This document shows positions 1 to 64,000 of a stretch of DNA of 64,000 nt, piece by piece. The DNA is taken from positions 74,334 to 138,333 of the forward strand of contig JAQUMH010000004.1 of assembly GCA_028718185.1 (NCBI GenBank), in the 5' to 3' direction. The notes beneath the pieces are model-generated. The model did no database searches. It was not told where the DNA came from and saw only the letters and a list, made by a program, of their open reading frames with translations. Each line of letters starts with the position of its first letter. Within the stretch, counting starts at the first letter, position 1. The position numbers were made by a program, and so were the translations under genes. The DNA comes from Elusimicrobiota bacterium. GTDB taxonomy: Bacteria; Elusimicrobiota; UBA8919.

Positions 1-460
1 CATAAACAGTGTGAACCCTGCCTATAGCACCACTTCTTATTATTTCGTTTACTTTACGATAATGCTCGCCATATCTGTGTTGATGACTTACAACACTTTT
101 AACTTTGGCATTTCTTAGCAAGTTCATTATCTCAAGTGCTTCATTTGTAGATAGAGCAATTGGTTTCTCGTATGCAATCAATTTGACCCCTGCTTCTACC
201 CCAATTTTTATCATATCTAACCGGATATTAGGTAAAGTACAAAAACAAAATATATCAGGTTTAATTTTATTTAAAAGTTTTTTTGCATCTGTGTCACTGT
301 TTTGCACATTAAATTCTTTTTTAACAGAATCCACACGGGCAGAATCAATATCACAAATACCTAATACTTCAAACCTTGGATTCCTGGAAAATGCAGATAT
401 ATGGTGTTTTCCCCGTTTTCCTAATCCGACAACAGCAACAGTATATTTTTTCAAACTCAT
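1..460 (-). CDS. Gfo/Idh/MocA family oxidoreductase, 3' part cut by window edge
   Basis: The minus-strand reading frame opens at an ATG at 460 and stays open to the window edge, giving the first 153 residues. The N-terminus MSLKKYTVAVVGLGKRGKHH carries the Rossmann G-x-G-x-x-G dinucleotide site. Around residue 95 lies a YEKPIALS segment, which is the conserved E-K-P-x-A of NAD(P)-dependent sugar dehydrogenases of this family; this is directly seen. An SD (GGAGGAAATA) precedes the ATG, and the ATG overlaps the stop of the upstream aminotransferase by one base (TAATG), so the two are translationally coupled. Together they suggest modification of a sugar nucleotide or another carbohydrate (oxidation then transamination). 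The substrate cannot be told, and the substrate-binding C-terminal domain is outside the window. Confidence 0.85.
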   Translation of the reverse strand, partial: MSLKKYTVAVVGLGKRGKHHISAFSRNPRFEVLGICDIDSARVDSVKKEFNVQNSDTDAKKLLNKIKPDIFCFCTLPNIRLDMIKIGVEAGVKLIAYEKPIALSTNEALEIMNLLRNAKVKSVVSHQHRYGEHYRKVNEIIRSGAIGRVHTVY

Positions 461-1572
461 TATTTCCTCCAACGTTTTATGGCCTCTATGGTATAAGAAA
501 CTTCATCATCAGTAAGTTCCGGGAACATTGGTAAGGAAAGCAACCTGTTTGCTGATCTTTCGGTAAGAGGTAACGATATGTTCATATCTGCGTGTTTACC
601 CCATGGATACCCTTCTTGCTTATGAATCGGAATCGGGTAATGTGTAAGTGCAGTAATTCCTTCGTTTTCTAAATATTTTTGCAAGTCATCGCGTTTGTCA
701 GTATGAATTACATAAAGGTGATATACATGACTATATCCCGGTTTGCAGAAAGGCAGCTCTAAACCTGTATTTTTTAATTCAGAATCATATCGTTTAGCAA
801 TCTCTCTCCTTTTCTGGCTCCACTTATCCAATTGTTTCAGTTTAACACTAAGAACCGCGGCATGTATATCATCCAAACGGCTATTGTATCCCATACTATG
901 AACAGAACGTTTTAACGAACCATGATTGCGTAAAGCTTTTATACGTTCAGTGATTTGAGGATTATTTGTAGCTACTGCACCGCCATCTCCGAAAGTACCA
1001 AGATTTTTCTGGATGATAAAACTTGTACACATAGCATCACTTAATTCTCCGATTCTGAAAGTATCACCTTTGGAACCAAGTCCCTGTGCATTATCTTCAA
1101 TTACTTTAAGATTGTGCTTTTTAGCAATACCGGCAATAGCTTTCATATCAGCAGGTTGCCCGTAAAGATGAACCGGTATAATAGCTTTTGTCCTGGATGT
1201 AATCTTCTCTTCTATTTTTGTTACATCAATATTATATGTTTTAGGATCCATTTCCACAAATACCGGTTTCGCGTTTACAAACCATATTGCTTCGGCAGTT
1301 GCAAAAAAAGTGTTTGAAGTAGTGATAACTTCATCACCTTCGCCGATACCAAGTGCAAGTAATACCAGCCACAATGCATCTGTACCGGAGTTAAGCCCAA
1401 CTACATATTTTGTCCCGCAATATGATGCAAGTTCACCTTCAAATTTAGACAGTGCAGGACCCATAACATACTTACCGCTTTCTAAAACACTACTTATAGC
1501 AGCATCTATTTCCTTTTTGATCCCGTGATACTGCCTGACATGACCATAAAACTCAACCTTCATTTTTGCCAT
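460..1572 (-). CDS. DegT/DnrJ/EryC1/StrS family PLP aminotransferase
   Basis: About 370 residues, the normal family length. The segment SFIIQKNLGTFGDGGA contains the expected PLP-Schiff-base lysine followed by the family G-D-G-G; the N-SGTDAL region near residue 60 is the cofactor-phosphate site. These enzymes transaminate keto sugars of nucleotide sugars for cell-surface glycans. I set the start at ATG 1572 because GGGGG lies 8 nt upstream; an in-frame TTG at 1578 is too close to that SD. The stop codon overlaps the start of the oxidoreductase downstream, so both form an operon. The segment from 1573 to 1608 holds only this ribosome-binding site. Family assignment is strong; the particular sugar is unknown. 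Confidence 0.9.
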   Translation of the reverse strand: MAKMKVEFYGHVRQYHGIKKEIDAAISSVLESGKYVMGPALSKFEGELASYCGTKYVVGLNSGTDALWLVLLALGIGEGDEVITTSNTFFATAEAIWFVNAKPVFVEMDPKTYNIDVTKIEEKITSRTKAIIPVHLYGQPADMKAIAGIAKKHNLKVIEDNAQGLGSKGDTFRIGELSDAMCTSFIIQKNLGTFGDGGAVATNNPQITERIKALRNHGSLKRSVHSMGYNSRLDDIHAAVLSVKLKQLDKWSQKRREIAKRYDSELKNTGLELPFCKPGYSHVYHLYVIHTDKRDDLQKYLENEGITALTHYPIPIHKQEGYPWGKHADMNISLPLTERSANRLLSLPMFPELTDDEVSYTIEAIKRWRK

Positions 1573-1608
1573 AAACAAATCCCCCTTTTTAAATTAATAT
1601 ACAATTGT

Positions 1609-2892
1609 TTAATTATATATTTTTTTATTTAATTTTGCAAGAATGTACGGACCATCCGGAATAACCGCAACTTTCGAATCATTACCATATTCTTTTATAG
1701 TTTCTAAAATTGATTTATTAATATCTTTCACAGGTTCGCACCATGATTTTTTTATTTCCTGATTAGTAAGCCCGTCTGAATATACTTTTACTTTCTTTAC
1801 TTTTCTTAATGCCTTTATAAGTTCTTCTACTTCCCATTGATCAACATTAAAAAAACCGGCAGTAGAAATCATCTTCATAAAATTATTTATATCTCTCATA
1901 CCGAAAAGAAGTTTTCTGAATGCAGGACTTCCTAATCCATCCAAACAAGCGCTCGCAATAATTATTGTTCCGCCATTTTTTATGATATCCAATGCCGATA
2001 CAATACCTTTTACCGTCTGATAAAAATCCCTGTCAAGAGGATATCCTCCATTAGAAGTTATTACTATATCAACTGGTCTGTCAATAAAAACACTTGACTG
2101 TTTTTCGCATGCTTTTACTTCTTCTTCATATGCTTTATCTAAATCTCCGCAAAACACATTTGTTATTTCTTTCTTTTGGTTCAAAGTAACATTTATCATA
2201 AAATCTACACCTGCTTTTATTGCTACTTTGCTGGCAAATATATTTAAGGGATTGTTTTTTAAAACACCTACTTTAGAAAACGGAGACTCTAACATCTCAG
2301 GACTATGAAAATATTTCATTGTCTCAATTCCGACAATTCCAGGACAAATAGATTTTCTTCCTCCTGAAAAACCGGCCATAAAATGGGGTTCTACTAATCC
2401 AGTGATAATTTTAAAATCAGATTCAGCATAAGCACGGTTTATATAAACGGGAATATTTTTATTTGCATCGAATAGAAAAACTAAATTATTTTTATTTTGT
2501 CCGTTATGGTTAATAATTTTATACTTTTTAATTATTCTTTTTCCCAAAATAGATATCAGGTCTTTTCCTTCCGTAGGAGAATGCATCCCGCAGGCAATTA
2601 AAATTATAGTTCTAATCTTATTTTTATCAAGGATATCCAGGATAGGATTCAACAATATCTCGTTTGGAACTGCTCTTGTTTTATCAGAAACTACAATGCA
2701 GCATGTTTTTTTATTTTTACAGAGCTCATTAAAACATTTTGTTCCTATTGGTTTTTTTAATTTTTTTATTATTTCTTGTTCGGGATTAACAATAACTTTT
2801 GTATTATTAATTTTTAATATAGAATATAAATTCCTTTTTGGAATTTTTACATTTAAGCCTTTTTTTCCATAACTTAATTTAATATCAAGCAT
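1609..2892 (-). CDS. larA: LarA family nickel-dependent racemase/epimerase
   Basis: 427 residues with the DUF2088/LarA architecture. The residues that hold and use the nickel-pincer nucleotide in Lactiplantibacillus LarA (His108, His174, Lys184, His200) align with constant offset to His104 (CGMHSP), His170 and Lys180 (VEPHFMAGFSGGRK) and His196 (KYFHSP), so the protein should be a true cofactor-dependent member. Family members racemise lactate or epimerise other 2-hydroxy acids; which one applies here is not determined. The gene starts 2 bp after the UroD-family gene ends, so the pair is probably co-translated. The cofactor-maturation gene larE is at 39.6 kb; larB and larC are not in the window. 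The SD is weak. The name is for the family; lactate specificity is unproven. Confidence 0.85.
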   Translation of the reverse strand: MLDIKLSYGKKGLNVKIPKRNLYSILKINNTKVIVNPEQEIIKKLKKPIGTKCFNELCKNKKTCCIVVSDKTRAVPNEILLNPILDILDKNKIRTIILIACGMHSPTEGKDLISILGKRIIKKYKIINHNGQNKNNLVFLFDANKNIPVYINRAYAESDFKIITGLVEPHFMAGFSGGRKSICPGIVGIETMKYFHSPEMLESPFSKVGVLKNNPLNIFASKVAIKAGVDFMINVTLNQKKEITNVFCGDLDKAYEEEVKACEKQSSVFIDRPVDIVITSNGGYPLDRDFYQTVKGIVSALDIIKNGGTIIIASACLDGLGSPAFRKLLFGMRDINNFMKMISTAGFFNVDQWEVEELIKALRKVKKVKVYSDGLTNQEIKKSWCEPVKDINKSILETIKEYGNDSKVAVIPDGPYILAKLNKKIYN

Positions 2893-2894
2893 TT

Positions 2895-3953
2895 CTATGT
2901 TTTTTTAAAAGGATATTTACCATATTCATATATGGTTTCTATCATAGTTTTATAATTTTCTATAGGAACATAATCCGGGATAGAATTACTTGAACCTGCA
3001 CAATAACCACCACCGGGGGCAAGAGCTTTGACTGTATTTTTAGTTAACTCTCTGACTTGATCTTTTGTTCCTCTGGTTAATAAATCCAAATCAATATTTC
3101 CAAGCAAGCATATTCTGCCTTTAACTTTTTCTTTTAGTGTTCTTGCATTCATTGCTTTTGGCTCAATAGGATGCAATGCTTTAATTCCGATATCTAATAA
3201 ATCATCCATAACCTGCATCAAATTACCATCTGAATGATAAATAAGCGGAATTCGTTTTTCACGACATATATTACCCATCAGTTTGTACCATGGAAAAAGA
3301 TTTTTTTGTAATATTTCCGGAGAAACCATCAATCCTTCAGTATATGCTATGTCATCAACTACCCAAATTGCTCCTACTTTATGAAATTCAATTATTTTTT
3401 TAAATACTTCAAATTGTATTTTACCTATTCTTTCAAACATTGCTTCTACTAATTTGGGATTTTCAATTAAAGCATAACTAAATCCGTTTAAACCCATTAA
3501 CATCCAGGTAGATGTAAATATCTTTCCTGCAATTCCTATTATATTCATACCTGGTGGAAGCAATTCAGCGGTTTTTTTATAGTCAGAATAATTTACTTTC
3601 CCGGGGTCAATCCAATCATACTTTTCAAAATCTTTAAAATCCTTAATTTTCCCTATACCTTCTTCTGCCCAATTTTTATCGTCATCTAAATTAAAATATT
3701 TTCCATGACCTTCTTCTCTTAAACCTTTCTTTTCAACTGTTCCTGCCGGATCAATTAATCCTGCCGAAAGCCAGATATAGTCATATCCTGCCTGTTTTCT
3801 AAAATCTATCTCACCCTGCAAACCGTCAACAGGTTTTCCCATAAATTTTTCTTTTATACTTTTATCAATAACCAGCTCAATTAACGGGACACTATCAGTT
3901 TCTTGACAAAATAATGTACTTTTTAATCTTTCAAAATTCGGTTCATTTTTCAT
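2895..3953 (-). CDS. Uroporphyrinogen decarboxylase (UroD)-family protein
   Basis: About 350 residues of the UroD/MtaA/CmuA superfamily, recognised from the C-terminal pattern (IYHSDGNLMQVMDDLLDIG, then ALHPIEPKAMN, then CLLGNIDLD). MtaA-type methyltransferases bind zinc through H-x-C...C; here the positions read H-S-D and L-L-G-N, so the cysteine ligands are missing and classic thiol methyl transfer is doubtful. It is not expected to be the heme enzyme HemE, since no heme genes are nearby. The start is uncertain: ATG 3953 is used, with an in-frame TTG at 3968, and no convincing SD for either. It lies directly upstream of larA and downstream of ald, suggesting a hydroxy-acid or amino-acid related pathway, by context only. 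Confidence 0.75.
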   Translation of the reverse strand: MKNEPNFERLKSTLFCQETDSVPLIELVIDKSIKEKFMGKPVDGLQGEIDFRKQAGYDYIWLSAGLIDPAGTVEKKGLREEGHGKYFNLDDDKNWAEEGIGKIKDFKDFEKYDWIDPGKVNYSDYKKTAELLPPGMNIIGIAGKIFTSTWMLMGLNGFSYALIENPKLVEAMFERIGKIQFEVFKKIIEFHKVGAIWVVDDIAYTEGLMVSPEILQKNLFPWYKLMGNICREKRIPLIYHSDGNLMQVMDDLLDIGIKALHPIEPKAMNARTLKEKVKGRICLLGNIDLDLLTRGTKDQVRELTKNTVKALAPGGGYCAGSSNSIPDYVPIENYKTMIETIYEYGKYPFKKT

Positions 3954-4013
3954 ATTTTCATTTAACAACAGTAGTCATATTTTAGTCCGGTATTTTGTTA
4001 CTTTCCTATTATT

Positions 4014-5126
4014 CTAAAAAACTTCTTCCAATTTATAACATTTTAAACCTAACGATTCTCCAACTGCTTTACAAATAACTTTACCATCAACTATATTTAT
4101 CCCAAGAGACAAAGGTTTATTGTTCAAAGCAGCTTTTTTATAGCCATGCTTGAGTATCTCTAATGCATAAGGTATTGTAGCGTTAGTAAGTGCATACGTA
4201 GATGTTCCTGCAACTGCTCCTGGCATGTTTGCTACACAATAATGAACAACACCATCAACAACATATACAGGATTTTTATGTGTTGTTGGTTTACTTGTTT
4301 CAGTACATCCGCCCTGGTCTATCGCAATATCAACTATAACGCTACCTTTTTTCATTGTCTTTAACATTTTTTTTGTTATTACGCGAGGGGCTTTCGCACC
4401 AGGAATTAAAATTGAACCAACAACTAAATCTGCATCTTTTATTTCTTCTTTTATCGTATAAGAGTTTGAATACAACAATACCACGTTCGGAAGCATTACA
4501 TCACTCAAATATCTTAACCTGGAAAGGTTTACATCCAAAATAGACACTTTTGCTCCTAATCCGGATGCAACTTTTGCAGCATTTGTACCTGCCACACCGC
4601 CACCGATTATTACTACTTTTGCAGGTGCTACTCCTGGAACTCCTCCAAGCAAAATACCTCTCCCCATCATTGGACGTTCCAAAAACTTTGCACCTTCTTG
4701 AATTGACATTTTGCCTGCTACTTCACTCATAGGTACCAACAATGGTGTTTCTCCATCTTCTTTTCTTATTGTTTCATATGCTATTGCTACTATTTTTCTA
4801 TTCATCATTGCAAGTGTTAATTCTTTACTAGCAGCAAAATGGAAATACGTAAAAACTATCTGACCTTCTTTTAATAACTTATATTCCGTCGGTAATGGTT
4901 CTTTTACCTTAATTATCATATCTGATTTATCAAATATTACCTTAGCATCAGATATTATTTCTGCACCTACTGCCTTATATTCGGCATCACTGATACCTGT
5001 TCCAATTCCCGCTGATTTCTCTACCAATACACGATGACCTAATTTCCTTATTTGCTCAACCCCTGCAGGAACCATTCCAACACGATACTCTGAATCTTTA
5101 ATTTCTTTCGGTAAACCTACTATCAT
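4014..5126 (-). CDS. ald: Alanine dehydrogenase
   Basis: 370 residues, exactly the length of family members. It catalyses reversible NAD-dependent deamination of L-alanine to pyruvate and ammonium in the cytoplasm. The N-terminus GLPKEIKDSEYRVGMVP has the substrate-binding Arg; IIKVKEPLP near residue 74 has the catalytic Lys; HFAASKELT near 95 the catalytic His; VVIIGGGVAGTNAAKVA near 170 is the NAD-binding loop; and DIAIDQGGCTE near 270 holds the conserved Asp. A strong SD (AAAGGAGG) sits before the ATG. It is the first gene of the set leading to the UroD protein and larA, with 60 bp between ald and the next gene. Confidence 0.95.
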   Translation of the reverse strand: MIVGLPKEIKDSEYRVGMVPAGVEQIRKLGHRVLVEKSAGIGTGISDAEYKAVGAEIISDAKVIFDKSDMIIKVKEPLPTEYKLLKEGQIVFTYFHFAASKELTLAMMNRKIVAIAYETIRKEDGETPLLVPMSEVAGKMSIQEGAKFLERPMMGRGILLGGVPGVAPAKVVIIGGGVAGTNAAKVASGLGAKVSILDVNLSRLRYLSDVMLPNVVLLYSNSYTIKEEIKDADLVVGSILIPGAKAPRVITKKMLKTMKKGSVIVDIAIDQGGCTETSKPTTHKNPVYVVDGVVHYCVANMPGAVAGTSTYALTNATIPYALEILKHGYKKAALNNKPLSLGINIVDGKVICKAVGESLGLKCYKLEEVF

Positions 5127-5224
5127 GTAATCCTCCTTTATAAAATTTTAACAATACTTTTTCATCAACTCTTTCTTTTGGTACAAGGTACTCAATCCCA
5201 TAAATGTTTATCTATCAACAAGTA

Positions 5225-6232
5225 TTATTTTTTAAAAGTAATATTCTTTGCCACGGCATATATTGTGACTCCCGGTTCAGCCATGGTTAAAGAATAATAT
5301 AATTTAAAAAAATAGAAAAACGGAAAAGTCAGTATGTAAAGTGTTTGCCGAAATAACTGGATAATAAAATCTCTTGTTTTTCTTGATTTAATCGTATTTA
5401 ATATTAATCCTATTAATCCCTTATTATTAATATTGTCTGATTCTAAATATTTTGTAAGATTATTTTCTTTCATGTTTTTAAAATCTTTAAAAACAATTAC
5501 TTTGAATATTTTTAATGCAAAATCTATAATCCATACTACCAAATGTCTTGAAAATTCCCAAGTTGTTAATCCAAATACATCCATTTCTTCTACTTTAAAT
5601 CCATGCCTGTGCAAAAATATCTCAAGAGATTCTTTTGTCCACCTTGTCAAATGATGCGGCGGATAATCAAAAGAATCTCTTTTTATAAAAATAGGTCTTT
5701 TCGAATTAGGTACAGTAAGAACAATCCTTCCTTCCGGAGATAAAATGTTTTTAATTTTTACAATCGACTCGTTTAAATCATCCATATGTTCAAGGCAATC
5801 AAACATGGTAACTACATCATACTTTTTCTTATTTGAAATTAAAAATCCGTCAAGATCAGAACAACAAACATTATTAATTCCCAAAGAATTCGCTACATCA
5901 ATAGCTTCTTTGTTTAAATCTATGCCTAAGGCATCATATCCTTTTTGCTGTGCTTTTTTCACAAAAATACCGTTTCCGCAACCGATATCCAACAAACTTT
6001 TACCTAATAGAGAAGCTTTAAGTAATTTATTGAATTTTTTAGATTCATATGAATAGCTCCTGGAAGAAGAAAACAAAGCATACCATTCTTTTCCTGGATT
6101 ATTAAAAGGCCATGAAAATTGGACCAGGCATAATTGACAAAAATATATTTTATATTTTTTTTTACCTACAGGATCAAAATATTCTTCTACTAATTTGTCA
6201 CCTGATTCATTTAAACAAACAGGACATCTCAT
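5225..6232 (-). CDS. Class I SAM-dependent methyltransferase with N-terminal zinc ribbon
   Basis: 335 residues. Residues 1-40 hold a C-P-V-C ... C-Q-L-C zinc-ribbon. This is followed by a Rossmann methyltransferase: LLDIGCGNGIFVKKA is motif I near residue 80 and MFDCLEHMDDL is the post-I/motif IV region. The C-terminal part has a strongly hydrophobic stretch (TLYILTFPFFYFFKLYY), probably a membrane-contacting helix. Proteins with this layout usually methylate or process surface-polysaccharide or lipid intermediates; the substrate is unknown. It is separated from ald by about 100 bp that hold nothing recognisable. The SD is only AGAG. Confidence 0.75.
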   Translation of the reverse strand: MRCPVCLNESGDKLVEEYFDPVGKKKYKIYFCQLCLVQFSWPFNNPGKEWYALFSSSRSYSYESKKFNKLLKASLLGKSLLDIGCGNGIFVKKAQQKGYDALGIDLNKEAIDVANSLGINNVCCSDLDGFLISNKKKYDVVTMFDCLEHMDDLNESIVKIKNILSPEGRIVLTVPNSKRPIFIKRDSFDYPPHHLTRWTKESLEIFLHRHGFKVEEMDVFGLTTWEFSRHLVVWIIDFALKIFKVIVFKDFKNMKENNLTKYLESDNINNKGLIGLILNTIKSRKTRDFIIQLFRQTLYILTFPFFYFFKLYYSLTMAEPGVTIYAVAKNITFKK

Positions 6233-6460
6233 AAAATCTCTATATTTATTAATGATTTACAATAAAATATTTTTAACTTTTTATCTTTTAAGTTACATAT
6301 TCTATCTTTTCTACTAGAATATTTTTAAATATTAAGGTCAATTATATCAAGATATTTTCTTTTGTCAAGTTTTTGTTTATCGGTATTGTCTATTTTTTCC
6401 TTACTAAATGCTTATCTTTTTAAATTAAAATATTTTGAAATTTTTGAATTCTCTTTCAGG

Positions 6461-6595
6461 TGTCATTGCGAACCCCGTAGGGGTGTGGCAATCTCGATAC
6501 TTAATTGAGATTACTTCGTCTCGGAATTTATCCCGACTTTCGTCGGGACTCCTCGTAATGGCAACATTGTTTTCCCTGTGTCAAGCCACAGGGAA
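6461..6595. repeat. Compound palindromic intergenic repeat
   Basis: The 460-bp gap 6233-6693 contains no gene. It holds a compound repeat starting TGTCATTGCGA at 6461 and closing TCGTAATGGCA near 6564, so the ends are imperfect inverted copies. Inside lie smaller hairpins: CCCCGTAGGGG and CCCGACTTTCGTCGGG. A further hairpin with 9-bp arms (TTCCCTGTG at 6572-6580, CACAGGGAA at 6587-6595) follows. The TCATTGCGA...CGTAATG pattern is a common dispersed type in candidate-phylum genomes. It lies beyond the terminator of the outer-membrane protein gene and upstream of the methyltransferase gene. Confidence 0.7.
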
Positions 6596-6633
6596 TTAAC
6601 AAGTTAAAATATTTTATAATAGTTAATTACAAC

Positions 6634-6666
6634 AAAAAAAAGAAGCCCTCAAAAACTGAGGGCTTC
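6634..6666 (-). terminator. Rho-independent terminator of the outer-membrane protein gene
   Basis: Perfect 9-bp stem GAAGCCCTC (6642-6650) and GAGGGCTTC (6658-6666), with a 7-nt loop. On the minus strand it is followed by an eight-base U tract (6634-6641). It lies 28 bp past the stop codon of the barrel gene. The plus side also has a T run, so it may act in both directions. Confidence 0.9.
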
Positions 6667-6693
6667 TAATTTTTTTAGCATATTTCAGCGCAT

Positions 6694-8799
6694 TTAGAAC
6701 TTAATTGCCGCTGATAATGACAAGTTGCGATATGTTGTTAAATCAAAGATGCTTGCACGGTCACCACCGTCAGTACCTACTCCGTCAGGATTTGTATCAA
6801 GGAATGCATTACATGCTATTGTCAAACTTGGTGTTGCATCGAACTGAAGACCATATGTGTAAAATACGTCATGACTTTCACTATATAATATGGACTTTGT
6901 TTCTGCAAGGTCAGCACTATAATCCGTTCTTGATTTTGCCGCTTCTCCAAGAGGAGTTGCAACTGTAACTGTAGTTTCTAAAGTATTATTAGTTTTAACA
7001 GTTGTTTGAGTCTTTGTCATCACATATTCTGTGCCTGCACGGAAAGTGAATTTTTTTGAAAGAGGAATTTCAATACCAACAGGAACCATATACTTTGTTG
7101 TAATTGTTTCAGAAAGCTGGGTGCCAGCTCTTGATATTGTTTGACTCCAATCACCTTCACCATCACCGGTAGTAGGTAAACCAAGATCGGTTCTTCCTGT
7201 ACCGTTGGGGTTTGTTTCTGTTAATGATCCATCAACTGGACCTGGTTTATTAGTCAGTATCTGGGCAGGAGTATTTCCGCCGACACTTGATGAACTTATC
7301 GTAAGTCCGTCACCATCCCGATAAGAAACCAACTCCCTAGAACCACTTGTTGTATCAAGGTCTGTTTTGGATACACTTCTCTGAATAAAACCACCTAAAG
7401 ATACTCTAATTCCTTCTAATTCCTTCATATTAATTTTTAAACCTAAATCAAGATTAGTATCCGATGCAGTTCCTTTGTAAGTCAACAACTGTGTATAATC
7501 TCTTCCTGTAAAATTGTCAACCACATCAGCTGCAGCGCCGGCATATAATGTATGCCTGGTGTTTGCATATTCTCGGTTTGTCTGAGAAGCATCGACATCT
7601 CTGGATAAAGTATCAAAATTAGCAATACCGAATGCATCAAACTTTTTGAAACTTTTCTTAACTTCAACTCTTACTAAAGGAGCTATTCCAGAGCGTTCAT
7701 CTGAAAAATCAGAAACTCCTGTTCCTGCTGCCCCTGTAAAGGAAGCTGTAAAAAGATTTACATTTCCATTTAGAGTTTGTGTAGCGTAATCAAGGTTGGT
7801 TTTCGAAACAATTGCAGTACCGGTATTAAAACGCTGATAGCTATTTAAACCGCCGATAGCAGTTGATATCGCAACACCTTCCCTTGCAGATACTGTAATC
7901 ACAGTATTTTCATTTGCTACTACAGTTCCGGGATTTGTTACTTTTGAAAATCTCAATCCAACTCCGACATCAGCATAGAGACCGTCAGAAACACTGATTC
8001 TTGCCTGTGGAAGGATATCGGTTATACTTGTTGAGTTTTGATCGACTGCTTGTTTCGGATAAGAAACCGATAAAGAAGTTCCTTCAGTTGAAGTAACTGG
8101 CATTCCTACTAAAATAGCACCATTAACTGTGTTAAATATTTCTGAATATGTTTTTGTTCCTTCAGTATTTAATACGATTGAATCTGTCCTTCTTGAAAGT
8201 GAAAGACCGAGTGATATTTTATCCATCAATTTATATGATGAACCGGCGTTCCACTGTGTGTTTGTTGTGTTAGTATAATATTTTAAATTTGAACCTATTG
8301 TTGTTTGAGTCCTGTCAGTTGCTGGAGCAGTTGCGAATCTGATGTTATAGGTTTCATTTTTCCATTGACCTTCTGAATCATTACCTACAACACTATCCAA
8401 ATTAAAGATAGGAGCTAGCTTTCCACCAAAATTCTGATAGACAATTCCTGATCTCGAATCATTAATACCTATTGACGAAAGCGGATTTCCTGTTAAACCG
8501 AACGTGAAGTAGCTAATATCGGTATTGTTTTGATTTGGACCCCAGTTAAGTGCTTTGCCGTAATTTACAATATCGTTATAGTTTCTAATATTGCCCCAAT
8601 TTGTGTAAAGAGCATTTCCGGAAAAATCTAACAATTCCACGGGTGCTGCACTTATAATATCTAACTCGTTATAGAACATACCACGGGTTGCACCACGTTC
8701 GTATGAACCTACCGTGTTCTGGGCGTTTGTTAACGGTACAAAAGCAAAAGCTGATGTCGCCATTAAAAACATTGCCACTATTGATAACATTTTTTTCAT
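6694..8799 (-). CDS. Putative outer-membrane beta-barrel protein with signal peptide
   Basis: 701 residues. The N-terminus MKKMLSIVAMFLMATSAFAF is a clear Sec signal peptide with an A-F-A cleavage site. The body is rich in alternating polar/aromatic strands, Ser, Thr and Asn, has long acidic loops, and ends in LSLSAAIKF, a terminal-Phe beta-signal typical of Bam-inserted barrels. I do not recognise a family. It is a monocistronic unit with its own strong promoter, about 180-nt leader and strong terminator, which fits an abundant porin-like or structural outer-membrane protein. The SD GGAGGG precedes the ATG. The barrel prediction is an inference from composition and the C-terminus. Confidence 0.7.
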   Translation of the reverse strand: MKKMLSIVAMFLMATSAFAFVPLTNAQNTVGSYERGATRGMFYNELDIISAAPVELLDFSGNALYTNWGNIRNYNDIVNYGKALNWGPNQNNTDISYFTFGLTGNPLSSIGINDSRSGIVYQNFGGKLAPIFNLDSVVGNDSEGQWKNETYNIRFATAPATDRTQTTIGSNLKYYTNTTNTQWNAGSSYKLMDKISLGLSLSRRTDSIVLNTEGTKTYSEIFNTVNGAILVGMPVTSTEGTSLSVSYPKQAVDQNSTSITDILPQARISVSDGLYADVGVGLRFSKVTNPGTVVANENTVITVSAREGVAISTAIGGLNSYQRFNTGTAIVSKTNLDYATQTLNGNVNLFTASFTGAAGTGVSDFSDERSGIAPLVRVEVKKSFKKFDAFGIANFDTLSRDVDASQTNREYANTRHTLYAGAAADVVDNFTGRDYTQLLTYKGTASDTNLDLGLKINMKELEGIRVSLGGFIQRSVSKTDLDTTSGSRELVSYRDGDGLTISSSSVGGNTPAQILTNKPGPVDGSLTETNPNGTGRTDLGLPTTGDGEGDWSQTISRAGTQLSETITTKYMVPVGIEIPLSKKFTFRAGTEYVMTKTQTTVKTNNTLETTVTVATPLGEAAKSRTDYSADLAETKSILYSESHDVFYTYGLQFDATPSLTIACNAFLDTNPDGVGTDGGDRASIFDLTTYRNLSLSAAIKF

Positions 8800-9015
8800 T
8801 TTTTATTACCCTCCATCAAAAATTTGTAGTTTCTCGATAAACTGAGTTACTACATTTCCACTCTTCTTCCTCTTAGCCTATTTCGCGTATTTTTATTAAA
8901 TTATAACTTAATACGCATTTTGGGGTTTTCACCTCCTTTGTGGCAGAAATTGAGGATTTTATTTAGTTTCCTAATATAATTTTTATATTATAGAAAACTT
9001 TTAAATATTTGTCAA
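8800..9015 (-). promoter_or_regulatory. Sigma-70 promoter and structured leader of the barrel gene
   Basis: On the minus strand there is a consensus promoter: TTGACA (9010-9015), a 17-nt spacer and TATAAT (8987-8992). This predicts a start near 8980 and a leader of about 180 nt. The leader contains a very strong SD-like AAAGGAGGTG (about 8930-8939), a five-codon reading frame MRIKL-stop (8918-8901), and a hairpin with arms GCGTATT/AATACGC (8885-8891, 8910-8916) that begins at the last base of that start codon. The gene's own SD GGAGGG lies near 8810. The promoter is read directly; a regulatory role for the mini-ORF is an inference. Confidence 0.8.
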
Positions 9016-9041
9016 GTAAAAAATGAGCTTTTAATATAAAA

Positions 9042-9725
9042 TCATTTTTGATTAATTACAGGTTTTTCTAAAACCTTTAATCTTTCGTCCGAAATATTTT
9101 TATAAGCTGTATTTGGATGTAAACTTCCAACGGTCTGATAATAAGAAATAGCAGATTGAATATCACCCATCGTTTCATAACATCTTGCCATTCCTATTTG
9201 TGACTCAGGAACAAGATAGTGCGCCGAATATTCTTCTGTAAGTTGTTTATATGAATTTATAGCTTCTTGATATTTACCGGAGTTTTCATATGAGTTAGCT
9301 ATTGAAAAAAGTATCATTGCTCCTAAATCTTCTTTCTTTTTCAATAGTGGCATTGCTAAGATATAGGATTTTACAGCCTCTTCATAACTTTTTTTAAGGT
9401 AAAGAGACTCTCCCTTATAAAAATATGCAAAACCTCCTTGTACACCTGATGGGTGTGTTTGAATTATCTGATCACAAAGTTGTATTGTCTGGTCAACCTG
9501 ACCTGCTCTCAAATATAATGATGCAAATCCAATCTGCTCACTTGCCAGTTGATCCGATTTTTCAAATCTATTAACTGTAATCACAGTTATAATGATAATT
9601 ATTCCTGCCACTATTATCGAGATAAGAGCTGTTTCTTTGTGTAATTTAGTGTAAGTTATAACTTTTTCTATGAAACTTTTCAAAAAATCTTTTTTTAGTT
9701 CGTCTTTTACCCATTGTCTAGCCAT
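9042..9725 (-). CDS. Membrane-anchored TPR protein
   Basis: 227 residues. A basic N-terminal segment is followed by one hydrophobic helix at about residues 33-52 (LISIIVAGIIIIITVITV), then tetratricopeptide repeats from about 65 to 215 (for example AYFYKGESLYLKKSYEEAVK and SIANSYENSGKYQEAINSYK). The layout of a single N-terminal anchor plus periplasmic TPRs resembles YfgM, a SecYEG-associated periplasmic chaperone subunit, but the resemblance is architectural only. Good SD (GAAGGAGAT). It ends before the barrel promoter, so it is a separate unit from the outer-membrane protein. Confidence 0.75.
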   Translation of the reverse strand: MARQWVKDELKKDFLKSFIEKVITYTKLHKETALISIIVAGIIIIITVITVNRFEKSDQLASEQIGFASLYLRAGQVDQTIQLCDQIIQTHPSGVQGGFAYFYKGESLYLKKSYEEAVKSYILAMPLLKKKEDLGAMILFSIANSYENSGKYQEAINSYKQLTEEYSAHYLVPESQIGMARCYETMGDIQSAISYYQTVGSLHPNTAYKNISDERLKVLEKPVINQK

Positions 9726-9763
9726 TTTATCTCCTTCAAGAAAATTAGCTTACTTCTTTAATA

Positions 9764-10399
9764 TTATAATAATTTTCTTGCATTTTTTTGCATTTTTTCA
9801 AAATAATCATAATTCAATTTTGATTCTTTTAAAATATCATTTATTTTTTCCCGGCTTAATAAATCCTTAGGTTGATGAGAATCTGTATTTAATATAAGGT
9901 TTGCATTATATTTCTTTGCTAATTTAGAAATATGTAAATTCCCCTTTTTATGACCATTTCTTGTAGTAATTTCAAGAAGTACATTTTTTTCGATTGAAAG
10001 TTTCACATCTTCATCACTGATAAATCCCGGATGTGCTAAAACATCACAGCCGGAAAGAATTGCTGCTCTATTTGTCCCTTTAGGAACCGGCTCAACAGGT
10101 GATTCACCGTGAACCAAAACAAGATTTGCCCCGAGTTTCCTTGCCTGTTTTACAGCTTTTGAAATAAGCTCCGAAGGAACGTATGTTATTTCACAACCTG
10201 CTAACACTTTAATTTTATAATATTTAGTCAATTCGCGTGTAATTCGTTTTATTCTTGTTATCACAAAATCTATATTAGAAAAATCACAATGGTCAGTTAA
10301 TCCAATAGCCGAATATCCTGCATTTTTAGCACGGCAGACAATTTCACTTGGCAACAAAACACCGTCAGAAAACAAAGTATGTGTATGTAAATCAATCAT
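9764..10399 (-). CDS. PHP-domain phosphoesterase (histidinol-phosphatase-like)
   Basis: 211 residues of PHP fold. Metal ligands are visible in order: DLHTHTLFSDG at the N-terminus (H-x-H), GLTDHCD near 35, GCEITY near 68, LAHPGF near 125 and NTDSHQP near 185. It is a short single-domain member of the type annotated as histidinol-phosphate phosphatase-domain protein. No other histidine genes are nearby, so a specific role in histidine synthesis is not supported; a nucleotide or sugar phosphate is equally possible. The gene lies 38 bp upstream of the TPR gene and has no clear SD. Confidence 0.75.
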   Translation of the reverse strand: MIDLHTHTLFSDGVLLPSEIVCRAKNAGYSAIGLTDHCDFSNIDFVITRIKRITRELTKYYKIKVLAGCEITYVPSELISKAVKQARKLGANLVLVHGESPVEPVPKGTNRAAILSGCDVLAHPGFISDEDVKLSIEKNVLLEITTRNGHKKGNLHISKLAKKYNANLILNTDSHQPKDLLSREKINDILKESKLNYDYFEKMQKNARKLL

Positions 10400-10407
10400 A
10401 AAATTAG

Positions 10408-10480
10408 TTATAGCGTTTTAGAGTTCGTAGAGTTTATAGAGTCGTAAACCCTATAACGCTATAACCCTAAAACCGTTCTT
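10408..10480. repeat. Intergenic repeat with TATAG-GTT/CTATAA units
   Basis: Short gap between the PHP gene and tRNA-Arg. It carries an inverted arrangement: GTTATAGCGTTTTAG on one side and CGCTATAACCCTAAAAC on the other. Between them are repeated GTAGAGTTTATAGAG-like units. No promoter or gene is evident in it. Confidence 0.5.
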
Positions 10481-10486
10481 TTAATT

Positions 10487-10560
10487 TACCCCTGAGAGGA
10501 GTCGAACCTCCGACAATCGGTTTAGGAAACCGATGCTCTATCCATCTGAGCTACAGGGGC
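10487..10560 (-). tRNA. tRNA-Arg (CCT anticodon)
   Basis: Minus-strand cloverleaf of 74 nt without encoded CCA. The acceptor stem is GCCCCTG with CAGGGG plus a terminal G-U pair. The D-arm is GCTC...GAGC, the anticodon stem TCGGT/ACCGA encloses the loop TTCCTAA, giving anticodon CCT (codon AGG), and the T-arm contains GGTTCGACTCC. The discriminator is A. Confidence 0.95.
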
Positions 10561-10660
10561 ACTAAAAGCAATTAACACCAATTAAAAGATTTAAAGATTC
10601 AAAGATTAATATCATTCTAATATTTCCAATCTTTCAATCTTTCCAATTTTTTAATCGCCT

Positions 10661-11173
10661 TTAATACTTTATCAGGGAAAATATTTCGTAGTTTTTCAGT
10701 TTTTCGTATGGATTCAAAAATGAAAGTTCTATTAAAAAACAAAGTCCTGATATTTTACCGCCAAGTTTTTCAATTAACGAACATACTGCTTTTGCAGTTC
10801 CGCCTGTAGCTAAGACATCATCAACAATTAATATATTTTCATCTTTTTCTATAGCATCTTCATGAATTTCAAGAATATCAGTGCCATATTCAAGTTGATA
10901 TTCTTCTTTTATCGTTTTGTAAGGTAGTTTCCCTTTTTTTCTTATCGGCACAAAACCGCAATTTAATTTTATAGCAAGTGCTGAACCAAACATAAATCCT
11001 CGTGACTCCATAGAAACAATCTTATCTATTTTAATATTCTTGTATTTCTTTGCCATATTGTTTATAGCAGATTTAAACGCTTTAGCGTTTTTTAACAATG
11101 GAGTTATATCTTTAAAAACGATCCCTTGTTTAGGAAAATCCGGCACATCACGTATAAACTTATTAAGATTCAT
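10661..11173 (-). CDS. apt: Adenine phosphoribosyltransferase
   Basis: 170 residues, the usual Apt length. It makes AMP from adenine and PRPP in purine salvage. The N-terminal FPKQGIVFKDITPLL and the PRPP-binding motif ILIVDDVLATGGTAKA (about residues 113-128) are diagnostic. The strong SD AGGAGG lies just before the ATG. It is transcribed in the same direction as the sigma-factor gene 99 bp upstream. The 100 bp on its 3' side up to tRNA-Arg are AT-rich with repeated CAATCTTT-like words and no gene. Confidence 0.95.
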   Translation of the reverse strand: MNLNKFIRDVPDFPKQGIVFKDITPLLKNAKAFKSAINNMAKKYKNIKIDKIVSMESRGFMFGSALAIKLNCGFVPIRKKGKLPYKTIKEEYQLEYGTDILEIHEDAIEKDENILIVDDVLATGGTAKAVCSLIEKLGGKISGLCFLIELSFLNPYEKLKNYEIFSLIKY

Positions 11174-11272
11174 TTTACCTCCTCCTTTTTTAATTGTTTT
11201 TTGTTTTATTGCTATAGTGTTGCTAATAAGAACACAAGAACGTTAGAACGCAAGAACACTATTATATTTACA

Positions 11273-12115
11273 TCACATTTCTTCTTTTTCAAAAAATCTT
11301 AATTTAACAACTGCTTGTTTTATTTTTTCAAATGCTTTTACTTCAATTTGACGGATTCTTTCACGTGTTAGATTAATTATTTTCCCTACTTCTTCAAGAG
11401 TATGTGGAATTTCTCCATCTAAACCAAACCTTAAAATTATAACTTTTTTTTCTTTTGGTGTAAGTTTTTCTAAAACTGTTTCCATTTGTTTTGTTATCAT
11501 TAAGTATTTTATGAAAATAGTCGGATCGTCTTTGTCGCCGTCAGAAATTACATCCGATAAAGAGATTGATTCATCTTCATCAATTTTTACATCAAGAGAA
11601 GTTACGGATTTTGAAACTTCCAGATTTTCCAAAAGGCGCAAAATATCTTCAGGTGAAAGTTTTAATCTTTTTGCAACTTCTTTAGATGTCGGGGTCCTGC
11701 CAAGTTTTTGCTTTAACCTGTCAAATTCTGTCAACCATTTTCTCAATTGAGTCATTACATGCTCGGGAATCCTGATTGTTTTGAGCTGTGAAGATACATA
11801 TCTGGAAATACATTGTGTTATCCAAAAAGTTGCATATGTTGAAAAATAATATCCTTTCCTTAAGTCGAATTTCTCGGTTGCTTTCATCAACCCTATATTT
11901 CCTTCTTCAATTAAATCTGAAAATGGTATGCCGGGTCTATAATATCTTCTTGCTATTGGAACTACAAGACGTAGATTTCCTTCAATCATTCTTTTCTTTG
12001 CATTTTTATCACCTTTTGCAATTCTAGGAACTAAAATTTCAATCTCTCTTTTAGTAATTCTTGGGATTTTTTTAATTGTTGCAAAGTAAAGTTTTACAGG
12101 GTCAAGTATGTCCAT
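11273..12115 (-). CDS. Sigma-70 family RNA polymerase sigma factor
   Basis: 280 residues with regions 1.2 to 4 and no long region 1.1. Region 1.2/2.1 is DPVKLYFATIKKIP...NLRLVVPIARRY, region 2.2-2.3 is DLIEEGNIGLMKATEKFD, region 2.4 is YYFSTYATFWITQCISRYV, and region 4.2 is TLEEVGKIINLTRERIRQIE. The length and region 2.4 resemble group 2/RpoS-type factors more than the housekeeping RpoD, whose consensus reads WWIRQAI at this place. It directs core polymerase to a promoter set, possibly stress or stationary-phase. SD GAGGTG lies before the ATG. The acylphosphatase gene is 12 bp upstream, so they may share a transcript. Confidence 0.88.
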   Translation of the reverse strand: MDILDPVKLYFATIKKIPRITKREIEILVPRIAKGDKNAKKRMIEGNLRLVVPIARRYYRPGIPFSDLIEEGNIGLMKATEKFDLRKGYYFSTYATFWITQCISRYVSSQLKTIRIPEHVMTQLRKWLTEFDRLKQKLGRTPTSKEVAKRLKLSPEDILRLLENLEVSKSVTSLDVKIDEDESISLSDVISDGDKDDPTIFIKYLMITKQMETVLEKLTPKEKKVIILRFGLDGEIPHTLEEVGKIINLTRERIRQIEVKAFEKIKQAVVKLRFFEKEEM

Positions 12116-12127
12116 AGTTCACCTCAC

Positions 12128-12403
12128 TTAAAATGTAATTTTAAAATCTTTGAATTCGTTATTTATAATTGTTACTTTTTTTATATTCATATCATTAACT
12201 TTCGCAAATGGATGTTCAGTTTTTATTGATTCTATAAAATCCTTAAGACTATTTTCCTCGCCTTCTGCAATAATCTTTACGCTCCCGTCAGAAACATTTT
12301 CTACATACCCGGTTATTCCTAATTTATTTGCTACCTTAACAACAAAATATCTATAACCAACCCCTTGCACTTCACCGAATACCGCTATTTCATACTTAAA
12401 CAT
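12128..12403 (-). CDS. acyP: Acylphosphatase
   Basis: 91 residues, standard size. It hydrolyses acyl phosphates in the cytoplasm. The catalytic Arg lies in GEVQGVGYRYF (residues 10-20) and the catalytic Asn in GYVENVSDGSV (about 35-45), both intact. There is no strong SD. It sits directly upstream of the sigma-factor gene and downstream of tRNA-Pro; no functional link to either is implied. Confidence 0.93.
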   Translation of the reverse strand: MFKYEIAVFGEVQGVGYRYFVVKVANKLGITGYVENVSDGSVKIIAEGEENSLKDFIESIKTEHPFAKVNDMNIKKVTIINNEFKDFKITF

Positions 12404-12468
12404 TAGATTTTTTTTAATATGAACAGAACATAAGAACTAAAGAACACAAGAATGCCTTATATTTTATA

Positions 12469-12542
12469 TCGGGGCGACTGGACTTGAACCAGCGGCCTTA
12501 CGGTCCCGAACCGTACGCTCTAGCCAACTGAGCTACGCCCCG
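12469..12542 (-). tRNA. tRNA-Pro (CGG anticodon)
   Basis: 74-nt cloverleaf on the minus strand. The acceptor stem CGGGGCG/CGCCCCG has the C1-G72 pair usual for tRNA-Pro. The anticodon stem TACGG/CCGTA encloses TTCGGGA, so the anticodon is CGG (codon CCG). The T-arm contains GGTTCAAGTCC, the discriminator is A, and CCA is not encoded. Confidence 0.95.
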
Positions 12543-12544
12543 CC

Positions 12545-12625
12545 ATTTAATAGAAACAGCGTTCTCAAGTTCTTAAGTTCTCAAGTTCTTGAGAACACTA
12601 GAACACAAGAGCATAAGAACGATTT
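12545..12625. repeat. AGAACACAAGAAC-type low-complexity repeats around tRNA-Pro genes
   Basis: The spacer between the two tRNA-Pro genes is made of words such as GTTCTCAAGTTCTTAAG and AGAACACTAGAACACAAGAG in both orientations, so it can fold on itself. The same words occur at 11225-11262 (upstream of the sigma-factor stop) and at 12421-12455. They look like a dispersed intergenic family, not promoters. Confidence 0.5.
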
Positions 12626-12636
12626 TATATTCCATA

Positions 12637-12708
12637 TCGGGGTGACAGGACTTGAACCTGCGACGACTCGCACCCCAAGCGAGTGCCCTACCACTGGGCC
12701 ACACCCCG
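12637..12708 (-). tRNA. tRNA-Pro (GGG anticodon)
   Basis: 72-nt cloverleaf on the minus strand. Acceptor stem CGGGGTG/CACCCCG with C1-G72. Anticodon stem CTCGC/GCGAG encloses TTGGGGT, so the anticodon is GGG (codons CCC and CCU). The D-loop has GTGGTAGG, the T-arm GGTTCAAGTCC, the discriminator is A, and CCA is not encoded. It is 94 bp upstream of the CGG isoacceptor. Confidence 0.95.
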
Positions 12709-12740
12709 AGTATCACTCAGGAACAAATTTCTTTGAAACA

Positions 12741-12760
12741 CCTGCCTACCGGCAGGCAGG
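12741..12760. repeat. GC-rich mini-palindrome CCTGCC...GGCAGG, copy 1
   Basis: CCTGCCTACCGGCAGGCAGG forms a hairpin in the gene-free stretch 12709-12957. Related copies are at 43340-43359 (overlapping the 3' end of btuD) and 49243-49262 (inside a riboswitch). The rest of this gap is AT-rich with no recognisable gene. Confidence 0.75.
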
Positions 12761-12957
12761 CTCGAAACGAACTCGTTCTACAATTTGCTCCTGGAACAAA
12801 TAAGTCGCAAATTTAGGTTCTGCAGAAATTTTTCCTTCATTCTTTTTGTTATAAGAATTTTTTTTAACCAAAAATTCTTAGCTTTTTTAAAAACCATGAG
12901 CAACATTGTAAATAAATTAAAATATTTGTCAATATGTTTTTTTCAAAATAGCTAATT

Positions 12958-13602
12958 TTATGATAAATTTGCTTTTTTACTCTTTATATATTCATATATT
13001 ATAGGTATAATAGATATCAAAATTATCATGAAAATTACTATTGTAAAATTTTCCTTAACACGGGGTATATTTCCAAAAAAATAACCGCCAAACATAAACA
13101 AAGATACCCATGCAATTCCTCCGGTTATATTGTATAATATAAATTTTGAATAAGTCATAGTTCCAACACCTGCCATAAAAGGTGCAAATGTTCTTATAAT
13201 AGGAACAAATCTGGCTAAAATTATAGTTTTTCCTCCATATTTAGCATAAAATTTCTCAGTTCTTTCAATGTATTCCTTTTTTATAAAACGCATTTTTTTC
13301 TTTTGAATAGTTTCCGGACCTAAAAAGTTTCCTATCCAATAATTCACAGTATCACCTAAAATTGCCGCTATAACTATAAAAATAAATAGTGGTATTATAT
13401 TTAGAGATCCTGCTGCTGCTAATGTTCCTACAACAAAAATTAGCGAGTCTCCCGGAAGAAATGGAGTTACAACCAATCCTGTTTCACAAAATACAATTAA
13501 AAATAGAATAAGATATACCCACATGCCATAATTTTCAATTAGCAATACAAGATACTTATCTAAATGTAACAACACATTAACAAAATTTATTATTAATTCC
13601 AT
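12958..13602 (-). CDS. DedA-family (VTT domain) membrane protein
   Basis: 214 residues with several hydrophobic helices. Family marks are ETGLVVTPFLPGDSLIFVVG near residues 41-60 (the re-entrant loop), GNFLGPETIQKKKMRF, and FYAKYGGKTIILARFVPIIRTFAPFMAGVG around 120-150 (conserved Arg residues). DedA proteins are inner-membrane proteins linked to lipid-carrier flipping and membrane homeostasis. It starts 1 bp after the pcm stop, so it belongs to the housekeeping operon. Confidence 0.92.
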   Translation of the reverse strand: MELIINFVNVLLHLDKYLVLLIENYGMWVYLILFLIVFCETGLVVTPFLPGDSLIFVVGTLAAAGSLNIIPLFIFIVIAAILGDTVNYWIGNFLGPETIQKKKMRFIKKEYIERTEKFYAKYGGKTIILARFVPIIRTFAPFMAGVGTMTYSKFILYNITGGIAWVSLFMFGGYFFGNIPRVKENFTIVIFMIILISIIPIIYEYIKSKKANLS

Positions 13603-13603
13603 A

Positions 13604-14251
13604 TCAACTTACCCCATATTTGCCTATAAGTGGAACAAAAACCACTTTACCATAATTCTGTATTTTTAATTCATTATTTGTTTTATTTCCGACTATTAAA
13701 TATTGCGAAAATCTGTCTCCTACTGGAATTACAATTCTTCCGCCATCTGCAAGTTGATCAACAAGTGGCTGTGGAATATTTTCACCTCCAGCTGTTACTA
13801 TAATCCTGTCATATGGTGCATATTCCTTTAGTCCCTCTGTTCCATCAGAATTGAATAAAAAGATATTTTTATAGCCAAGATCTTCAAAAATATGTTTTGC
13901 TTTATTATAAAGCGTTAAAATTCTCTCAACAGAATAAACTACATCTGAAAGTTCTGATAATATCGCTGTTTGGTAACCGGAACCTGTTCCAATTTCCAAA
14001 ACTTTTTCATCTCCGGTAAGGGAAAGCAACTCTGTCATTAGTGCTACAATGTAAGGCTGAGAAATTGTTTGTCCTTCTTCAATTGGAAGCGGGTGGTCAC
14101 TATAGGCTTCATCATAATATTTTTTGTCAATAAATTTTTCTCTTGGAATTTTTGCTATTGCTCCAATTACTTTTTTATTAGTTATTCCTCTTATAATAAT
14201 TTGGTTTTCTATCATCTCCTTCCGTAATTGTTTGAAATCTTTAATCATCAT
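13604..14251 (-). CDS. pcm: Protein-L-isoaspartate O-methyltransferase
   Basis: 215 residues. It methylates isoaspartyl residues of damaged proteins using SAM. Diagnostic segments are DHPLPIEEGQTISQPYIVA (about residues 50-68), the SAM site VLEIGTGSGYQTAIL (80-94) and RIIVTAGGENIPQPLVDQL. The gene begins with two consecutive ATG codons and overlaps the merR-type gene by 4 bp, so expression is coupled. Confidence 0.95.
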   Translation of the reverse strand: MMIKDFKQLRKEMIENQIIIRGITNKKVIGAIAKIPREKFIDKKYYDEAYSDHPLPIEEGQTISQPYIVALMTELLSLTGDEKVLEIGTGSGYQTAILSELSDVVYSVERILTLYNKAKHIFEDLGYKNIFLFNSDGTEGLKEYAPYDRIIVTAGGENIPQPLVDQLADGGRIVIPVGDRFSQYLIVGNKTNNELKIQNYGKVVFVPLIGKYGVS

Positions 14252-14598
14252 TTTAGAAGGTTATAAATAATTTCTAATTCCTTTTTTGCCTTTCTCAACA
14301 AATCAACAGAGATTGTCTCTTTCCCGAAATCCAACTCTAACTCTTTTTTTCTTTTCCTCTTTTCCTCTATTAAATATTTTTTTGTTCCGGCGATTGTAAA
14401 TCCTTTTATATAAAGTAAATCTTTAATTTTAAGAATTAAATCAACATCAGTTCTAATATATTTTCTTTGCCCGGAAGTTCCTCTAGCCGGTCTTAAAATA
14501 CGAAATTCCTGTTCCCAGTATCGCAGGATATACGACTTAACACCTGTTACCTTTTCTACTTCACCAATCGAAAAATAATTTTTATCTTCTAATTCCAT
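14248..14598 (-). CDS. MerR-family transcriptional regulator
   Basis: 116 residues. YFSIGEVEKVTGVKSYILRYW is the N-terminal winged helix-turn-helix of the MerR type, followed by RPARGTSGQRKYIRTDVDLIL and a short helical tail without an effector-binding domain or Cys cluster. This small form is commonly found near HU/IHF genes in many bacteria. It overlaps pcm by 4 bp. The regulated genes cannot be inferred. Confidence 0.88.
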   Translation of the reverse strand: MELEDKNYFSIGEVEKVTGVKSYILRYWEQEFRILRPARGTSGQRKYIRTDVDLILKIKDLLYIKGFTIAGTKKYLIEEKRKRKKELELDFGKETISVDLLRKAKKELEIIYNLLK

Positions 14599-14605
14599 AA
14601 CGAAC

Positions 14606-14716
14606 TCACGAATGAAATATCACGAATTTGTTTCACGAATGTTCACTAATAATACATAAGCAGTTATTCGTATCCATTCGTGATGTTTGCCTTCATTCGT
14701 GTTCCTTTATTCGTGA
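14606..14716. repeat. CACGAAT-type intergenic repeat, copy 1
   Basis: The HU-merR spacer has repeated CACGAAT on the left and ATTCGTG on the right, so the element is an imperfect inverted repeat able to form a long hairpin. Similar material is at 37947-38054, and a CGCGAAT variant at 50201-50260. It separates genes that otherwise look like one operon. Confidence 0.7.
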
Positions 14717-14718
14717 CT

Positions 14719-14979
14719 TTACTCTAATGGTGTTTCCGATGCTTTAAATCGTATGACTCGTTTTGATTTTATTTTTATAATTTCTTTTGTTTTTGGATTT
14801 CTTACTCTTCTTTCTTTTCGCATTTTAGCATACAGAGTACCAATACCTTTCAGGTGTACTTTATCGCCTTTTACAATAGAATTTTTAACTGCAATTAAAA
14901 ATTCTTCAAAAGCGTCTTGTGCTTCTTTTCTACAACATGTCCTTTTTGCCATTGATTCAATTATCTCTTTTTTATCCAT
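14719..14979 (-). CDS. HU/IHF-family DNA-binding protein
   Basis: 86 residues, a basic histone-like nucleoid protein. Helical N-terminus (KKEIIESMAKRTCCRKEAQD), the LKGIGTLYAKMRKERRVRNP beta-arm region with the conserved R-N-P tip, and a basic C-terminus. It lacks the usual F in the G-F-G-x-F motif (G-I-G-T-L here). The gene follows gpsA by 3 bp. Function in nucleoid structure is by family; whether it is HU or IHF is not decided. Confidence 0.9.
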   Translation of the reverse strand: MDKKEIIESMAKRTCCRKEAQDAFEEFLIAVKNSIVKGDKVHLKGIGTLYAKMRKERRVRNPKTKEIIKIKSKRVIRFKASETPLE

Positions 14980-14982
14980 TTT

Positions 14983-15963
14983 TTATTCCGGTTTTGCACT
15001 TCTTGACATGAGTGATATGATTGCTTTTTCAGGATCTTTATTCTCAAATATTATTTTATGTACTTCATTTGTTATAGGCATTTCAATTTTCAATTTCTTC
15101 GCCAGTTTCACAACAGCTTTTGTAGTAAATACACCTTCAACAGTCATGCCTATTTTTTTTATTGCATCATCTGTTTTTAAACCACTGCCCACAAGCTCGC
15201 CAAAACTTTCATTCCTGGATTTTTTTGAAAAAGATGTCATTACCAAATCACCTAAACCCGAAAGTCCTGAAAAAGTTTCTTTTTTTGCACCACACTTAAC
15301 CCCTAAACGTACAAGCTCAACGAGTCCCCGCGTTATAATTGCTGCCGTAGTATTATCTCCTAATCCTTTTCCTCTTGCTATTCCACAAGCAATCGCTATA
15401 ACATTTTTAAGTGCACCGCCAATCTCAACACCTGTAATATCTGAATTTGTATAAATTTTTAAATATTTTGATAAAAATATTTTTTGAATAATCAGAGTTC
15501 TATTTTGTTCACCGGCAGCTACAATTGTTGTAGGAAGTTTTTGAGCCACCTCAATGGCAAAACTTGGTCCTGATAAAACAACTATATTTTTTGTGCCTAA
15601 TTCTTCTCTGACTATTTCAGAGAGCCGTTTACCGGTTTTAATCTCAAGTCCTTTACTTGCAATAACAAAAATTTGTGTTTTATTTGTGTATTTTAGTATT
15701 TCTCTTAGAGTAGCTCTCATTACTTGTGACGGAATAACTAATAATATTACTTCAGCATCTTCAATAATCGAAATAATATTGTTTGTTATGAATATTTTCT
15801 CACTAAGATTTATATGTGGAAAAAACATAGGATATCTGTGTCGCTTTATATAAGCAATACGCGATTCATCAAATTCCCACAATGATACATTATGCCCATT
15901 TTCATATAAATGTTGCGCTAATGTTGCCCCCCATGCACCTGCCCCAAGCACTGATATTTTCAT
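14983..15963 (-). CDS. gpsA: Glycerol-3-phosphate dehydrogenase [NAD(P)+]
   Basis: 326 residues. It reduces dihydroxyacetone phosphate to sn-glycerol-3-phosphate for phospholipid synthesis. ISVLGAGAWGATLAQHL (2-18) is the NAD-binding loop; VVLSGPSFAIEVAQ and the catalytic Lys region EIGGALKNVIAIACGIARG (about residues 180-198), plus SGLGDLVMT, are all present. It starts 1 bp after plsY ends, and both act in the same pathway. Confidence 0.96.
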   Translation of the reverse strand: MKISVLGAGAWGATLAQHLYENGHNVSLWEFDESRIAYIKRHRYPMFFPHINLSEKIFITNNIISIIEDAEVILLVIPSQVMRATLREILKYTNKTQIFVIASKGLEIKTGKRLSEIVREELGTKNIVVLSGPSFAIEVAQKLPTTIVAAGEQNRTLIIQKIFLSKYLKIYTNSDITGVEIGGALKNVIAIACGIARGKGLGDNTTAAIITRGLVELVRLGVKCGAKKETFSGLSGLGDLVMTSFSKKSRNESFGELVGSGLKTDDAIKKIGMTVEGVFTTKAVVKLAKKLKIEMPITNEVHKIIFENKDPEKAIISLMSRSAKPE

Positions 15964-15964
15964 A

Positions 15965-16540
15965 TTAATTTTCTACTCCACCTAATATTTTCCGAATGTT
16001 TGATTTATGTCTCCACACTATAATAAATGCAAGTAATATAGCGATAAGTACTAAAATCAGCGATTCTTTCAATACGTATAAAAAAATAGGTAGCGATATT
16101 GCAGCAGATATTGAACCTAAAGCTACATATTTGGTTATAATCAAAACAACAACAAAAACAATAACAGCAAGAACAGCTGAAAGAGGTGCAAGTCCTAAAA
16201 ATATTCCACAACCGGTTGCTACACCTTTACCTCCTTTGAACCTTAAAAACGGTGTCCAAATATGTCCTAAAACCGCTAAAAAACCGGAAATTACAGGGAT
16301 AATAAGTAAATTATCGGAAAATAATTTTTTACTTATAAATACCGGAAAGAAACCTTTTAAGACGTCAATAACAAATGTTATTATTCCTGGTTTTTTACCA
16401 AGTGTTCTATATACATTTGTCGCTCCGGGATTGCCGCTACCATAATTCCGGATATCAATCCCATAAAAAATCTTTGAAATTAAATAGGCTGTCGGTATAG
16501 AACCGAATAAAAATGACAGCAATAAAATTAAAAATATCAC
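15965..16540 (-). CDS. plsY: Acyl-phosphate:glycerol-3-phosphate acyltransferase
   Basis: 191 residues, integral membrane. It makes lysophosphatidate from acyl phosphate and G3P. Signature segments are LLSFLFGSIPTAYLISK, GSGNPGATNVYRTLGKKPG (33-51) and the loop FLRFKGGKGVATGCGIFLG (about 98-116), which carry the catalytic and G3P-binding residues. It overlaps pgsA by 4 bp and precedes gpsA: three consecutive phospholipid genes. Confidence 0.96.
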   Translation of the reverse strand: MIFLILLLSFLFGSIPTAYLISKIFYGIDIRNYGSGNPGATNVYRTLGKKPGIITFVIDVLKGFFPVFISKKLFSDNLLIIPVISGFLAVLGHIWTPFLRFKGGKGVATGCGIFLGLAPLSAVLAVIVFVVVLIITKYVALGSISAAISLPIFLYVLKESLILVLIAILLAFIIVWRHKSNIRKILGGVEN

Positions 16541-17064
16541 TTTTTTTCAATCTCCTTAATTCCTGAAAAAGTATAATTCAAAGTTGAAATAATAATTACA
16601 AAAAGCATTAAATAAATTATTGTATTTATTGTCCTTGGAAAAATATTAATAAGTATAGAAAATATAACCACCATTTCCAAAACTGTTGTGGCTTTACCAA
16701 AGAATGTCGGTGAAACAACTGAATTCCCTGTAATATGAAATCTCAGCCACCATCCCAGAAAAACTATTATATCTTTTGTAATTACTACTATTGGTATCCA
16801 TAATGGTATCTTTTTAAGCGCTGCAAAAACTATAAAAGAACTGATTAAAAGAAATTTATCTGCAATAGGATCTAAAAGAGCACCTAATTGTGTCCGCTTT
16901 TTCATTACCCTTGCCAGCATTCCATCAAAAAAATCCGTCAATATACAAAAAGCGAATATGAAAACCGGAAGCCACTTGTTTTCTGCTAACACAGAAATAA
17001 CAAATACAGGGACTGCTATTATTCTTAAAACTGTTAGAGTATTCGGCAATGTAAGGTTTTTCAT
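16537..17064 (-). CDS. pgsA: CDP-diacylglycerol--glycerol-3-phosphate 3-phosphatidyltransferase
   Basis: 175 residues, multi-pass membrane protein. The CDP-alcohol phosphotransferase signature D-x2-D-G-x2-A-R-x8-G-x3-D-x3-D is complete in TDFFDGMLARVMKKRT followed by QLGALLDPIAD (about residues 42-68). It forms phosphatidylglycerophosphate. The N-terminal LPNTLTVLRIIAVPVF is also typical. It overlaps hflX upstream and plsY downstream by 4 bp each. Confidence 0.94.
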   Translation of the reverse strand: MKNLTLPNTLTVLRIIAVPVFVISVLAENKWLPVFIFAFCILTDFFDGMLARVMKKRTQLGALLDPIADKFLLISSFIVFAALKKIPLWIPIVVITKDIIVFLGWWLRFHITGNSVVSPTFFGKATTVLEMVVIFSILINIFPRTINTIIYLMLFVIIISTLNYTFSGIKEIEKK

Positions 17065-18302
17065 ATATTATGTGATAAATATTTTTCTATTTGCCCCCAA
17101 TTTTTTTTATCAATAAGAATTTCCAATTCTGTACAATTTTTAAAAGACTTATACTTTAATATTTTACTTACAGATTTTAGTTTATTAATAATTGATAACG
17201 ATTTATAAGGTACGGATATTTTTCTGTATTCAAGTTTCGCTTCCAATTGCTTGTCAATTAAATAAAGTAACCTATCAACTCCGAAACCGGTAGATGCAGA
17301 AATATTAATATAGTTATCGGTATTATTGTTTTTAATCTCCACAATATCACATTTGTTATAAACATTTAATATAGGTAAATTGTCAGCTCCTATTTCTTTC
17401 AAAACAGATAATACTATGCTTTCACATTCATTGTGATTTGGATTGGAAATATCAATAAGATGAACAATTAAATCAGATTCTGTTATTTCCTCGATTGTTG
17501 ATTTAAAAGCTGCTATTAATTGATGTGGCAATTTTTTTATAAAACCAACTGTATCAGTAAACAATACCCATCTTTGGCTCAACAATTTAACTTTTCTTGT
17601 AGTTGCATCAAGAGTAGAAAAAAGTCTATCATCTGCATATACATTATTTTTCTTTGTAAGGTGGTTAAGTAAAGTAGACTTGCCGGCATTTGTATAACCC
17701 ACTAAAGAAACTATCGGGATAGGGACTTCGTGTCTTCTTGATCTCTGAATTTCACGATGGCATTTAATTTTTCCAATTTCTTTTTTTAAATAAGAAATTC
17801 TATCGCGTATTTTTCTTCTATCGATTTCTATTTTTTTCTCTCCAAATCCTGCCCGTACTCCTATATTTCCAACTTGCTGAGCCATGGATTTTTCTTTACC
17901 TGTCAGCCGTGACAGATTATAATTTTTTTCAGCAAGTTCTATTTGAAGTTTTGCTTCTTGTGTCCTTGCGCGTTGGGCAAAAATATCAAGAATTAACCGG
18001 GTTCTGTCTATAACTTTTACATCAATTATGTTTTCAAGATTTTTCTGTTGAGTAGGCGTCAAATTATCATCAAATATTACTATATCAATATTTTCACTTT
18101 CACATATTTTTTTTATTTCTAAAACTTTTCCTGATCCTATAAAGAATTTAGAATCCGGTGATTTCTTATTTTGTAAAACCGTTTTTGTTGTAATTATCCC
18201 TCTAGTGTAAGCAAGTTGCTTTAATTCTTCTATCGAATTATCGAAATTATTTTTAGTATTGGCATTTACACCGATTAAGAGTGCTTTTTCTTTTTTAATC
18301 AC
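17061..18302 (-). CDS. hflX: Ribosome-associated GTPase HflX
   Basis: 413 residues. The N-terminal HflX domain carries FIGSGKVLEIK and VIDRTRLILDIFAQRA. A coiled coil follows, then the G domain: SLVGYTNAGKSTLLNHLT (G1, about residue 202), LDATTRK (G2), FTDTVGFIKKLPHQLIAAFK (G3) and NVYNKCD (G4). HflX splits stalled or hibernating ribosomes under stress. The start is GTG at 18302, overlapping the miaA stop by 8 bp. The order miaA-hflX is common in bacteria, where hfq is often between them; no hfq is seen here. Confidence 0.95.
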   Translation of the reverse strand: MIKKEKALLIGVNANTKNNFDNSIEELKQLAYTRGIITTKTVLQNKKSPDSKFFIGSGKVLEIKKICESENIDIVIFDDNLTPTQQKNLENIIDVKVIDRTRLILDIFAQRARTQEAKLQIELAEKNYNLSRLTGKEKSMAQQVGNIGVRAGFGEKKIEIDRRKIRDRISYLKKEIGKIKCHREIQRSRRHEVPIPIVSLVGYTNAGKSTLLNHLTKKNNVYADDRLFSTLDATTRKVKLLSQRWVLFTDTVGFIKKLPHQLIAAFKSTIEEITESDLIVHLIDISNPNHNECESIVLSVLKEIGADNLPILNVYNKCDIVEIKNNNTDNYINISASTGFGVDRLLYLIDKQLEAKLEYRKISVPYKSLSIINKLKSVSKILKYKSFKNCTELEILIDKKNWGQIEKYLSHNI

Positions 18303-19221
18303 AATTTTGTATTATATCAGATTTGTTTATGTAATTCAATATTTTTTTTACAGGATTATCTTTAACATCTATCCATAAAATTCGTTTATCTTTATTGAAC
18401 CATGTCATCTGCCTTTTTGCATAATGTCTGGTATTTTGTTTTATCATCTCAATAGCTCTTTCTTTTGAACAAATATTCTTTATATACCCAAGAAGCTCTT
18501 TATAACCTATAGTTGTATTGATAATGTCATTCTTCAATGAATACTTTTTAATTACATTTTTAACTTCTCTAATTAATCCTTTTTTTATCATTTCATCAAC
18601 ACGTTCATTAATCCTTTTATAAAGTTCTTCTCTGGATAATTTAAGCCCGAATATAATGTATTTATAATCGCTTTTTTTAGTTTCTTTTCTTAATTCTGAA
18701 TATTTTTTGCCTGTAATAAGACATATTTCCAATGCACGCATGACACGTATCGGGTTGTTTTTATCAATTGTTGCGGCAGTTACAGGGTCCAATTTTGCAA
18801 GTTTTTTATAAAGAGCTTTTAAACCTGTTTTTCTATAAAAATTAGATATTTCTTTTCGGACTATTTTATCAGCAGGAACTTCAATTAAACCATCAGTTAA
18901 TGCTTTAGCATAAAGACCGGTTCCACCAACAATTACCGGTATTTTTTTTCTATCTAATATATTTTTTATTTTTCTGTTTGCTAATTTAACAAACTGTCCT
19001 GCATTAAAACTGCAATTTGGTTTGATAATGTTTATTAAATTATATTTAATTGATTGAACCTGATTTTTAGTTGGTTTACTTGTTCCAATGTTTAAGTGTT
19101 TATAAATTTGGCGGGAATCAGCTGAAATAATTTCACCGTTTATTGTTTTTGCTAACTTAATTGCAATATCTGTCTTTCCTGATGCAGTCGGACCTACAAT
19201 TAAAATTATCCCATTTTTCAT
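18295..19221 (-). CDS. miaA: tRNA dimethylallyltransferase
   Basis: 308 residues. It adds the dimethylallyl group to A37 of tRNAs that read UNN codons. P-loop ILIVGPTASGKTDIAIKLA (5-23), ISADSRQIYKHLNIGTSKPT (catalytic Asp, 34-53), VIVGGTGLYAKALTDG and the C-terminal RHYAKRQMTWF are all diagnostic. It overlaps mutL by 4 bp and hflX by 8 bp. The MiaB enzyme that acts next on the same base is encoded about 5 kb upstream. Confidence 0.96.
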   Translation of the reverse strand: MKNGIILIVGPTASGKTDIAIKLAKTINGEIISADSRQIYKHLNIGTSKPTKNQVQSIKYNLINIIKPNCSFNAGQFVKLANRKIKNILDRKKIPVIVGGTGLYAKALTDGLIEVPADKIVRKEISNFYRKTGLKALYKKLAKLDPVTAATIDKNNPIRVMRALEICLITGKKYSELRKETKKSDYKYIIFGLKLSREELYKRINERVDEMIKKGLIREVKNVIKKYSLKNDIINTTIGYKELLGYIKNICSKERAIEMIKQNTRHYAKRQMTWFNKDKRILWIDVKDNPVKKILNYINKSDIIQNCD

Positions 19222-20921
19222 TTTCTTAGAAATCTTTTATCAATCTCATCTTTCGTGAGTTGAATAATGGTAGGTCTTCCATGAGGGCAGGTGTATGGGT
19301 TTGAACATTTAAATAATTCGTCCAAAAGTTTGCTTACTTCCATTTCAGACAGTTTGTCACCTGATTTAATTGCAGTTTTACAGGCTGTTTTTATCAGGTT
19401 TTCGGTTATTTCATCTGAAGTATCGCTTATTTCTCCGGACTTCTTTTTTCTTATGACTTCTGCAATTATAACATCAATTGATACATCACCTATAATTGCC
19501 GGAACTGACTTTACAACAAAAGTATTTTTCCCAAATTCTTCTATTTCAAATCCCAAATTTTCCAAATTATCCTTTAATCCTTGCAAAATATTGAATTCTT
19601 TTGGTGATAATTCAATATTTACTGGAATTAACAGATGTTGTATTTCCAATGTTTTCTTATTTATTTGTCTTTTAAACTTTTCATAAAGAATTTTTTCTTG
19701 TGCTGCATGTTGGTCTATTATCAACAAATTTCCATTATCTTCAATTAGAATATATAACTCAAATATTCTTCCTATATATTTAACTTGCAGGGGTTTACTT
19801 TCAGCACTATCTTTTGTTTGCCTAACAGAGAATTCCTGTGCGATATATTCAGCAGATTTTGAAGAAATATTCCTGGCATAATCTGATACCGGCTTAGATA
19901 TGTCAATCTTGCTTGCTACAGCAGGTATAGATTCTTTTGTTAGAATTCGCGAGCGAATTGCCTGGTAGACTAATGAATAAACTGCATTTTCATCTTTAAA
20001 CTTAATTTCTCTTTTTGTAGGATGAACATTTACGTCTATTGATTCCGGATTAATTTCAAAAAATAAGAACATTGCAGGATTTTCTTTCTTCTTTAAATAT
20101 TCCTCGTAACCATTTTTCACTGCACTAACTATTATTCTTGAATTTACCGGTCTTCTGTTAATAAATACAAAAGAACGATTCCTGTTTAGAAATGTTTTTT
20201 CAGGTTTGCTTACAAATCCGCAAATAGAAATCTGCTCGTGTTTGAGCTCAATACTTAAAAGTTCGCGTATAAACTCATTTCCAAAAATCTGTGCTAACCG
20301 TACTTCTAAATTGTCCGCAGGTGAATATGTGAAAACTTCTTTGTCATCAGAAATAAGTCGAAAATAAACATTATAATATGAGATTGCATATTCTGTGATT
20401 AATGATATTATTTTATTTTTTTCAGTTGTCTCAGATTTAAGAAATTTTAATCTTGCAGGCACATTCATGAAAATATTTTTCACTTCTACCGTTGTCCCGC
20501 AAGGTGCCCCGATTTCAGATAGATTAACAACGTTGCCATTCTCGATTTTAATAGAACTTGCTACATTTGAATCATTTGTTCTTGTAACAATTTCCATGTT
20601 AGATATTGACGCTATTGAAGGTAATGCTTCGCCTCTAAAACCTAAAGTATAAATTTTCTCTAAATCTGTTATATCAGATATTTTACTGGTAGAATGTCTC
20701 TTGATTGATAAAACTGCATCTTCTTTTGTCATTCCACAGCCATCATCTGAAACTGAAATTAACTCTTTACCGCTTTTTTTTATCATTATCGTAATATATT
20801 TTGCATTCGCATCTAATGAATTTTCAACCAATTCTTTAACAACTGAGGCGGGTCTCTCTATTACTTCCCCTGCTGCAATCTTATTTACAATATCTAAAGG
20901 CAAAATTTTTATTCTATTCAT
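19218..20921 (-). CDS. mutL: DNA mismatch repair protein MutL (endonuclease-type)
   Basis: 567 residues from ATG 20921, which gives the canonical N-terminus MNRIKILPLDIVNKIAAGEV; an in-frame TTG 12 codons further upstream lies inside the PilZ gene and is rejected. The GHKL ATPase motifs are ELVENSLDA, DDGCGM and GFRGEAL. The C-terminal domain has DQHAAQEKILYE (about residue 403), matching the DQHA-x2-E-x4-E nicking site, and CPHGRP near the end. It should therefore be an endonuclease MutL working without MutH, as in most bacteria outside the Enterobacteria group. The gene starts 5 bp after the PilZ gene and overlaps miaA. Confidence 0.96.
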   Translation of the reverse strand: MNRIKILPLDIVNKIAAGEVIERPASVVKELVENSLDANAKYITIMIKKSGKELISVSDDGCGMTKEDAVLSIKRHSTSKISDITDLEKIYTLGFRGEALPSIASISNMEIVTRTNDSNVASSIKIENGNVVNLSEIGAPCGTTVEVKNIFMNVPARLKFLKSETTEKNKIISLITEYAISYYNVYFRLISDDKEVFTYSPADNLEVRLAQIFGNEFIRELLSIELKHEQISICGFVSKPEKTFLNRNRSFVFINRRPVNSRIIVSAVKNGYEEYLKKKENPAMFLFFEINPESIDVNVHPTKREIKFKDENAVYSLVYQAIRSRILTKESIPAVASKIDISKPVSDYARNISSKSAEYIAQEFSVRQTKDSAESKPLQVKYIGRIFELYILIEDNGNLLIIDQHAAQEKILYEKFKRQINKKTLEIQHLLIPVNIELSPKEFNILQGLKDNLENLGFEIEEFGKNTFVVKSVPAIIGDVSIDVIIAEVIRKKKSGEISDTSDEITENLIKTACKTAIKSGDKLSEMEVSKLLDELFKCSNPYTCPHGRPTIIQLTKDEIDKRFLRK

Positions 20922-20926
20922 TTTTT

Positions 20927-21370
20927 TTAAAATGTCTTTTTTATTGGTTTTTGACAATGATCAAAATATCCGCAATCTTTTTTACATGCTGATTTATCGC
21001 CTAAAACAATTCTCATTTGACAAGCATCGAAATCATCAGCCATTCTTCTTAATTTGTTATCTATCTCTTTAGTAATATTTAGAAATTGAAACCCGATTAC
21101 ATATGAACCTTCCTTATTTTCACATCTGACGATTTTTGCTTCAATATTTTCAATTTTTAAATCCCTCAATACAAATGAAATAAGAAGTTTTTGCCCGATA
21201 GCTAAAGGAGCGAATGTAAAAAGAGCCATACCGCCTGCTGAAAGATTAGCCATAATTGCAGGGAGTGCTGTCTCATTAGACATATTCCCTGTTTTAATAA
21301 GCACTGGTTTTACAAGATGATACAACACAGGGAATCTTTTAAATCTTCTTTTTTCATTTATTGTAGTCAC
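20927..21370 (-). CDS. PilZ-domain protein with cysteine-rich tail
   Basis: 147 residues. The N-terminus RRFKRFPVLY has the R-x3-R type motif and MANLSAGGMALF (about 50-61) the N/D-x-S-x-x-G motif of PilZ domains, which bind cyclic di-GMP. After residue 110 there is a short tail with four cysteines (DACQMR, then ACKKDCGYFDHC) that might bind metal. It sits between mutS and mutL, overlapping the 3' end of mutS by 17 bp. The role is unknown: a c-di-GMP receptor co-expressed with mismatch repair, or simply a passenger in the operon. Confidence 0.75.
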   Translation of the reverse strand: MTTINEKRRFKRFPVLYHLVKPVLIKTGNMSNETALPAIMANLSAGGMALFTFAPLAIGQKLLISFVLRDLKIENIEAKIVRCENKEGSYVIGFQFLNITKEIDNKLRRMADDFDACQMRIVLGDKSACKKDCGYFDHCQKPIKKTF

Positions 21371-23930
21371 TTATCCTCCTCTTCCAATCGTAAATTTTCT
21401 GTAATGCGTCTTTTGGAGATAACCCGTCAGGATTGATTTCACTGATTTCTTTTAATATTGGTGATTTTTCCGGTATTTTAATATCAACATTCTCAAACAA
21501 TTCCGATTGTTTATTGTTTTTATCTTTATAGTTTTTTTCAAAGAAACCAAGCAGTTCATCTGCACGTTTTATGACTTTTTGTGGAAGTCCTGCAAGTTTT
21601 GCAACATGAATACCGTAAGATTTATCCGCGGAACCGTCAATAATCTTGTGAAGAAACATTACGTCGCCTTTCCATTCCTTTACAGAAACATTCAGGTTTA
21701 TAACTTCATTATGGATATTAGATAATTCTGTTAATTCAAAATAATGGGTTGCAAAAAGTACTTTTGCACCGACAGGTCTGATATATTCGATGGTCGCCCA
21801 GGCAATAGCTATTCCATCAAATGTTGATGTCCCGCGTCCTACTTCATCAAGCAAAATATAACTCTTGGCGGTAGCATTACTTAAAATATTTGCTACCTCT
21901 TTCATTTCAACCATAAATGTTGATTCACCCGATGTTATGCGGTCCGATGCACCTATTCTTGTAAATACTGAATCAACAATTCCAATTTCTGCTTTTTTTG
22001 CCGGCACATAACTTCCCATCTGTGCCATTATTATTATGAGGGCTGTCTGTCTTAAATATGTTGACTTCCCCGACATATTAGGTCCTGTAATTATAGCAAT
22101 TCTTTTATCAGTGTCAAGCAAAAGGTCATTCGGTACGAATTGCCCACCTAAAAATCTTTCAATTACCGGGTGTCTGCCGTCGGTTATATTAATAGCATTA
22201 CCTGAATTAACATATGGTTTTACATATTTGTTTTCTGATGCAAGTTCAGCCAATGCCGAAAACATATCAATACCTGCAATTGCTTTTGCATTAACTTGTA
22301 TTATTTCTACATTTTCCAATATTTGCAGTCTTATTTGCAGGAATATTTCATATTCCAAAGCAGATATCTTTTCTTCTGCACCTAAAATCATTGATTCCTT
22401 TTGTTTTAATGCTTCAGTTATAAATCTTTCACCGGTAGCTATTGTTTGTTTTCTTACATAATCCGGAGGTACTTTATCAAGATTTGTCTTAGTTACTTCT
22501 ATGTAATAACCAAAAACTGAATTGTATCTGACTTTCAGCGATTGTATCTGTGTTCTTTGTTTTTCTTCTACTTCATACTTTGCAATCCAATTTTTTGCAT
22601 TTTTGGATATAAATTTCAATTCATCTAATCCTTCATTATAATTGTCCTTAATAAGCCCTCCCTCTTTAATTGTTGGAGGAGGTTCATCAACTACTGACTT
22701 TTCAATTAATGATACAACATCATCAAGTGTTTTTAAATTCAAAAAATGATTCCGTATTATTTCAGAGTCACCCAAAAATTTTGATGATTGTAATACATTA
22801 GAAATTCTTTCTTTAATTTGCGGGATAGTCATCAAGCTTTTTTTAAGTGCTACCAAATCTCTGCCGTTAGCAGTTTGTGCAGTAATTCTTGAAAGTAGCC
22901 GTTCAATATCCTGACAATTTTTAAGTATTTCCCGTATTTCCATTCGTAAGAGACCATTATTAAGAAAAAACTCAATTGCGTCCTGCCTTTCAGAAATAAC
23001 CTTTATATCTAATAGTGGTTCTAAAATTGATTTTCTTAGAAACCGGGCGCCCATTGAAGTAACAGTTTTATCCATTACCTCAAAAAGCGAACCGCTTCTG
23101 GATGCAGAAGCTAAACCTTCTACAAGTTCAAGATTTTTAATTGCCAAATCGTCTAATATCATAAAATCATTATTAGAAGTCTTTTTTATGTTTTTTATGT
23201 TACTTAAAAGGTTAGGTTGAGTTTTTTCAATATAAGCTATAATTGCCGAACAAACTGATGCAGAAGAGTCAGTTTCAAACAATTCCTTATCAGATTGTGG
23301 ATATTTTTCCCTGACAGTTAACGGAGAAAAATTAATATTATCAATAAAATTTAAAATTGCTTTTCCTGTTTTTATTGATTTAGTTAAATTAGTGTTTTCC
23401 TTTTCCGATTTTGGAAGTAATATTTCCGAAGGTGTAAATCTCGCCAGCTGTAAATTTAATTTTCTATATTGGGGGTCATCTGAGATTATTTGGTAGGAAA
23501 ACTCCCCGGTAGAAATATCCACAAAAGCAATAGTGAAAATATTTTCAAAAGGATAGATTGCACATAGATAATTATTTGTTTTTGCTTCAAGAAGATTTTC
23601 TTCTAACACTGTCCCTGAAGTAATTACCCTGACAACATCCCTTTTAACAAGTCCTTTCACTTTAGAAGGATCTTCCATCTGCTCACAAATTGCTACACTA
23701 TACCCTTCTTTGATTAGCTTGGCAATATAAAATTTAGATGAATGATGAGGGATACCGCACATTGGTACTTTCTGCCTTGCGGTAAGCGTAAGCCGTAAAA
23801 CCCTGGAAGCAAGTTTTGCATCTTCGTAAAACATTTCATAAAAATCCCCGAGCCGGAAAAATAGAATTGAATCTTTATGATTGTCTTTAAGCTGCTGGTA
23901 CTGCTGCATTAAAGGAGTTAATTTAGACAT
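21354..23930 (-). CDS. mutS: DNA mismatch repair protein MutS
   Basis: 858 residues, the full MutS1 length. The mismatch-binding wedge is LFFRLGDFYEMFYEDA (F-x-E, residues about 24-39). The ATPase domain has the P-loop GPNMSGKSTYLRQTA (near residue 600), STFMVEMKE and the Walker B YILLDEVGRGTSTFDG. It recognises mismatches and recruits MutL, encoded two genes downstream. The C-terminal beta-clamp/tetramer segment is short. It is first in the mutS-pilZ-mutL-miaA-hflX-pgsA-plsY-gpsA-HU run. No clear SD is visible before the ATG. Confidence 0.97.
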   Translation of the reverse strand: MSKLTPLMQQYQQLKDNHKDSILFFRLGDFYEMFYEDAKLASRVLRLTLTARQKVPMCGIPHHSSKFYIAKLIKEGYSVAICEQMEDPSKVKGLVKRDVVRVITSGTVLEENLLEAKTNNYLCAIYPFENIFTIAFVDISTGEFSYQIISDDPQYRKLNLQLARFTPSEILLPKSEKENTNLTKSIKTGKAILNFIDNINFSPLTVREKYPQSDKELFETDSSASVCSAIIAYIEKTQPNLLSNIKNIKKTSNNDFMILDDLAIKNLELVEGLASASRSGSLFEVMDKTVTSMGARFLRKSILEPLLDIKVISERQDAIEFFLNNGLLRMEIREILKNCQDIERLLSRITAQTANGRDLVALKKSLMTIPQIKERISNVLQSSKFLGDSEIIRNHFLNLKTLDDVVSLIEKSVVDEPPPTIKEGGLIKDNYNEGLDELKFISKNAKNWIAKYEVEEKQRTQIQSLKVRYNSVFGYYIEVTKTNLDKVPPDYVRKQTIATGERFITEALKQKESMILGAEEKISALEYEIFLQIRLQILENVEIIQVNAKAIAGIDMFSALAELASENKYVKPYVNSGNAINITDGRHPVIERFLGGQFVPNDLLLDTDKRIAIITGPNMSGKSTYLRQTALIIIMAQMGSYVPAKKAEIGIVDSVFTRIGASDRITSGESTFMVEMKEVANILSNATAKSYILLDEVGRGTSTFDGIAIAWATIEYIRPVGAKVLFATHYFELTELSNIHNEVINLNVSVKEWKGDVMFLHKIIDGSADKSYGIHVAKLAGLPQKVIKRADELLGFFEKNYKDKNNKQSELFENVDIKIPEKSPILKEISEINPDGLSPKDALQKIYDWKRRISDYNK

Positions 23931-23964
23931 AGAGTATTACAATAAGCTTTTTTTATAAAAATCA

Positions 23965-24074
23965 ATTTTTGAACGATATAGATGTTTTTAGCTTAAAAAA
24001 TCGTTAAGTCCACCATTGATTCAGTGGCGGATAGATTTTTTAAGCGTTAAAAAAACATCGTTTAGTGAAAAAAT
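23965..24074. repeat. Long palindromic element, copy 1 (CGTTTAGTGAAAAA family)
   Basis: Nearly the whole mutS-miaB gap is a long dyad. Inner arms GCTTAAAAAATC (23991-24002) and GATTTTTTAAGC (24034-24045) are perfect; outer arms GATGTTTTTA and TTAAAAAAACATC pair with a small slip; the core has CCACC...GTGG. Its right end CGTTTAGTGAAAAA is shared with the element at 47805-47936. No coding capacity, so it looks like a MITE-like or structural repeat. Confidence 0.75.
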
Positions 24075-24106
24075 GTGATTTTCATAAAAGTAGATAGATT
24101 TAACTT

Positions 24107-25231
24107 TTATCTATCATAGAATATACTGTTCAATTTTGCAAGTCGTTTCTTTTTTACTTCAAGAGGCACATCGTCTTCCATAGCATATGCTTTGGTGTTT
24201 TCTCTCGGTGAATATTTAAACGTGAATGCCGAAGCAAACTTCACTTTTTTAACAAGTTTAAGCGTATCATTGAAATCTTTTTCGGTTTCTGTCGGGAAAC
24301 CGACAATTATGTCGGTTGTAAAAGATACATCTTTAATTTTTTTCTGCATTTTTTCTATAATTGACATATATTTCTTAACTGTGTATTTTCTATTCATCAG
24401 CTTCAGTATCCTGTCGGAACCCGACTGTACGGGCAGGTGTATCTGGCGGACTACTTTCCCGCAATCATCAATTGCATCAATGATTTTGTTAGACATATCT
24501 TTAGGATGACTGGTCATAAATTTTATTTTTTTTATTTCCGGAATTTCTTCCACTTTTAAAAGCAAATCAGCAAAATCCATTTTATGGAATTTATAACTAT
24601 TTACATTTTGTCCCAATAGTGTTATTTCTTGTTTGCCCATATCAGTAAGCATTTTAATGTCTGATAGTATGTCATCAAGAGACCTTGATTTTTCAGGACC
24701 ACGCACAAACGGAACTATACAATATGAACAGAAATTAGAACAACCTAATGTAATTGTTACAAATTCTGAAAGATTCTCACATTTTCCTGTATTTGAAGAT
24801 TTAGAAGTTTCCAATAATTGCAATAATTTCACCGTATCATTTGCAGGAATAAATCCATCAAGATATGAAAATCTTTTTTTAAGGTCTTCTTTTAAACGAG
24901 AAGCAACACATCCTGCAATAAAAATCTTCAATTTTGGATTCTTTTTTTTTAATTTTCTTGTCTCTCCCAAGTAACTCAAAGCCCTGTCTTCAGCATGTTG
25001 TCTTACCGTACACGTATTTATAATTATAATATCCGCATTTTCCGGTTTTTCAGCTGGCAAATAGCCCCTTCCCAAAAGCAACTTTCCCATAGAATCCGAA
25101 TCCGCTATATTCATTTGACATCCAAAAGTTTTAACATAAAACTTTTGGATGTCACCCCCCCGCCTAGATTTGCTAACGCAAATCTGGGGGGGTATAAGTC
25201 TTTGCGGTATATCTTTATTTATCTTTTTCAT
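24107..25231 (-). CDS. miaB: tRNA A37 methylthiotransferase MiaB, lacking TRAM domain
   Basis: 374 residues. The N-terminal MTTase domain has KFYVKTFGCQMN, NTCTVRQHAEDR and IAGCVAS, giving the three auxiliary-cluster cysteines. The radical-SAM site is TLGCSNFCSYCIVPFVRG (C-x3-C-x2-C). It converts i6A37 to ms2i6A37, following MiaA. Typical MiaB is about 430-450 residues and ends in a TRAM RNA-binding domain; here the frame stops right after VKKKRLAKLNSIFYDR, so some 65-70 residues are missing, next to the palindromic element at 24 kb. The first 30 residues are encoded by two hairpin repeats (25116-25193). The ATG at 25231 has AAGG upstream and overlaps the GIY-YIG gene. Confidence 0.88.
   Translation of the reverse strand: MKKINKDIPQRLIPPQICVSKSRRGGDIQKFYVKTFGCQMNIADSDSMGKLLLGRGYLPAEKPENADIIIINTCTVRQHAEDRALSYLGETRKLKKKNPKLKIFIAGCVASRLKEDLKKRFSYLDGFIPANDTVKLLQLLETSKSSNTGKCENLSEFVTITLGCSNFCSYCIVPFVRGPEKSRSLDDILSDIKMLTDMGKQEITLLGQNVNSYKFHKMDFADLLLKVEEIPEIKKIKFMTSHPKDMSNKIIDAIDDCGKVVRQIHLPVQSGSDRILKLMNRKYTVKKYMSIIEKMQKKIKDVSFTTDIIVGFPTETEKDFNDTLKLVKKVKFASAFTFKYSPRENTKAYAMEDDVPLEVKKKRLAKLNSIFYDR
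25116..25193. repeat. Double-hairpin element inside the 5' end of miaB
   Basis: Two adjacent hairpins. First a perfect 18-bp inverted repeat with a 3-nt loop (arms 25116-25133 and 25137-25154, TGACATCCAAAAGTTTTA). Then a C-run/G-run hairpin: CCCCCCC (25155-25161), unpaired GCCT, AGATTTGC (25166-25173), loop TAAC, GCAAATCT, GGGGGGG (25186-25192). A second copy with different inner sequence but the same layout is at 51614-51671. Confidence 0.8.
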
Positions 25232-25505
25232 ATACCCTTATCAATTCTTCTTTCTCTTTTCTAGTATAAGTTTTTATTTCCCTTTCCGCATTCAACGCAC
25301 TCTTATAATATCTATATTTCTTTGCATATACTAAACTTATCGGTCCCTTCCCCTTCAGATACTTAGCCCCTCCCTTACCGCTATCATGTTGCTCAAGTCT
25401 GCGTTCAAGGTTGTTTGTATATCCGGTATAATAAGTCCCATGAGCACATTGAACTATATAAACAAAGAACCTATCTTCTCTTTTAATCGGTTTTCTCAAT
25501 TGCAT
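25215..25505 (-). CDS. GIY-YIG nuclease-domain protein (YhbQ/UPF0213-like)
   Basis: 96 residues. FFVYIVQCAHGTYYTGYTNNLERRLEQH matches the family: G-T-Y-Y-T-G is the GIY-YIG core, with the conserved Arg of ERRL, and NAEREIK carries the catalytic Glu. Members are small stand-alone DNA nucleases of uncertain role, often found singly in genomes. It overlaps miaB by 17 bp and touches the nitroreductase stop. A diverged relative is at 57540-57797. Confidence 0.88.
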   Translation of the reverse strand: MQLRKPIKREDRFFVYIVQCAHGTYYTGYTNNLERRLEQHDSGKGGAKYLKGKGPISLVYAKKYRYYKSALNAEREIKTYTRKEKEELIRVYEKDK

Positions 25506-26069
25506 TTATATCCATTTTATCTCTGGTTTTTTCTTTGGCATAGAATCAGGAAAATCCCCTTTAGGATAACCTAGCAAAATAGGACCATATACTTTTTCAC
25601 TTTCTTTTAATTCAAGTGCTTTTCTCACCTCTTGTTCATCCCGTACTAATTGTCCAAAAAATACCCAGCAACTGCCTATGTCAAATGAACGAGCGGACAA
25701 CATTATGTTTTCGCATACCATTGAACAATCACAATCACTTGTCATCCCTGTTCCAATAACGAATACAACAACGGGAGCAGAATAATATACGGGATCTTCA
25801 ACACTGTCATCAATAACTTTTCGCATTTCTTTTAATGATTGAGAAGCATTTGTCATCCAATTTTTATAACGGGGCAATGCAAGAGTAGTTAGTTTCTTTC
25901 TGAATTTTTCATCAGTAATTACAACAAATCTCCATGCTTGCGCATTTCCACCTGTTGGAGCTAGATTTCCAGCATCAATTATTATCTCCAATATATCTTT
26001 TGGAATTGGCTTAGAGTCATAATGTCTTACTGACCTTCTTTTTTTAATAGTTTCAATTACTGAATTCAT
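25506..26069 (-). CDS. Nitroreductase-family flavoprotein
   Basis: 187 residues starting at ATG 26069, chosen because AAGGAGG lies 9 nt upstream. FMN-binding segments are ETIKKRRSVRHYDSKPIP (R-R-S-x-R) and NLAPTGGNAQAWRFVVI; the C-terminal GSCWVFFGQLV and GPILLGYPKG are typical. The family reduces quinones, nitro compounds or flavins with NAD(P)H. There is an unusual CDCSMVCENIM stretch near residue 123, where the family more often has A/S-rich sequence. The substrate is unknown. Confidence 0.88.
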   Translation of the reverse strand: MNSVIETIKKRRSVRHYDSKPIPKDILEIIIDAGNLAPTGGNAQAWRFVVITDEKFRKKLTTLALPRYKNWMTNASQSLKEMRKVIDDSVEDPVYYSAPVVVFVIGTGMTSDCDCSMVCENIMLSARSFDIGSCWVFFGQLVRDEQEVRKALELKESEKVYGPILLGYPKGDFPDSMPKKKPEIKWI

Positions 26070-26153
26070 ACAAGTCATCCTCCTTATGTCACAGATTTTA
26101 CTTTCCATTTTTCGAAGATTGATATTTTCTTTGCACTCCTCTTGAAATTATAT

Positions 26154-26210
26154 CTAAAAAAGTGAATAAATTGTTGTATTTTTCGTGATTTTCATCATTT
26201 TTAGGTTTTA
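26154..26210. repeat. Direct repeat flanking the DUF6788/nucleotidyltransferase module, left copy
   Basis: About 57 bp beginning CTAAAAAAGTGAATAAATTG and ending TCATTTTTAGGTTTTA. It is repeated in the same orientation at 27558-27616 with two substitutions and two small A/T-run length differences. The two copies bracket a 1.35-kb segment with the two small genes and their operators. Confidence 0.9.
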
Positions 26211-26258
26211 CAATTCCAGAAATATTCAATGGTTTTAACTTTTCGTCTCTCTCCAATA

Positions 26259-26283
26259 TTGAGGTGCCGATTTAGCACCTCAA
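26259..26283. other. Perfect hairpin in the gap 26109-26411
   Basis: Nine-bp perfect arms TTGAGGTGC and GCACCTCAA with a 7-nt loop. There is no U tract on either side, so it does not look like a rho-independent terminator. It lies between the left direct repeat and the end of the nucleotidyltransferase gene. Confidence 0.65.
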
Positions 26284-26363
26284 TAGTTCTTAGCATTTTG
26301 AACCGGTTACAATTTGTGACCAGTTCATTTTTTTTATCTGTAGTTTCGTAATTTTCATTTCTC

Positions 26364-26407
26364 TTTACACTACATTGTAGTTTATTTATAATGTTTTGTA
26401 GTGTAAA
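26364..26407 (+). promoter_or_regulatory. Operator-like dyad overlapping a plus-strand promoter
   Basis: Perfect inverted repeat TTTACACTACA (26364-26374) and TGTAGTGTAAA (26397-26407). Within it, TTTACA (26364-26369), a 17-nt spacer and TATAAT (26387-26392) form a plausible plus-strand promoter pointing into the 3' end of the nucleotidyltransferase gene, antisense to it. Activity is inferred. Confidence 0.5.
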
Positions 26408-26411
26408 TATT

Positions 26412-27095
26412 TTATTTTGATAATATATCTAAAATATCAAATTCTTTTTCTTCTTCTAATACATTTAATATTCTTTTTTGCCATTTGACAGGAAGAGATA
26501 TAAATATTTTTGTTACTTCGCTGGATTTGCCGTCTTTTATTAGGGACTTCAATATTTCGAAAGCAGCGGTTTTATCTTTTTCAGATTTTTCTTTTAACTG
26601 TCTTCTTTTAGCTATTATCAATTTATGCAAAGCAAAGTTTATAGGATGCGGCAGGGTGAGATGAAATTCTTCAAGTTTTACACGAATGGTGTTATCTGTT
26701 AATAAATCTAAAAACCTTAGAGTTTGTGCGTTCATTCCTAATTGCGGTAATGGGAAAGGTTTATTAATTCCCTTCCCTTTTTCCGGAACCAGAAGTTCAA
26801 TTATTAAATCCGGATGCTGTAGTTTTATGTAACCTTTAGTTGCACTAAAGGTTACAACAAATCCTAAATCCTCCATGAGTTTTGGTATATCAGTTTTTCC
26901 CTTTATTTTTGAAGGGCTGGGAATTAAGAAATCAATATCTCTGGTTTTAAGAGATATGTTATAATCAACGTTGCTAAAATATTCTTTATAAAATGGAATG
27001 CACCAGCTACCAACAATTATAATATTTTCCAACAATCCGTTATTGTGTAAACGTCTTAAAATTTCAACACATAAATCATATTGCTTCTTTTCCAC
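26412..27095 (-). CDS. Putative nucleotidyltransferase-fold protein of a two-gene regulated module
   Basis: 227 residues starting at GTG 27095, chosen because AGAGG lies 8 nt upstream; an earlier in-frame GTG at 27104 abuts the SD. IIIVGSWCIPFYKEYF followed by KTRDIDFLIPSP gives the G-S...D-x-D pattern of the polymerase-beta-type nucleotidyltransferase superfamily (as in MNT and AbiEii-like toxins). The rest is helical and ends in an acidic tail. The gene overlaps the upstream 105-residue partner by 20 bp, so the two are coupled. By analogy with other such pairs it could be the toxin or modifier of a toxin-antitoxin or phage-defence module; that is an inference. Confidence 0.65.
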   Translation of the reverse strand: MEKKQYDLCVEILRRLHNNGLLENIIIVGSWCIPFYKEYFSNVDYNISLKTRDIDFLIPSPSKIKGKTDIPKLMEDLGFVVTFSATKGYIKLQHPDLIIELLVPEKGKGINKPFPLPQLGMNAQTLRFLDLLTDNTIRVKLEEFHLTLPHPINFALHKLIIAKRRQLKEKSEKDKTAAFEILKSLIKDGKSSEVTKIFISLPVKWQKRILNVLEEEKEFDILDILSK

Positions 27096-27393
27096 GAATT
27101 GCACCTCTTAAATATTTTATCTGTTTCTTAACTTGAGATAATAGATTCCTATATTTAGCTCTAAATATTTTTGCTTTTTCATGCTTTTTAATTATTTTTT
27201 CAGATAGTTTTCCTTTATAAATATCTTTAACTTTGTCTTTTACTCTTAATGCAAGATAATAGTACACATGTCCATGTATCTTTTTAGGTCTTAAGCTTCC
27301 CTTTGGTAATTTTCTTAGGGCATTTTCATACTCTCTTTTCATACGGATAGAGTTTCCCAATTCTTCTTTTAATAAAGCTTTTATAAACGGCAT
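27076..27393 (-). CDS. Small basic DUF6788-like protein, partner of the nucleotidyltransferase
   Basis: 105 residues from ATG 27393 with AGGAG 9 nt upstream. Lys/Arg-rich. The core LPKGSLRPKKIHGHVYYYLA followed by RVKDKVKDIYKGKLSEK matches the G-S-L...K-x-I-x-G-H-x-Y-Y-Y...Y-x-G-K pattern that I associate with DUF6788, a small domain common in archaea and candidate phyla. The C-terminal half is helical and basic, suitable for nucleic-acid contact. It is first in a two-gene unit behind a promoter covered by palindromic operators, so it is a candidate autoregulator or antitoxin. No function is established. Confidence 0.65.
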   Translation of the reverse strand: MPFIKALLKEELGNSIRMKREYENALRKLPKGSLRPKKIHGHVYYYLALRVKDKVKDIYKGKLSEKIIKKHEKAKIFRAKYRNLLSQVKKQIKYLRGAIRGKEAI

Positions 27394-27427
27394 AATAATC
27401 AACTCCTATCTTTTCCTAAAACCAAAA

Positions 27428-27476
27428 TACCCAACATTGACAAATATATTATATAATGTTGGGTAACAAAAGTCAA
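27428..27476 (-). promoter_or_regulatory. Promoter with embedded operator 1 of the two-gene module
   Basis: Minus-strand promoter: TTGACT (27471-27476), 17-nt spacer, TATAAT (27448-27453); predicted start near 27441, 48 nt before the ATG. An inverted repeat with 11-bp arms TACCCAACATT (27428-27438) and AATGTTGGGTA (27455-27465) embraces the -10 box and the start point, the classic layout of a repressor site. Confidence 0.8.
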
Positions 27477-27485
27477 TAATTACTA

Positions 27486-27525
27486 TTACCCAACAATTAG
27501 CTAAATACATCTATTTGTTGGGTAA
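27486..27525. promoter_or_regulatory. Operator 2, upstream of the module promoter
   Basis: Perfect inverted repeat TTACCCAACAA (27486-27496) and TTGTTGGGTAA (27515-27525). It shares the ACCCAACA/TGTTGGGT half-sites with operator 1, so the same protein should bind both. It starts 10 bp upstream of the -35 box. Confidence 0.75.
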
Positions 27526-27557
27526 GAACTATTTATGAACTATAGAGTGCTGAATTG

Positions 27558-27616
27558 CTAAAAAAAAGTGAATAAATTGTTGTATTTATCTTGATTTTCA
27601 TCATTTTTAGGTTTTT
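27558..27616. repeat. Direct repeat flanking the module, right copy
   Basis: Same sequence and orientation as 26154-26210, differing by two substitutions and A/T-run length. It ends 5 bp before the rsgA stop codon. Confidence 0.9.
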
Positions 27617-27620
27617 ACAT

Positions 27621-28706
27621 TTAAAACTCGTAATTTTTTTTGTGTTTTGTTATTTGTTTTGACAATTTGCTTATTTTTCTTTCAGTTATTATTTTTTCAT
27701 TACGTGATTTTATCTTTTGTTTGCGAGACTCCAAGTAACTAATTTCTTTCTTTAATTTAAAATAACTATTAAATCGTTTGGAATCTAAGTCGCCTCTTTC
27801 TATTGCACTCTTAACAGCACATCCCGGTTCATCTTTATGCGAGCAATCCCTAAATCTGCAGTTAGCGACGAACTTTTCTAAGTCAGTGAAAGTATTTCCT
27901 AACGTGCCTTCATCTGTCCATATTTGAATTTCACGTAAACCGGGATTATCAACAACAATCCCGCCTCCGGGAAGAATTATTAATTCCCTACGAGTTGTTA
28001 TATGTCTTCCACGACTATCACTTTCACGCACTGCACCAACTTTTAATCTTTCTTCACCAAGCAGACAATTAATTATTGTTGATTTACCTGCTCCTGAAGA
28101 ACCTAAGAATGCTATGGTTTTTCCTTTTTTAATGTATTTCTTTAAACTTTCAATTCCTTTGCTATTCAAAGCACTTAAAGTATATACCGGAACTCCGAAA
28201 GAAATAGATTTTACTTCTGATATTTTTTCCTGAACATTAGAACATACGTCTGTTTTATTTAGCAAAACAACCTGTTTAGCATTACTATCATCTTTCACAA
28301 GTGCAAGGTAACGCTCGATACGTCTTAAGTTATAATCGCCGTCTAATCCGTTTACTAAAAACACAGTATCTATGTTAGCTACCAATACCTGCTCATCTGT
28401 AATACTACCGGCTATTTTTCTGGATAATTTACTAATCCTTGGAAGAATACCATCAATTATCGCTAAGTCGCCTTCCGGGGATAATCTTGCTACTACCCAA
28501 TCACCAACAACAGGCAATTGACTTATTGATGTAGTGTCAAAACGATATTTTCCTGATATGCCCGCCTTAAATTCGCCAAAGCTACTATAAATCAAATATA
28601 TTTCTCTTTGAGCTGTTGCTACCCTTGCCGGAAATATTTCCTTAGTTTTTATTTCATTAAAGTGATTCTCGAAAAATTCATTCCATCCTAATTCTTTCAA
28701 GTCCAT
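27621..28706 (-). CDS. rsgA: Ribosome small-subunit-dependent GTPase A
   Basis: 361 residues. Circularly permuted GTPase: G4 LLNKTDVCS precedes G1 FLGSSGAGKSTIINCLLG (about residues 200-217) and G3 DNPGLREI. An N-terminal OB domain (about 30-95) and a C-terminal zinc knuckle C-R-F-R-D-C-S-H...P-G-C (about 285-298) complete it. It is a late 30S-subunit assembly factor. A 25-bp gap separates it from the UroD-family gene upstream. Confidence 0.95.
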   Translation of the reverse strand: MDLKELGWNEFFENHFNEIKTKEIFPARVATAQREIYLIYSSFGEFKAGISGKYRFDTTSISQLPVVGDWVVARLSPEGDLAIIDGILPRISKLSRKIAGSITDEQVLVANIDTVFLVNGLDGDYNLRRIERYLALVKDDSNAKQVVLLNKTDVCSNVQEKISEVKSISFGVPVYTLSALNSKGIESLKKYIKKGKTIAFLGSSGAGKSTIINCLLGEERLKVGAVRESDSRGRHITTRRELIILPGGGIVVDNPGLREIQIWTDEGTLGNTFTDLEKFVANCRFRDCSHKDEPGCAVKSAIERGDLDSKRFNSYFKLKKEISYLESRKQKIKSRNEKIITERKISKLSKQITKHKKNYEF

Positions 28707-28731
28707 TGCTTGTTTTTCCTTTGATACATTT

Positions 28732-29739
28732 TTATTTCCCTATTGTAGCATCAATAAGAGTAATTAAATTTTCTAAAGGCACATCTGATTGGAGCGTAAT
28801 ACCAGGTTCAAGTATATATCCACCACCTCTGCCCATTTCCCTTTTAAGTATTTTAACTTCATTTCTAATGTCTTCAGGTGTTCCATAAGGCAGAAGTTGT
28901 TGTGTTTTTAAACCACCGCAAAAAGTCAAACATTTTCCAAATTCCTTCTTAAGCTTAAAAATATCCATTGCTTCCGGTTGAATTGGATGAAGAATATCAA
29001 GTCCAATATCTATCATATCTCCTATGATAGGATAGATATTGCCACAACTATGGTGAAATACTATCCTGCCATTGCTTTTTGCAAATGTATATATTTCTTT
29101 AAGAAGAGGTTTTATGAATCTTCTCCAGTAGTCAGGTGACATCACGAGTGCTTTTTGTGTCCCATAGTCATCACTTATAAAAATTCCATCGAATTGAAAC
29201 CTGTTAAACAAAATCTTCATTGTTTGTAAAATATAATCTGTTATACCCCGTAGGAGTTCCTCAACAAATTCCTGATTGAGAACAATATCCATAAGAATAT
29301 TTTCCATGCCGCGCATAAATGTTGCACGTTCCCAGAGATCTCCAATAGGTACAACTGTGTAGTTGTTTTTGTTTTTCAGGCACCAATCCCCCATATTTTC
29401 AAAACGATATTCACTTGCAGGATTGGGAAATTCATAACTTGACAGATTTGGTTCCGGGCAACAGGGAATAATCGGGGTACCACGGTCAATTTTGCTTGTA
29501 GTCCATACAACCCCATATTCATCTTTGATTGTTTCACCGTAGTCTTCCGGGAAAGCATATAGTGGTTTTATTGATTTTAGTCCATTCATTCGAATTGGTA
29601 AATTAAGTTTTTCTTCAACAGGGACTCCATAATGTTTCTCTAATGCTATACGAATAGGAGGCGTGAACATGAAATTAAAAGGAACCATATCTGTTTCCCG
29701 GTGAGATAACGCTGTTTTTATCAAATCTCTATTTATCAT
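28732..29739 (-). CDS. UroD-family protein with MtaA-like zinc site
   Basis: 335 residues of the UroD/MtaA/CmuA superfamily. The C-terminal half has IVFHHSCGNIYPIIGDMIDIG, then HPIQPEAMD, then CLTFCGGLKTQQLL: the H-x-C ... C pattern that binds zinc in corrinoid-linked methyltransferases is intact here. It could move a methyl group between a corrinoid protein and a thiol, or process a similar substrate, but no corrinoid protein is adjacent. It is the last gene of the catabolic-looking cluster 28.7-36 kb, 33 bp after the heparinase-like gene. Confidence 0.8.
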   Translation of the reverse strand: MINRDLIKTALSHRETDMVPFNFMFTPPIRIALEKHYGVPVEEKLNLPIRMNGLKSIKPLYAFPEDYGETIKDEYGVVWTTSKIDRGTPIIPCCPEPNLSSYEFPNPASEYRFENMGDWCLKNKNNYTVVPIGDLWERATFMRGMENILMDIVLNQEFVEELLRGITDYILQTMKILFNRFQFDGIFISDDYGTQKALVMSPDYWRRFIKPLLKEIYTFAKSNGRIVFHHSCGNIYPIIGDMIDIGLDILHPIQPEAMDIFKLKKEFGKCLTFCGGLKTQQLLPYGTPEDIRNEVKILKREMGRGGGYILEPGITLQSDVPLENLITLIDATIGK

Positions 29740-29772
29740 AAGTTATATTAAGTATTTTAATAACCAAGACAA

Positions 29773-31572
29773 TCATATCTGTTCATTTTTTGGTAGAATT
29801 CTCATTAATATTTTAATTTCCAATTCTTTTTTTAATGGCTGTTTTATGATGCAAGTTATTCTTTTCAAAGTTATTGGCTTAGAATTTTCCATAGATTCTT
29901 TTTTCAGTATTGTAATTGAAAACCTCAATCCCTTGGGTTCTTTTACCATTAATTCCAAAATATTTTCTTTACCCAAAATATGCACACTTGAACCATGTGA
30001 TTTTACCGGCAAATAAGTAACCAAAGATTCTTCTATTTTTTTAGGTATTCTTTTGAACACAAAGGAATCTTTTAAAGACATAATATTGTTTTTATCCGGT
30101 TTTAATGTTAATATTCGTCTTAAAGATTTTATATTGGCAATATCATAAGCTTTTGCAAATTCAATAACAATTTGTTTTTCATTTTTGTCCGATTTAAATG
30201 AAAGTATTTTACCAAGATAATTTTTGCCGGTACCTTGTAATTGCCCGTCAATAACGGGAACACTATGCCCGAAAGAGTTAGCAAAAATGTTTTCATAACG
30301 CCGTGAAGTGAAATAATTTCGCGTATATAAACCACTACCGGGGTCACAAAGAAAAGTCTCCCCGTTAATATGTAAAATAAAACTGCCGATATCATTGTGA
30401 TTATGATTCTCATTGTTGTTTCCTGCTTTGACTGCTAAAACACTACGGCCAATATTATTTATATTTACTATTGTTTTAACGATTTCTGTTTTAGGTAGAA
30501 AAGTATCATGAGGAATACAATATTTGGATGTTTTTTTACCATCCCACCATAGAATATTACGTAATGCTATAGGAAATTTAGACAAACCATATTCTAAGTT
30601 ATTAAAGGTTGAAATAAGATTTATAAGTTGTTTTGATTTTGTTTGTTCAGCAAGTTTTGAAATAACTCCCGGTAAGAAATGAGAATTATTATAATCAGAA
30701 AAAGTGATAAAATTACCTGGAGATAAATTAGCATTAAAAGGGAATTCACTTATTTGTTTTATTTGATTTGAAGACAATAAATTTGTTTTTCCTTTTGTTC
30801 TTTTTTTTAAAAGTTCGGAAAAAATAACATAATACAATAAACCGTATTGCCAGTAATTTAGTCCTTCAGTCGTCCCACCATCTTTTTCAAAAGCTTTATC
30901 AATATATACCTTTAGACCTTCTAACACCATACCAATTCCTTTTGCTAATCTTTTTTCATCTTTTTCTAAATAAAGAAATACAGCACCAATACAACTGTTG
31001 CATACACTATTCCAGTTATTAGGACCTTTGTACCACCATAAATCTTTACTCTGGGTTAGGTAAGGAATAAATATTCTTGTATCTATTTCATTTTCAACTC
31101 TATTTATTATGTCCTTAGGTAAGTAACTCTCCATAATTTTAACAATCTCAGCCAACATGAGGGCTGTTTCTGCTGACGTAAGTCCAATCTTTTCAGGATG
31201 AGCAGGAATAGCCCATGTTGTTTCTTCGCATATACTGCATATATAATCACATATGTTATTCAATAAATCTTTTCTATTATAAAAGATAAAGTGTAAAACT
31301 GCCGCAGTAAGTTTTGTGCGTTTAAGATGATAAGGTTTTTCATAATCGCCCCGTTTATTAGTGGAAAAATATTTTTGAAATAAACCATACGAGGTTTGTG
31401 GAATATTTTCAATATCAATTAAATATTTTCCGGTTTCTTTTAGAATCATTTTAGCGGATAACGTTTTTTTTATTTCTCTTATATTTGCACGTTTTCCGTA
31501 TATATCATCAAAAAGAAAATTAGAATTGTTTTTAGGTAATAACTGCATTTGTGGCGGGATTAATATTTTCAT
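29773..31572 (-). CDS. Heparinase II/III-like polysaccharide lyase
   Basis: 599 residues with no signal peptide. The N-terminal two thirds form an (alpha/alpha)-toroid: LWWYKGPNNWNSVCNSC, near residue 185, is the conserved W-N...C segment, and GGTTEGLNYWQYG follows. The C-terminal beta-sandwich begins at about 375 and carries NHNHNDIGSFILHING and CDPGSGLYTRNYF, the hallmark heparinase II/III motif. The family cleaves uronate-containing glycans (heparin, alginate, ulvan-like). Without a signal sequence it should act on imported oligosaccharides. It lies 12 bp downstream of the NIF3-like gene, in the same operon. Confidence 0.85.
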   Translation of the reverse strand: MKILIPPQMQLLPKNNSNFLFDDIYGKRANIREIKKTLSAKMILKETGKYLIDIENIPQTSYGLFQKYFSTNKRGDYEKPYHLKRTKLTAAVLHFIFYNRKDLLNNICDYICSICEETTWAIPAHPEKIGLTSAETALMLAEIVKIMESYLPKDIINRVENEIDTRIFIPYLTQSKDLWWYKGPNNWNSVCNSCIGAVFLYLEKDEKRLAKGIGMVLEGLKVYIDKAFEKDGGTTEGLNYWQYGLLYYVIFSELLKKRTKGKTNLLSSNQIKQISEFPFNANLSPGNFITFSDYNNSHFLPGVISKLAEQTKSKQLINLISTFNNLEYGLSKFPIALRNILWWDGKKTSKYCIPHDTFLPKTEIVKTIVNINNIGRSVLAVKAGNNNENHNHNDIGSFILHINGETFLCDPGSGLYTRNYFTSRRYENIFANSFGHSVPVIDGQLQGTGKNYLGKILSFKSDKNEKQIVIEFAKAYDIANIKSLRRILTLKPDKNNIMSLKDSFVFKRIPKKIEESLVTYLPVKSHGSSVHILGKENILELMVKEPKGLRFSITILKKESMENSKPITLKRITCIIKQPLKKELEIKILMRILPKNEQI

Positions 31573-31584
31573 ATATACATTCTC

Positions 31585-32364
31585 TTATTTTATTGAGCTG
31601 TATGGGAACGGAACATCTATATATTCAACGGGTATGTTTGGAAATATTTGTTTAAGATAACCTGCCATAGCTTGCATTCCAGGTTTTTCAGCAGTAGCAT
31701 GATTAACTATCAAAAGCGGCATATCTAAATCTATGGACCAAAGCCCGCCATTCCAAGTGTTTATACCGTCATCTGTTGCAAGAATTGCATCAGGTTTTAG
31801 TTCAATCATATAAGGAAGATTTGTAATCGCTCCTGTACCAATAACCAAACGTTCAATCTTTTTCTTCCTGTCACCTAATATAAGAACTGTATCTTGTCCC
31901 AGAGGTTTTACTTTATTAAGGATTTTATTAGCAACTTCTTCCAATGTAATATTGCCCATTAAACAAGTCTTATAATATGACCTTAACTGTCGTTCTTCTG
32001 TTTCAAAACCAAGAAACTTACCCCAAGCATCAGGAATTCCAACTTCCGGCATGCGGTCCCAGGTATCATGACAACGTATTAGAGTAATGCCAAATTCATC
32101 AAGCAGTTTTTTCTTCTTATTAATAAGCTGATCACCTGTTACTGTACCTTGATAGGAAGTAAAAAATGCCGGTTCATGAGTGATAAACAGGTTAAGTCCC
32201 TTATCAGATGCCTGTTGTAAAGAAGCATTGGTTGGAATCCATGATGTTGCAATCCCTTTTACTTCCATATCCGGGTTCCCATGTAAAAACAAGTCACAAG
32301 TTTTGTCCCAGTGTACCCAAGTTCCAACTTTCTGAAAATGTTCCATAACTTCTTTTGCTTTCAT
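31585..32364 (-). CDS. NIF3/YbgI-family dinuclear metal protein
   Basis: 259 residues. Recognised by GIATSWIPTNASLQQASDKG (about 37-56), NLFITHEPAFF (metal-binding His) and the C-terminal VNHATAEKPGMQAMAGYL with the second His/Glu metal ligands. The metal-binding family is widespread, its function mostly unsolved. Members of this subgroup occur in sugar or methyl-transfer catabolic clusters. A very good SD (AAGGAGG) lies before the ATG. The context (lyase, UroD-type and CehA-type hydrolase) suggests a step in the same pathway. Confidence 0.8.
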   Translation of the reverse strand: MKAKEVMEHFQKVGTWVHWDKTCDLFLHGNPDMEVKGIATSWIPTNASLQQASDKGLNLFITHEPAFFTSYQGTVTGDQLINKKKKLLDEFGITLIRCHDTWDRMPEVGIPDAWGKFLGFETEERQLRSYYKTCLMGNITLEEVANKILNKVKPLGQDTVLILGDRKKKIERLVIGTGAITNLPYMIELKPDAILATDDGINTWNGGLWSIDLDMPLLIVNHATAEKPGMQAMAGYLKQIFPNIPVEYIDVPFPYSSIK

Positions 32365-32429
32365 ATATTATAACCTCCTTAAAACATTAACAACTATTTA
32401 TGTAAATTATTTATCATTATTAAAAAAAA

Positions 32430-33461
32430 CTACCAATTAAGAACTATAACTCCTGTTTTAAAATTGTACTTTTCCAAATATTTTTTATTTAATCCAAGTA
32501 TTACTATTTTATTTGATATGGCTGATTTTACAAGTAAATCCATATCATTTAAGTGAAGCTGGGAAGGTTGAATGGCAAATAAGTTTTTAGTTTCGCACAT
32601 TGATTTAATGAAGATATCGCCTTTCCCGCAAAAATGAATACAACCACCGAATTCGTCAAGCAATTTCTGGTTATATGGTTTAACGAATTCATTATAATGC
32701 CCTTCAGATAACATCACTGCAGAATCATCCCTTATCAATATATTGCCTTTAACATAAAATTGCCAATGGGTTTTAATAATATCTTCTTTCCCTGTTAAAC
32801 GAAGCCATTCTTTCATCCAAACAGAATAAGTTTTTGTAATTAATTCTAATAAGCTATGTACCACTTCGGGACAATCATATAATGCAAGAAAAATATCATG
32901 ACCCCATAGAAGATGAGCTACATCAAAAGGTCCCTGCAAGTCAGGATGATAAATATCAATTGCTTCGTTCAATTTTGGATAATTTGATAATGTTTCTTTG
33001 TAGAAATCAAGTGTTTCAAAACATTTTTTGCCGAGTCCGTTTTTCAAATCAGGAATACCCTTGTCAATGAGTTTCTGGATTTCATCTCGACTTTCTAAAT
33101 GATGGCTCCACGGAAGTGAGTTTTCTGTAAGTTGATATTTTGCACCTAATATAGATGGTAATATTACTGTTCCATAATGACAACGTATGTTTAAAGGATG
33201 ATAATCTTTCAATTGATTATGTAAGAAAGGAAGTCTTAACTGATCAAGAAGCATTTTTGATTCATCAACAAAAATATCATTATATGGATAAACAGGCCAA
33301 TCTTTATCATAAACTTTTGGAATATCATTACTAATATAGGGCAATTCTTCCACTTTTTCAAATTTAAATATTTTCCCACATATTTCCTTAGCTTTTTTTT
33401 GGTGTTCAAGGTCAACCGTTTTTTCAAATTTAGATAAATACTTTTCTAGTATCTGTTTCAT
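32430..33461 (-). CDS. Divergent UroD-family protein
   Basis: 343 residues, the third UroD-superfamily member in this window. The C-terminal features are LDEFGGCIHFCGKGDIFIKSM (H-x-C-G), IQPSQLHLNDMD and IVILGLNKK. Only the first half of the H-x-C...C zinc motif is kept. The N-terminal part is rich in Trp, Tyr and His (DWPVYPYND, ENSLPWSHHLES), and DLQGPFDVAHLLWG corresponds to the UroD substrate-pocket loop. It sits between the NIF3-like and CehA-like genes; the function is not known. Confidence 0.72.
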   Translation of the reverse strand: MKQILEKYLSKFEKTVDLEHQKKAKEICGKIFKFEKVEELPYISNDIPKVYDKDWPVYPYNDIFVDESKMLLDQLRLPFLHNQLKDYHPLNIRCHYGTVILPSILGAKYQLTENSLPWSHHLESRDEIQKLIDKGIPDLKNGLGKKCFETLDFYKETLSNYPKLNEAIDIYHPDLQGPFDVAHLLWGHDIFLALYDCPEVVHSLLELITKTYSVWMKEWLRLTGKEDIIKTHWQFYVKGNILIRDDSAVMLSEGHYNEFVKPYNQKLLDEFGGCIHFCGKGDIFIKSMCETKNLFAIQPSQLHLNDMDLLVKSAISNKIVILGLNKKYLEKYNFKTGVIVLNW

Positions 33462-33490
33462 TTATTTATATAATGTCTCCATTAAAACAT

Positions 33491-36028
33491 TTAATGGTGT
33501 TCAGAATGATCATCTAATGGATTGTGATTATGAAAATGCCCCATTTGATGCATCCGATTGTGGAAACTACGGTAAATTGCAGTAAGTTTAAGTTTCATTC
33601 TTTTATAGATTTCAGTTTCTGCACGTGTTCCTACTGTATCCAAATAGGCAATAGCACCCTGAATTTGGTTTAGAATTGTTACAGCATCAGCAGCAGAAGA
33701 AAATTCAATTCCTTCAATATCAATCATTACAGGAGAAGAATGGGCTGCAATAATTTCTAGTTTGTCAGAATAATAACCCCGTACAAGTAAGGCAATCCAT
33801 GAACTTTTTTTGATTTTTACTTCCCACTTTCCGCTATCACCATGCCCTCCGTGCAATTTAGAAGATTTACTTTCAATTATTTCACCGTTAACTATTAATT
33901 CTACTTTAGATATTGGCAATGTTACACTATCTACTTTCCATTCTACATTTACAGTTCCTCCGGTTCTTGCTATCTTTATTCGTGTTCCGGGTAAATTACC
34001 ATCTACAGAAAACTCCATCAGAGGTCCTGCTGTAACAAAAGTATTGCCTTTTCTTATTGCTTTTTTCCATAATTCATATGTAAATTCTTCATCTTTACCA
34101 ATATATGTATATGTGCGAATATTTCCTACAGCAGTATCCGCTTCCATTTTATCTGTTCCACCAACTATTGGAACCATTAATCCACAGTTTAAATATCTGT
34201 ACCAATCTGAAAGTGAATACGGTCCAATTCCTCCTTTCAACTCAACTCCATCAGCGTTGCCACTGGTAATAACAGCAGCATTTTCTAATCTTGGAGAAGG
34301 AAAATGAGGAATAATAACTAATCCATCTTGTTTTTTACATTGTTCTGCCCATTCAGTTAAAAGTGCTTCTACCGGATCTCCCAAAGCTGACTCATCAGGT
34401 CCGCCCGTAGTCATAGGTGCAATTATATCACCTTCATATCCAAGTAAAGAAATATGTCCAAGAATATCTTGTCGATTCTCTGTCCCTACACGTACTAAAT
34501 ATTCGCCGTTGCCTCCGGTTTCTTTAGAACCGAATGTTGTTTTACCGTCAAAATCTCCAACATTCGTCATTAATTCTCCCCACTGACTTGCAAGAAGATT
34601 TACAATATTAACACCTTCAGATTCACCTTCAAGTAAAGCGGTTTTTGGAGAAAGAAAATGAACATGTGTATCTGCTGTAACCCATCCTTTTTCCCGCCAC
34701 ATTAACGCTTTTTCAATTTCAATTGTTATTTCATCAGTAGACGGCTGAATCTTTATTGTCTTTCTTACAGGTACGATTTCGAAACCTTTTGATATTTCAA
34801 TATAAACATTTCCCAATGGTAAATCAACTACAGTTTTTCCGGTAATGTAAGTACAATAGTGGATTTTTTCGTTAACATAATCACAGCTATAGTCTTCAAA
34901 CCATGAAGGATTAGGTATTCTATTTCTATCAATCGGAGCCAAGTATTCACCTGCTTCACCATGAATATGCAATCTTACAGGAACATACTTCTTACTGCCT
35001 TTTTCCACTACCTTTAATGTTACCCGTTGAGTTGCAGGAGTTACTACTTGTAAGACCATCTTCTGTTTTTCAATGTTTTTTAAAGGAATTACTTTTTCTC
35101 CGGATATATGAAAAACGGCATCAGGATGTGCAGTATATTCGATTAATACTTCTTGTTCAGATATTTCCGGGACAGAATTATTAGGTGTTCCTCTCCACGA
35201 TTTATTTGGATATACCGGTTGTAATATAGCGGAGATTACCTGACCCATATCAAGTTTTACCTGTTCAAGCAATCCTTTATTATCTAAATCCGGCTTGAAT
35301 TTCTCATTTTTGGGTAGTTTAAGAATTGCTTTTTTTCGTGATTGCCATCTTAATGGATTATCTGACGCTTCACCTGCAGAAATTGATGATAAAACAGTAA
35401 TTCCGGACTTTGGTATAAATCGTATCGAAGCAATTTTTTTATTTAAATAAGGGTTCTTCCATGCATACAGCCAGTTCATCCATTTTTCATTAGTTAAATA
35501 TCTTGTTCTTGTTTGAGACCATCCCCAACGATTAGATAATTGCTCATGATGAGGTCGTACCGGACACGGTTTAATGTGAGAAACAGATTCAAAACAATTT
35601 TCTCCCCACCTGCGAACAAACATATTTATCTGGTATCTTCTATTAATCGGTATTTTAAATTCAGTTCCATCAGAATAAACTACAATATAATCTGCAACAT
35701 GTTCACCTAATCTTCCATCTCCTCCCATCGGCGAAATAAATCCATATTTGTTTTTTTTAAGAGGCATTATATCGGTAGTATGCAAGAATACCAGCCATTG
35801 TGTTTTCAAATCAACATCAATATTAATTTCTTTATCTTTTATCAAAATTACTTTATTTATATCAAACGGGATACCCCACGCAACGCATTTACCGGCAGGT
35901 GCATATTTTAGAGCTGATATCATTTCCTTTGATATCCCTGTTCCGTCTAAATTCTGCAGAGAAATATTTCCCTTGATATTAACTGAAGAAAATAATTTTG
36001 TACATGGACCGTCTTCACTGACAGGCAC
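33491..36028 (-). CDS. Large CehA/McbA-type metal-dependent (PHP-like) hydrolase
   Basis: About 845 residues. The start is set at GTG 36028 because the ATG at 36040 is itself part of the SD (ATGGAGG), which lies 5 nt before the GTG. The N-terminal 440 residues look like beta-sandwich modules. The catalytic part begins WVTADTHVHFLSPKTA (H-x-H metal site, near residue 455), then VIIPHFPSP, and GGTDKMEAD, a CehA/McbA arrangement. Homologues hydrolyse ester or carbamate bonds, but here the neighbours suggest a glycan-linked substrate. The C-terminus is His-rich (MHQMGHFHNHN), possibly metal-storing. No signal peptide is visible. Confidence 0.75.
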   Translation of the reverse strand: MPVSEDGPCTKLFSSVNIKGNISLQNLDGTGISKEMISALKYAPAGKCVAWGIPFDINKVILIKDKEINIDVDLKTQWLVFLHTTDIMPLKKNKYGFISPMGGDGRLGEHVADYIVVYSDGTEFKIPINRRYQINMFVRRWGENCFESVSHIKPCPVRPHHEQLSNRWGWSQTRTRYLTNEKWMNWLYAWKNPYLNKKIASIRFIPKSGITVLSSISAGEASDNPLRWQSRKKAILKLPKNEKFKPDLDNKGLLEQVKLDMGQVISAILQPVYPNKSWRGTPNNSVPEISEQEVLIEYTAHPDAVFHISGEKVIPLKNIEKQKMVLQVVTPATQRVTLKVVEKGSKKYVPVRLHIHGEAGEYLAPIDRNRIPNPSWFEDYSCDYVNEKIHYCTYITGKTVVDLPLGNVYIEISKGFEIVPVRKTIKIQPSTDEITIEIEKALMWREKGWVTADTHVHFLSPKTALLEGESEGVNIVNLLASQWGELMTNVGDFDGKTTFGSKETGGNGEYLVRVGTENRQDILGHISLLGYEGDIIAPMTTGGPDESALGDPVEALLTEWAEQCKKQDGLVIIPHFPSPRLENAAVITSGNADGVELKGGIGPYSLSDWYRYLNCGLMVPIVGGTDKMEADTAVGNIRTYTYIGKDEEFTYELWKKAIRKGNTFVTAGPLMEFSVDGNLPGTRIKIARTGGTVNVEWKVDSVTLPISKVELIVNGEIIESKSSKLHGGHGDSGKWEVKIKKSSWIALLVRGYYSDKLEIIAAHSSPVMIDIEGIEFSSAADAVTILNQIQGAIAYLDTVGTRAETEIYKRMKLKLTAIYRSFHNRMHQMGHFHNHNPLDDHSEHH

Positions 36029-36111
36029 AATTACCTCCATATATAACCTTCAGGAATGTCATATCTTCTTGCAACTTTAGAATATATGACATTAAATATT
36101 TTAAATATTGA

Positions 36112-37566
36112 TTAATTATTTTTATAAGATTGTACAAGAGAAGATACTACAAAATACACAAAACCAAACTGAAAAAGAAGAATAATAGGGATTAACATGT
36201 AGAGTCGTGTCATTATAATCAGATATAACAAGATTGTAAAATAAATTGCCATTGCAAATTCAATATAAAATATTAAACCATGTCGCGATTCTTTGGTTTT
36301 GATTTTTTTTAAAGAGTCCCGTGTTATTCCGTATTTAGGAGTTCTTACAAATTCAGTTTTATATCCATAAATGCCTTCAAGAACAAACTTTGAATTATTT
36401 ACAGCAAGACCTATTCCGGCTGACATTAAAAACGGAAGATATTTTATTGAATCCCAGAAACTATAACCAAGTTCTTTTTGAGAGATATAATAAAAATATG
36501 CTATCGATAGAATGCTGAGTAAAAATATCGGCATATCAATCATAAAAATATCCCTGTGATTTGTATTTAATCTGACTAAAATCGCAGGTAACAAAACCAT
36601 TGATATTATTGCTAAATACAAATGCCAGAAATTACTTGTTAGGTGAAATATTGCTTCAGCTTTTACCTTAAAAGGGGTTTTACTTTTTAATATTACACCA
36701 ATTAATTTCTTCGCTACTTCTATAGTCCCTTTTGCCCATCTGCCTTGCTGAGTTTTAAACGCATTTACATCTACCGGAAGTTCCGCGGGAGTTACAACAT
36801 CAGGAACAAAAATAAATTTCCAGCCTTTTAATTGTGCCCTATATGATAAATCCATATCTTCTGTTAGCGTATCACTCTGCCACCCGCCCGATTCTTCTAT
36901 TGCTTTTTTTCGCCAAATCCCTGCTGTTCCGTTAAAATTAAAAAACCTGCCGGAACGATTTCTGGCAGTATGTTCTATTAAAAAATGCCCGTCTAATATT
37001 ATTGCCTGTATTTTAGTCAAAAGCGAATATTTCCTGTTTGTATGCCCCCATCTTGCTTGTACCATACCGATGTTATCGCTTGAAAAATATGGCAGTAACT
37101 TTTTTAAAAAATCATATTTCGGAATAAAATCCGCATCAAATATAGCAATAAATTCACCGGTTGCGAGTGATAAACCGCTTTGTAACGCTCCGGCTTTATA
37201 TCCTGTTCTATCATCTCTGTGAATGTATAGAATATTAAAACCTTCTTTTTTATATTTTTCAACAGATGTTTTCGCTATTTTTTGTGTTTCATCAGTAGAA
37301 TCATCAAGAACCTGGATTTCCAGTTTTTCTTTCGGATAATCAAGTTTTACAATACTTTCTATTAAGCGGGATACAACATTTGGTTCGTTGTAAACAGGCA
37401 GTTGAATTGTTATTTTGTAGTATGGTTCTTCAAGAGGTTTTAGGAGAGGCACATCTTTTTTATACTTTTTATAAAAGTATATCAAAAGATATCTATGACC
37501 ACCAAAAATTATAAGTCCTAGTAGAGATACAAAATATAGAAAAAGAAGAATATTATTTGTTGTTAT
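36112..37566 (-). CDS. Processive family-2 glycosyltransferase, membrane-bound
   Basis: The body (from TTG 37485, 457 residues) has VYNEPNVVSRLIESI, VLDDSTDET, FDADFIPKYDF, TEDMDLSYRAQLKGW and QQGRW, i.e. D, DxD, TED and QxxRW of processive GT2 enzymes (cellulose synthase/CsgA-like). C-terminal membrane helices follow. The frame stays open upstream and encodes an extra hydrophobic helix (NNILLFLYFVSLLGLIIF) expected in the family. The only start consistent with an SD (GAGG, 7 nt away) is ATA at 37566; no ATG, GTG or TTG exists in between except TTG 37485. I give the extended coordinates; the start is uncertain. It follows the DksA-type gene by 16 bp. Confidence 0.8.
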   Translation of the reverse strand: MTTNNILLFLYFVSLLGLIIFGGHRYLLIYFYKKYKKDVPLLKPLEEPYYKITIQLPVYNEPNVVSRLIESIVKLDYPKEKLEIQVLDDSTDETQKIAKTSVEKYKKEGFNILYIHRDDRTGYKAGALQSGLSLATGEFIAIFDADFIPKYDFLKKLLPYFSSDNIGMVQARWGHTNRKYSLLTKIQAIILDGHFLIEHTARNRSGRFFNFNGTAGIWRKKAIEESGGWQSDTLTEDMDLSYRAQLKGWKFIFVPDVVTPAELPVDVNAFKTQQGRWAKGTIEVAKKLIGVILKSKTPFKVKAEAIFHLTSNFWHLYLAIISMVLLPAILVRLNTNHRDIFMIDMPIFLLSILSIAYFYYISQKELGYSFWDSIKYLPFLMSAGIGLAVNNSKFVLEGIYGYKTEFVRTPKYGITRDSLKKIKTKESRHGLIFYIEFAMAIYFTILLYLIIMTRLYMLIPIILLFQFGFVYFVVSSLVQSYKNN

Positions 37567-37582
37567 TTTCTTGTCCTCTATT

Positions 37583-37930
37583 CTATTTTTTTTGTTCGTA
37601 TTTTGGCTGACACTTTATGCAATATCTGGCATAAGGCATTGCTTCGAGTCTTTTATACGGGATTTTTGACGAACATCTTTCACAAACACCGTATTTGCCA
37701 ACTTCTATTTTTCGCAAAGCTGATTCAATGAAATCAAGTAATTTCTTTTCATTATCAGTAAGTCCGAATATAAGTTCTTTCTCTTCACTTTCACCTGCTG
37801 CATCTATCTCATCACCAACATTATGCTCTTCTTTTAAGTCCTTTTGTTTTTTACCGTCAACAACTTTCAAAAGATCATTTTTCTTGGCGATGAGATTCTT
37901 TTTTAATTCACTTAATTCTTTAGCATTCAT
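37583..37930 (-). CDS. DksA/TraR-family C4 zinc-finger protein
   Basis: 115 residues. N-terminal coiled coil (MNAKELSELKKNLIAKKNDLL onwards), then YGVCERCSSKIPYKRLEAMP and YCIKCQ, giving the C-x2-C...C-x2-C zinc finger (about residues 83-107). DksA-type proteins enter the RNA polymerase secondary channel and modify transcription initiation, often with ppGpp; small members can act otherwise. The SD AGGGGG precedes the ATG. The GT2 gene follows closely. Confidence 0.88.
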   Translation of the reverse strand: MNAKELSELKKNLIAKKNDLLKVVDGKKQKDLKEEHNVGDEIDAAGESEEKELIFGLTDNEKKLLDFIESALRKIEVGKYGVCERCSSKIPYKRLEAMPYARYCIKCQPKYEQKK

Positions 37931-37946
37931 TTTATCCCCCTGACAA

Positions 37947-38054
37947 TCGCGAATAATACATCACGAATTTAATCACGAATTTTTACGAATAAAACTGATG
38001 GCATTATTCTTAAATATTCGAGATGTTTGCTTTTATTCGTGTGTATTCGTGTTA
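37947..38054. repeat. CACGAAT-type intergenic repeat, copy 2
   Basis: Same kind of imperfect inverted repeat as at 14606-14716: ATCACGAATTTAATCACGAA on the left, TTATTCGTGTGTATTCGTGT on the right. It fills the gap between the decarboxylase and the DksA-type gene. Confidence 0.7.
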
Positions 38055-39506
38055 TTTTACAACCTTTACTGTCTTAAGTGCGTCTGTTTCCTGCCCGCTT
38101 ACCCGTATATCATTTTTTGATAACTCGTAAAGATAATCGCATATTTCGCGGGTAATTCTTTCACCCGGAATTAGAATGGGAATTCCCGGAGGATACGGAG
38201 TAAGAGACTGGGCACTAATATGTCCTACTGCTTTATTTAACGGAACTCTTTTAGATTCTTTTGAAAGGAAAACATCTCTCGGAATCAATACCATTTCAGT
38301 TGTCAGAGATGGTAAATTCAGGTCCCAATTCTTTTTTGTTCCATGATGTTTTTTATCAATATCTTCAAGTGCTTTTACGAGTTTATTTACATCCGATTGT
38401 GTTGAACCGATCCCCATTATTGCAATAAGATTAAAAATATCGGCACAATCAACCTGAATATTATAATTTTCATTTAACAAATCTTCCACTTCTAAACCGC
38501 TAAGACCTGTCTTTGTTACATTAACCGTAAGTTTGGTTACATCTAAATCGTAGCCTCTTGACCTGATATCCTCGCGGGTAAAGCATGATAGATTTTTCAG
38601 CCGGTTAATCTTTTTTCTCCCGTATTCTGCCGAAGAAATAATTTGTCCTAAAAGTTTTTCACCGTGCATAACTGCCTGTCTTCTGGCGAGGTCAATCGAT
38701 GAAAGAATAAGATAATTGGGACTTGTTGTTTGAAGCATTGAAACAACCTTTCTAACCCTGCTTACATCTATTCTGTCAGAATTAACGTGAAGAACTGAGC
38801 CCTGTGACATTGCAGATAAAATTTTATGAACTGATTGAACTACCATATCAGCACCGGATTCTACGGCTGATATAGGAAAATCCCTGTGAAACCTTAAATG
38901 AGGACCATGTGCCTCATCAACAAGCAGTAGTTTATTGTTTTTGTGACAGATATTTGCTATTTCCAAAAGATCACTTGTTACACCGTTGTAGGTTGGACTT
39001 GTAATAAAAACCGCTTTTGCTTCCGGGAACTTTTTGATTGCTTCTGCTATCTGATCCGGTTCAGCATCAAGAATAATATCAAGATTCTGATCTATCTGCG
39101 GTTGAAGCCATATAGGCCAAATGCCGGTTAATATTATCCCGCTTAAAACAGACTTGTGGAGGTTTCTGGAAAGAATGACAGAATCACCCGGTTTGCAAGC
39201 AGATAAAAACATCGCCTGGTTACCTACGGAAGAACCATTAACAAGAAAGAAAGAATGTTCAACCCCGTATGCCTTTGCCATTAATTCCTGTGCCTGTTTT
39301 ATACATCCAGTTGTGTCATGTAAAGAATCAACTTCAGGGAAAACAGTTACATCAAAATAATATACATTTTTACCGGTAAAATCTAAAAGCTTTTTATCAA
39401 TGCTCCTTCCATTTTTATGTCCCGGTGTGTGAAAGGAAATCATGCGTTTTTTTGCATGATTAAAAACAGTTTCAAATAAGGGCGCGCTTTCCTGGCTTCT
39501 TTTCAT
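38052..39506 (-). CDS. Orn/Lys/Arg decarboxylase family, likely arginine decarboxylase
   Basis: 484 residues, PLP-dependent, aspartate-aminotransferase fold. FHTPGHKNGRSIDKKLLDF near the N-terminus, LVNGSSVGNQAMFL, LLVDEAHGPHLRFH and the Schiff-base lysine in VQSVHKILSAMSQGS (about residues 223-237) are diagnostic. This short form without wing domain corresponds to Gram-positive-type SpeA or lysine decarboxylases. It should produce a polyamine precursor; the substrate cannot be settled from sequence. No other polyamine gene is in the window. Only a weak SD (AGGAAG) is present. Confidence 0.85.
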   Translation of the reverse strand: MKRSQESAPLFETVFNHAKKRMISFHTPGHKNGRSIDKKLLDFTGKNVYYFDVTVFPEVDSLHDTTGCIKQAQELMAKAYGVEHSFFLVNGSSVGNQAMFLSACKPGDSVILSRNLHKSVLSGIILTGIWPIWLQPQIDQNLDIILDAEPDQIAEAIKKFPEAKAVFITSPTYNGVTSDLLEIANICHKNNKLLLVDEAHGPHLRFHRDFPISAVESGADMVVQSVHKILSAMSQGSVLHVNSDRIDVSRVRKVVSMLQTTSPNYLILSSIDLARRQAVMHGEKLLGQIISSAEYGRKKINRLKNLSCFTREDIRSRGYDLDVTKLTVNVTKTGLSGLEVEDLLNENYNIQVDCADIFNLIAIMGIGSTQSDVNKLVKALEDIDKKHHGTKKNWDLNLPSLTTEMVLIPRDVFLSKESKRVPLNKAVGHISAQSLTPYPPGIPILIPGERITREICDYLYELSKNDIRVSGQETDALKTVKVVK

Positions 39507-39588
39507 ATTTTTCTAATTTTAAACTTCCTGTTACGCTAAGATATAGTAAAGTATGATATAAAATTTAAAAATAATTGTCAAGATTTTT

Positions 39589-40434
39589 TTAATGGTTTAA
39601 CGTTTTATTTTTTATCACTTTATTTAAACTACCGGTTCTGTACCCTTCCAAATCCAAAGTAATAAAAGTATATTTATATTTTTTTAATATTTCTACTATT
39701 TTCTTATACATACCGCTGTTAAAAATATGACGGAACTGTTTCTCATCAACCTCTATCCTTGCAGTATCGGAATAATCTCTTATCCTGAGGTTCCTCAATT
39801 TATATTTCCTTAACTCATTTTCCGCATTTTTAATTCTTTCTATTTTATATTTTGTAATTTTACTCCCATATGGCAATCTTGAAGCAATGCACGGTGATGC
39901 ATCTTTATTCCAGGTCGAAAGATTGAATTTCCTGGACATGTCCCTGATTTCCTGTTTTAAAATTTTGGTTTCTAACAACGGGTGCCTGACATTCCATTTT
40001 TTTGCCGCCAACATTCCCGGCCGGTAATCATTTTTATCGGAATAATTAGTGCCGTCACATACTACATCGATATTATTATTTTTAGCCATTAAATGTATTT
40101 TTCTAAAAAGTTCGTTTTTACACCAAAAACACCTGTCCTTTGTATTACAAACAAATTTCTTGTTATTCATTTCACCGGTTTTTATAAAGAAATTCTTGTT
40201 GCCGTATTTCCCAACAATTTGTTTTGCTATTTTTAAATCGTTTTCCGGATATGTCGGCGAGATAGCGGTTACAGATATAACATTTTCTTTACCGAGAGTG
40301 TCTACCGCAACTTTTAACAGAAAAGCAGAATCAACACCACCGGAAAACGCAACTAATATTTTTTTATATTTTTTCAATAATCTTTTTAAGCTTTCTAATT
40401 TTTTAAACTTTAAATCTCTTTCCAATTTCAGCAA
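39589..40434 (-). CDS. larE: LarE-type ATP-dependent sacrificial sulfur transferase
   Basis: 281 residues. P-loop-like PP motif VAFSGGVDSAFLLKVAVD (28-45) for AMP activation; KDRCFWCKNELF (99-110); and DASPCIASRLPYG (178-190), in which Cys182 matches the sacrificial sulfur donor Cys176 of Lactiplantibacillus LarE. The enzyme sulfurates the pyridinium dicarboxylate precursor of the nickel-pincer nucleotide required by LarA. The start is TTG 40434 with GGAGG 5 nt upstream, and the gene overlaps the flavin-reductase gene by 32 bp. It is 37 kb from larA. LarB and LarC are not seen here. Confidence 0.88.
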   Translation of the reverse strand: MLKLERDLKFKKLESLKRLLKKYKKILVAFSGGVDSAFLLKVAVDTLGKENVISVTAISPTYPENDLKIAKQIVGKYGNKNFFIKTGEMNNKKFVCNTKDRCFWCKNELFRKIHLMAKNNNIDVVCDGTNYSDKNDYRPGMLAAKKWNVRHPLLETKILKQEIRDMSRKFNLSTWNKDASPCIASRLPYGSKITKYKIERIKNAENELRKYKLRNLRIRDYSDTARIEVDEKQFRHIFNSGMYKKIVEILKKYKYTFITLDLEGYRTGSLNKVIKNKTLNH

Positions 40435-40945
40435 ACCATCCTCCCCCTAAATGATGAATCGTTTTTATCTTATCTGTTTTTAAGTAACCGTCAAAATACT
40501 TATTGTCTGCATCTGCATAAACAATTTTTGCAATGAATAGCATAACATCGGAATACTTATATTCTTTTATCACCTTGCATTCAACATGTGCAAAACATTC
40601 CTTTATTTTAGGTGCTTTGACTTTTTTTGAAATAATTTGAGTCAGACCTGTTTTTTCGAATTTATTTGTATTTTTCCCGGTTGTTGAACCGCAGTATAGA
40701 ACGCTTTTCATTAACTTACTATCAGGTATATTTAATACAAATTCTTTCGTTTCTTTTATTGATTTTTGTGAATACGCCTGTTGCCCTATTACAATTGCCA
40801 ATAACGGTGGTTCAGTATTTACCATTGTTGTCCAGGCAAGAGTCATTATATTAGGGTCCCCCTTTTTATCTACTGTCGTAACCAAAACAACGGGACTGTG
40901 ATTTATCAATTGGCATGCACTTGCAGGTTTTATATTTTTATGCAT
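40403..40945 (-). CDS. Flavin reductase-like FMN-binding protein
   Basis: 180 residues. PVVLVTTVDKKGDPNIMTLAW, TEPPLLAIVIGQQAYSQKSI and EFVLNIPDS form the flavin-reductase-like FMN-binding split-barrel. Members reduce free flavin or act as FMN oxidoreductases. The 3' end overlaps larE by 32 bp and supplies its SD, so both are co-expressed; a chemical link to LarE is not known. Confidence 0.85.
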   Translation of the reverse strand: MHKNIKPASACQLINHSPVVLVTTVDKKGDPNIMTLAWTTMVNTEPPLLAIVIGQQAYSQKSIKETKEFVLNIPDSKLMKSVLYCGSTTGKNTNKFEKTGLTQIISKKVKAPKIKECFAHVECKVIKEYKYSDVMLFIAKIVYADADNKYFDGYLKTDKIKTIHHLGGGWFAEIGKRFKV

Positions 40946-40982
40946 AGCAGACAGTATATGTCTTTTTCAAAAAAAATCAAGT

Positions 40983-41019
40983 AAAAAAAAGTGGCCGACA
41001 TCTACGAAGCGTCGACCAC
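40983..41019 (-). terminator. Rho-independent terminator after btuB
   Basis: On the minus strand: arm GTGGTCGAC (41019-41011), 11-nt loop, arm GTCGGCCAC (40999-40991) with one G-U pair, then eight U residues (40990-40983). It lies 28 bp beyond the btuB stop and ends the cobalamin region before the flavin-reductase gene. Confidence 0.9.
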
Positions 41020-41047
41020 AAATTAATGCTAATTATGAATACTAGAT

Positions 41048-42985
41048 TTAATCCCACAGATACAAATTTACACCGGTTGAATATGTCCTTCCCGGAAGCG
41101 GGAAATTTTCCCTTGAAACATACCTTTTATTAAGAATGTTATCGATAGCAAAGAACACTTCTGACTGAAGAATTTCCCTGCTTAATCTTAAACTTACAAT
41201 CGTATGTCCGGCAACCAGATGTTTTTCCCATGCAGACATCCAATCATTCCACTCCTCCCAGTCCTGCCTGTGTGTAAATTCAACCTTTAAGTTTGCTTTT
41301 ATTTTTTTTGGTGCCAAATAATTTAAATCGTAATTCAAACGGTGTTTTGGCGTATACTGTAAAGTTTTGTAGGTTCCTGTTTTCTTTCCCATACTTTCAA
41401 GAAAGGTATAATTGATATTTTGGGATAGCTTCTTATTTATGTCATTCTGAACTTCAATTTCAATCCCTCTTGAAAACGCTTTGCCTATATTTACAGGTCT
41501 CCATTGTTCATAATTTAACGTCGGAAAACTTTTCTGCCACTCAATTAAATCTTTTACATTTGTATAAAAAAATGTAATTTTCGATAATAAAGTCTCTTTT
41601 TTATATTCTATACCAAAATCCGTCCCTACTGATTTTTCTGGTTTTATATTTACATTTCCCTGCGTATCTCCGGCATTTCCCCAAATTGAAGCCGGCCAGG
41701 AAATGTATGGCGAAAAAGATTCTTCAAAAGTAGGTGCACGGAAAGCAGTCCCGACATTTGCTGATAGTTTTATATCATCAGTTAATTTATATACAGAAGA
41801 GATTCTGGGATTTGTTGATTCTTTATAAATAGAATTATAATCATATCTAACACTGGGTGTTAGTGATAATTTTTTAATTTCAAATGTCTTCTGAATATAC
41901 CCGGCTGAATTTTCTCTGATTTTATTCATTGTTTTAACTTGTAAATCAAATCTCTCAAAACTTTCGACTTTTCTTTCAATTCCGAACACGATATCATTAA
42001 GAGTTTCAACTTGTAAGTTTAACCCGAGATTTGAAGGTTGCGAAATACTATCAGTAAAGGCATCGGGATTTTTATAACGTTTTCTCTGATAATCATTATA
42101 AATATTTGTTTCAACAGTTATGTTGTTTATATTTATTTTATGCTGGAGCTGATTGTAATATTTTTTATCTCTTTCATATGCATTTGGAAAAGATGCTGCT
42201 ACTTCATTATTATTATTAAATTTACTAACCGGTGTATTATTAGTTCCGGGTATTCCGATTCTGGAATTCAACAATCCATTGTTAAGTGTTATATCGCCAT
42301 ACTTCCCTAAATTATATCCTGTTTTTAAGGATAAGTTTAAATTATCATAGTCGGAATTTTCCCTGAAACCATCAGTAAAATTCTTGCTTGCTGTCAGGTA
42401 AATATCCGCCTTTCCCGGTTTAGCAGAAAAGTTCATATTATAATTTTTAGTGTTGAAACTTCCATAACTATAACCGATTTCTGTTCTTGGTTTTTCATAT
42501 ATCGCTTTTTTAGTAATAATATTGACAACGCCACCCAAAGCATTTGCACCATACAGGGCAGAAGATGGTCCCCGCATAACTTCAACTCTCTCAATATTTT
42601 CGGTTGGTATTTCAGTAAGATTTGCGAACCCGAGCGATGTATCATTAACAGGTCTTCCGTCAACCATTACCAGAACCTGTTTTGATGAATCACCGCCGCT
42701 CCTTATTCGCATTGTTGATTCAGAACCAATTGTGCCTAATTTGGATACTTCTGTAATTCCCGTTGTCGTATTTAGCACTTCACCCACATTCCCTGAATCT
42801 GATTCAATAATATCATTTTCATTTACAACGGAAATATTTGTCGGATTTTTTTCAACAGGAACATCTTTCCTGAGCCCGATATACACGCTGGTTTCTTCCG
42901 CAAAAATAATTCCCATAAACGTTAAAACTAATAATATGCTAAATATCTTTTTTCCACATAAAGTGGATATCACTTTATTCAACAT
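41048..42985 (-). CDS. btuB: TonB-dependent receptor, cobalamin uptake (BtuB-type)
   Basis: 645 residues from ATG 42985 (SD GGAGGGG; an ATG 4 codons upstream contains the SD). Signal peptide (KKIFSILLVLTFMGIIFA), plug domain with RIRSGGDSSKQVLVMVDGRP and RVEVMRGPSSALYGANALGG (about residues 95-150), then a 22-strand barrel with YRFxG-like end STGVNLYLWD. It imports cobalamin or a precursor across the outer membrane with TonB. The substrate is inferred from the full cobalamin riboswitch 5' of it and the adjacent btuDCF genes. The leader also contains a six-codon reading frame. Confidence 0.9.
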   Translation of the reverse strand: MLNKVISTLCGKKIFSILLVLTFMGIIFAEETSVYIGLRKDVPVEKNPTNISVVNENDIIESDSGNVGEVLNTTTGITEVSKLGTIGSESTMRIRSGGDSSKQVLVMVDGRPVNDTSLGFANLTEIPTENIERVEVMRGPSSALYGANALGGVVNIITKKAIYEKPRTEIGYSYGSFNTKNYNMNFSAKPGKADIYLTASKNFTDGFRENSDYDNLNLSLKTGYNLGKYGDITLNNGLLNSRIGIPGTNNTPVSKFNNNNEVAASFPNAYERDKKYYNQLQHKININNITVETNIYNDYQRKRYKNPDAFTDSISQPSNLGLNLQVETLNDIVFGIERKVESFERFDLQVKTMNKIRENSAGYIQKTFEIKKLSLTPSVRYDYNSIYKESTNPRISSVYKLTDDIKLSANVGTAFRAPTFEESFSPYISWPASIWGNAGDTQGNVNIKPEKSVGTDFGIEYKKETLLSKITFFYTNVKDLIEWQKSFPTLNYEQWRPVNIGKAFSRGIEIEVQNDINKKLSQNINYTFLESMGKKTGTYKTLQYTPKHRLNYDLNYLAPKKIKANLKVEFTHRQDWEEWNDWMSAWEKHLVAGHTIVSLRLSREILQSEVFFAIDNILNKRYVSRENFPLPGRTYSTGVNLYLWD

Positions 42986-43118
42986 TTTCCCCTCCATATT
43001 TTATAAATAACTTTGAAATATGCTTCGCGTAATTTATAATAATTCATAGAAATTTGTTGTTTAATTTCTACTAATTTCCATATATTTCCTAATTTCTATC
43101 ATAATTTGCAATCTCTAA

Positions 43119-43139
43119 TTACCTAATTAACTTTTTCAT
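43119..43139 (-). other. Leader mini-ORF (MKKLIR) between riboswitch and btuB
   Basis: ATG AAA AAG TTA ATT AGG TAA, six codons plus stop, with a near-perfect SD (GGAGG, 5 nt spacing). It stands 133 nt before btuB. Downstream are repeated AAATTAG words up to the btuB SD. A similar leader mini-ORF precedes the outer-membrane protein gene at 6694-8799. Translation is likely from the SD; function is unknown. Confidence 0.45.
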
Positions 43140-43190
43140 ACCCACCTCCCTTTCTCTCGAAGAGTTCCCCGATGTAACACCGGGTTTAAT

Positions 43191-43336
43191 GAACAAACAG
43201 GTTTCCTGACTCAGGTTCGTCTGAAATTTCGCCTTCCCATACCGATTTTTTGTCGGGATAGTGGCATTTATAAAACTTCATCCCCTTTACAGTAGCGGGA
43301 CTGTTCCCGATTTACACGGGATTCCCTGTTTTGTTC
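43191..43336 (-). ncRNA. Cobalamin riboswitch, canonical, upstream of btuB
   Basis: On the minus strand: closing stem GAACAAA(A)CAGG / CCTGTTTGTTC, core GGGAATCCCGTG...CAGTCCCGCTACTGTAA, then GGGAAGGCGAAA, and the B12 box GAGTCAGGAAACCTG. These match the class-I (AdoCbl) consensus. A GC-rich hairpin (43167-43184) follows without a U tract, so control may be translational. The 5' end overlaps the btuD stop codon, so btuB expression can be controlled separately from the btuFCD genes upstream. Confidence 0.93.
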
Positions 43337-44135
43337 ATGCCTGCTTGCCGGCAGGCAGGTTTGACACTAATACAACATACGGCTTTTTTGAAATAGGATT
43401 TTCTTTGACAACAACAATTGTATTATAAACATCTTCAATGAGTTTGTAGTTCAAGACACTTTCAGGTTTCCCGTCAGCAGAAACTCTGCCTTCTTTTATA
43501 AGAATTATACGATTACAATATTCAGACGCAAGATTTAAATCGTGCATTATTGATAATATTGTTATACCATTTGTATTCATATTCTTTAGTATGTCCATTA
43601 TTTCCACCTGATGTTTTATGTCCAAATGTGTTATCGGTTCATCCAAAAGCAGTATTTTTGGCTGTTGTGCGATAGCTTGTGCTAAAAAGACTCTTTGTCT
43701 TTCACCACCTGAAAGTTCGCTGATTTTTTTTTCTTTTAAAGATATTACATCAAATTCAACCATAGCTTTTTCTACTATTTCCATATCGCTGCTTCCTAAT
43801 TTCTCAAAACGTTTTAAATATGGAAATCTGCCCATGCAAACATATTCTTCTACGGTAAAAGGAAATATTACGTTTAAAAACTGGGGAAGCACCGCTACAC
43901 TTCTTGCAAGTTCACTAAAAGAGATTTCAGAAAGATTCTTTCCTTTTAATAATATTTCCCCTTTATAATGTCTTATTATTTTAGTGAGCGCTCTAAAAAG
44001 AGTTGTTTTCCCGGAGCCGTTAGGACCCAAAACCCCTATAAAATCACCGTCGTTCACAGAAAAAGACAGGTCTTTTATTATAGATTTGTCATCATAACCG
44101 CAAACAAGATTTTTTACTTCTAAAATATTTCCCAT
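43335..44135 (-). CDS. btuD: Cobalamin ABC transporter ATP-binding protein
   Basis: 266 residues of FecE/BtuD type. Walker A GVLGPNGSGKTTLFRALT (34-51), signature LSGGERQRVFLAQAIAQQP (about 138-156), Walker B ILLLDEPITHLD and the switch His in SIMHD. It energises vitamin B12 import with btuC and btuF encoded just upstream. The last residues LPAGKQA are encoded by the mini-palindrome at 43340-43359, so the C-terminus is an added tail. The gene overlaps btuC by 16 bp. Confidence 0.9.
   Translation of the reverse strand: MGNILEVKNLVCGYDDKSIIKDLSFSVNDGDFIGVLGPNGSGKTTLFRALTKIIRHYKGEILLKGKNLSEISFSELARSVAVLPQFLNVIFPFTVEEYVCMGRFPYLKRFEKLGSSDMEIVEKAMVEFDVISLKEKKISELSGGERQRVFLAQAIAQQPKILLLDEPITHLDIKHQVEIMDILKNMNTNGITILSIMHDLNLASEYCNRIILIKEGRVSADGKPESVLNYKLIEDVYNTIVVVKENPISKKPYVVLVSNLPAGKQA
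43340..43359. repeat. GC-rich mini-palindrome, copy 2, encoding the btuD C-terminus
   Basis: CCTGCTTGCCGGCAGGCAGG, the same family as 12741-12760. Read in frame it encodes L-P-A-G-K-Q-A just before the btuD stop, and its end is 4 bp from the riboswitch. Confidence 0.8.
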
Positions 44136-45118
44136 TTTTTTGCTCTTATTAAAACAATTAGAAAAAATAATCCGCCGACAATCCCCGTAATAACACCAAC
44201 AGGCAGTTCTACAGGTTTAATAATTGTCCTTGCAAAGGTATCACAAATAGTAAGAAATATTGCTCCGGAAAGAGCAGACACTGGAATTAAAACCTGGTGG
44301 TCCGGACCTACAATTTTTCTCGATAAATGAGGTATAATTAGCCCTACAAAACCTATTATGCCTGATACAGAAACACAAGCCCCGACTATAAGTGACGAAA
44401 ATACAAAAAATATCTTTTTGCTTTTCTCTACATTAACCCCTAAATGTGATGCTTTTTCTTCTCCTAAAGTCAAAATATTTAAATCGCGGCTGAACAATAA
44501 AAGTAATCCAATTCCAAAAAGAACTAAAATAGATACAATTTTTATAAGATTTGTATCTGCGGAAGATAAATCACCCATCAACCATAAAATAGTTCTATGA
44601 ATGTCAGTTGATTGAGATAATGCAAAAATGAAAAGCACTATAGAAGAAAAAAGAAAACTTAAAACTACTCCGCCCAAAATTAAGATAGGAACAGAAAATC
44701 GTTTTTTTGAAGCAATTATATAAATCAGGAAAACGGTCAATAAAGAACCTAAGAAAGCAGATAAAGGCAAATATAAAGCCCCATAATTAGCTAAACCGGT
44801 AGCAATCAGGATAGTTACACCCAATGATGCTCCACCTGATATTCCGAGCGTGTAAGGGTCAGCTAATGGATTCCTTAAGATTCCCTGAAACACACAACCG
44901 GTTGCAGCTAATCCTGCACCTACAACAATACACAAAATGATTCTTGGAAGACGCACCTGATATATAATTGTTTGAAGCAATGTATCGGTTGTTTTACCGT
45001 TTAAAACGGAAATTATATTACTTAATGAGATATTAGTCCCGCCAAATAGCAAAGAAAGAAAAGATACAAGTAATAGTAAAAGTATTAAACCTGAAATAGT
45101 TGCAGTTTTATTTTTCAT
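44120..45118 (-). CDS. btuC: Cobalamin ABC transporter permease (FecCD family)
   Basis: 332 residues, about ten membrane helices. IILCIVVGAGLAATGCVFQGILRNPLADPYTLGIS-type region (around 60-95) is the hallmark GCxxQ...NPLAxPxxLG segment, and IIGFVGLIIPHLSRKIVGPD (about 250-269) is the coupling-helix region. It forms the inner-membrane channel with BtuD. Overlaps btuF by 11 bp. Cobalamin specificity comes from context; iron-siderophore permeases look alike. Confidence 0.9.
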   Translation of the reverse strand: MKNKTATISGLILLLLLVSFLSLLFGGTNISLSNIISVLNGKTTDTLLQTIIYQVRLPRIILCIVVGAGLAATGCVFQGILRNPLADPYTLGISGGASLGVTILIATGLANYGALYLPLSAFLGSLLTVFLIYIIASKKRFSVPILILGGVVLSFLFSSIVLFIFALSQSTDIHRTILWLMGDLSSADTNLIKIVSILVLFGIGLLLLFSRDLNILTLGEEKASHLGVNVEKSKKIFFVFSSLIVGACVSVSGIIGFVGLIIPHLSRKIVGPDHQVLIPVSALSGAIFLTICDTFARTIIKPVELPVGVITGIVGGLFFLIVLIRAKKWEIF

Positions 45119-45929
45119 TTTTATTTTGTAGAAAATTACTGATTATTTTTAAAGATTCAAGGTATCTTATAGGCGTAGGCCTGCACAAGGTATTCGCATC
45201 AATTATATAAATCCTTTTATTTTTTACTGCATTTATACTTTTATATTTTTTCCAGAAATCGTTCTCATTTTCAGACTCTCCATGACCGCTAATCGCCAGG
45301 ATTATATCCGGGTTGCGTTCTATAATCGCTTCTATATTTACCCTGAAATATTCACTTGATGTATTTTCAAAAACATTTATTTCACCGGCAGTTTTTACAA
45401 TTTCATTTATGAATGTTTTATTTCCTACAGTTACTAAAGGGTCTATACCGATTTCAACAAAAATACTATGTTTTTTCTTTACTTTTTTCCTGATTTTATA
45501 AACTTCCTGCTGTACTCCGTTTAGAATATTATCTGCTTTCTTTTCCCTTCCTGTAATTTTTGCAATTTGGACAAATTGTTCGCATATTTGTGTAAAATTT
45601 ATCGGTTCTATAAAAGCAAAAACATTTATGCCGAATTTTTTTAACTTATTTACAACATCCGGCTGTATATTGCTTGCCAAAACAATATCCGGCTTAAGAG
45701 ATAATATCTTTTCTAAATTAGGTTCCATGTATGTCCCGATTTTTTCTTTCTTTTTTGCTGCTTCAGGGTAATCGCAAAAAGTTGTAACCCCGACTATTTC
45801 ATCTTCGACATTCAAAAGATAAAGCTGCTCGGTAATTGACGGCAAAAGAGAAATTATTCTCTTCGGCATTTCAGCAGCAAAAGTAGTGTTTGTTAAAAAT
45901 AAAAAGAAAAAAATAGTTTTTAGCATCAT
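45108..45929 (-). CDS. btuF: Periplasmic cobalamin-binding protein
   Basis: 273 residues from ATG 45929, which gives the signal peptide MMLKTIFFFLFLTNTTFAAE; the ATG at 45953 overlaps the cobS stop but would put a charged extension before the signal. The mature protein has the PBP-like (class III) fold: RIISLLPSITEQLYLLNVEDE, VGVTTFCDYPE and KPDIVLASN. It passes cobamide from BtuB to BtuCD. It is last of the inner-membrane uptake genes after cobS. Confidence 0.88.
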   Translation of the reverse strand: MMLKTIFFFLFLTNTTFAAEMPKRIISLLPSITEQLYLLNVEDEIVGVTTFCDYPEAAKKKEKIGTYMEPNLEKILSLKPDIVLASNIQPDVVNKLKKFGINVFAFIEPINFTQICEQFVQIAKITGREKKADNILNGVQQEVYKIRKKVKKKHSIFVEIGIDPLVTVGNKTFINEIVKTAGEINVFENTSSEYFRVNIEAIIERNPDIILAISGHGESENENDFWKKYKSINAVKNKRIYIIDANTLCRPTPIRYLESLKIISNFLQNKNEK

Positions 45930-45949
45930 TTTATAACTCTCTTTGAGCG

Positions 45950-46675
45950 TCATATAAGTACAATAATTAAAAACAATGAAATAACTTCGGATATTTCATT
46001 TATAAACCCCAGATTATCTCCGGTAATTCCACCGATTTTATGTTCAAATAATTTTGTTATAAGCAAAGTAGTCAATACTATTACAATTAACACTAACAAT
46101 CCTGTGGTTTTAAAACATAAGAAAACTAATAATAACGCCAAAATACTTGCAATTAAGCAATCTGTTAGTTTAGATGAATTTATAAACATCTTTCCTAACC
46201 CTTCTTTTACAGGTTTTGAGATAATTATAGGAAGAACCATAGAAAATCTTGAGACAACTGACATTAGAATTAATGATTTGAAAACATGTTCTTGAGGCAG
46301 TGAATAAATAAAACAAAATTTAGTCAGAACAAGTAAAACTATTCCTACCATTCCAATACTACCGATATGCACATCATCCATTATCCTGATAATTTCATAT
46401 TTATTTTTCCCGCCATAAAGACCGTCAATCGTATCAGCAAAACCATCAATATGTATCCCACCTGATATAACAGTTAATGTTATTAAAACAAACAAATCCG
46501 TTATAAGCTTTGGCATGAATTTCGAGAAAACAATATTTACTCCAATTAAAATAAAACCAATCAGCAACCCCACAACAGGAAAGAATATTACAGGGTGTTT
46601 CAATTCCTGTAAATATTTTTTAGGTACAGGTATAATTGTTAATAAACCAATTGCTGAAAAGAAATTTTTAATCAT
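45950..46675 (-). CDS. cobS: Adenosylcobinamide-GDP ribazoletransferase (cobalamin synthase)
   Basis: 241 residues from ATG 46675. Integral membrane; IKNFFSAIGLLTIIPVPKKYL N-terminus, then GGIHIDGFADTIDGLYGGKN (about 73-92), with the Mg-binding D-G-F-A-D-T-x-D-G signature, and RIMDDVHIGSIGMVGIVLL. It joins the lower ligand riboside to adenosylcobinamide-GDP. An in-frame start at 46750 lies inside cobT and is rejected. The gene begins 4 bp before the cobT stop. Confidence 0.93.
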   Translation of the reverse strand: MIKNFFSAIGLLTIIPVPKKYLQELKHPVIFFPVVGLLIGFILIGVNIVFSKFMPKLITDLFVLITLTVISGGIHIDGFADTIDGLYGGKNKYEIIRIMDDVHIGSIGMVGIVLLVLTKFCFIYSLPQEHVFKSLILMSVVSRFSMVLPIIISKPVKEGLGKMFINSSKLTDCLIASILALLLVFLCFKTTGLLVLIVIVLTTLLITKLFEHKIGGITGDNLGFINEISEVISLFLIIVLI

Positions 46676-46679
46676 AACA

Positions 46680-47747
46680 TCATTCCATTTTTTTGCTGAC
46701 TTCTGCCGAATCAAAAGTCGCCATTTGTGTGAGTATTTTGCAGCTTGCATCTACTATATTTATCGCTAACGCTGCTCCGGTTCCTTCACCAAGACGAAGA
46801 TTTAGATTTAAAATAGGTTTTAATCCAAGATGATTCAGAATAACAATATGTCCCTGTTCAACCGAACAGTGAGAAGCAATCAAATACTCCCTGGTTGTTG
46901 GCTGCATAGCACAAGCCAGAAGAGCTGCTGCTCCTGAAATAAATCCGTCAATAACAACAGGAATTTTATTTGCAGCACCGGCAAGAATTATTCCAGCAAG
47001 CCCGCCAATTTCAAAACCACCGACTTTAGAAAGAACATCAATCCCGCTTTTGCTATTCGGTTTATTCAATGCAATAGCTTTTTTTATTGTTTCAATTTTG
47101 CTCCCTAATGTTTTATCATCAATTCCGGTTCCTCTCCCTGTAACTTTTTCAACTTCAACATTACATATTAGTGAAGTTATTGCAGAAGATGAGGTCGTAT
47201 TGCCAATCCCCATATCACCCGTGCCTATGATATCAATTCCATTTTTCAGTTCCTCTTCAACAAGTTCTATTCCCATTTCAATAGATTTTATTGCTTCGTC
47301 TTCCGTCATTGCAGGACCCTTTGCAAAATTTTTAGTTCCTTTTGCTATTTTTTTATTCCAAAATCCTGAATCCTTAATTTTCAATTCTTCCGCTACCCCT
47401 AAATCAGCAACAATGACTTTTGCGCCTATATGTCTTGCTAAAACATTAATTCCGGCGCCGCCACGGATAAAATTATAAACCATTTGTGCTGTTACTTCTT
47501 TTGGATAACAGGACACACATTCATCCACAACCCCATGGTCAGCTGCCAGTGTAAATATTACCTTTTTTTTTAATTCCGGCGATTCTTTCTTTGTAATTGC
47601 AACAACCTGTTTTGCAAGTTCTTCCAATCTCCCTAAAGAACCCAATGGTTTCGTTAAATTATCAAGCCGTTTTTGTGTATGTTTTAAAAGAATTTCATCA
47701 AGTGGTTTGATGTTTTCAACAGTAGTCACAATTTTTTTACCTAACAT
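46680..47747 (-). CDS. cobT: Nicotinate-nucleotide--dimethylbenzimidazole phosphoribosyltransferase
   Basis: 355 residues. It activates the lower-ligand base to its alpha-riboside phosphate. KPLGSLGRLEELAKQ (33-47), AADHGVVDECVSCYPKEVTAQM (about 68-89, split by the conserved P-K-E-V-T), GDMGIGNTTSSSAI, and DGFISGAAALLA, EGTGAALAI near the end contain the catalytic Glu. SD AGGAGGG. It is followed by cobS and preceded, over a palindromic repeat, by cobU. Confidence 0.95.
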   Translation of the reverse strand: MLGKKIVTTVENIKPLDEILLKHTQKRLDNLTKPLGSLGRLEELAKQVVAITKKESPELKKKVIFTLAADHGVVDECVSCYPKEVTAQMVYNFIRGGAGINVLARHIGAKVIVADLGVAEELKIKDSGFWNKKIAKGTKNFAKGPAMTEDEAIKSIEMGIELVEEELKNGIDIIGTGDMGIGNTTSSSAITSLICNVEVEKVTGRGTGIDDKTLGSKIETIKKAIALNKPNSKSGIDVLSKVGGFEIGGLAGIILAGAANKIPVVIDGFISGAAALLACAMQPTTREYLIASHCSVEQGHIVILNHLGLKPILNLNLRLGEGTGAALAINIVDASCKILTQMATFDSAEVSKKME

Positions 47748-47804
47748 TTATCCCTCCTAAATTATATTCGATAATTTCATAATTAGCATAGTATTGAAAA
47801 ATAT

Positions 47805-47936
47805 AGTTTTTTACGATTTAGAGACATTTAGGTGAATAAACCGTTAAAAAATTTCAATGTTTGAACGAACGAAGTGAGAGAGTTTTGAAATTTTAGGTTT
47901 ATGCACCGTTAAAAATGTCTCGTTTAGTGAAAAACT
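47805..47936. repeat. Long palindromic element, copy 2 (CGTTTAGTGAAAAA family)
   Basis: The gap 47748-48004 holds a long dyad: AGTTTTT...AAAAACT, GAGACATTT...AAATGTCTC, GGTGAATAAACC...GGTTTATGCACC and AAATTTCAA...TTGAAATTT are nested. The right end CGTTTAGTGAAAAA and the left TTTTT-ACGAT-TAGA pattern match the element at 23965-24074, so the two belong to one family. Remaining gap: no feature seen. Confidence 0.75.
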
Positions 47937-48004
47937 AGATTTTTTAAACTATTTTTTACAATGCAAGCAACTATCCTTTCCGCCGCTCCATGAAGATATT
48001 ACTT

Positions 48005-48517
48005 TCATATTTTTTTAATTGTCATAGGAATTCCTGCTATTAAAAAATAAACTTCATCTGCATATTCAGCCACAACCTGATTTACCCTGCCTAAAATATC
48101 TCTAAAATCTCTTGCAAGCTTATTTTTGGGAACTATTCCCATTCCTACTTCATTTGAAACAATAATCATATTTTTGTTTTTGCTTTTAAATTCGCTAAGA
48201 AATCTTCTGACATTATCAACAATTTTTTCTTCAGTTTTCTTGTATAACATACAATTCGAAACAAAAATTGTAAGACAATCAATAATTGCAGTATCAAAAT
48301 CCTTTTTATAAATATCTGAAAGATTATCTTTGATTTCAATCGTTTTGAAACTTTTAGGTCTGGATTTTTTATGCTTCTCTATTCTTATTTTCATTTCATT
48401 ATCAAAGGGCATAGCAGTTGCAACAAATATTACATTTTTTTTCTTTTTGGCAAGTTCAATGGCGTATGAACTTTTCCCGCTTCTTACACCGCCTAAAATA
48501 AATGTTATTTTTCCCAT
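48005..48517 (-). CDS. cobU: Adenosylcobinamide kinase / guanylyltransferase
   Basis: 170 residues from ATG 48517, one base beyond the cobO stop. P-loop FILGGVRSGKSSYAIELA (6-23), VATAMPFDNEMKIRIEKHKK with the guanylyl-accepting His, and IVSNEVGMGIVPKNKLARDF (about 118-137) are characteristic. It phosphorylates adenosylcobinamide and converts it to the GDP form used by CobS. Confidence 0.94.
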   Translation of the reverse strand: MGKITFILGGVRSGKSSYAIELAKKKKNVIFVATAMPFDNEMKIRIEKHKKSRPKSFKTIEIKDNLSDIYKKDFDTAIIDCLTIFVSNCMLYKKTEEKIVDNVRRFLSEFKSKNKNMIIVSNEVGMGIVPKNKLARDFRDILGRVNQVVAEYADEVYFLIAGIPMTIKKI

Positions 48518-48518
48518 T

Positions 48519-49031
48519 TTAAAACTCAATCCCTTTACGTGATTTTATTCCTTTATAATACGGATGTTTTACAAGCCGCATATCTGTTACTAAATCAGCT
48601 AATTTAAGTATTTTCTTATGAGCACTTCTTCCCGTAATAACTATTTCCATGGTTTTTGGTCTTTTTTTAAGCAGATTGACTATCTTTTCAACATCAACAA
48701 AACCGTCATGAATAACAACATTTAACTCATCAAGAATCAATAAATCATATTTATTTTCTTTAAATATCTTTTCAATCAAACCAGTAATTTCTGAACATTC
48801 ATTTTTAATATCTTTTATTTTTATATTTTTATAAAAACACGGATGCTTTTGTGCAAACGAATAAAAATTTATTTTTTTTAGTTTTGATAAAACATTTTGT
48901 TCTCCATAAAAATTTTTATCTTTAAAAAACTGGATTATGCACACTTTCATACCGTGTCCTAAAGTTCTTATAGACAGACCAATAGCAGCTGTTGTTTTCC
49001 CTTTGCCATTACCTGTATAAACTTGTATCAT
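48519..49031 (-). CDS. cobO: Corrinoid adenosyltransferase (CobA/CobO type)
   Basis: 170 residues. IQVYTGNGKGKTTAAIGLSI (2-21) is the ATP-binding P-loop, LLILDELNVVIHDGFVD (about 98-114) the Walker B region, and VVITGRSAHKKILKLADLVT the closing part. It transfers the adenosyl group to Co(I) corrinoids. First gene of the salvage operon, read through the riboswitch-terminator leader. With cobU, cobT and cobS the salvage of cobinamide is complete, while corrin-ring synthesis genes are absent here. Confidence 0.94.
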   Translation of the reverse strand: MIQVYTGNGKGKTTAAIGLSIRTLGHGMKVCIIQFFKDKNFYGEQNVLSKLKKINFYSFAQKHPCFYKNIKIKDIKNECSEITGLIEKIFKENKYDLLILDELNVVIHDGFVDVEKIVNLLKKRPKTMEIVITGRSAHKKILKLADLVTDMRLVKHPYYKGIKSRKGIEF

Positions 49032-49056
49032 ATGTATTATTTCCCCTATTTACTTT

Positions 49057-49114
49057 TGTAGTTGCAGACCCTCGGTCTGCCAACATTATGGCACCGCAAG
49101 GCGGTGCGACTACA
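49057..49114. repeat. GTAG...CTAC intergenic repeat with internal hairpins
   Basis: TGTAGTTGCAGACC to GCGACTACA: outer arms GTAGT/ACTAC with two inner hairpins (GCAGACCCTCGGTCTGC; GCACCGCAAGGCGGTGC). A relative with GCAAAGCTTCGCTTTGC is at 60664-60726. It stands between the riboswitch terminator and cobO. Confidence 0.7.
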
Positions 49115-49131
49115 ATTATGAGACTTGCCAC

Positions 49132-49162
49132 AAAAAAAAACCTAACTCCAGAAAGAGTCAGG
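49132..49162 (-). terminator. Riboswitch expression-platform terminator
   Basis: Minus strand: CCTGACTC (49162-49155), 6-nt loop, GAGTTAGG (49148-49141) with one G-U pair, then nine U residues (49140-49132). A preceding AGGT...ACCT pairing overlaps the first arm and could act as antiterminator. It sits 35 nt after the aptamer. Confidence 0.88.
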
Positions 49163-49196
49163 TAATTTAAACCACCTTTTTCCCCTCGGAATTTTC

Positions 49197-49283
49197 ATAA
49201 CTGATAGACCGGGCTTTACCGTTGCGGGGCAGCTTCCGAATTCCTACCTAACAGCAGGCAGGTCACGGAATTCCTTCAGTTAT
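49197..49283 (-). ncRNA. Variant cobalamin riboswitch upstream of cobO
   Basis: Minus-strand aptamer closed by an 8-bp stem ATAACTGA/TCAGTTAT (49283-49276, 49204-49197). Core: GGAATTCCGTGAC...GAATTCGGAAGCTGCCCCGCAACGGTAA, which matches the cobalamin-aptamer C-U-G-x-C-C-C-G-C-A-A-C-x-G-U-A segment. The B12 box (GxCAGGAxACC) of the copy at 43 kb is missing, so it is a truncated or variant class. An arm is formed by a mini-palindrome insertion (49243-49262). Followed by a terminator, so ligand binding probably attenuates transcription. Confidence 0.8.
49243..49262. repeat. GC-rich mini-palindrome, copy 3, inside the riboswitch
   Basis: CCTACCTAACAGCAGGCAGG, three to four substitutions from 12741-12760, forms the outer part of a peripheral stem of the variant riboswitch. 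Confidence 0.6.
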
Positions 49284-49297
49284 AAGTCTTAATTGAT

Positions 49298-49325
49298 ATT
49301 ATATAAAAATTAAATAATTAGTCAA
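49298..49325 (-). promoter_or_regulatory. Promoter of the cobO salvage operon leader
   Basis: TTGACT (49320-49325), 16-nt spacer, TATAAT (49298-49303) on the minus strand. Predicted start near 49290, just before the riboswitch closing stem. Two bases of the -35 spacing are less than ideal. Confidence 0.75.
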
Positions 49326-49336
49326 GAAAAAAAATA

Positions 49337-50191
49337 TTAGTTATTTTTTAAATTGCCATTTTGAAGTTTTTTCAACTTAGCAACAGTTGTATATGGAACT
49401 TTCACTGTTCCTATTATTGAAGCAACTCCTTCCATAGCACCATGACAATCAGAACCACCGGTTGCTACTAATCCAAGTTTATCTGCTATATTTTTTAACT
49501 TTTTAGTCTCGCTTGAAGAAAGTTTAGTATGCCAGACCTCTATACCCTTTAAACCTGATTTAACAAGTGGCGGAATAATATTAATTTCAATGTCTTTAAA
49601 ATGCGGGTGCGCAAGCACAGGAATACCCCCAACCTGCAAAATCAGCTTTATAGCTTCATCCGACGATAAACAATATTTTTTAACATACGCAGGTTTACCG
49701 ACAGCTAGATACTTCCAGAACGCTTCAGATATATTTGAAACAATTTTATTTTCGACTAAAGCTTTTGCAAAATGCAGACGACCAATAACGCCTAAACCTG
49801 CAATTCCAAATAACCTTTTTTCATCAATAACAACTCCAAGATTTTTAAACTTATCCAATATTTGATATGCCCTTTCTTTTCTTGCTTCACGGAATGTTTT
49901 TAGTCTCTCTTGCAAAAACGAATCTTTCCAATTAATAAAATAACCCAATATATGCATTTCCTGTTCTTTATTATTTTCTATTTCAACAGAAAGTTCAATA
50001 CCGGGAATCACTTCAACTTCTCTTTTTAAACCCTCGTCTATCGCTATTTGCACACCATCGGTTGTATCATGGTCTGTTATACTTATGGCAGCAATTTTAA
50101 ATTCCTGTGCATATCTAACACTTTCATCCGGAGATAATGTTCCATCTGAATATTTTGTATGAACATGTAAATCAGCAAAAAGGTTATCCAT
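49337..50191 (-). CDS. PHP-domain phosphoesterase of the RNase AM/YciV type
   Basis: 284 residues. Metal ligands in order: DLHVHTKYSDG (7-17), ITDHDTTDG (about 38-46), PGIELSVE (62-69), VLAHPHF (about 193-199) and GGSDCHG (about 245-251). Between them is the AMP-like insert of YciV (LRTFREARKERAYQ-type helix near 108). E. coli YciV (RNase AM) trims 5' ends of rRNA and hydrolyses 3',5'-bisphosphonucleotides. Assignment to that activity is by similarity. Directly downstream of the cobalamin promoter region but not part of that unit. Confidence 0.85.
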   Translation of the reverse strand: MDNLFADLHVHTKYSDGTLSPDESVRYAQEFKIAAISITDHDTTDGVQIAIDEGLKREVEVIPGIELSVEIENNKEQEMHILGYFINWKDSFLQERLKTFREARKERAYQILDKFKNLGVVIDEKRLFGIAGLGVIGRLHFAKALVENKIVSNISEAFWKYLAVGKPAYVKKYCLSSDEAIKLILQVGGIPVLAHPHFKDIEINIIPPLVKSGLKGIEVWHTKLSSSETKKLKNIADKLGLVATGGSDCHGAMEGVASIIGTVKVPYTTVAKLKKLQNGNLKNN

Positions 50192-50200
50192 AATAAAAAA

Positions 50201-50260
50201 AACGCGAATGTTCGCTGAATTAACGCGAATAAACGCGAATCATGTTAATGTTTATTCGCC
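50201..50260. repeat. CGCGAAT variant of the intergenic repeat
   Basis: Direct repeats AACGCGAAT, AACGCGAATAAACGCGAAT and a reverse TTATTCGCC at the right end. It fills the gap between PhoH and the PHP gene and resembles the CACGAAT elements at 14.6 and 37.9 kb. Confidence 0.6.
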
Positions 50261-50264
50261 TATA

Positions 50265-51569
50265 TTATAAGAGTTCGCCTGCTAAGGCTGCTAAATTTGA
50301 TCTTTCTGTTTTTTTAAAACTAATATGCCCGTAGGTTTCCTGACCTTTGAATCTTTCAACAAGATAGGTAAGACCATTAGAATCGGCATCAAGGTAGGGA
50401 TTGTCTATTTGATATGGGTCACCTGTTAGCACAACTTTTGTGCCTTCTCCCGCCCTTGAAATAATTGTTTTTATTTCATGAGGGGTAAGGTTTTGTGCAT
50501 CATCAATAATAATAAACTGTTTAGGAATACTTCTGCCCCTAAGGAACGCTAATGCTTCAATTTCGATTTTCCCGCTGTCAAAGAAATACTGGACTTTTTC
50601 TTCGGTATTCTCATCCGGATTGTTTTTATCTACAAGGAACTCCAAATTATCGTATATAGAACCCATCCATTGCGAGATTTTTTCTTCTTTTGTCCCTGGT
50701 AAATATCCGATATCTTTACCGACAGGCGTTACTGATTTCCCTACAAGGAGCCGTTTATAATTTTTTTCATCTATTGTTTTTTGAAGTCCTGCCGCTAAGG
50801 ATAATAATGTCTTACCTGCACCCGGAACACCGATAAGAGTTACAAGCATGATACTATCCGAAAGCAAAAGCTCAAATGCAAATTTTTGTTCCATATTCAG
50901 CGGTTTTAGTCCCCAAACAGCAGTTTCTTTATAAACAAGCGCAACGAGTGTTTTTGACTTCATATCATACTTGGCAAGTGCTGACTTTTGCGGGTTTGAT
51001 TCATCTTTTAACATTACAAATTCATTTGCGGTAAGTTCTTCTTTTACTTTTGTTGATTTATTTTTATAAAATTTATCAAGCACTTCGCTTGATACGCTGA
51101 TTTCCCTGTAACCCTGGTATAATTGCTCGATTTTTATTTTTTCTTTTTCATAATCCTGAGTTTTAACGCCTATTGCTTCTGCCTTAATTCTCAAATTTAT
51201 GTCTTTTGTTATGAATACTACCTGTTCTCCCTTTTTTTGTCTTGCAAATGCCGAAGAAAGAATGAGATTATCTTTCCTTGAGTTTGAAAAATCGTAAGGT
51301 AGGGTTAGTTTTTGTTCAAGTTCTACGAACAGTTTTCCGCCATCTGCTAAAGAAACGCCTTCGCTGAGCCTGCCTTTTATAATAAGTTGACTTAATTTAC
51401 GCGATACGCTTCTTGCTGCTTTACCTCTTTCATCATGTAACGTTTTTAAATTATCAAGTTCCTCAATAACTGTCATAGGAATAACAACATTATTGTCCTT
51501 AAATTCAGTAAATGCTTCCGGGTCATGAATCAAAACGTTCGTGTCAAGTATAAAAGTTTTTTTAGCCAT
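50265..51569 (-). CDS. PhoH-family protein with N-terminal PIN domain (YlaK-like)
   Basis: 434 residues. The PIN domain (1-130) has FILDTNVLIHDPEAF (acidic metal site) and TKDINLRIKAE. The PhoH ATPase (about 215-434) has TLIGVPGAGKTLLSLAAGLQK (Walker A), KQFIIIDDAQNLTPHEIKTI (Walker B) and LTGDPYQIDNPYLD. PIN-PhoH proteins are RNA helicase-nucleases, implicated in RNA turnover or stress survival. A composite hairpin repeat (51614-51671) lies upstream. Confidence 0.9.
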   Translation of the reverse strand: MAKKTFILDTNVLIHDPEAFTEFKDNNVVIPMTVIEELDNLKTLHDERGKAARSVSRKLSQLIIKGRLSEGVSLADGGKLFVELEQKLTLPYDFSNSRKDNLILSSAFARQKKGEQVVFITKDINLRIKAEAIGVKTQDYEKEKIKIEQLYQGYREISVSSEVLDKFYKNKSTKVKEELTANEFVMLKDESNPQKSALAKYDMKSKTLVALVYKETAVWGLKPLNMEQKFAFELLLSDSIMLVTLIGVPGAGKTLLSLAAGLQKTIDEKNYKRLLVGKSVTPVGKDIGYLPGTKEEKISQWMGSIYDNLEFLVDKNNPDENTEEKVQYFFDSGKIEIEALAFLRGRSIPKQFIIIDDAQNLTPHEIKTIISRAGEGTKVVLTGDPYQIDNPYLDADSNGLTYLVERFKGQETYGHISFKKTERSNLAALAGELL

Positions 51570-51613
51570 AATCTTATTTTACATTTTGATTGAAAAAAGT
51601 CAAGGATATTTTT

Positions 51614-51672
51614 ACTTTTTCGCAGAAAAAGTACCCCCCTGCCAGTTTTGTCTACAACAAAACTAGGGGGGA
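51614..51672. repeat. Double-hairpin element, copy 2, between phoH-like and RNase J-like genes
   Basis: First hairpin ACTTTTT/AAAAAGT (51614-51620, 51626-51632); directly adjacent second hairpin CCCCCC (51634-51639), unpaired TGCC, AGTTTTGT (51644-51651), loop, ACAAAACT (51657-51664), A, GGGGGG (51666-51671). Same order and bulge position as 25116-25193. The other half of the 170-bp gap holds nothing clear. Confidence 0.7.
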
Positions 51673-51737
51673 TTCCTTATAGTATTTTTCTTTTATTCTC
51701 AGTCTGCTACTTGTTCAGTGTCTATATGCAAGGGTTT

Positions 51738-53252
51738 TCACAATTCTATTGACTTTCTCAATTCCGGTCTTAAAACCTTCACTCCAAACTCTTCAAATAT
51801 AGCAGAATTTTCAGTATGAACAGGTATAACACATTTTGGATTAACCGATTTTATAAATTTTTTCAAGTCCTTTTTGGATATGTGCCCTGACGTGTGTGCA
51901 TGTTCCATTTTCAATCCGGCGAGTTTTATCCAATTTTTAAGTATATCATACGAAAACTCCATTTCTTCGTTAAACGGTTCTGCTTTTCCGTATATATAAG
52001 TTCCCTGTATTTTCCCATTAACCGGTAAAAACTGCAGGAACGTAAGAGGTCCGTTTGAAGTATACAAAATATACTTTTCCGGATTACTTAAAATTGCTTC
52101 CCTCCCTATAGGACCCCAGAAAATATTTTCATTTGGTATTTTTATTGCATCCGGATGCTTTTCAGCAGTATCCTGTGCTGAAAGCAATATCCTCTGATAA
52201 CCATCTCTTCCGGTAACAAAAGTTTCAACAAACAAATTCATTGCTGCAGTAGGCATTTCCGAGTATTTCTTAGATTTTTTATTAAGCTTTTCCCTGGATA
52301 AGTAGATTTTAAAATCATCTATACTCAATAAATTATCAACAATATTTTTAGGTTCATTATAATTTAAATACAAAATAAAGTAAGCTTTTTTATCATCAAT
52401 TACCAATTCTCTTCCCGTCTCTTTTGCCACCCTGTGTAAAGTCCTTACCCTGTCTATATCTGCGGGAGAAGCATCATAAATTACCAATCCTTTCTCTTTT
52501 TTTGTAATATCGCATGCAGCTGCAAAAACCTCGTCTTCACTTTCTAATGCATCGTTGTCCTCATTTCTTGATAAACGTGTACCTTCTGTAATTAAAACAT
52601 CTATTTTTTCTTTTGATATAGCTTCTAAAAACGATTCTGTTTCTTTTTTCCTATACCCGTGGAACCTGAAATCACCGGTATACACTATTTTCTTATTTTT
52701 AGTTAAAATCAAAAATGCACTTGCGCCGACTACTGAATGGTCCACATCAAACCTGCGGATTTTAATATCCCTGCCAATCTGCTTCTCTTCATTTAACTCA
52801 ATAACGTTAAAAGATTCCTGCTCGGCTTCAGCAGCCCAGTTTTTATTAATATCGCCTCTTAATTTAAGGAATTTTTTTGTAGCAGCAGATGAATAGATGG
52901 GAATATCGGGACGAACTAACCCAAGATAACCGGAATGGTCAAGATGCCCGTGTGATAAGAGTATAGCATCCACGTTGCGGTCTTCAGGAATCCCATTTAC
53001 AGTAAAATCTCCATTAGCTTCATAACTTACTTTAAGTCCGGCATTCTTATAAAGGCCTTCTATCTCAGGAATAACACCTATTTTACGAAGGTCATCTATG
53101 TTTGTTGGTCTTAATAAAGGGAATTCAAAGAATTTCCCCTCTTCATTAAAAGACATACCAAAATCAAGGAATATTTTAGTATTGCCTTCTTCAAGGAAAA
53201 TCTTATTCCCACCGATTTCGTCTACACCACCAAAAAATGTTAGTTTAGGCAT
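51738..53252 (-). CDS. Metallo-beta-lactamase RNase J-like protein
   Basis: 504 residues. Beta-lactamase fold: FFGGVDEIGGNKIFLEEG, ILLSHGHLDHSGYLG (near residue 97, H-x-H-x-D-H), DVDHSVVGASAFLI and VYTGDFRFHG; the beta-CASP region follows (YDASPADIDR) and HTSGHISKKDLKKFI then PVHTENSAIFEEFG carry motifs B and C. The length and arrangement suggest an RNA 5'-exonuclease/endonuclease like RNase J, although the C-terminal domain is short. The SD is not strong. Probably part of RNA turnover with phoH-like and RNase AM-like neighbours. Confidence 0.88.
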   Translation of the reverse strand: MPKLTFFGGVDEIGGNKIFLEEGNTKIFLDFGMSFNEEGKFFEFPLLRPTNIDDLRKIGVIPEIEGLYKNAGLKVSYEANGDFTVNGIPEDRNVDAILLSHGHLDHSGYLGLVRPDIPIYSSAATKKFLKLRGDINKNWAAEAEQESFNVIELNEEKQIGRDIKIRRFDVDHSVVGASAFLILTKNKKIVYTGDFRFHGYRKKETESFLEAISKEKIDVLITEGTRLSRNEDNDALESEDEVFAAACDITKKEKGLVIYDASPADIDRVRTLHRVAKETGRELVIDDKKAYFILYLNYNEPKNIVDNLLSIDDFKIYLSREKLNKKSKKYSEMPTAAMNLFVETFVTGRDGYQRILLSAQDTAEKHPDAIKIPNENIFWGPIGREAILSNPEKYILYTSNGPLTFLQFLPVNGKIQGTYIYGKAEPFNEEMEFSYDILKNWIKLAGLKMEHAHTSGHISKKDLKKFIKSVNPKCVIPVHTENSAIFEEFGVKVLRPELRKSIEL

Positions 53253-53560
53253 AATTTATATACTAAGAAAACTTTAATTTGAGAAGATAAGCATTACTTT
53301 TTATTTTCAATTATCTATCAAGATTATTGTTGAAATTTTGAGAAATCAACTAAGCCATCCCATCGTTAGCCTATGAACTTATTTATTGTGTAATTATGAT
53401 GGAATATATCGGTACCCAACTTAGGATACCTACCGTACCAACTGTTATGCACCACTTTAAAGTTAGTTGATGTCCCCTAACTTCCCTTTATCTATTTATC
53501 TAACAACATTCATCATTCCCTATAAGACAACCATTTAAACATCGTCCTTCTTCTTCCTGT
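53253..53560. other. Gene-free spacer beyond the helicase-nuclease gene
   Basis: 308 bp with no reading frame I would call and no tRNA or strong terminator. An inverted repeat ATCAACTAA (53345-53353)/TTAGTTGAT (53463-53471) brackets about 110 bp, and GGTACCC...GGATACC-like words lie between. These could be remnants of an insertion boundary of the helicase gene, but nothing is decisive. Confidence 0.4.
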
Positions 53561-56500
53561 TTATTTTAACAAATCAATTATAAATTGAAACACTGTGTTG
53601 CGATCAAATTTTTCATCTATCCAATCGGCATATTTAATTCGGCAGAATCTCCAACCTGCAGCTTCAAGAACACGTTGGCGTTCCTCATCACTTTCAATAT
53701 GGATACCATATGCCTCATCTATTTCGTCTTTGAAATGACATGGTCCATCACACTCAATTGCAATACGCTTTCCTGTATTTGTATTACTTATGACAAAATC
53801 AATCTTGAAACCACAACTTTCCACTTGATTTTGAATTTTATAACCATGTTTTAGATACGCGAGTAAAAGATTGAAAAATTCTTCTTCAAAATAAGAATCA
53901 AATGGCTTGAGATCGGTTGAATAAAATTTAACCTCTCCGTTATCTTGTGCGTATTCAAGATATTTCTTCAACCAAATTCTCTCTGGCATTTCTTGCAGTG
54001 ACAAACTGATGAAGCAATGTACTTGCAATCTTGCCCGTGAAAACGCAACATTAACTCTACCTTTGTTTATATCGGCTCGAATATCGCCACCTTCACCTGT
54101 TAACGGCACATATCTATTTTTTTGCTCAGGCATCCTGATGACGAATGAATAAATTATAATATCTTTCTCATCACCCTGAATACCCTCAATAATACTAACT
54201 ATGTAATTGTCATCTTCTTCTCTAAATCCCTCTTTCTCAAAGAGGTCGCGGATATAAGTCGCTTGAGCGTTAAAAAATGATAAAATACCAATAGATTTTT
54301 CATGATAGCGTTTATCATTACGTAATTCCTTAAAAAGTTCTAATACCCCTTTTGCTTCAGCAACATTTACATTGTCCGAAAATTCTTCACTCCAATCTGA
54401 TTTAATTTCATGAATAATCATTATGCGGTTTGTATTTTTGTAAGTAAGATAATTATTGTTAATTGGTATTAACTCCTTGCCCTTGGGTGTATAAAAATAT
54501 TCATTACTAAAACCTATCAATTCTGCCGGTGAACGGTAATGATATCGGAGTGGTCTATCCATAAAACCTCGCTTGTATGCAATATCTAAAACAGATTGAA
54601 CAGCAGAACCAGTTGATTTAATTTGTCTTTCTTCTGGTATTTGATAACGATGTGCCAGTTCATCAAATATGCGATTTGATTTGAACATTATCGTACTATC
54701 ACGCATTTGTTCGCTATCACCAACAAATAAAACTCTATTTGTCCGATACATAACTGGCAAAGTATAAGCGACGTTGCATTGAGACGCCTCATCTAAAATT
54801 ACATAATCGAAAATCCCAGCCTCAAGCGGAATAATGCGACTGGCATCATCAAGTTCCATAATCCAAACAGGAATTAAATCAAGGATCGCTTTGAAATTAT
54901 TCACATCTTTACGAAGATTATCAAATGTTTTAAACGCTTTTTTTGACTTTCCAAAAGCACTTGCAAGTTTTCTTACAACCTGCTTGATTGTTATTCCCGT
55001 TTTCCATTTCTCAATTATTCCCTTATTGATAATATTTTGGATATAAAGAGCGACTCGCTTAATTCTTTTTTCCTCTGTTCGTTTTAACTCAGAACCTATC
55101 CTATTTGTGCTGTCCGTTTTTGCTAGTTTTTTAAGTTCTGATTTTATTTCCTGTACACGTAGAATTCTATTTTTTATTTCTTTAAAATCCGTAAGTTTTA
55201 AATTATCAATTTTATCGTCTAAAACCTCAAACTCGTCATTGGTGATACCACAATTACTTAATTTTTGTTGTAATATTTTCTCAACATTATTAAGGAATTG
55301 GATATTTTCATAGTAAGAACAATGATTATAAAGATAATCCAGTTCCTTTGATTGTTCGTTTCGTGATATCTCGCTGGCCAATATTTTATCTATATAATCA
55401 ACAATTTCGAGTGGTAGTTTCTTGCGAATATTACTGAGACGTAAATTTCGAATTATATTATTAACTTTACGGAAAAATATTGAATGGCGGTCATAACCTG
55501 TTTTTGCAACATCATCTCTAATATTTTCAATTGCTTCAGAAAAATGTTCACTATTTAGTTTAAGAATACGCAAAAACCGATCAAATTCTTTCTTTTTGTC
55601 GCTTCGCTCGTATTCTCCGATAACTTTGTTAAGTGTTTCTATTTCCATTCTTATATTTTTTATTTCTTGCCATTCGGCAAATGAAAAACTTTTGGCAAAA
55701 TATTCAAAATTGGAAACATTAACATCATATTCTTTAAGCTGAATAAGCTCTTGATGTAACTGGTAATATTTTCTCTGAATAGCAATAACTTCATTTAGCG
55801 CATTACGATTTTTTTCTTTTTCTTCAACAATCTTATCAATCGTTGGAGATGAAATACTGTCGCCACTATATTCCACTAAATGTTTTCTTGCATTAAATTT
55901 GTATCCAAGTTTTTCAATATGAGCTCCGAGTGCACTTAATTGTGGCGCAATACCATCTGCTTCATCTTCTTCCCCAATTTGCGCCGAGTTTGGATTGGGA
56001 AGATAGCCAAACAAATATTTTACATCAAGTTTTTTGAGTTTATCTTTTACAACTTTAAGAGCTTGTGCTTTTTGGCTAACGAAAAGTACGCGACTACCAG
56101 TAGCGGCAAGATGACAAAGTATATTTGAAATTGTTTCTGATTTCCCGGTTCCAGGCGGACCTTGAATAATTGCCGCTTTGTTTCCAAGAATTGAAAGCGT
56201 AGAAAGTTGATATTTGTCGTAAAGAAATGGAAAATATAAGTCTTTTTCATGCGGAGTGCCGGTCTCGATGTTTAATTCATCGTCTTGCGCCCAGCTTGTA
56301 AGCGCGGTTTTACTAAGTTCTTCTTCTGTTAATTGAGTAAGTTTTGCTAAATCATCGGCAAGAAAATAATTTGCTTTCGGGCTTAAAGCAATTTTTATTT
56401 CTTCAAGTGAAAAAGATTTTTCATCAAAATTAGTGTTCTTTAGTCTAAGTTGTGCCTTTATTTTGTGCCATATTTCTATGAAAATATCTAAATTTATTAT

Positions 56501-57382
56501 GGGCAAAGTAAATTGCCCCTCAATTTCATATTTACCCATCTCTTCTAAAAGCTGAAAATACAAATCATCACCGAGTATTGATTCTAGCATTCCTATGTTC
56601 ACTTGGACTTCTGGATCAACGAGACAAATAGAATATTCCTTAGCACCTGTTTTTTTGTTAAATTCTTGTTCTATTTTTACCGGTAATGAAAAAAGTGGAT
56701 ACCTATCAATCTTGGTTCTTACTGATTTTTCTTCCACATTTTCTGTTTGTTCATCTGGTAAAATAATGTCTTCACTACTTTCAATAGGAATTTCAATTTC
56801 AAAATATCCAAAACTTAATATAATCTGTTTTGTATATTGGTCATTTCTGTATTTGCTATAAATATCATTTATTTTGTTTGCCAGTTCTTTTTCTTTTTCG
56901 TAAACATCCATTTCACTTTCAGGAACATCTTTTGGGTCATATTTATAAAAAGTTTTTAAATTAATTAATTCACCAACTTTTTCGTCAGTATCTCTATTTA
57001 ATAAACCGAGTAATCCAAAAATTACTGTTGGCAAATTAACAGAATATTTCTGTTGTGCCAGCACTGTACGTTCTCTGGTTACTTTTACATAACCAAGACA
57101 ATACTTTATGAAATTTAAAAGATTGTTATCCATAATATTCATATTTTGCCCAGTTGGAATAATTATAGTCTTTTTATTAAACTCTTCTTTCGTTATCTGA
57201 TCCGGTTCTTTTGCTAAACCTTGTGTTTTAGGTATGTTTGTCAGTTCTTTTTCCAATGTCTCCGCTTCATTCTTTGATAGTTTCCACCTCTTTTGTGTAT
57301 TTGGATCAATATAAAAGTATTCCCACTCCTGTGTATTAGGATTTTTTTCCCGGATGTATTTGTGTGCTGCTCTGAAATCCAT
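53561..57382 (-). CDS. Superfamily-I helicase with C-terminal Vsr-like endonuclease, putative defence protein
   Basis: 1273 residues. Residues 1-390 are an N-terminal region I do not recognise. Walker A GNKAAIIQGPPGTGKSETIS (400-419) begins a UPF1/DNA2-like SF1 helicase; VILDEASQCNVAYTLPVMY is Walker B, FVGDSEQMRDS motif III, and the late motifs are KGRVNVAFSRAR. A long coiled-coil-like insert (about 500-840) separates N- and C-terminal motor parts. The end has KIDFVISNTNTGKRIAIECD and LEAAGWRFCRIKYADWI, a Vsr/DUF559-type PD-(D/E)XK nuclease. The same helicase-Vsr layout is known from the single-gene anti-phage system named hhe. SD AGAAGGAG. The gene stands alone beside tRNA-Gly, and its base composition looks more even than its neighbours. 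Confidence 0.82.
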   Translation of the reverse strand: MDFRAAHKYIREKNPNTQEWEYFYIDPNTQKRWKLSKNEAETLEKELTNIPKTQGLAKEPDQITKEEFNKKTIIIPTGQNMNIMDNNLLNFIKYCLGYVKVTRERTVLAQQKYSVNLPTVIFGLLGLLNRDTDEKVGELINLKTFYKYDPKDVPESEMDVYEKEKELANKINDIYSKYRNDQYTKQIILSFGYFEIEIPIESSEDIILPDEQTENVEEKSVRTKIDRYPLFSLPVKIEQEFNKKTGAKEYSICLVDPEVQVNIGMLESILGDDLYFQLLEEMGKYEIEGQFTLPIINLDIFIEIWHKIKAQLRLKNTNFDEKSFSLEEIKIALSPKANYFLADDLAKLTQLTEEELSKTALTSWAQDDELNIETGTPHEKDLYFPFLYDKYQLSTLSILGNKAAIIQGPPGTGKSETISNILCHLAATGSRVLFVSQKAQALKVVKDKLKKLDVKYLFGYLPNPNSAQIGEEDEADGIAPQLSALGAHIEKLGYKFNARKHLVEYSGDSISSPTIDKIVEEKEKNRNALNEVIAIQRKYYQLHQELIQLKEYDVNVSNFEYFAKSFSFAEWQEIKNIRMEIETLNKVIGEYERSDKKKEFDRFLRILKLNSEHFSEAIENIRDDVAKTGYDRHSIFFRKVNNIIRNLRLSNIRKKLPLEIVDYIDKILASEISRNEQSKELDYLYNHCSYYENIQFLNNVEKILQQKLSNCGITNDEFEVLDDKIDNLKLTDFKEIKNRILRVQEIKSELKKLAKTDSTNRIGSELKRTEEKRIKRVALYIQNIINKGIIEKWKTGITIKQVVRKLASAFGKSKKAFKTFDNLRKDVNNFKAILDLIPVWIMELDDASRIIPLEAGIFDYVILDEASQCNVAYTLPVMYRTNRVLFVGDSEQMRDSTIMFKSNRIFDELAHRYQIPEERQIKSTGSAVQSVLDIAYKRGFMDRPLRYHYRSPAELIGFSNEYFYTPKGKELIPINNNYLTYKNTNRIMIIHEIKSDWSEEFSDNVNVAEAKGVLELFKELRNDKRYHEKSIGILSFFNAQATYIRDLFEKEGFREEDDNYIVSIIEGIQGDEKDIIIYSFVIRMPEQKNRYVPLTGEGGDIRADINKGRVNVAFSRARLQVHCFISLSLQEMPERIWLKKYLEYAQDNGEVKFYSTDLKPFDSYFEEEFFNLLLAYLKHGYKIQNQVESCGFKIDFVISNTNTGKRIAIECDGPCHFKDEIDEAYGIHIESDEERQRVLEAAGWRFCRIKYADWIDEKFDRNTVFQFIIDLLK

Positions 57383-57539
57383 GCTGATTGCTCCTTCTAA
57401 TTATCTTCGATTCCTTATTGTCATCTATTTTACAAACAACTTCTTATTTTCAGCTTCTATTTCTCTAACAAATTCTGTTAAAACCTTGAGTAATCAGTCT
57501 TTTCTCAAATTTCAAGATTTATTGCAAAAGTCTTCGTTC

Positions 57540-57797
57540 TTATCTACTTTTTATTAAACGCAATTTCCTTTCCTTTGTCCAGCGTTTTATTTCGCTTTCG
57601 CGTTTTGTTGCTGATGACCTGTTGGGGTGTTTTTCTGTATAAACGCATTTAACGGGTGTTTTATTTGAGGTGTATCTTGCGCCGGTGCCTTTATTGTGTT
57701 CGGTGAGGCGTCTTTTAAGGTCAGATGTGATTCCGGTATAAAGAGTGGTGTCGGAGCATTTTAGGATGTAAAGGTAATAAGGGCTGGGGCTTTTCAT
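57540..57797 (-). CDS. GIY-YIG nuclease-domain protein (YhbQ-like)
   Basis: 85 residues. YLYILKCSDTTLYTGITSDLKRRLTEHN and YTSNKTPVKCVYTEKH match the UPF0213 family; the core reads T-L-Y-T-G and the catalytic Glu is in KRESEIKRW. Its DNA is clearly G/T-richer on the plus strand than other genes here, and it lies between the helicase-nuclease gene and a hairpin array, so it may have come in with them. A second, longer family member is at 25215-25505; the two are not close copies. Confidence 0.88.
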   Translation of the reverse strand: MKSPSPYYLYILKCSDTTLYTGITSDLKRRLTEHNKGTGARYTSNKTPVKCVYTEKHPNRSSATKRESEIKRWTKERKLRLIKSR

Positions 57798-57861
57798 GGG
57801 GCAGTGTCCTTTGCTGCTAATAAGGTTAAAGTTTTAAAATTCCTTTAAGACTTTATTGATT

Positions 57862-58091
57862 ACCCCGATTCTTATTCATAAGTGAATATGTAATCGGGGT
57901 TACCTACTTGTCCGGTCCAGTAGGTCCGAACGAGTATAATATGGACATATACCTAGTCCTTATGACAGGACTAGGTATTGAAAATTTTGAATTTCCGTGA
58001 AATCCTCTATTTATTATCCCGATTTTTATTTATAACTGAATATGTGATCGGGATCATTATTTTACGTTTCCGGTAGGGAACGCAAAATAAT
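57862..58091. repeat. Tandem array of five hairpins upstream of GIY-YIG and next to tRNA-Gly
   Basis: Within 230 bp: (A) ACCCCGATT/AATCGGGGT 57862-57900 with an inner TATTCA/TGAATA stem; (B) ACCTACT/AGTAGGT 57902-57925; (C) perfect ACCTAGTCCT/AGGACTAGGT 57951-57976; (D) ATCCCGAT/ATCGGGAT 58016-58054, a diverged copy of A; (E) ATTATTTTACGTTTC/GGAACGCAAAATAAT 58056-58091. No gene is present in 57798-58093. No U tracts follow, so they do not look like ordinary terminators. Confidence 0.8.
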
Positions 58092-58093
58092 TG

Positions 58094-58164
58094 AGCGGGT
58101 GAGGGGAATCGAACCCCCGTCTTCAGCTTGGGAAGCTGACATTCTGCCATTAGACCACACCCGC
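58094..58164 (-). tRNA. tRNA-Gly (CCC anticodon)
   Basis: 71-nt cloverleaf on the minus strand. Acceptor stem GCGGGTG/CACCCGC, discriminator U as usual for glycine. The anticodon stem TCAGC/GCTGA encloses TTCCCAA, so the anticodon is CCC (codon GGG). The D-loop has GGTCTAATGGC and the T-arm GGGTTCGATTCC. CCA is not encoded. It is immediately next to the hairpin array. Confidence 0.95.
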
Positions 58165-58216
58165 GTGATAAAAAAGTTAATTAGTTGATTAGTGAATTAG
58201 TAAATTAGGGTAAAAA

Positions 58217-59116
58217 TTATTTTGCAAAATCGGTTATGTCTTGGAAAATCATTCCGCTGCCGGCTAATTTGCCTAGTTTGTCTTTAATTAATATGGTTCC
58301 GTATCCTATTAGGATTCGTTTGTTGTTTTTCCCTAATGTATAAACTTCCTGCCTGTTTAATATTTGCTGATTTATAAAGGCATCGAAAAGGATTGTTGGT
58401 ATCTCGGTTTGTCTTATAAATACATCTTTCGTATTTTTACCAATTGCAGATGATTTATTTATACCTAAAATATTTTGTGCCTGTGAATTAAACATTGTTA
58501 TCTTGCCCTCTTTATTTGCAGAAATAAAACCGCCGGGGATACTTTCAATGATGTTTTCTGTATAGTCCTTTGAATACAGGACTTCCTGGTATAACTCGGT
58601 ATTTTCAATCATCATAGCAATAAAACTGGAAATTGTTAAAAGTAGTTCTTTGTCCAGTTCTTCAAATTTAATTTGCTTATTTATGACTTCAATTGCTCCG
58701 TAATTTTTATTTTTTAATATAATCGGGACACAAAGTATGTTTTTAGTAGTAATACCGGCGATATCATCAACTTCTTTTGAATATTGTACGTGTTTCTGCG
58801 GTTCATTTACTATTTCGGACCTGCCTACTTGTGCTACCCAACCTACAAATCCAAAACCAAGCTTATGTTTCAATCGCTCATCACGTTTGATAATCCCTTC
58901 ACTATTTTTACCAACGCTTGTAAGACATGTAAGCCGTTTCTGTTCATAATCAATAGTATAAATAGTCGCAGTTTCAATTTTCAAAGTATCAATAACAATA
59001 GATAAAATCTTACCGGATAGTTCCTTAAGAGTAAGCTTAAAACTTAAAAATGATGCAATCTCGTGTAACGCCTTTAAATGTTCTATTTCACTTTTTACAG
59101 CAGGCACATAATCCAT
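58217..59116 (-). CDS. GAF-PAS sensory protein without output domain
   Basis: 299 residues from ATG 59116 (GAGG 9 nt upstream). GAF domain about residues 15-165 (ATIYTIDYEQKRLTCLTS, LGFGFVGWVAQVGRSEIVN, NILCVPIILKNKNYGAIEVI), helical linker, then a PAS domain about 185-297 (IIESIPGGFISANKEGKITMFN, GKNTKDVF, GSGMIFQDITDFAK). The frame stops where a histidine-kinase DHp domain would begin. It may be a partner sensor that works in trans, or a remnant of a kinase; 52 bp separate it from tRNA-Gly and no kinase domain follows in any frame that I can see. Confidence 0.8.
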   Translation of the reverse strand: MDYVPAVKSEIEHLKALHEIASFLSFKLTLKELSGKILSIVIDTLKIETATIYTIDYEQKRLTCLTSVGKNSEGIIKRDERLKHKLGFGFVGWVAQVGRSEIVNEPQKHVQYSKEVDDIAGITTKNILCVPIILKNKNYGAIEVINKQIKFEELDKELLLTISSFIAMMIENTELYQEVLYSKDYTENIIESIPGGFISANKEGKITMFNSQAQNILGINKSSAIGKNTKDVFIRQTEIPTILFDAFINQQILNRQEVYTLGKNNKRILIGYGTILIKDKLGKLAGSGMIFQDITDFAK

Positions 59117-59133
59117 AATTAGCGACCTCATCG

Positions 59134-59202
59134 CAAGATTACACAGATTTTAAAAGACGATTACGCAGATATTACCGTCGGAATCTAATCTGTGTAATCT
59201 TG
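59134..59202. repeat. GATTACACAGATT intergenic inverted repeat
   Basis: Perfect 16-bp arms CAAGATTACACAGATT (59134-59149) and AATCTGTGTAATCTTG (59187-59202), with a related GACGATTACGCAGAT unit in the loop. It fills the spacer between the CCA-enzyme gene and the GAF-PAS gene. Confidence 0.85.
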
Positions 59203-59218
59203 TCTTTAATCGGCGTAA

Positions 59219-60655
59219 TCAGAGATTGTTAGATTTTTTAACAATTTCATTATATATTTTTTTCATATTTTTGCAAATATTTTTTATGAACTTTTTGGCT
59301 TCTTCTTTTGTTTTTACTCTTTTTGTTACTTGTGCTTCTTCAAGTTTATGTAGGATTTTACCTACTAATGGTCCTTCCGGGATTTTTAATATTTTCATAA
59401 TTTCACTGCCGTTTAACAGTTTTTCCGGAACGACCTTTTCTTTCTTTAAATAATATCTGTTTAATAATTTATTGGCAACTGTTTTATGAAGGTTTCTTAT
59501 TTTGCTTTCGGGGTATGTATAAGCGTCGCTTACAGATAATACGATAAGGTCAATAGCATCATTTCCGAGGTCTCTAAAATACCGCCAAACGGCTTTATCT
59601 GTCAATTTTGATGCAGATGTAAGGTTGCCTAACCGCATATGATGTTTTGTAAGAATCTTAAGATACCGTATTTCATCTTTTGAGATTTTCAATCGCTTGC
59701 CTATATTACCGATTATATCACTTCCTGTATCTTCATGTCCGAAAAACCGCAGGCGACCGTCAATTTTTTTGGAAGATAGCGGTTTCCCGACATCATGTAA
59801 AAGCACAGCAAGTTTTAAGAGTGTTCTCCTCTTTAATATTCTCGAAATATTTTCATCAAGATGCCGGTTTATCTTTTCATAATGCTTGGGGAATATTTTT
59901 TTGAAATTAGTATCATAAAAATTCTCTAATACTTTTAAAGTTTTAAATGAGTGGCTTAATAGTCCCATTTTACCGTAGTAACACTTTGCTTCATTTTTCA
60001 TTAAGGTGAGTTCCGGCAGTATAACACCAAGCAAACCGGAATCATAAATCTTTAATACTGTAAAATAGCTGTTTTTGGATTGTAATATCAGGAATATTTC
60101 GCTTTGAATCCTCTCAGCGGAAACATTTTTTAGTTTAACAGAATGTTTCTTTATAAAGCTTTCGGTATTTTTTTCAACCTTAAATTTTAATTGCCCGGAA
60201 AACCGGTAAGCACGTAAAAGCCGTAAAGGGTCGTCAATGAAATTTCTTTCTGAAATGCACCTGATAATTTTGTGTTTTAAATCGGAATAACCCTTAAAAG
60301 GGTCTATTATACCGGTAAGTATTGAAGTTGAACTGTGTTCAACCGGCAATGCAATAGAATTTATAGTAAAATCCCGTCTCCCTAAATCTTCAAAGATGTC
60401 TTTTCCCTGCATTTTCGAGAAATCATATATTTCACCACCGGTAATAACCCTGTATATCTTGTTAAAATCGTCTAAAACCACAAAACTACCTTTGCTTTTA
60501 TTAGCAAAATCGCTTGCTATACTTTTTGCGTTACCCCGTATTACCAAATCAATATCTTTTGTTTCTTTACCTAATAACAAATCGCGGACATAACCGCCTA
60601 CAAACCAAATGTCTTTTTTATTCTTCAATAAATCTATCATTTTATTAATATGCAT
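59219..60655 (-). CDS. CCA-adding enzyme / poly(A) polymerase family with HD domain
   Basis: 478 residues. The class-II nucleotidyltransferase head is WFVGGYVRDLLLGKETKDID (18-37) with G-G...D-x-D, and RDFTINSIALPV and DDPLRLLRAYRFSGQL (about 138-153) follow. A central HD domain has LKLAVLLHDVGKPLSS (about 282-297) and FFGHEDTGSDII. It should mature tRNA 3' ends, since none of the four tRNA genes here encodes CCA; poly(A) polymerase is an alternative within the family. A promoter is not seen. Confidence 0.9.
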   Translation of the reverse strand: MHINKMIDLLKNKKDIWFVGGYVRDLLLGKETKDIDLVIRGNAKSIASDFANKSKGSFVVLDDFNKIYRVITGGEIYDFSKMQGKDIFEDLGRRDFTINSIALPVEHSSTSILTGIIDPFKGYSDLKHKIIRCISERNFIDDPLRLLRAYRFSGQLKFKVEKNTESFIKKHSVKLKNVSAERIQSEIFLILQSKNSYFTVLKIYDSGLLGVILPELTLMKNEAKCYYGKMGLLSHSFKTLKVLENFYDTNFKKIFPKHYEKINRHLDENISRILKRRTLLKLAVLLHDVGKPLSSKKIDGRLRFFGHEDTGSDIIGNIGKRLKISKDEIRYLKILTKHHMRLGNLTSASKLTDKAVWRYFRDLGNDAIDLIVLSVSDAYTYPESKIRNLHKTVANKLLNRYYLKKEKVVPEKLLNGSEIMKILKIPEGPLVGKILHKLEEAQVTKRVKTKEEAKKFIKNICKNMKKIYNEIVKKSNNL

Positions 60656-60663
60656 TCAAGTTA

Positions 60664-60726
60664 AGCAAAGCTTCGCTTTGCAGCTACAAACCAATTGATA
60701 TTGTAGCCGCAGAGCGTTAGCTCTGC
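60664..60726. repeat. GTAG...CTAC-type intergenic repeat
   Basis: GCAAAGCTTCGCTTTGC (60665-60681), CTACAA...TTGTAG and GCAGAGCGTTAGCTCTGC form three small dyads, similar in layout to 49057-49114. It sits between dppF and the CCA-enzyme gene. Confidence 0.7.
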
Positions 60727-60741
60727 TAAACACTGAAATTC

Positions 60742-61524
60742 CTATACATTTAAAATCGGTATTGATGAAACTAAATTTTGCGTATAAGGATTTTTTGCGT
60801 TGTTTATAATTTCACTTGGTTTATCTTGTTCAACAATCTTACCGTTCTGCATCACTGCAATCTCATCCGATACTGACCCTAATAAATTCAAATCGTGAGA
60901 AATTATGATATACGATAACCCCAAATTATCCTTTAAATCCAGGAAAAGATTCATAATCTGTGCCTGGACTGAAATGTCTAAAGAAGAAACGGGCTCATCT
61001 GCAACAATTATTTCCGGTTCTACTGCTAATGCCCTTGCAATTGCAATCCTCTGCCTTTGACCGCCTGAAAATTGGTGAGGATATTTTTTTAATGAAGCTT
61101 CGGGTAAACCGACAAACCCTAAAATCTCTATTGCACGTTTTTTTATCTCATAATTTTTGTTTGTTGTTCTAATTGCTTCAAATATCATTGTTCCTACAGT
61201 AAGTTTTGGATTAAGCGAAGAAAACGGGTCCTGGAAAATCATCTGAATTTTACGGGCAAGTTCAATTCTTGTGTAACTTAATATATTTTCATTATCTATA
61301 ATAATATCGCCTGAATCAGACCGTATAAATCCTACAATGATTTTAGCAAGTGTCGTTTTTCCGCTTCCCGATTCGCCTGCTATTCCTAAAACTTTCCCTC
61401 TTTCCAAAGCAATTGAAACCTTTTCAACTGCTTTTACTTTAATAGGCGCACCTATGAATAATGTTTTTTCAATTAAAAAACTTTTACTTACATCAGTGGT
61501 TTTTAAAACTAAATTATTCAACAT
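60742..61524 (-). CDS. Oligopeptide/dipeptide ABC transporter ATP-binding protein (OppF/DppF type)
   Basis: 260 residues. Walker A GIAGESGSGKTTLAKIIVG (about 47-65), QDPFSSLNPKLTVGTMIFEA, signature FSGGQRQRIAIARALA and Walker B IIVADEPVSSLDIS. The N-P-K-L-T-V-G loop is typical for OppF/DppF. It partners the OppD/DppD-type subunit at 63.1 kb, with two L,D-transpeptidase genes between. It overlaps the LDT-like gene by 11 bp. The permeases must lie beyond 64000. Confidence 0.9.
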   Translation of the reverse strand: MLNNLVLKTTDVSKSFLIEKTLFIGAPIKVKAVEKVSIALERGKVLGIAGESGSGKTTLAKIIVGFIRSDSGDIIIDNENILSYTRIELARKIQMIFQDPFSSLNPKLTVGTMIFEAIRTTNKNYEIKKRAIEILGFVGLPEASLKKYPHQFSGGQRQRIAIARALAVEPEIIVADEPVSSLDISVQAQIMNLFLDLKDNLGLSYIIISHDLNLLGSVSDEIAVMQNGKIVEQDKPSEIINNAKNPYTQNLVSSIPILNV

Positions 61525-62245
61525 ATAATTTATTGCCTACATAAATAGAATCATAAAATTTCTTCATAGCTTTTGTATTCAACTGTATGCAAACATGATT
61601 TATCGTATCGTGATACTTATAATTTTTTGATTTATCATGTATTATGAGAAAATCAGTGAAATAGATTGCATAATTTCCAAGAGCTCCTGTCATTAATCTT
61701 TCAGGGGAATTCTCAGCTGGGATTTCTACTGTTATATCCTCAAATGTCCATACCGGTCTTATCGGCGTAGGCATTTTTTCTTTTGCAAGTACTTTTAATA
61801 TTTTCTTATCAATTTCACTCTTTAAAAAGTCTTGTACAAATTTTTTATAAACAGGTATATCTGACACTATCTTTCCTCTCTTGACAAGTTTCAATCTGTT
61901 TGATGTCGTGTCAAATATTATTTTAGTTGTAAGTATGTTAAGTTGTCCATTAAGCAATCTATTCTCTTTAAACAAAGCTTTATACTGTTCCATTAACGAT
62001 TTTTTCTCATTTTCAAGGCTTGGTATCATATCCTGCTTTATTACTTCTACATCGCTGTAATCGGATTGGATTAATATCAATTCATAATTTTTCTGATTTG
62101 AAAGCATTTTCAATTGCTTGTTTAATTCTGATGTTTCATGTTCCATTGCATTGGTATAACTTGGAAGTTTTAAATGTATAAATAAAGCTATACCAAATAT
62201 AAATAATATACAAATCCTTAATATAATCCTAAAAAATTTAATCAC
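61514..62245 (-). CDS. Divergent L,D-transpeptidase-like membrane protein
   Basis: 243 residues from GTG 62245. One N-terminal helix (RIILRICILFIFGIALFIHL), a coiled-coil stretch about residues 40-105, then a YkuD-like domain. The active-site segment reads NHVCIQL where L,D-transpeptidases have S/T-H-G-C-I-R-L/M-N: the His and Cys stay, while Gly and Arg have changed. The preceding His is in LIIHDKS. It is the paralogue of the next gene upstream. Possibly a weakened enzyme or regulatory partner acting in the periplasm. Confidence 0.65.
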   Translation of the reverse strand: MIKFFRIILRICILFIFGIALFIHLKLPSYTNAMEHETSELNKQLKMLSNQKNYELILIQSDYSDVEVIKQDMIPSLENEKKSLMEQYKALFKENRLLNGQLNILTTKIIFDTTSNRLKLVKRGKIVSDIPVYKKFVQDFLKSEIDKKILKVLAKEKMPTPIRPVWTFEDITVEIPAENSPERLMTGALGNYAIYFTDFLIIHDKSKNYKYHDTINHVCIQLNTKAMKKFYDSIYVGNKLYVE

Positions 62246-62324
62246 TATACCCTCGTTTCATTTAAACCTGTAATTACCCTTATTTTATATCAAACAAACC
62301 CTATGAAAATTCTATAATATCCCC

Positions 62325-62374
62325 CCCCTCACCTTTCGTCCTCTCCCCTGTGGGGAGAGGAAAGAGGTGAGGGG
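62325..62374. repeat. CCCCTCACC...GGTGAGGGG hairpin repeat
   Basis: Nested dyad: CCCCTCACCTTTC and GAAAGAGGTGAGGGG outside, CCTCTCCCC TGT GGGGAGAGG inside. A very stable hairpin of a type found dispersed in many genomes, located between the two L,D-transpeptidase-like genes. The remaining gap 62246-62380 has no gene. Confidence 0.85.
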
Positions 62375-62380
62375 TAAGTC

Positions 62381-63145
62381 TTAATAAATATATACAACAG
62401 TTTTATTGATTTTTACAATGTTATATATATATTCCAAATCAACTGCTCCTAACCGGATGCAGCCATGCGAAACCGCCCTTCCTAAAAATTCCTCTTTTTG
62501 GGTTCCATGAATCTTATAACCAAAACCTAAATCCATTGCATATTTGCCAAGTTCCCCTTCTACTCTTCTTTCCGGAGCATTTAGCAGCGGTATATCCTTT
62601 TTATCTTCTAAAAATGCCCAATCGGGCTTAACCCAAATCGGGTTTTCTATCTTACTTTTTATTACAAAAACACCCCTTGGTGTAATAAATTCCCATTTTC
62701 TTCCTGTTTTTTTATCTACAATCGTCCCGCCTTTACCTACGGAACATTTTGCTTCTTTTATAATTTGCCCTTTTTGCTTAACATAAAGAACATTTTCTTT
62801 AGTATCTACAAGAATGTAAATATCTTTACTGTTAATAATTTCATTTATTCTACCAGATGTCAATAAATTTTCATTTGAATAATATATACTTTTTTCAATT
62901 AAGTTTTTATTATTTTCAATTAATAAAAGTTGCCTGCTTTTCAATATATTTGATTGTTTATATATTTTATTTCTTTCCTTTTCTATTTGCTTAATATCCT
63001 TGGAGATATAGTATATTTGTCTTTTCACAGGATTATATTCATTTCTTATACTCAGGAAATTGTAAATATCTATAACTGCCATTACAACTACTATAGCTAT
63101 CGCTAATCCAAAAATAATATTTATTATTTTCTTTAATATTTTCAT
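62381..63145 (-). CDS. L,D-transpeptidase (YkuD) with N-terminal anchor
   Basis: 254 residues. Membrane helix about 8-28, coiled coil about 40-80, catalytic domain 120-254. The active site YKIHGTQ...GRAVSHGCIRL (His at about 214, Cys at about 232) is complete, and VYTPRGVFVI-like TPRGVFVIKSKIENP is the substrate loop. It should form 3-3 peptidoglycan cross-links or attach proteins to peptidoglycan. It overlaps the upstream ABC ATPase by 4 bp, so it is translated with the peptide-transport operon. Confidence 0.9.
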   Translation of the reverse strand: MKILKKIINIIFGLAIAIVVVMAVIDIYNFLSIRNEYNPVKRQIYYISKDIKQIEKERNKIYKQSNILKSRQLLLIENNKNLIEKSIYYSNENLLTSGRINEIINSKDIYILVDTKENVLYVKQKGQIIKEAKCSVGKGGTIVDKKTGRKWEFITPRGVFVIKSKIENPIWVKPDWAFLEDKKDIPLLNAPERRVEGELGKYAMDLGFGYKIHGTQKEEFLGRAVSHGCIRLGAVDLEYIYNIVKINKTVVYIY

Positions 63146-64000
63146 GGGTTAAAACACCTTAATTTCCTATTATCATTCTCAACCAACTGTGGAACGTTCT
63201 TTAGGCATTTTTCTATTCTTCTCGGACACCTTGGATTAAACTTGCAGCCATCCGGCAACAATGCAGGTTCAGGAACATCCCCCGGTATTGTGTTAAACCT
63301 TGTTTGTTTCACATTTGCCTTAGGAATTGCCGACAAAAGTGCTTTAGTATAAGGATGAAGCGGATTTTTTAATATTTCTTTTGTATTACCTTCTTCAACA
63401 ATTTCACCTGCGTACATAACAATAATTCTGTTACACAAGTCAGAAATAATCCCAAAATTATGAGTGATAAATATTATTGTTAAATTAAGTTCTTTCGAAA
63501 GTTTCTCAAAGAGTTTAAGTATTTCTTTTTGAATTGTTACATCCAGGGCAGTAGTCGGTTCATCCGCAATAAGAATTTCAGGATTAGGTGCAAGAGCCTG
63601 AGCAATCATAACCCTTTGCCGCATTCCGCCTGATAGCTGGTGCGGGTAGGAATTTCTTATTCTTTCAGGATTATTCAACTGGACCATTTCTAAAATCTTA
63701 TTTATTTTATCTTCCGAATAATCCTTATTGTGTGCTTTAAGAGTTTCTCTTATCTGTTCGCCAATTTTTATTACAGGATTTAACGATGACAACGGGTCCT
63801 GAAAAACAAAGCCTATTTTAGCACCTCTGATTTTTCTTATTTCATCACCTTTTAGTTGTAGAATATCTTCACCATAAAAGGATATTTTTCCATTTGAGAT
63901 ATTCGCTTCTTTAGGTAAAAGATTTATTATAGAAAGCCCGAGCGTTGTTTTTCCGCAGCCGGACTCGCCAACTATTGCAAGAGAATCGGTTTTGTTTAAT
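63142..64000 (-). CDS. Oligopeptide/dipeptide ABC transporter ATP-binding protein (OppD/DppD type), 5' end outside window
   Basis: The frame is open from the window edge; the visible part is about 285 residues. It includes Walker A LAIVGESGCGKTTLGLSIIN, FVFQDPLSSLNPVIKIGEQI, signature LSGGMRQRVMIAQALA, Walker B ILIADEPTTALDV and the C-terminal cysteine-rich tail PDGCKFNPRCPRRIEKCLKN, a hallmark of OppD/DppD (oligo/dipeptide ABC subunits). It powers peptide import with the OppF-type subunit encoded 1.6 kb downstream. An internal ATG at 63792 is not the start. Confidence 0.92.
   Translation of the reverse strand, partial: LNKTDSLAIVGESGCGKTTLGLSIINLLPKEANISNGKISFYGEDILQLKGDEIRKIRGAKIGFVFQDPLSSLNPVIKIGEQIRETLKAHNKDYSEDKINKILEMVQLNNPERIRNSYPHQLSGGMRQRVMIAQALAPNPEILIADEPTTALDVTIQKEILKLFEKLSKELNLTIIFITHNFGIISDLCNRIIVMYAGEIVEEGNTKEILKNPLHPYTKALLSAIPKANVKQTRFNTIPGDVPEPALLPDGCKFNPRCPRRIEKCLKNVPQLVENDNRKLRCFNP

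Follow-up and report, generated by a model that had tools for sequence, protein, structure and literature searches.

The two-gene unit described here is, with a probability of roughly 0.86, a toxin–antitoxin module of the MenAT/AbiE kind (type II/IV-like), in which the second gene (gene B) would encode a nucleotidyltransferase toxin and the first (gene A) an undescribed antitoxin and repressor, undescribed meaning that it was not found in the open-licence literature searched. The computed basis of this reading consists of gene linkage, operator conservation and position, fold, active site, fusions, partner exchange and orphan antitoxins, and from it we infer toxicity, neutralization, DNA binding by a beta-sheet, a tRNA target and a possible phosphorylation of T51 of gene B. 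The module is located in the window, which is the whole analyzed stretch of 64,000 nucleotides and part of contig C4 of a 3.03-Mb assembly (G000) that, judged by its relatives, belongs to the phylum Elusimicrobiota.

Both genes are encoded on the minus strand, with rsgA on one side and a nitroreductase gene on the other. Gene A (27076–27393, 105 aa), the predicted antitoxin and autorepressor, is an open reading frame with an ATG start and AGGAG upstream, and it belongs to a family of 25 members. Gene B (26412–27095, 227 aa), the predicted toxin, overlaps gene A by 20 nt and starts with GTG, while the same MEKKQ start is found in relatives. The two overlapping genes of 105 and 227 aa that the preliminary description had named were thus recovered. 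Elsewhere in the window, an 18-bp perfect inverted repeat whose loop measures 3 nt (25116–25154) lies within the 5' part of a MiaB-like gene and encodes DIQKFYVKTFGCQ on the minus strand.

The assignment of gene B is based on its Pfam match, a structural model and residue counts. It matches PF12281 (NTP_transf_8) over residues 13–186 (E 6e-19, 69.3 bits vs. a curated cut-off of 26.3), and the AlphaFold2 model, built from 20 relatives, reached a mean pLDDT of 91.6. A Foldseek search of the PDB with this model ranked MenT1, the toxin of the MenAT1 complex (8an5, E 1.5e-4), first; nucleotidyltransferases acting on aminoglycosides and lincosamides, including ANT(2'')-Ia and LnuA, came next. With a TM of about 0.4–0.5 and 10% identity, the predicted likeness to MenT1 is one of superfamily strength. 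Sequence searches of solved structures delivered nothing useful for either gene. The motif residues of gene B are G29-S30, T51-R52-D53-I54-D55, E100, K158, R164-R165 and K173-D174. Among these and their neighbors, G29-S30-W31, T51, D53, D55, P149, K158, R164, R165 and K170 are invariant in 20/20 relatives, while E100 (E/D), K173 and D174 are nearly invariant. The nucleotidyltransferase with a D-x-D motif proposed earlier is therefore borne out by the family match, the confident fold and the match to MenT1. In addition, T51-R52-D53-x-D55 is equivalent to T39-R40-D41-x-D43 of MenT1, where T39 is the residue phosphorylated upon antitoxin action (PMC11375011).

Gene B also carries all motifs of the AbiE set (hG[G/S], DhD, K..R and D), conserved in 19–20 of 20 relatives, as G29-S30, D53-x-D55, K158..R165 and K173-D174, with a spacing that differs from that of the AbiE motif set. 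The spacing of K158 and R165 equals that of K173 and R180 of AbiEii, both of which are required for toxicity (PMC3985639). No Pfam match to PF08843 (AbiEii) was found for gene B at E<1, and the comparison of its family profile with the AbiEii alignment was not significant. Consequently, we claim a like mechanism and not membership, and the link to AbiEii is drawn from fold, motifs and partner exchange. The presence of ANT(2'')-Ia and LnuA among the top structural matches would fit yet another view, namely that gene B is no toxin and instead a regulated enzyme that modifies small molecules or RNA and is encoded together with its own repressor. However, an addiction-type pair accounts better for the exchange of AbiEi partners, decayed copies of B beside intact A, the patchy horizontal spread and the loss of B alone, and we consider such an enzyme quite improbable. 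With respect to the spread, a tree of 74 gene B proteins interleaves the phyla, with 12 label changes vs. the least possible 3, as would be expected for a mobile, horizontally spread module. PF12281 was found in 363 plasmid records, and about a quarter of the sampled Omnitrophota genomes gave a detectable match.

The pairing of A and B recurs in Elusimicrobiota, Omnitrophota, Nitrospirota and Caldisericota. When 199 Elusimicrobiota genomes were searched with gene A first, 16 credible loci were obtained (a count that leaves out three weak hits inside very long frames), of which 12–13 are intact pairs; among the remaining loci, L028 is cut by a contig end, B is broken by stop codons in L030, and L034 holds a remnant of B. 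The search with gene B first gave hits in 84/334 Omnitrophota and 35/346 Nitrospirota genomes. Among the loci read, about 58 distinct intact split-type B genes have upstream sequence, and all of them directly follow gene A. As for the four other strong hits, L110 and L132 lie at contig ends, L185 is a truncated gene and L141 encodes a 325-aa protein with an unrecognized N-terminus. Orthologues are thus repeatedly adjacent to each other across genomes, the linkage that had been proposed as a check.

In some relatives both halves are joined in a single chain. Such A-B fusions numbered 17 among the loci read in the B-first search; named examples are L046, L047, L054–L056 and L058, besides the canonical GSU2403-type proteins. 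Related single chains, named GSU2403 family nucleotidyltransferase fold proteins in RefSeq, are encoded on rhizobial and other plasmids, and the N-terminal domain of GSU2403-type proteins matches gene A (hhalign 95.3%, E 2e-8). Our analysis suggests that these single-chain proteins are fused toxin–antitoxins. The canonical GSU2403 chains nevertheless count against our preferred reading, as a separately diffusing antitoxin is not universal.

Intact copies of gene A without B are common (among them L045, L069, L070, L226, L227 and L233), whereas the surveyed loci included no intact split-type B that had upstream sequence but lacked A. This asymmetry, the position of A as first gene with an operator and the resemblance of B to MenT together point to B as the toxin and A as the antitoxin. 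Reversed roles would correspond to HEPN–MNT (type VII) modules, where the nucleotidyltransferase is the antitoxin (PMC11586414): gene A would then be a toxin that B modifies and silences, and the basic and compact nature of A would agree with this. However, a toxic A predicts the opposite of the observed asymmetry, gene A is the first gene and carries the conserved operator, and the divergent branch of B follows AbiEi antitoxins. Furthermore, gene A gave no HEPN match in Pfam, and no histidine is conserved in 25 gene A relatives, so that the HEPN motif R-x4-6-H is absent. We thus regard a reversal of roles as very unlikely and rejected filing the unit under HEPN–MNT. Both share a two-gene layout with a nucleotidyltransferase, but the HEPN partner is lacking here and the roles appear reversed.

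Gene A itself gave no significant Pfam match. It had been called DUF6788-like, of which a weak resemblance is what stands: PF20586 (DUF6788) is matched by 2 of the 25 family members (best E 0.014) and not by the window protein, and the assignment to DUF6788 was rejected. Pfam gave no match to AbiEi either, and no sign of a winged-helix antitoxin was found. In the model of the fusion L047 (pLDDT 90.9), the nucleotidyltransferase is preceded by two long helices with a three-stranded antiparallel sheet between them. By homology to this fusion, gene A is predicted to fold as helix, three-stranded beta-sheet and long helix. A fold search with the fused model recovered the nucleotidyltransferase half only and gave no clear match for the A part; no solved relatives of gene A were found, and a resemblance to Arm-DNA-binding domains was below threshold. 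The beta-domain of gene A is common to DUF6922 and GSU2403 proteins.

The promoter of the module consists of a -35 box TTGACT (27471–27476, minus strand) and a -10 box TATAAT (27448–27453, minus strand), which are separated by 17 bp. The proximal operator GTTACCCAACA-N20-TGTTGGGTA (27428–27467), a palindrome with one end mismatch, spans the -10 box together with most of the spacer, and the distal operator, TTACCCAACA-N20-TGTTGGGTAA, occupies 27486–27525. Both palindromes are of the TTACCCAACA-N20-TGTTGGGTA type. Palindrome scores were 13.0 for the proximal and 14.5 for the distal site vs. a 95% limit of 10 for shuffled sequence, so that the clean promoter under a palindrome and the second palindrome upstream, both noted earlier, hold. 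The degenerate operator pattern occurs once in the 64 kb vs. 0.00 expected. The half-site reads TTACC-NN-ACA; paired 20 bp apart over the promoter, it is predicted to form an autoregulatory operator.

The same kind of site is present in homologous promoters. In the B-first survey, inverted half-sites (called at ≤3 mismatches out of 16) were found in 48/58 evaluable promoters, where shuffled sequences predict 0.50. In 38 promoters the half-sites stand exactly 20 bp apart, and 28/58 have two sites, as in the window. Most other promoters of this survey carry different palindromes in the same place, e.g., TTTTCCACCAC…GTGGTGGAAAA in Nitrospirota. At least four bacterial phyla share the operator sequence of the module. 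A pattern scan of 334 Omnitrophota genomes detected sites in 39, the reversed control in 1. Such sites occur in 34/84 genomes with B vs. 5/250 others, where P = 2e-18 overstates the evidence, since related genomes are not independent. In two of the five genomes without B, and at a second site in G622, the operator belongs to an intact gene A without B (L226, L227, L233). Counting against our preferred reading, some operator sites (L230–L232) lie away from any module. Altogether, L228, L229, L234 and L230–L232 are module-type operators without a recognizable gene A, some of them beside AbiE-type genes or an integrase, and these might be scars or members of a wider regulon.

The connection to AbiE-type genes is seen on both sides of the pair. 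First, divergent PF12281 proteins of about 270 aa from Omnitrophota (L176–L195) follow a gene of 223–240 codons in 20/20 cases, and this upstream partner is AbiEi_2, a type IV antitoxin, in 6/6 tested and also at L009. Second, at eight Nitrospirota loci (L059, L062, L063, L065, L066, L067, L071, L072) the beta-domain of gene A is joined to DUF6922 in one protein, with an AbiEii gene next in line, as judged from Pfam searches with three of these fused proteins and one of the toxins. The beta-domain of gene A matches the corresponding domain of the DUF6922 proteins with an hhalign probability of 96.6% (E 6e-10). Five of the eight promoters carry a pair of TTACC-NN-ACA half-sites with a 1-bp gap (P ≤ 0.003 by shuffling) and a sixth carries an abutting pair (P 0.013 by shuffling), while the abutting half-sites in the promoters of L063 and L067 were not significant by shuffling. 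The half-site of L072 is identical to that of the window. Several of these promoters contain compact TTACCNAACA-A-TGTNNGGTAA palindromes. Possibly, the DUF6922–AbiEii pairs represent a second unnamed toxin–antitoxin group. They share with the module the beta-domain of gene A and, in several loci, the half-site near the promoter; they differ in their C-terminal half (DUF6922), in their toxin (AbiEii) and in half-sites that abut with a 1-bp gap, whereas those of the module are 20 bp apart.

As to described systems, the unit shows what is generally looked for in a toxin–antitoxin locus, namely two conserved adjacent genes with a predicted autoregulatory operator. MenAT comprises the MenT nucleotidyltransferase toxins of M. 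tuberculosis and diverse MenA antitoxins. The module resembles it in the antitoxin gene beside a nucleotidyltransferase of the polymerase-beta fold, for which it provides the best structural match, and in the T-x-D-x-D motif with its phosphoacceptor threonine (T51, 20/20) as well as the lysine and arginine motifs. However, gene B belongs to PF12281 and is about 10% identical to MenT1, while the family of gene A is none of the described MenA antitoxins. MenT transfers nucleotides to the acceptor ends of tRNA, and the target of gene B is proposed by analogy to it. With AbiE, a type IV system of phage abortive infection, the module shares the bicistronic layout with the repressor gene first, inverted repeats over the promoter and motifs I–IV, and the divergent branch of gene B itself pairs with AbiEi_2 proteins. 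Autoregulation over inverted repeats is also described for Rv2827c, an AbiEi-homologous antitoxin of M. tuberculosis (PMC7319586). In AbiE, the antitoxin neutralizes without binding the toxin. Differences from AbiE are that gene A of the window does not encode a winged-helix AbiEi and that gene B lacks a PF08843 match. As for PF12281/GSU2403, gene B is a member and gene A corresponds to the N-terminal domain of the single chains, but in the window both halves are separate, overlapping genes with a conserved operator. Thus, of the two analogues named in the preliminary description, AbiE stands, with the divergent branch of B paired to AbiEi, and AbiE and MenAT are much closer than MNT/HEPN, which is a poor analogue.

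Neither gene was recognized by PADLOC or NCBIfam, and PHROGs gave nothing convincing. In the open-licence literature, we found no paper with PF12281, NTP_transf_8, DUF6788 or DUF6922 and no function for PF12281, be it in the split or in the single-chain form; the one mention of GSU2403 is in a Geobacter study of integration host factor. This agrees with the earlier statement that no pairing with the family of gene A is described, as this type of antitoxin occurs in no paper found there. The toxin–antitoxin mechanism may serve phage defense, with B released on infection as in abortive infection by AbiE, which works in this way (PMC3985639). Some relatives of the module (L032, L019) neighbor AbiEi/AbiEii genes or remnants of methyltransferase genes, and the fused forms are reminiscent of CapRel, in which toxin and antitoxin are likewise fused and which is triggered by phage (PMC9712102, PMC13423816). 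On the other hand, PADLOC gave no hit, none of 50,697 phage records searched matched the module, and no defense island surrounds the window copy; among viral contigs one distant locus (L090) was found. We therefore hold a role in defense for a real possibility, at somewhat less than even odds, and it would be compatible with the toxin–antitoxin reading preferred here.

The unit is flanked by direct repeats, a right copy just after the rsgA stop codon (27562–27615) and a left copy (26156–26209), which continues into the promoter and leader (TATAAT/AGAGGAG) of the nitroreductase gene. Near-identical copies in the same orientation had been reported and were confirmed (52/54 identical, 96%), while the reported length of 57 bp was revised to 54 bp by alignment. 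These are the only two copies in the assembly. In the relative G005, a single similar element stands directly after rsgA (77% identical), with another gene behind it and no module; if the insert is removed on paper, this arrangement is restored. Among about 27 relatives examined, a flanking repeat was found in L019 only, and its 65 bp are a remnant of a methyltransferase gene and no parallel to the window repeat. Nitrospirota copies of the module at L019 (2122–4972) and L022 (upstream of the module) lie among repeated fragments of DNA methyltransferase genes. Since relatives lack the repeat and its left copy merges into the nitroreductase promoter, the 54-bp repeat is probably a duplicated target sequence, namely this promoter, and no part of the module. 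The idea that it is a constant part was rejected, a change from the earlier interpretation. Alternatively, the repeats could be recombination (att) ends of a mobile cassette carrying the module, because they lie precisely at either end of the unit, agree at 96% of positions and have no further copy in the assembly, and the insert also contains scars of other elements. However, the relatives without flanking repeat, the left copy running on into the nitroreductase promoter, the single similar element in G005 and the absence of a recombinase make this unlikely. We conclude that the module arrived beside rsgA with a target duplication of about 54 bp.

Within the insert, downstream of gene B, lies TTTACACTACA-N22-TGTAGTGTAAA (26364–26408), a perfect palindrome that is unique in the genome and corresponds to the operator of another module subclass; with no matching module gene behind it, it is read as a scar. 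The TTTACACTACA type is the operator of L035 and L034, with a similar site in L168–L175, and belongs to one supported clade (L035 with L168–L175, support 98/97). A blastn match of the scar reached 83% over 48 nt (E 2.6e-6). On the plus strand, the same stretch also reads TTTACA-17-TATAAT, directed antisense into gene B. A tentative scar of an ORF6N-type gene (..W-S-Q-I-V-T..; 26288–26326, minus strand) carries the palindrome GGTYACAANTTGTRACC, which has three sites in the genome: one falls within the ORF6N-like gene L092, and another lies some 0.7 kb away from L091, a second gene of this kind. The insertion site may have hosted other modules earlier.

Taken together, the toxin–antitoxin reading as a MenAT/AbiE-like pair is strongly supported by adjacency, fusions, operator, orphan antitoxins and the MenT-like fold, in line with the small autoregulated unit with a nucleotidyltransferase that had been suspected. 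By analogy to MenT, from which its tRNA target is taken, gene B would be a toxin of the polymerase-beta fold, most likely attaching nucleotides to the 3' ends of tRNA and thereby halting translation. The helical parts of gene A would probably hold gene B, while its three-stranded beta-sheet would read the TTACC-NN-ACA half-sites; paired 20 bp apart over the promoter, these would allow gene A to repress the operon. If gene A is lost or titrated, gene B would be released and the promoter would open. An antitoxin-induced phosphorylation of T51, as in MenT1, might be part of neutralization. The module is patchily inherited and, on this view, reached its place beside rsgA together with a duplication of 54 bp from the target promoter.

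One might further speculate, with nearly even odds, that the beta-sheet of gene A is a portable and hitherto undescribed DNA-reading module of antitoxins with two half-site architectures, and that the widespread GSU2403 fusions are self-neutralized toxin–antitoxin proteins. If so, one half-site would serve both, its copies standing 20 bp apart where the toxin is NTP_transf_8 and abutting where it is AbiEii, and the GSU2403 fusions would perhaps be released by a phage signal as in CapRel. The operator rule is precise enough to find members of the module by DNA pattern alone, and both architectures would offer a natural test of how a single DNA-reading domain serves different toxins. PF12281 proteins are common, and they would now be tied to toxin–antitoxin biology, with the missing antitoxin family supplied.

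Follow-up and report, generated by a model that had tools for sequence, protein, structure and literature searches.

Five consecutive genes on the minus strand of the window, by which we mean the whole 64,000-nucleotide stretch of DNA analyzed here, have in our estimate an even chance of forming a catabolic cassette, co-directional and gained by lateral transfer, that acts on an imported, decorated acidic oligosaccharide, with a uronate oligosaccharide as the best guess for its substrate. The enzyme families of this block are all known, and their combination is undescribed and uncommon. The block and its surroundings comprise the following features:

33491–36040, minus strand: CehA/McbA-family metallohydrolase (CehA), 849 aa, NF038032 1.6e-38; first gene of the proposed cassette
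32430–33461, minus strand: divergent URO-D superfamily protein (UroD2), 343 aa, PF01208 3e-7
31585–32364, minus strand: DUF34/NIF3 protein (NIF3), 259 aa, His-Glu variant, PF01784 9e-19
29773–31572, minus strand: heparinase II/III-like lyase, 599 aa, PF07940 4e-8; closest to PL33
28732–29739, minus strand: MtaA-like URO-D superfamily protein (UroD1), 335 aa, PF01208 5e-22
27621–28706, minus strand: RsgA GTPase, with a 76% identical RsgA in the same-family genome G021; ancestral slot gene, outside the proposed cassette
36112–37485, minus strand: GT2 glycosyltransferase, backbone gene upstream of the proposed cassette; syntenic and 70–77% identical in six same-family genomes
25232–36111, no strand: variable MiaB–GT2 slot holding the proposed cassette, from comparison with the same-family genomes G018, G021, and G012

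The five ORFs follow one another at positions 28732–36040 with a spacing of 12–65 bp, which bears out the sequence-only reading of five consecutive minus-strand genes with short spacing; its block end at 36028 fell 12 bases short, as CehA reaches 36040. In the order of transcription (CehA, UroD2, NIF3, lyase, UroD1), the gaps are 29, 65, 12, and 33 bp. RsgA starts 25 bp beyond the end of UroD1, and 71 bp separate the end of GT2 from the start of CehA. Pfam and NCBIfam searches confirmed the family of each of the five proteins as it had been assigned earlier (PF01208 twice, PF07940, PF01784, and NF038032). No signal peptide or Tat motif was seen at any of the five N-termini when these were inspected by eye, again as first described, and the view of a cytoplasmic catabolic set is supported. 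Scans for promoters and terminators gave the real sequence no better results than its shuffles. Neither a transporter nor a regulator lies within the block, which counts against reading it as a cassette.

Comparison with related genomes placed the block in a variable chromosomal slot. GT2 and the neighboring backbone genes are kept in six genomes of the same family, with MiaB in the compared stretch of five of them. In G018, GT2 adjoins MiaB (4114/4116 in L090), while the same interval contains RsgA and other genes in G021 and different genes again in G012. In G021, three unrelated ORFs stand between RsgA and GT2, the position taken by the five-gene block in the window. The window slot also holds a nitroreductase, a nucleotidyltransferase-family protein, and a GIY-YIG-like ORF.

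We then consider the distribution of the genes in the phylum, using an evenly drawn sample of 248 genomes: the source genome and 247 others, seven of them from the same family and none a congener. CehA, UroD2, the lyase, and NIF3 are without a close ortholog in the 247 others, the seven same-family genomes included. A protein search of these genomes returned no match to UroD2 below 1e-15, and below 1e-20 CehA had only one 28% partial match. With a combined query and at most three candidates scored per genome, the lyase had only a 26% match below 1e-10 in the phylum and NIF3 had none. UroD1 does have relatives in the phylum, the best being 42% identical. Given this absence from the sampled phylum and the variable slot, the block looks laterally acquired and probably came from outside the lineage; its loss from all sampled relatives would be a less simple alternative. 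Atypical composition was rejected as a sign of transfer, because codon usage and GC3 in the block are ordinary for the genome, so any transfer would be old or from a similar donor. No tRNA was found at the block, and the only repeats at its ends are short and AT-rich.

Outside the phylum, the closest sampled relatives of CehA (56–59% identity) were found in Bacteroidota and Acidobacteriota, with a 53% relative on a Mesorhizobium plasmid. The closest sampled relative of UroD1 (61%) belongs to Bacteroides sp. SM23_62, and a tree groups the two proteins with a clade support of 1.0; this genome also has a CehA ortholog (58–59%), on a different contig from that of the UroD1 ortholog. UroD2 has one 32% relative among 247 Bacteroidota genomes, no relative in viral contigs, and only a weak Gemmatirosa match in plasmids. 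The same genes were not found adjacent in the 248 genomes of the phylum, in 89 genomes of one Bacteroidota order, in 247 Acidobacteriota genomes, or in plasmids, and not even two of the five were seen side by side in any sampled genome. The genomes of Planctomycetota, Lentisphaerota, Verrucomicrobiota, and Bacillota, the likeliest donor phyla, are outside these groups. The remark that these members are rarely seen together was thus right for the groups searched, and the same negative result in every group argues against the idea of a cluster shared by relatives. A literature search found no description of this five-gene combination. The case for a common pathway therefore rests on the spacing of the genes and their co-absence in one genome.

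What points most clearly to a uronate substrate is the PL33-like catalytic set of the lyase. Among solved structures, its closest relatives are those of PL33, namely 8r73 (3.7e-37, phmmer), 8r75 (2.8e-34), 8r6z, and 8r70. Counted along the alignments, N186, Y240, and H390 of the lyase align with N238, Y291, and H444 of PL33, which are invariant in that family and part of its catalytic apparatus (PMC11848413), so that all three catalytic residues are kept. The position of PL33 W242 is taken by Val, as it is in the subfamily PL33_2, which is active on chondroitin sulfate and gellan (PMC11848413). Of the methylated or acylated uronate-type substrate proposed in the sequence-only reading, the uronate part agrees with this match to uronate lyases, while the idea of a methyl group handled by corrinoid chemistry is not supported at this site.

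CehA scored 132.9 bits against the NF038032 cut-off of 80 bits, and its D457, H459, H461, H529, H579, and D630, invariant in nine sequences from three bacterial phyla, form a putative metal site. A model of the protein (pLDDT 66) returned mostly Ig/Fn3-like beta-domain matches with marginal E-values. Its Bradyrhizobium relative lies three genes from a GH88 gene and four from a DHDPS-family gene, and a relative on a Bacteroidota contig lies beside a GH106-like gene. The Mesorhizobium relative is found among genes for an amine ABC transporter, a proline racemase, and a glutamine-synthetase-family protein, and little of note surrounds the Acidobacteriota ortholog. CehA likely hydrolyzes a decoration, with a substrate that varies by host.

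NIF3 scored 68.5 bits with PF01784 (cut-off 23.4 bits) and matched PDB 9g9u at 1.5e-23. Its residues of note, H63, E64, H99, D103, H222, and E226, may form a metal site. Among ten aligned homologs (the window protein and nine relatives), His-Glu at positions 63–64 as well as H99, H222, and E226 are conserved in all, and position 103 carries Asp in seven of them and His in the remaining three. The dual histidine is a key DUF34/NIF3 motif that is altered in eukaryotes (PMC8469502); the window protein has H63-E64 instead of this bacterial and archaeal pair, and SA1388 has His-His at the aligned position. On Lactiplantibacillus plasmids, a NIF3 relative adjoins a mannose-type PTS and a ChbG deacetylase, and in SM23_62 one adjoins a YdjC-family protein gene. 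Haloarchaeal relatives lie near sulfatase, Gfo/Idh, and aldolase genes, and a Deinococcus relative occurs with peptide-type ABC transporter genes. Twin-arginine N-termini are present on the Bacteroidota, Acidobacteriota, and Spirosoma copies and not on the window copy. The lyase does have the predicted glycan role that was at first granted to it alone, but relatives of NIF3 and CehA also occur in sugar-catabolic loci. Conversely, the amine-type genes around CehA in Mesorhizobium and the peptide transporter next to NIF3 in Deinococcus indicate that neither family is glycan-only.

Neither URO-D superfamily protein has the complete His-Cys-Cys zinc site of the S-methyltransferases. UroD1, which matches MtaA (4ay7) at 6e-10, carries H230-x-C232 and has Ile at the third-ligand position, where Cys is found in MtaA and His in most relatives. 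UroD2 carries H276-x-C278, but the C-terminal segment with the third ligand is absent, as the protein stops before it. With TIGR01463, for which the cut-off is 235 bits, UroD1 scored 59 and UroD2 16 bits. The best Foldseek matches of a UroD2 model (pLDDT 55) were all URO-D or MtaA; the model, like that of CehA of low to moderate confidence, supports only the URO-D fold. A frameshifted or truncated UroD2 was considered and rejected, the 65 bases past the stop being AT-rich and the missing tail not being seen there by eye, and we provisionally take the short C-terminus as real.

In the pathway that we propose, the oligosaccharide would be imported by a transporter encoded elsewhere, and CehA, as a PHP-fold metallohydrolase, would take off a group such as an ester or amide. 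Next, the PL33-like lyase would cut beside a uronate by beta-elimination with its Asn/Tyr/His set, and the sugar so released might be the substrate of the NIF3 variant, acting as a hydrolase or deacylase that depends on a metal. A cation-assisted step on the unusual sugar acid, such as a decarboxylation, lyase, or O-demethylation reaction, could fall to the two UroD-type TIM barrels. To our knowledge, no close homolog of any of the five proteins has been assayed, except at the level of the PL33 family. We favor this pathway as the best explanation because of the tight co-directional spacing, the absence of four genes from the phylum sample, and the variable slot, because the nearest relatives of UroD1 and CehA share one Bacteroidota genome (unlinked there), and because the lyase has PL33 residues and NIF3 and CehA have relatives in sugar-catabolic loci.

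An unlikely alternative is a corrinoid-dependent O-demethylation of a methylated uronate, in which UroD1 or UroD2 would be the methyltransferase and the corrinoid protein would act in trans. The genome does encode such a protein, as its only B12-binding_2 match lies on contig C11, and two RACo matches lie on C16 (with CODH/ACS-like genes) and C13; however, the C11 locus, which also contains a pterin-binding methyltransferase-like gene, GH130, GH42, ThuA, and Gfo/Idh genes, already has its own UroD partners, and neither a corrinoid protein nor a Ram/RACo activator was found in the block or elsewhere in the window. The one Bacteroidota relative of UroD2 sits in a locus containing a corrinoid protein, whereas the third zinc ligand is replaced by Ile in UroD1 and by nothing in UroD2, and the earlier suggestion of a zinc-site UroD suited to corrinoid chemistry is not supported. 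Since UroD-family O-methyltransferases can have substitutions at one or both of their Cys ligands (PMC10418091), the reduced sites weaken the corrinoid model and do not disprove it. The nearby cobalamin region had also been offered in its favor. BtuCDF-like and CobS/T/U genes do occupy 43–49 kb of the window, with a cobalamin riboswitch at 43179–43379 upstream of a TonB receptor gene, but their order is largely kept in G002 and partly in G015 and G006, all three of which lack the block. These genes are thus syntenic backbone, their nearness to the block carries no weight, and the corrinoid link by proximity was rejected.

It is possible, at a lower probability than we give the cassette, that the block is a chance assembly of genes with unrelated functions that came singly into an insertion-prone slot and owe their common direction to a minus-strand bias. 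Indeed, the majority of window ORFs of at least 150 aa are on the minus strand, the slot holds unrelated genes here and other genes in relatives, and no partial cluster was seen elsewhere in the sampled genomes. Such an origin accords poorly with the fact that three of the four gaps measure 12–33 bp, with the absence of four adjacent genes from the sampled phylum, and with the presence of the nearest sampled relatives of UroD1 and CehA in the same Bacteroidota genome. We consider it quite improbable that the substrates of the block are acylated or nitrogen-containing compounds of low mass (amide or carbamate type) instead of uronate glycans, with a minor or divergent role for the lyase: the lyase has all the PL33 catalytic residues, and the Bradyrhizobium CehA lies near GH88, even if the Mesorhizobium neighborhood would suit such substrates and the named CehA enzymes are known as carbamate hydrolases (PMC8292978).

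Returning to the oligosaccharide cassette, a more far-reaching version of it seems doubtful to us, namely that the His-Glu NIF3 subfamily would be a catabolic metalloenzyme for decorated sugars (for example, of the deacylase or lactonase type) within an undescribed modified-uronate pathway, in which corrinoid-free UroDs would perform new chemistry. Such a catabolic His-Glu NIF3 would stand apart from the housekeeping form, and the pathway would be intracellular. No function has been agreed on for DUF34/NIF3 or for the UroD-type proteins that are not methyltransferases, although both groups are large and widespread. A small, probably mobile set that pairs both with a lyase whose known active site is intact suggests uronate oligosaccharides as a substrate class with which to test them. 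The analysis also removes a tempting link to the cobalamin neighbors and places the real corrinoid locus of the genome on C11.

Among known systems, the Bacteroidota polysaccharide utilization loci likewise combine a lyase and accessory enzymes in a single block; they differ from the proposed cassette in having SusCD, exported enzymes, and a regulator. The lyase shares with PL33 (BT4410, structures 8r6z–8r75) an alignment of ~450 residues, the catalytic Asn/Tyr/His, and, with PL33_2, the Val, but it has no apparent signal peptide and a shorter N-terminus. The URO-D fold and His-x-Cys are common to UroD1, UroD2, the MtaA/CmuA methyltransferases, and the mlp clusters (PMC10418091), whereas the cassette proteins lack the third zinc ligand, score far below the NCBIfam cut-offs, and are accompanied by no corrinoid protein or activator. 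CehA resembles the CehA/McbA metallohydrolases (NF038032) in its score above the curated cut-off and its conserved D-x-H-x-H, His, His, and Asp; it differs in its length of 849 aa with extra beta-rich domains and in lacking the Tat signal of its Bacteroidota and Acidobacteriota orthologs. Finally, NIF3 shares with DUF34/NIF3 proteins (YbgI, YqfO, PDB 9g9u) the Pfam match and the His/Asp/His/Glu residues in register, but His-Glu replaces the dual histidine, and several of its relatives are found in sugar-catabolic loci instead of housekeeping neighborhoods.

The five-gene cassette lies in a slot bounded by the MiaB and GT2 genes, the contents of which vary among genomes of the same family; one of these genomes carries no genes in the slot.

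Window 25232-36111, MiaB-GT2 gene slot

A YdjC/ChbG-family gene adjoins a NIF3 gene of the cassette's His-Glu type both in a Bacteroidota genome (L046, 8832-10686) and on a Lactiplantibacillus plasmid (L072, 7974-9591), a pairing that spans phyla. Another NIF3 relative, unannotated, was located at 331911-332617 of CP061244.1, a record labeled as an Escherichia coli plasmid, whose size of 1.41 Mb suggests that it is mislabeled or chimeric.

A second unusual UroD context is present at 1609-5126 of the window, where a UroD-family gene, whose product has His-Ser-Asp in the zinc-site positions, neighbors genes for a LarA-like racemase and alanine dehydrogenase. The sole UroD2 relative found in the Bacteroidota sample is one of three UroD-family genes that accompany a corrinoid protein gene at 3114-10317 of L063 (G366:C19), a locus with glycosidase-like genes on its flanks.

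The window also contains a corrinoid uptake and salvage region, with BtuCDF-like and CobS/T/U genes close to the riboswitch.

Window 43179-43379, cobalamin riboswitch preceding the gene for a TonB-dependent receptor

Elsewhere in the same genome, CODH/ACS-like genes adjoin RACo (L061, G000:C16:14000-26000), suggesting a Wood-Ljungdahl pathway. Finally, a corrinoid-protein locus on contig C11 (L057, G000:C11:40000-58000) makes a good candidate for the removal of methyl groups from methylated sugars by corrinoid-dependent chemistry.

L057 2917-17620, genes: corrinoid protein, three UroD-type proteins and one pterin-binding methyltransferase-like protein
L057 2917-17620, other genes: GH130, GH42, ThuA, two Gfo/Idh and an AraC-type regulator
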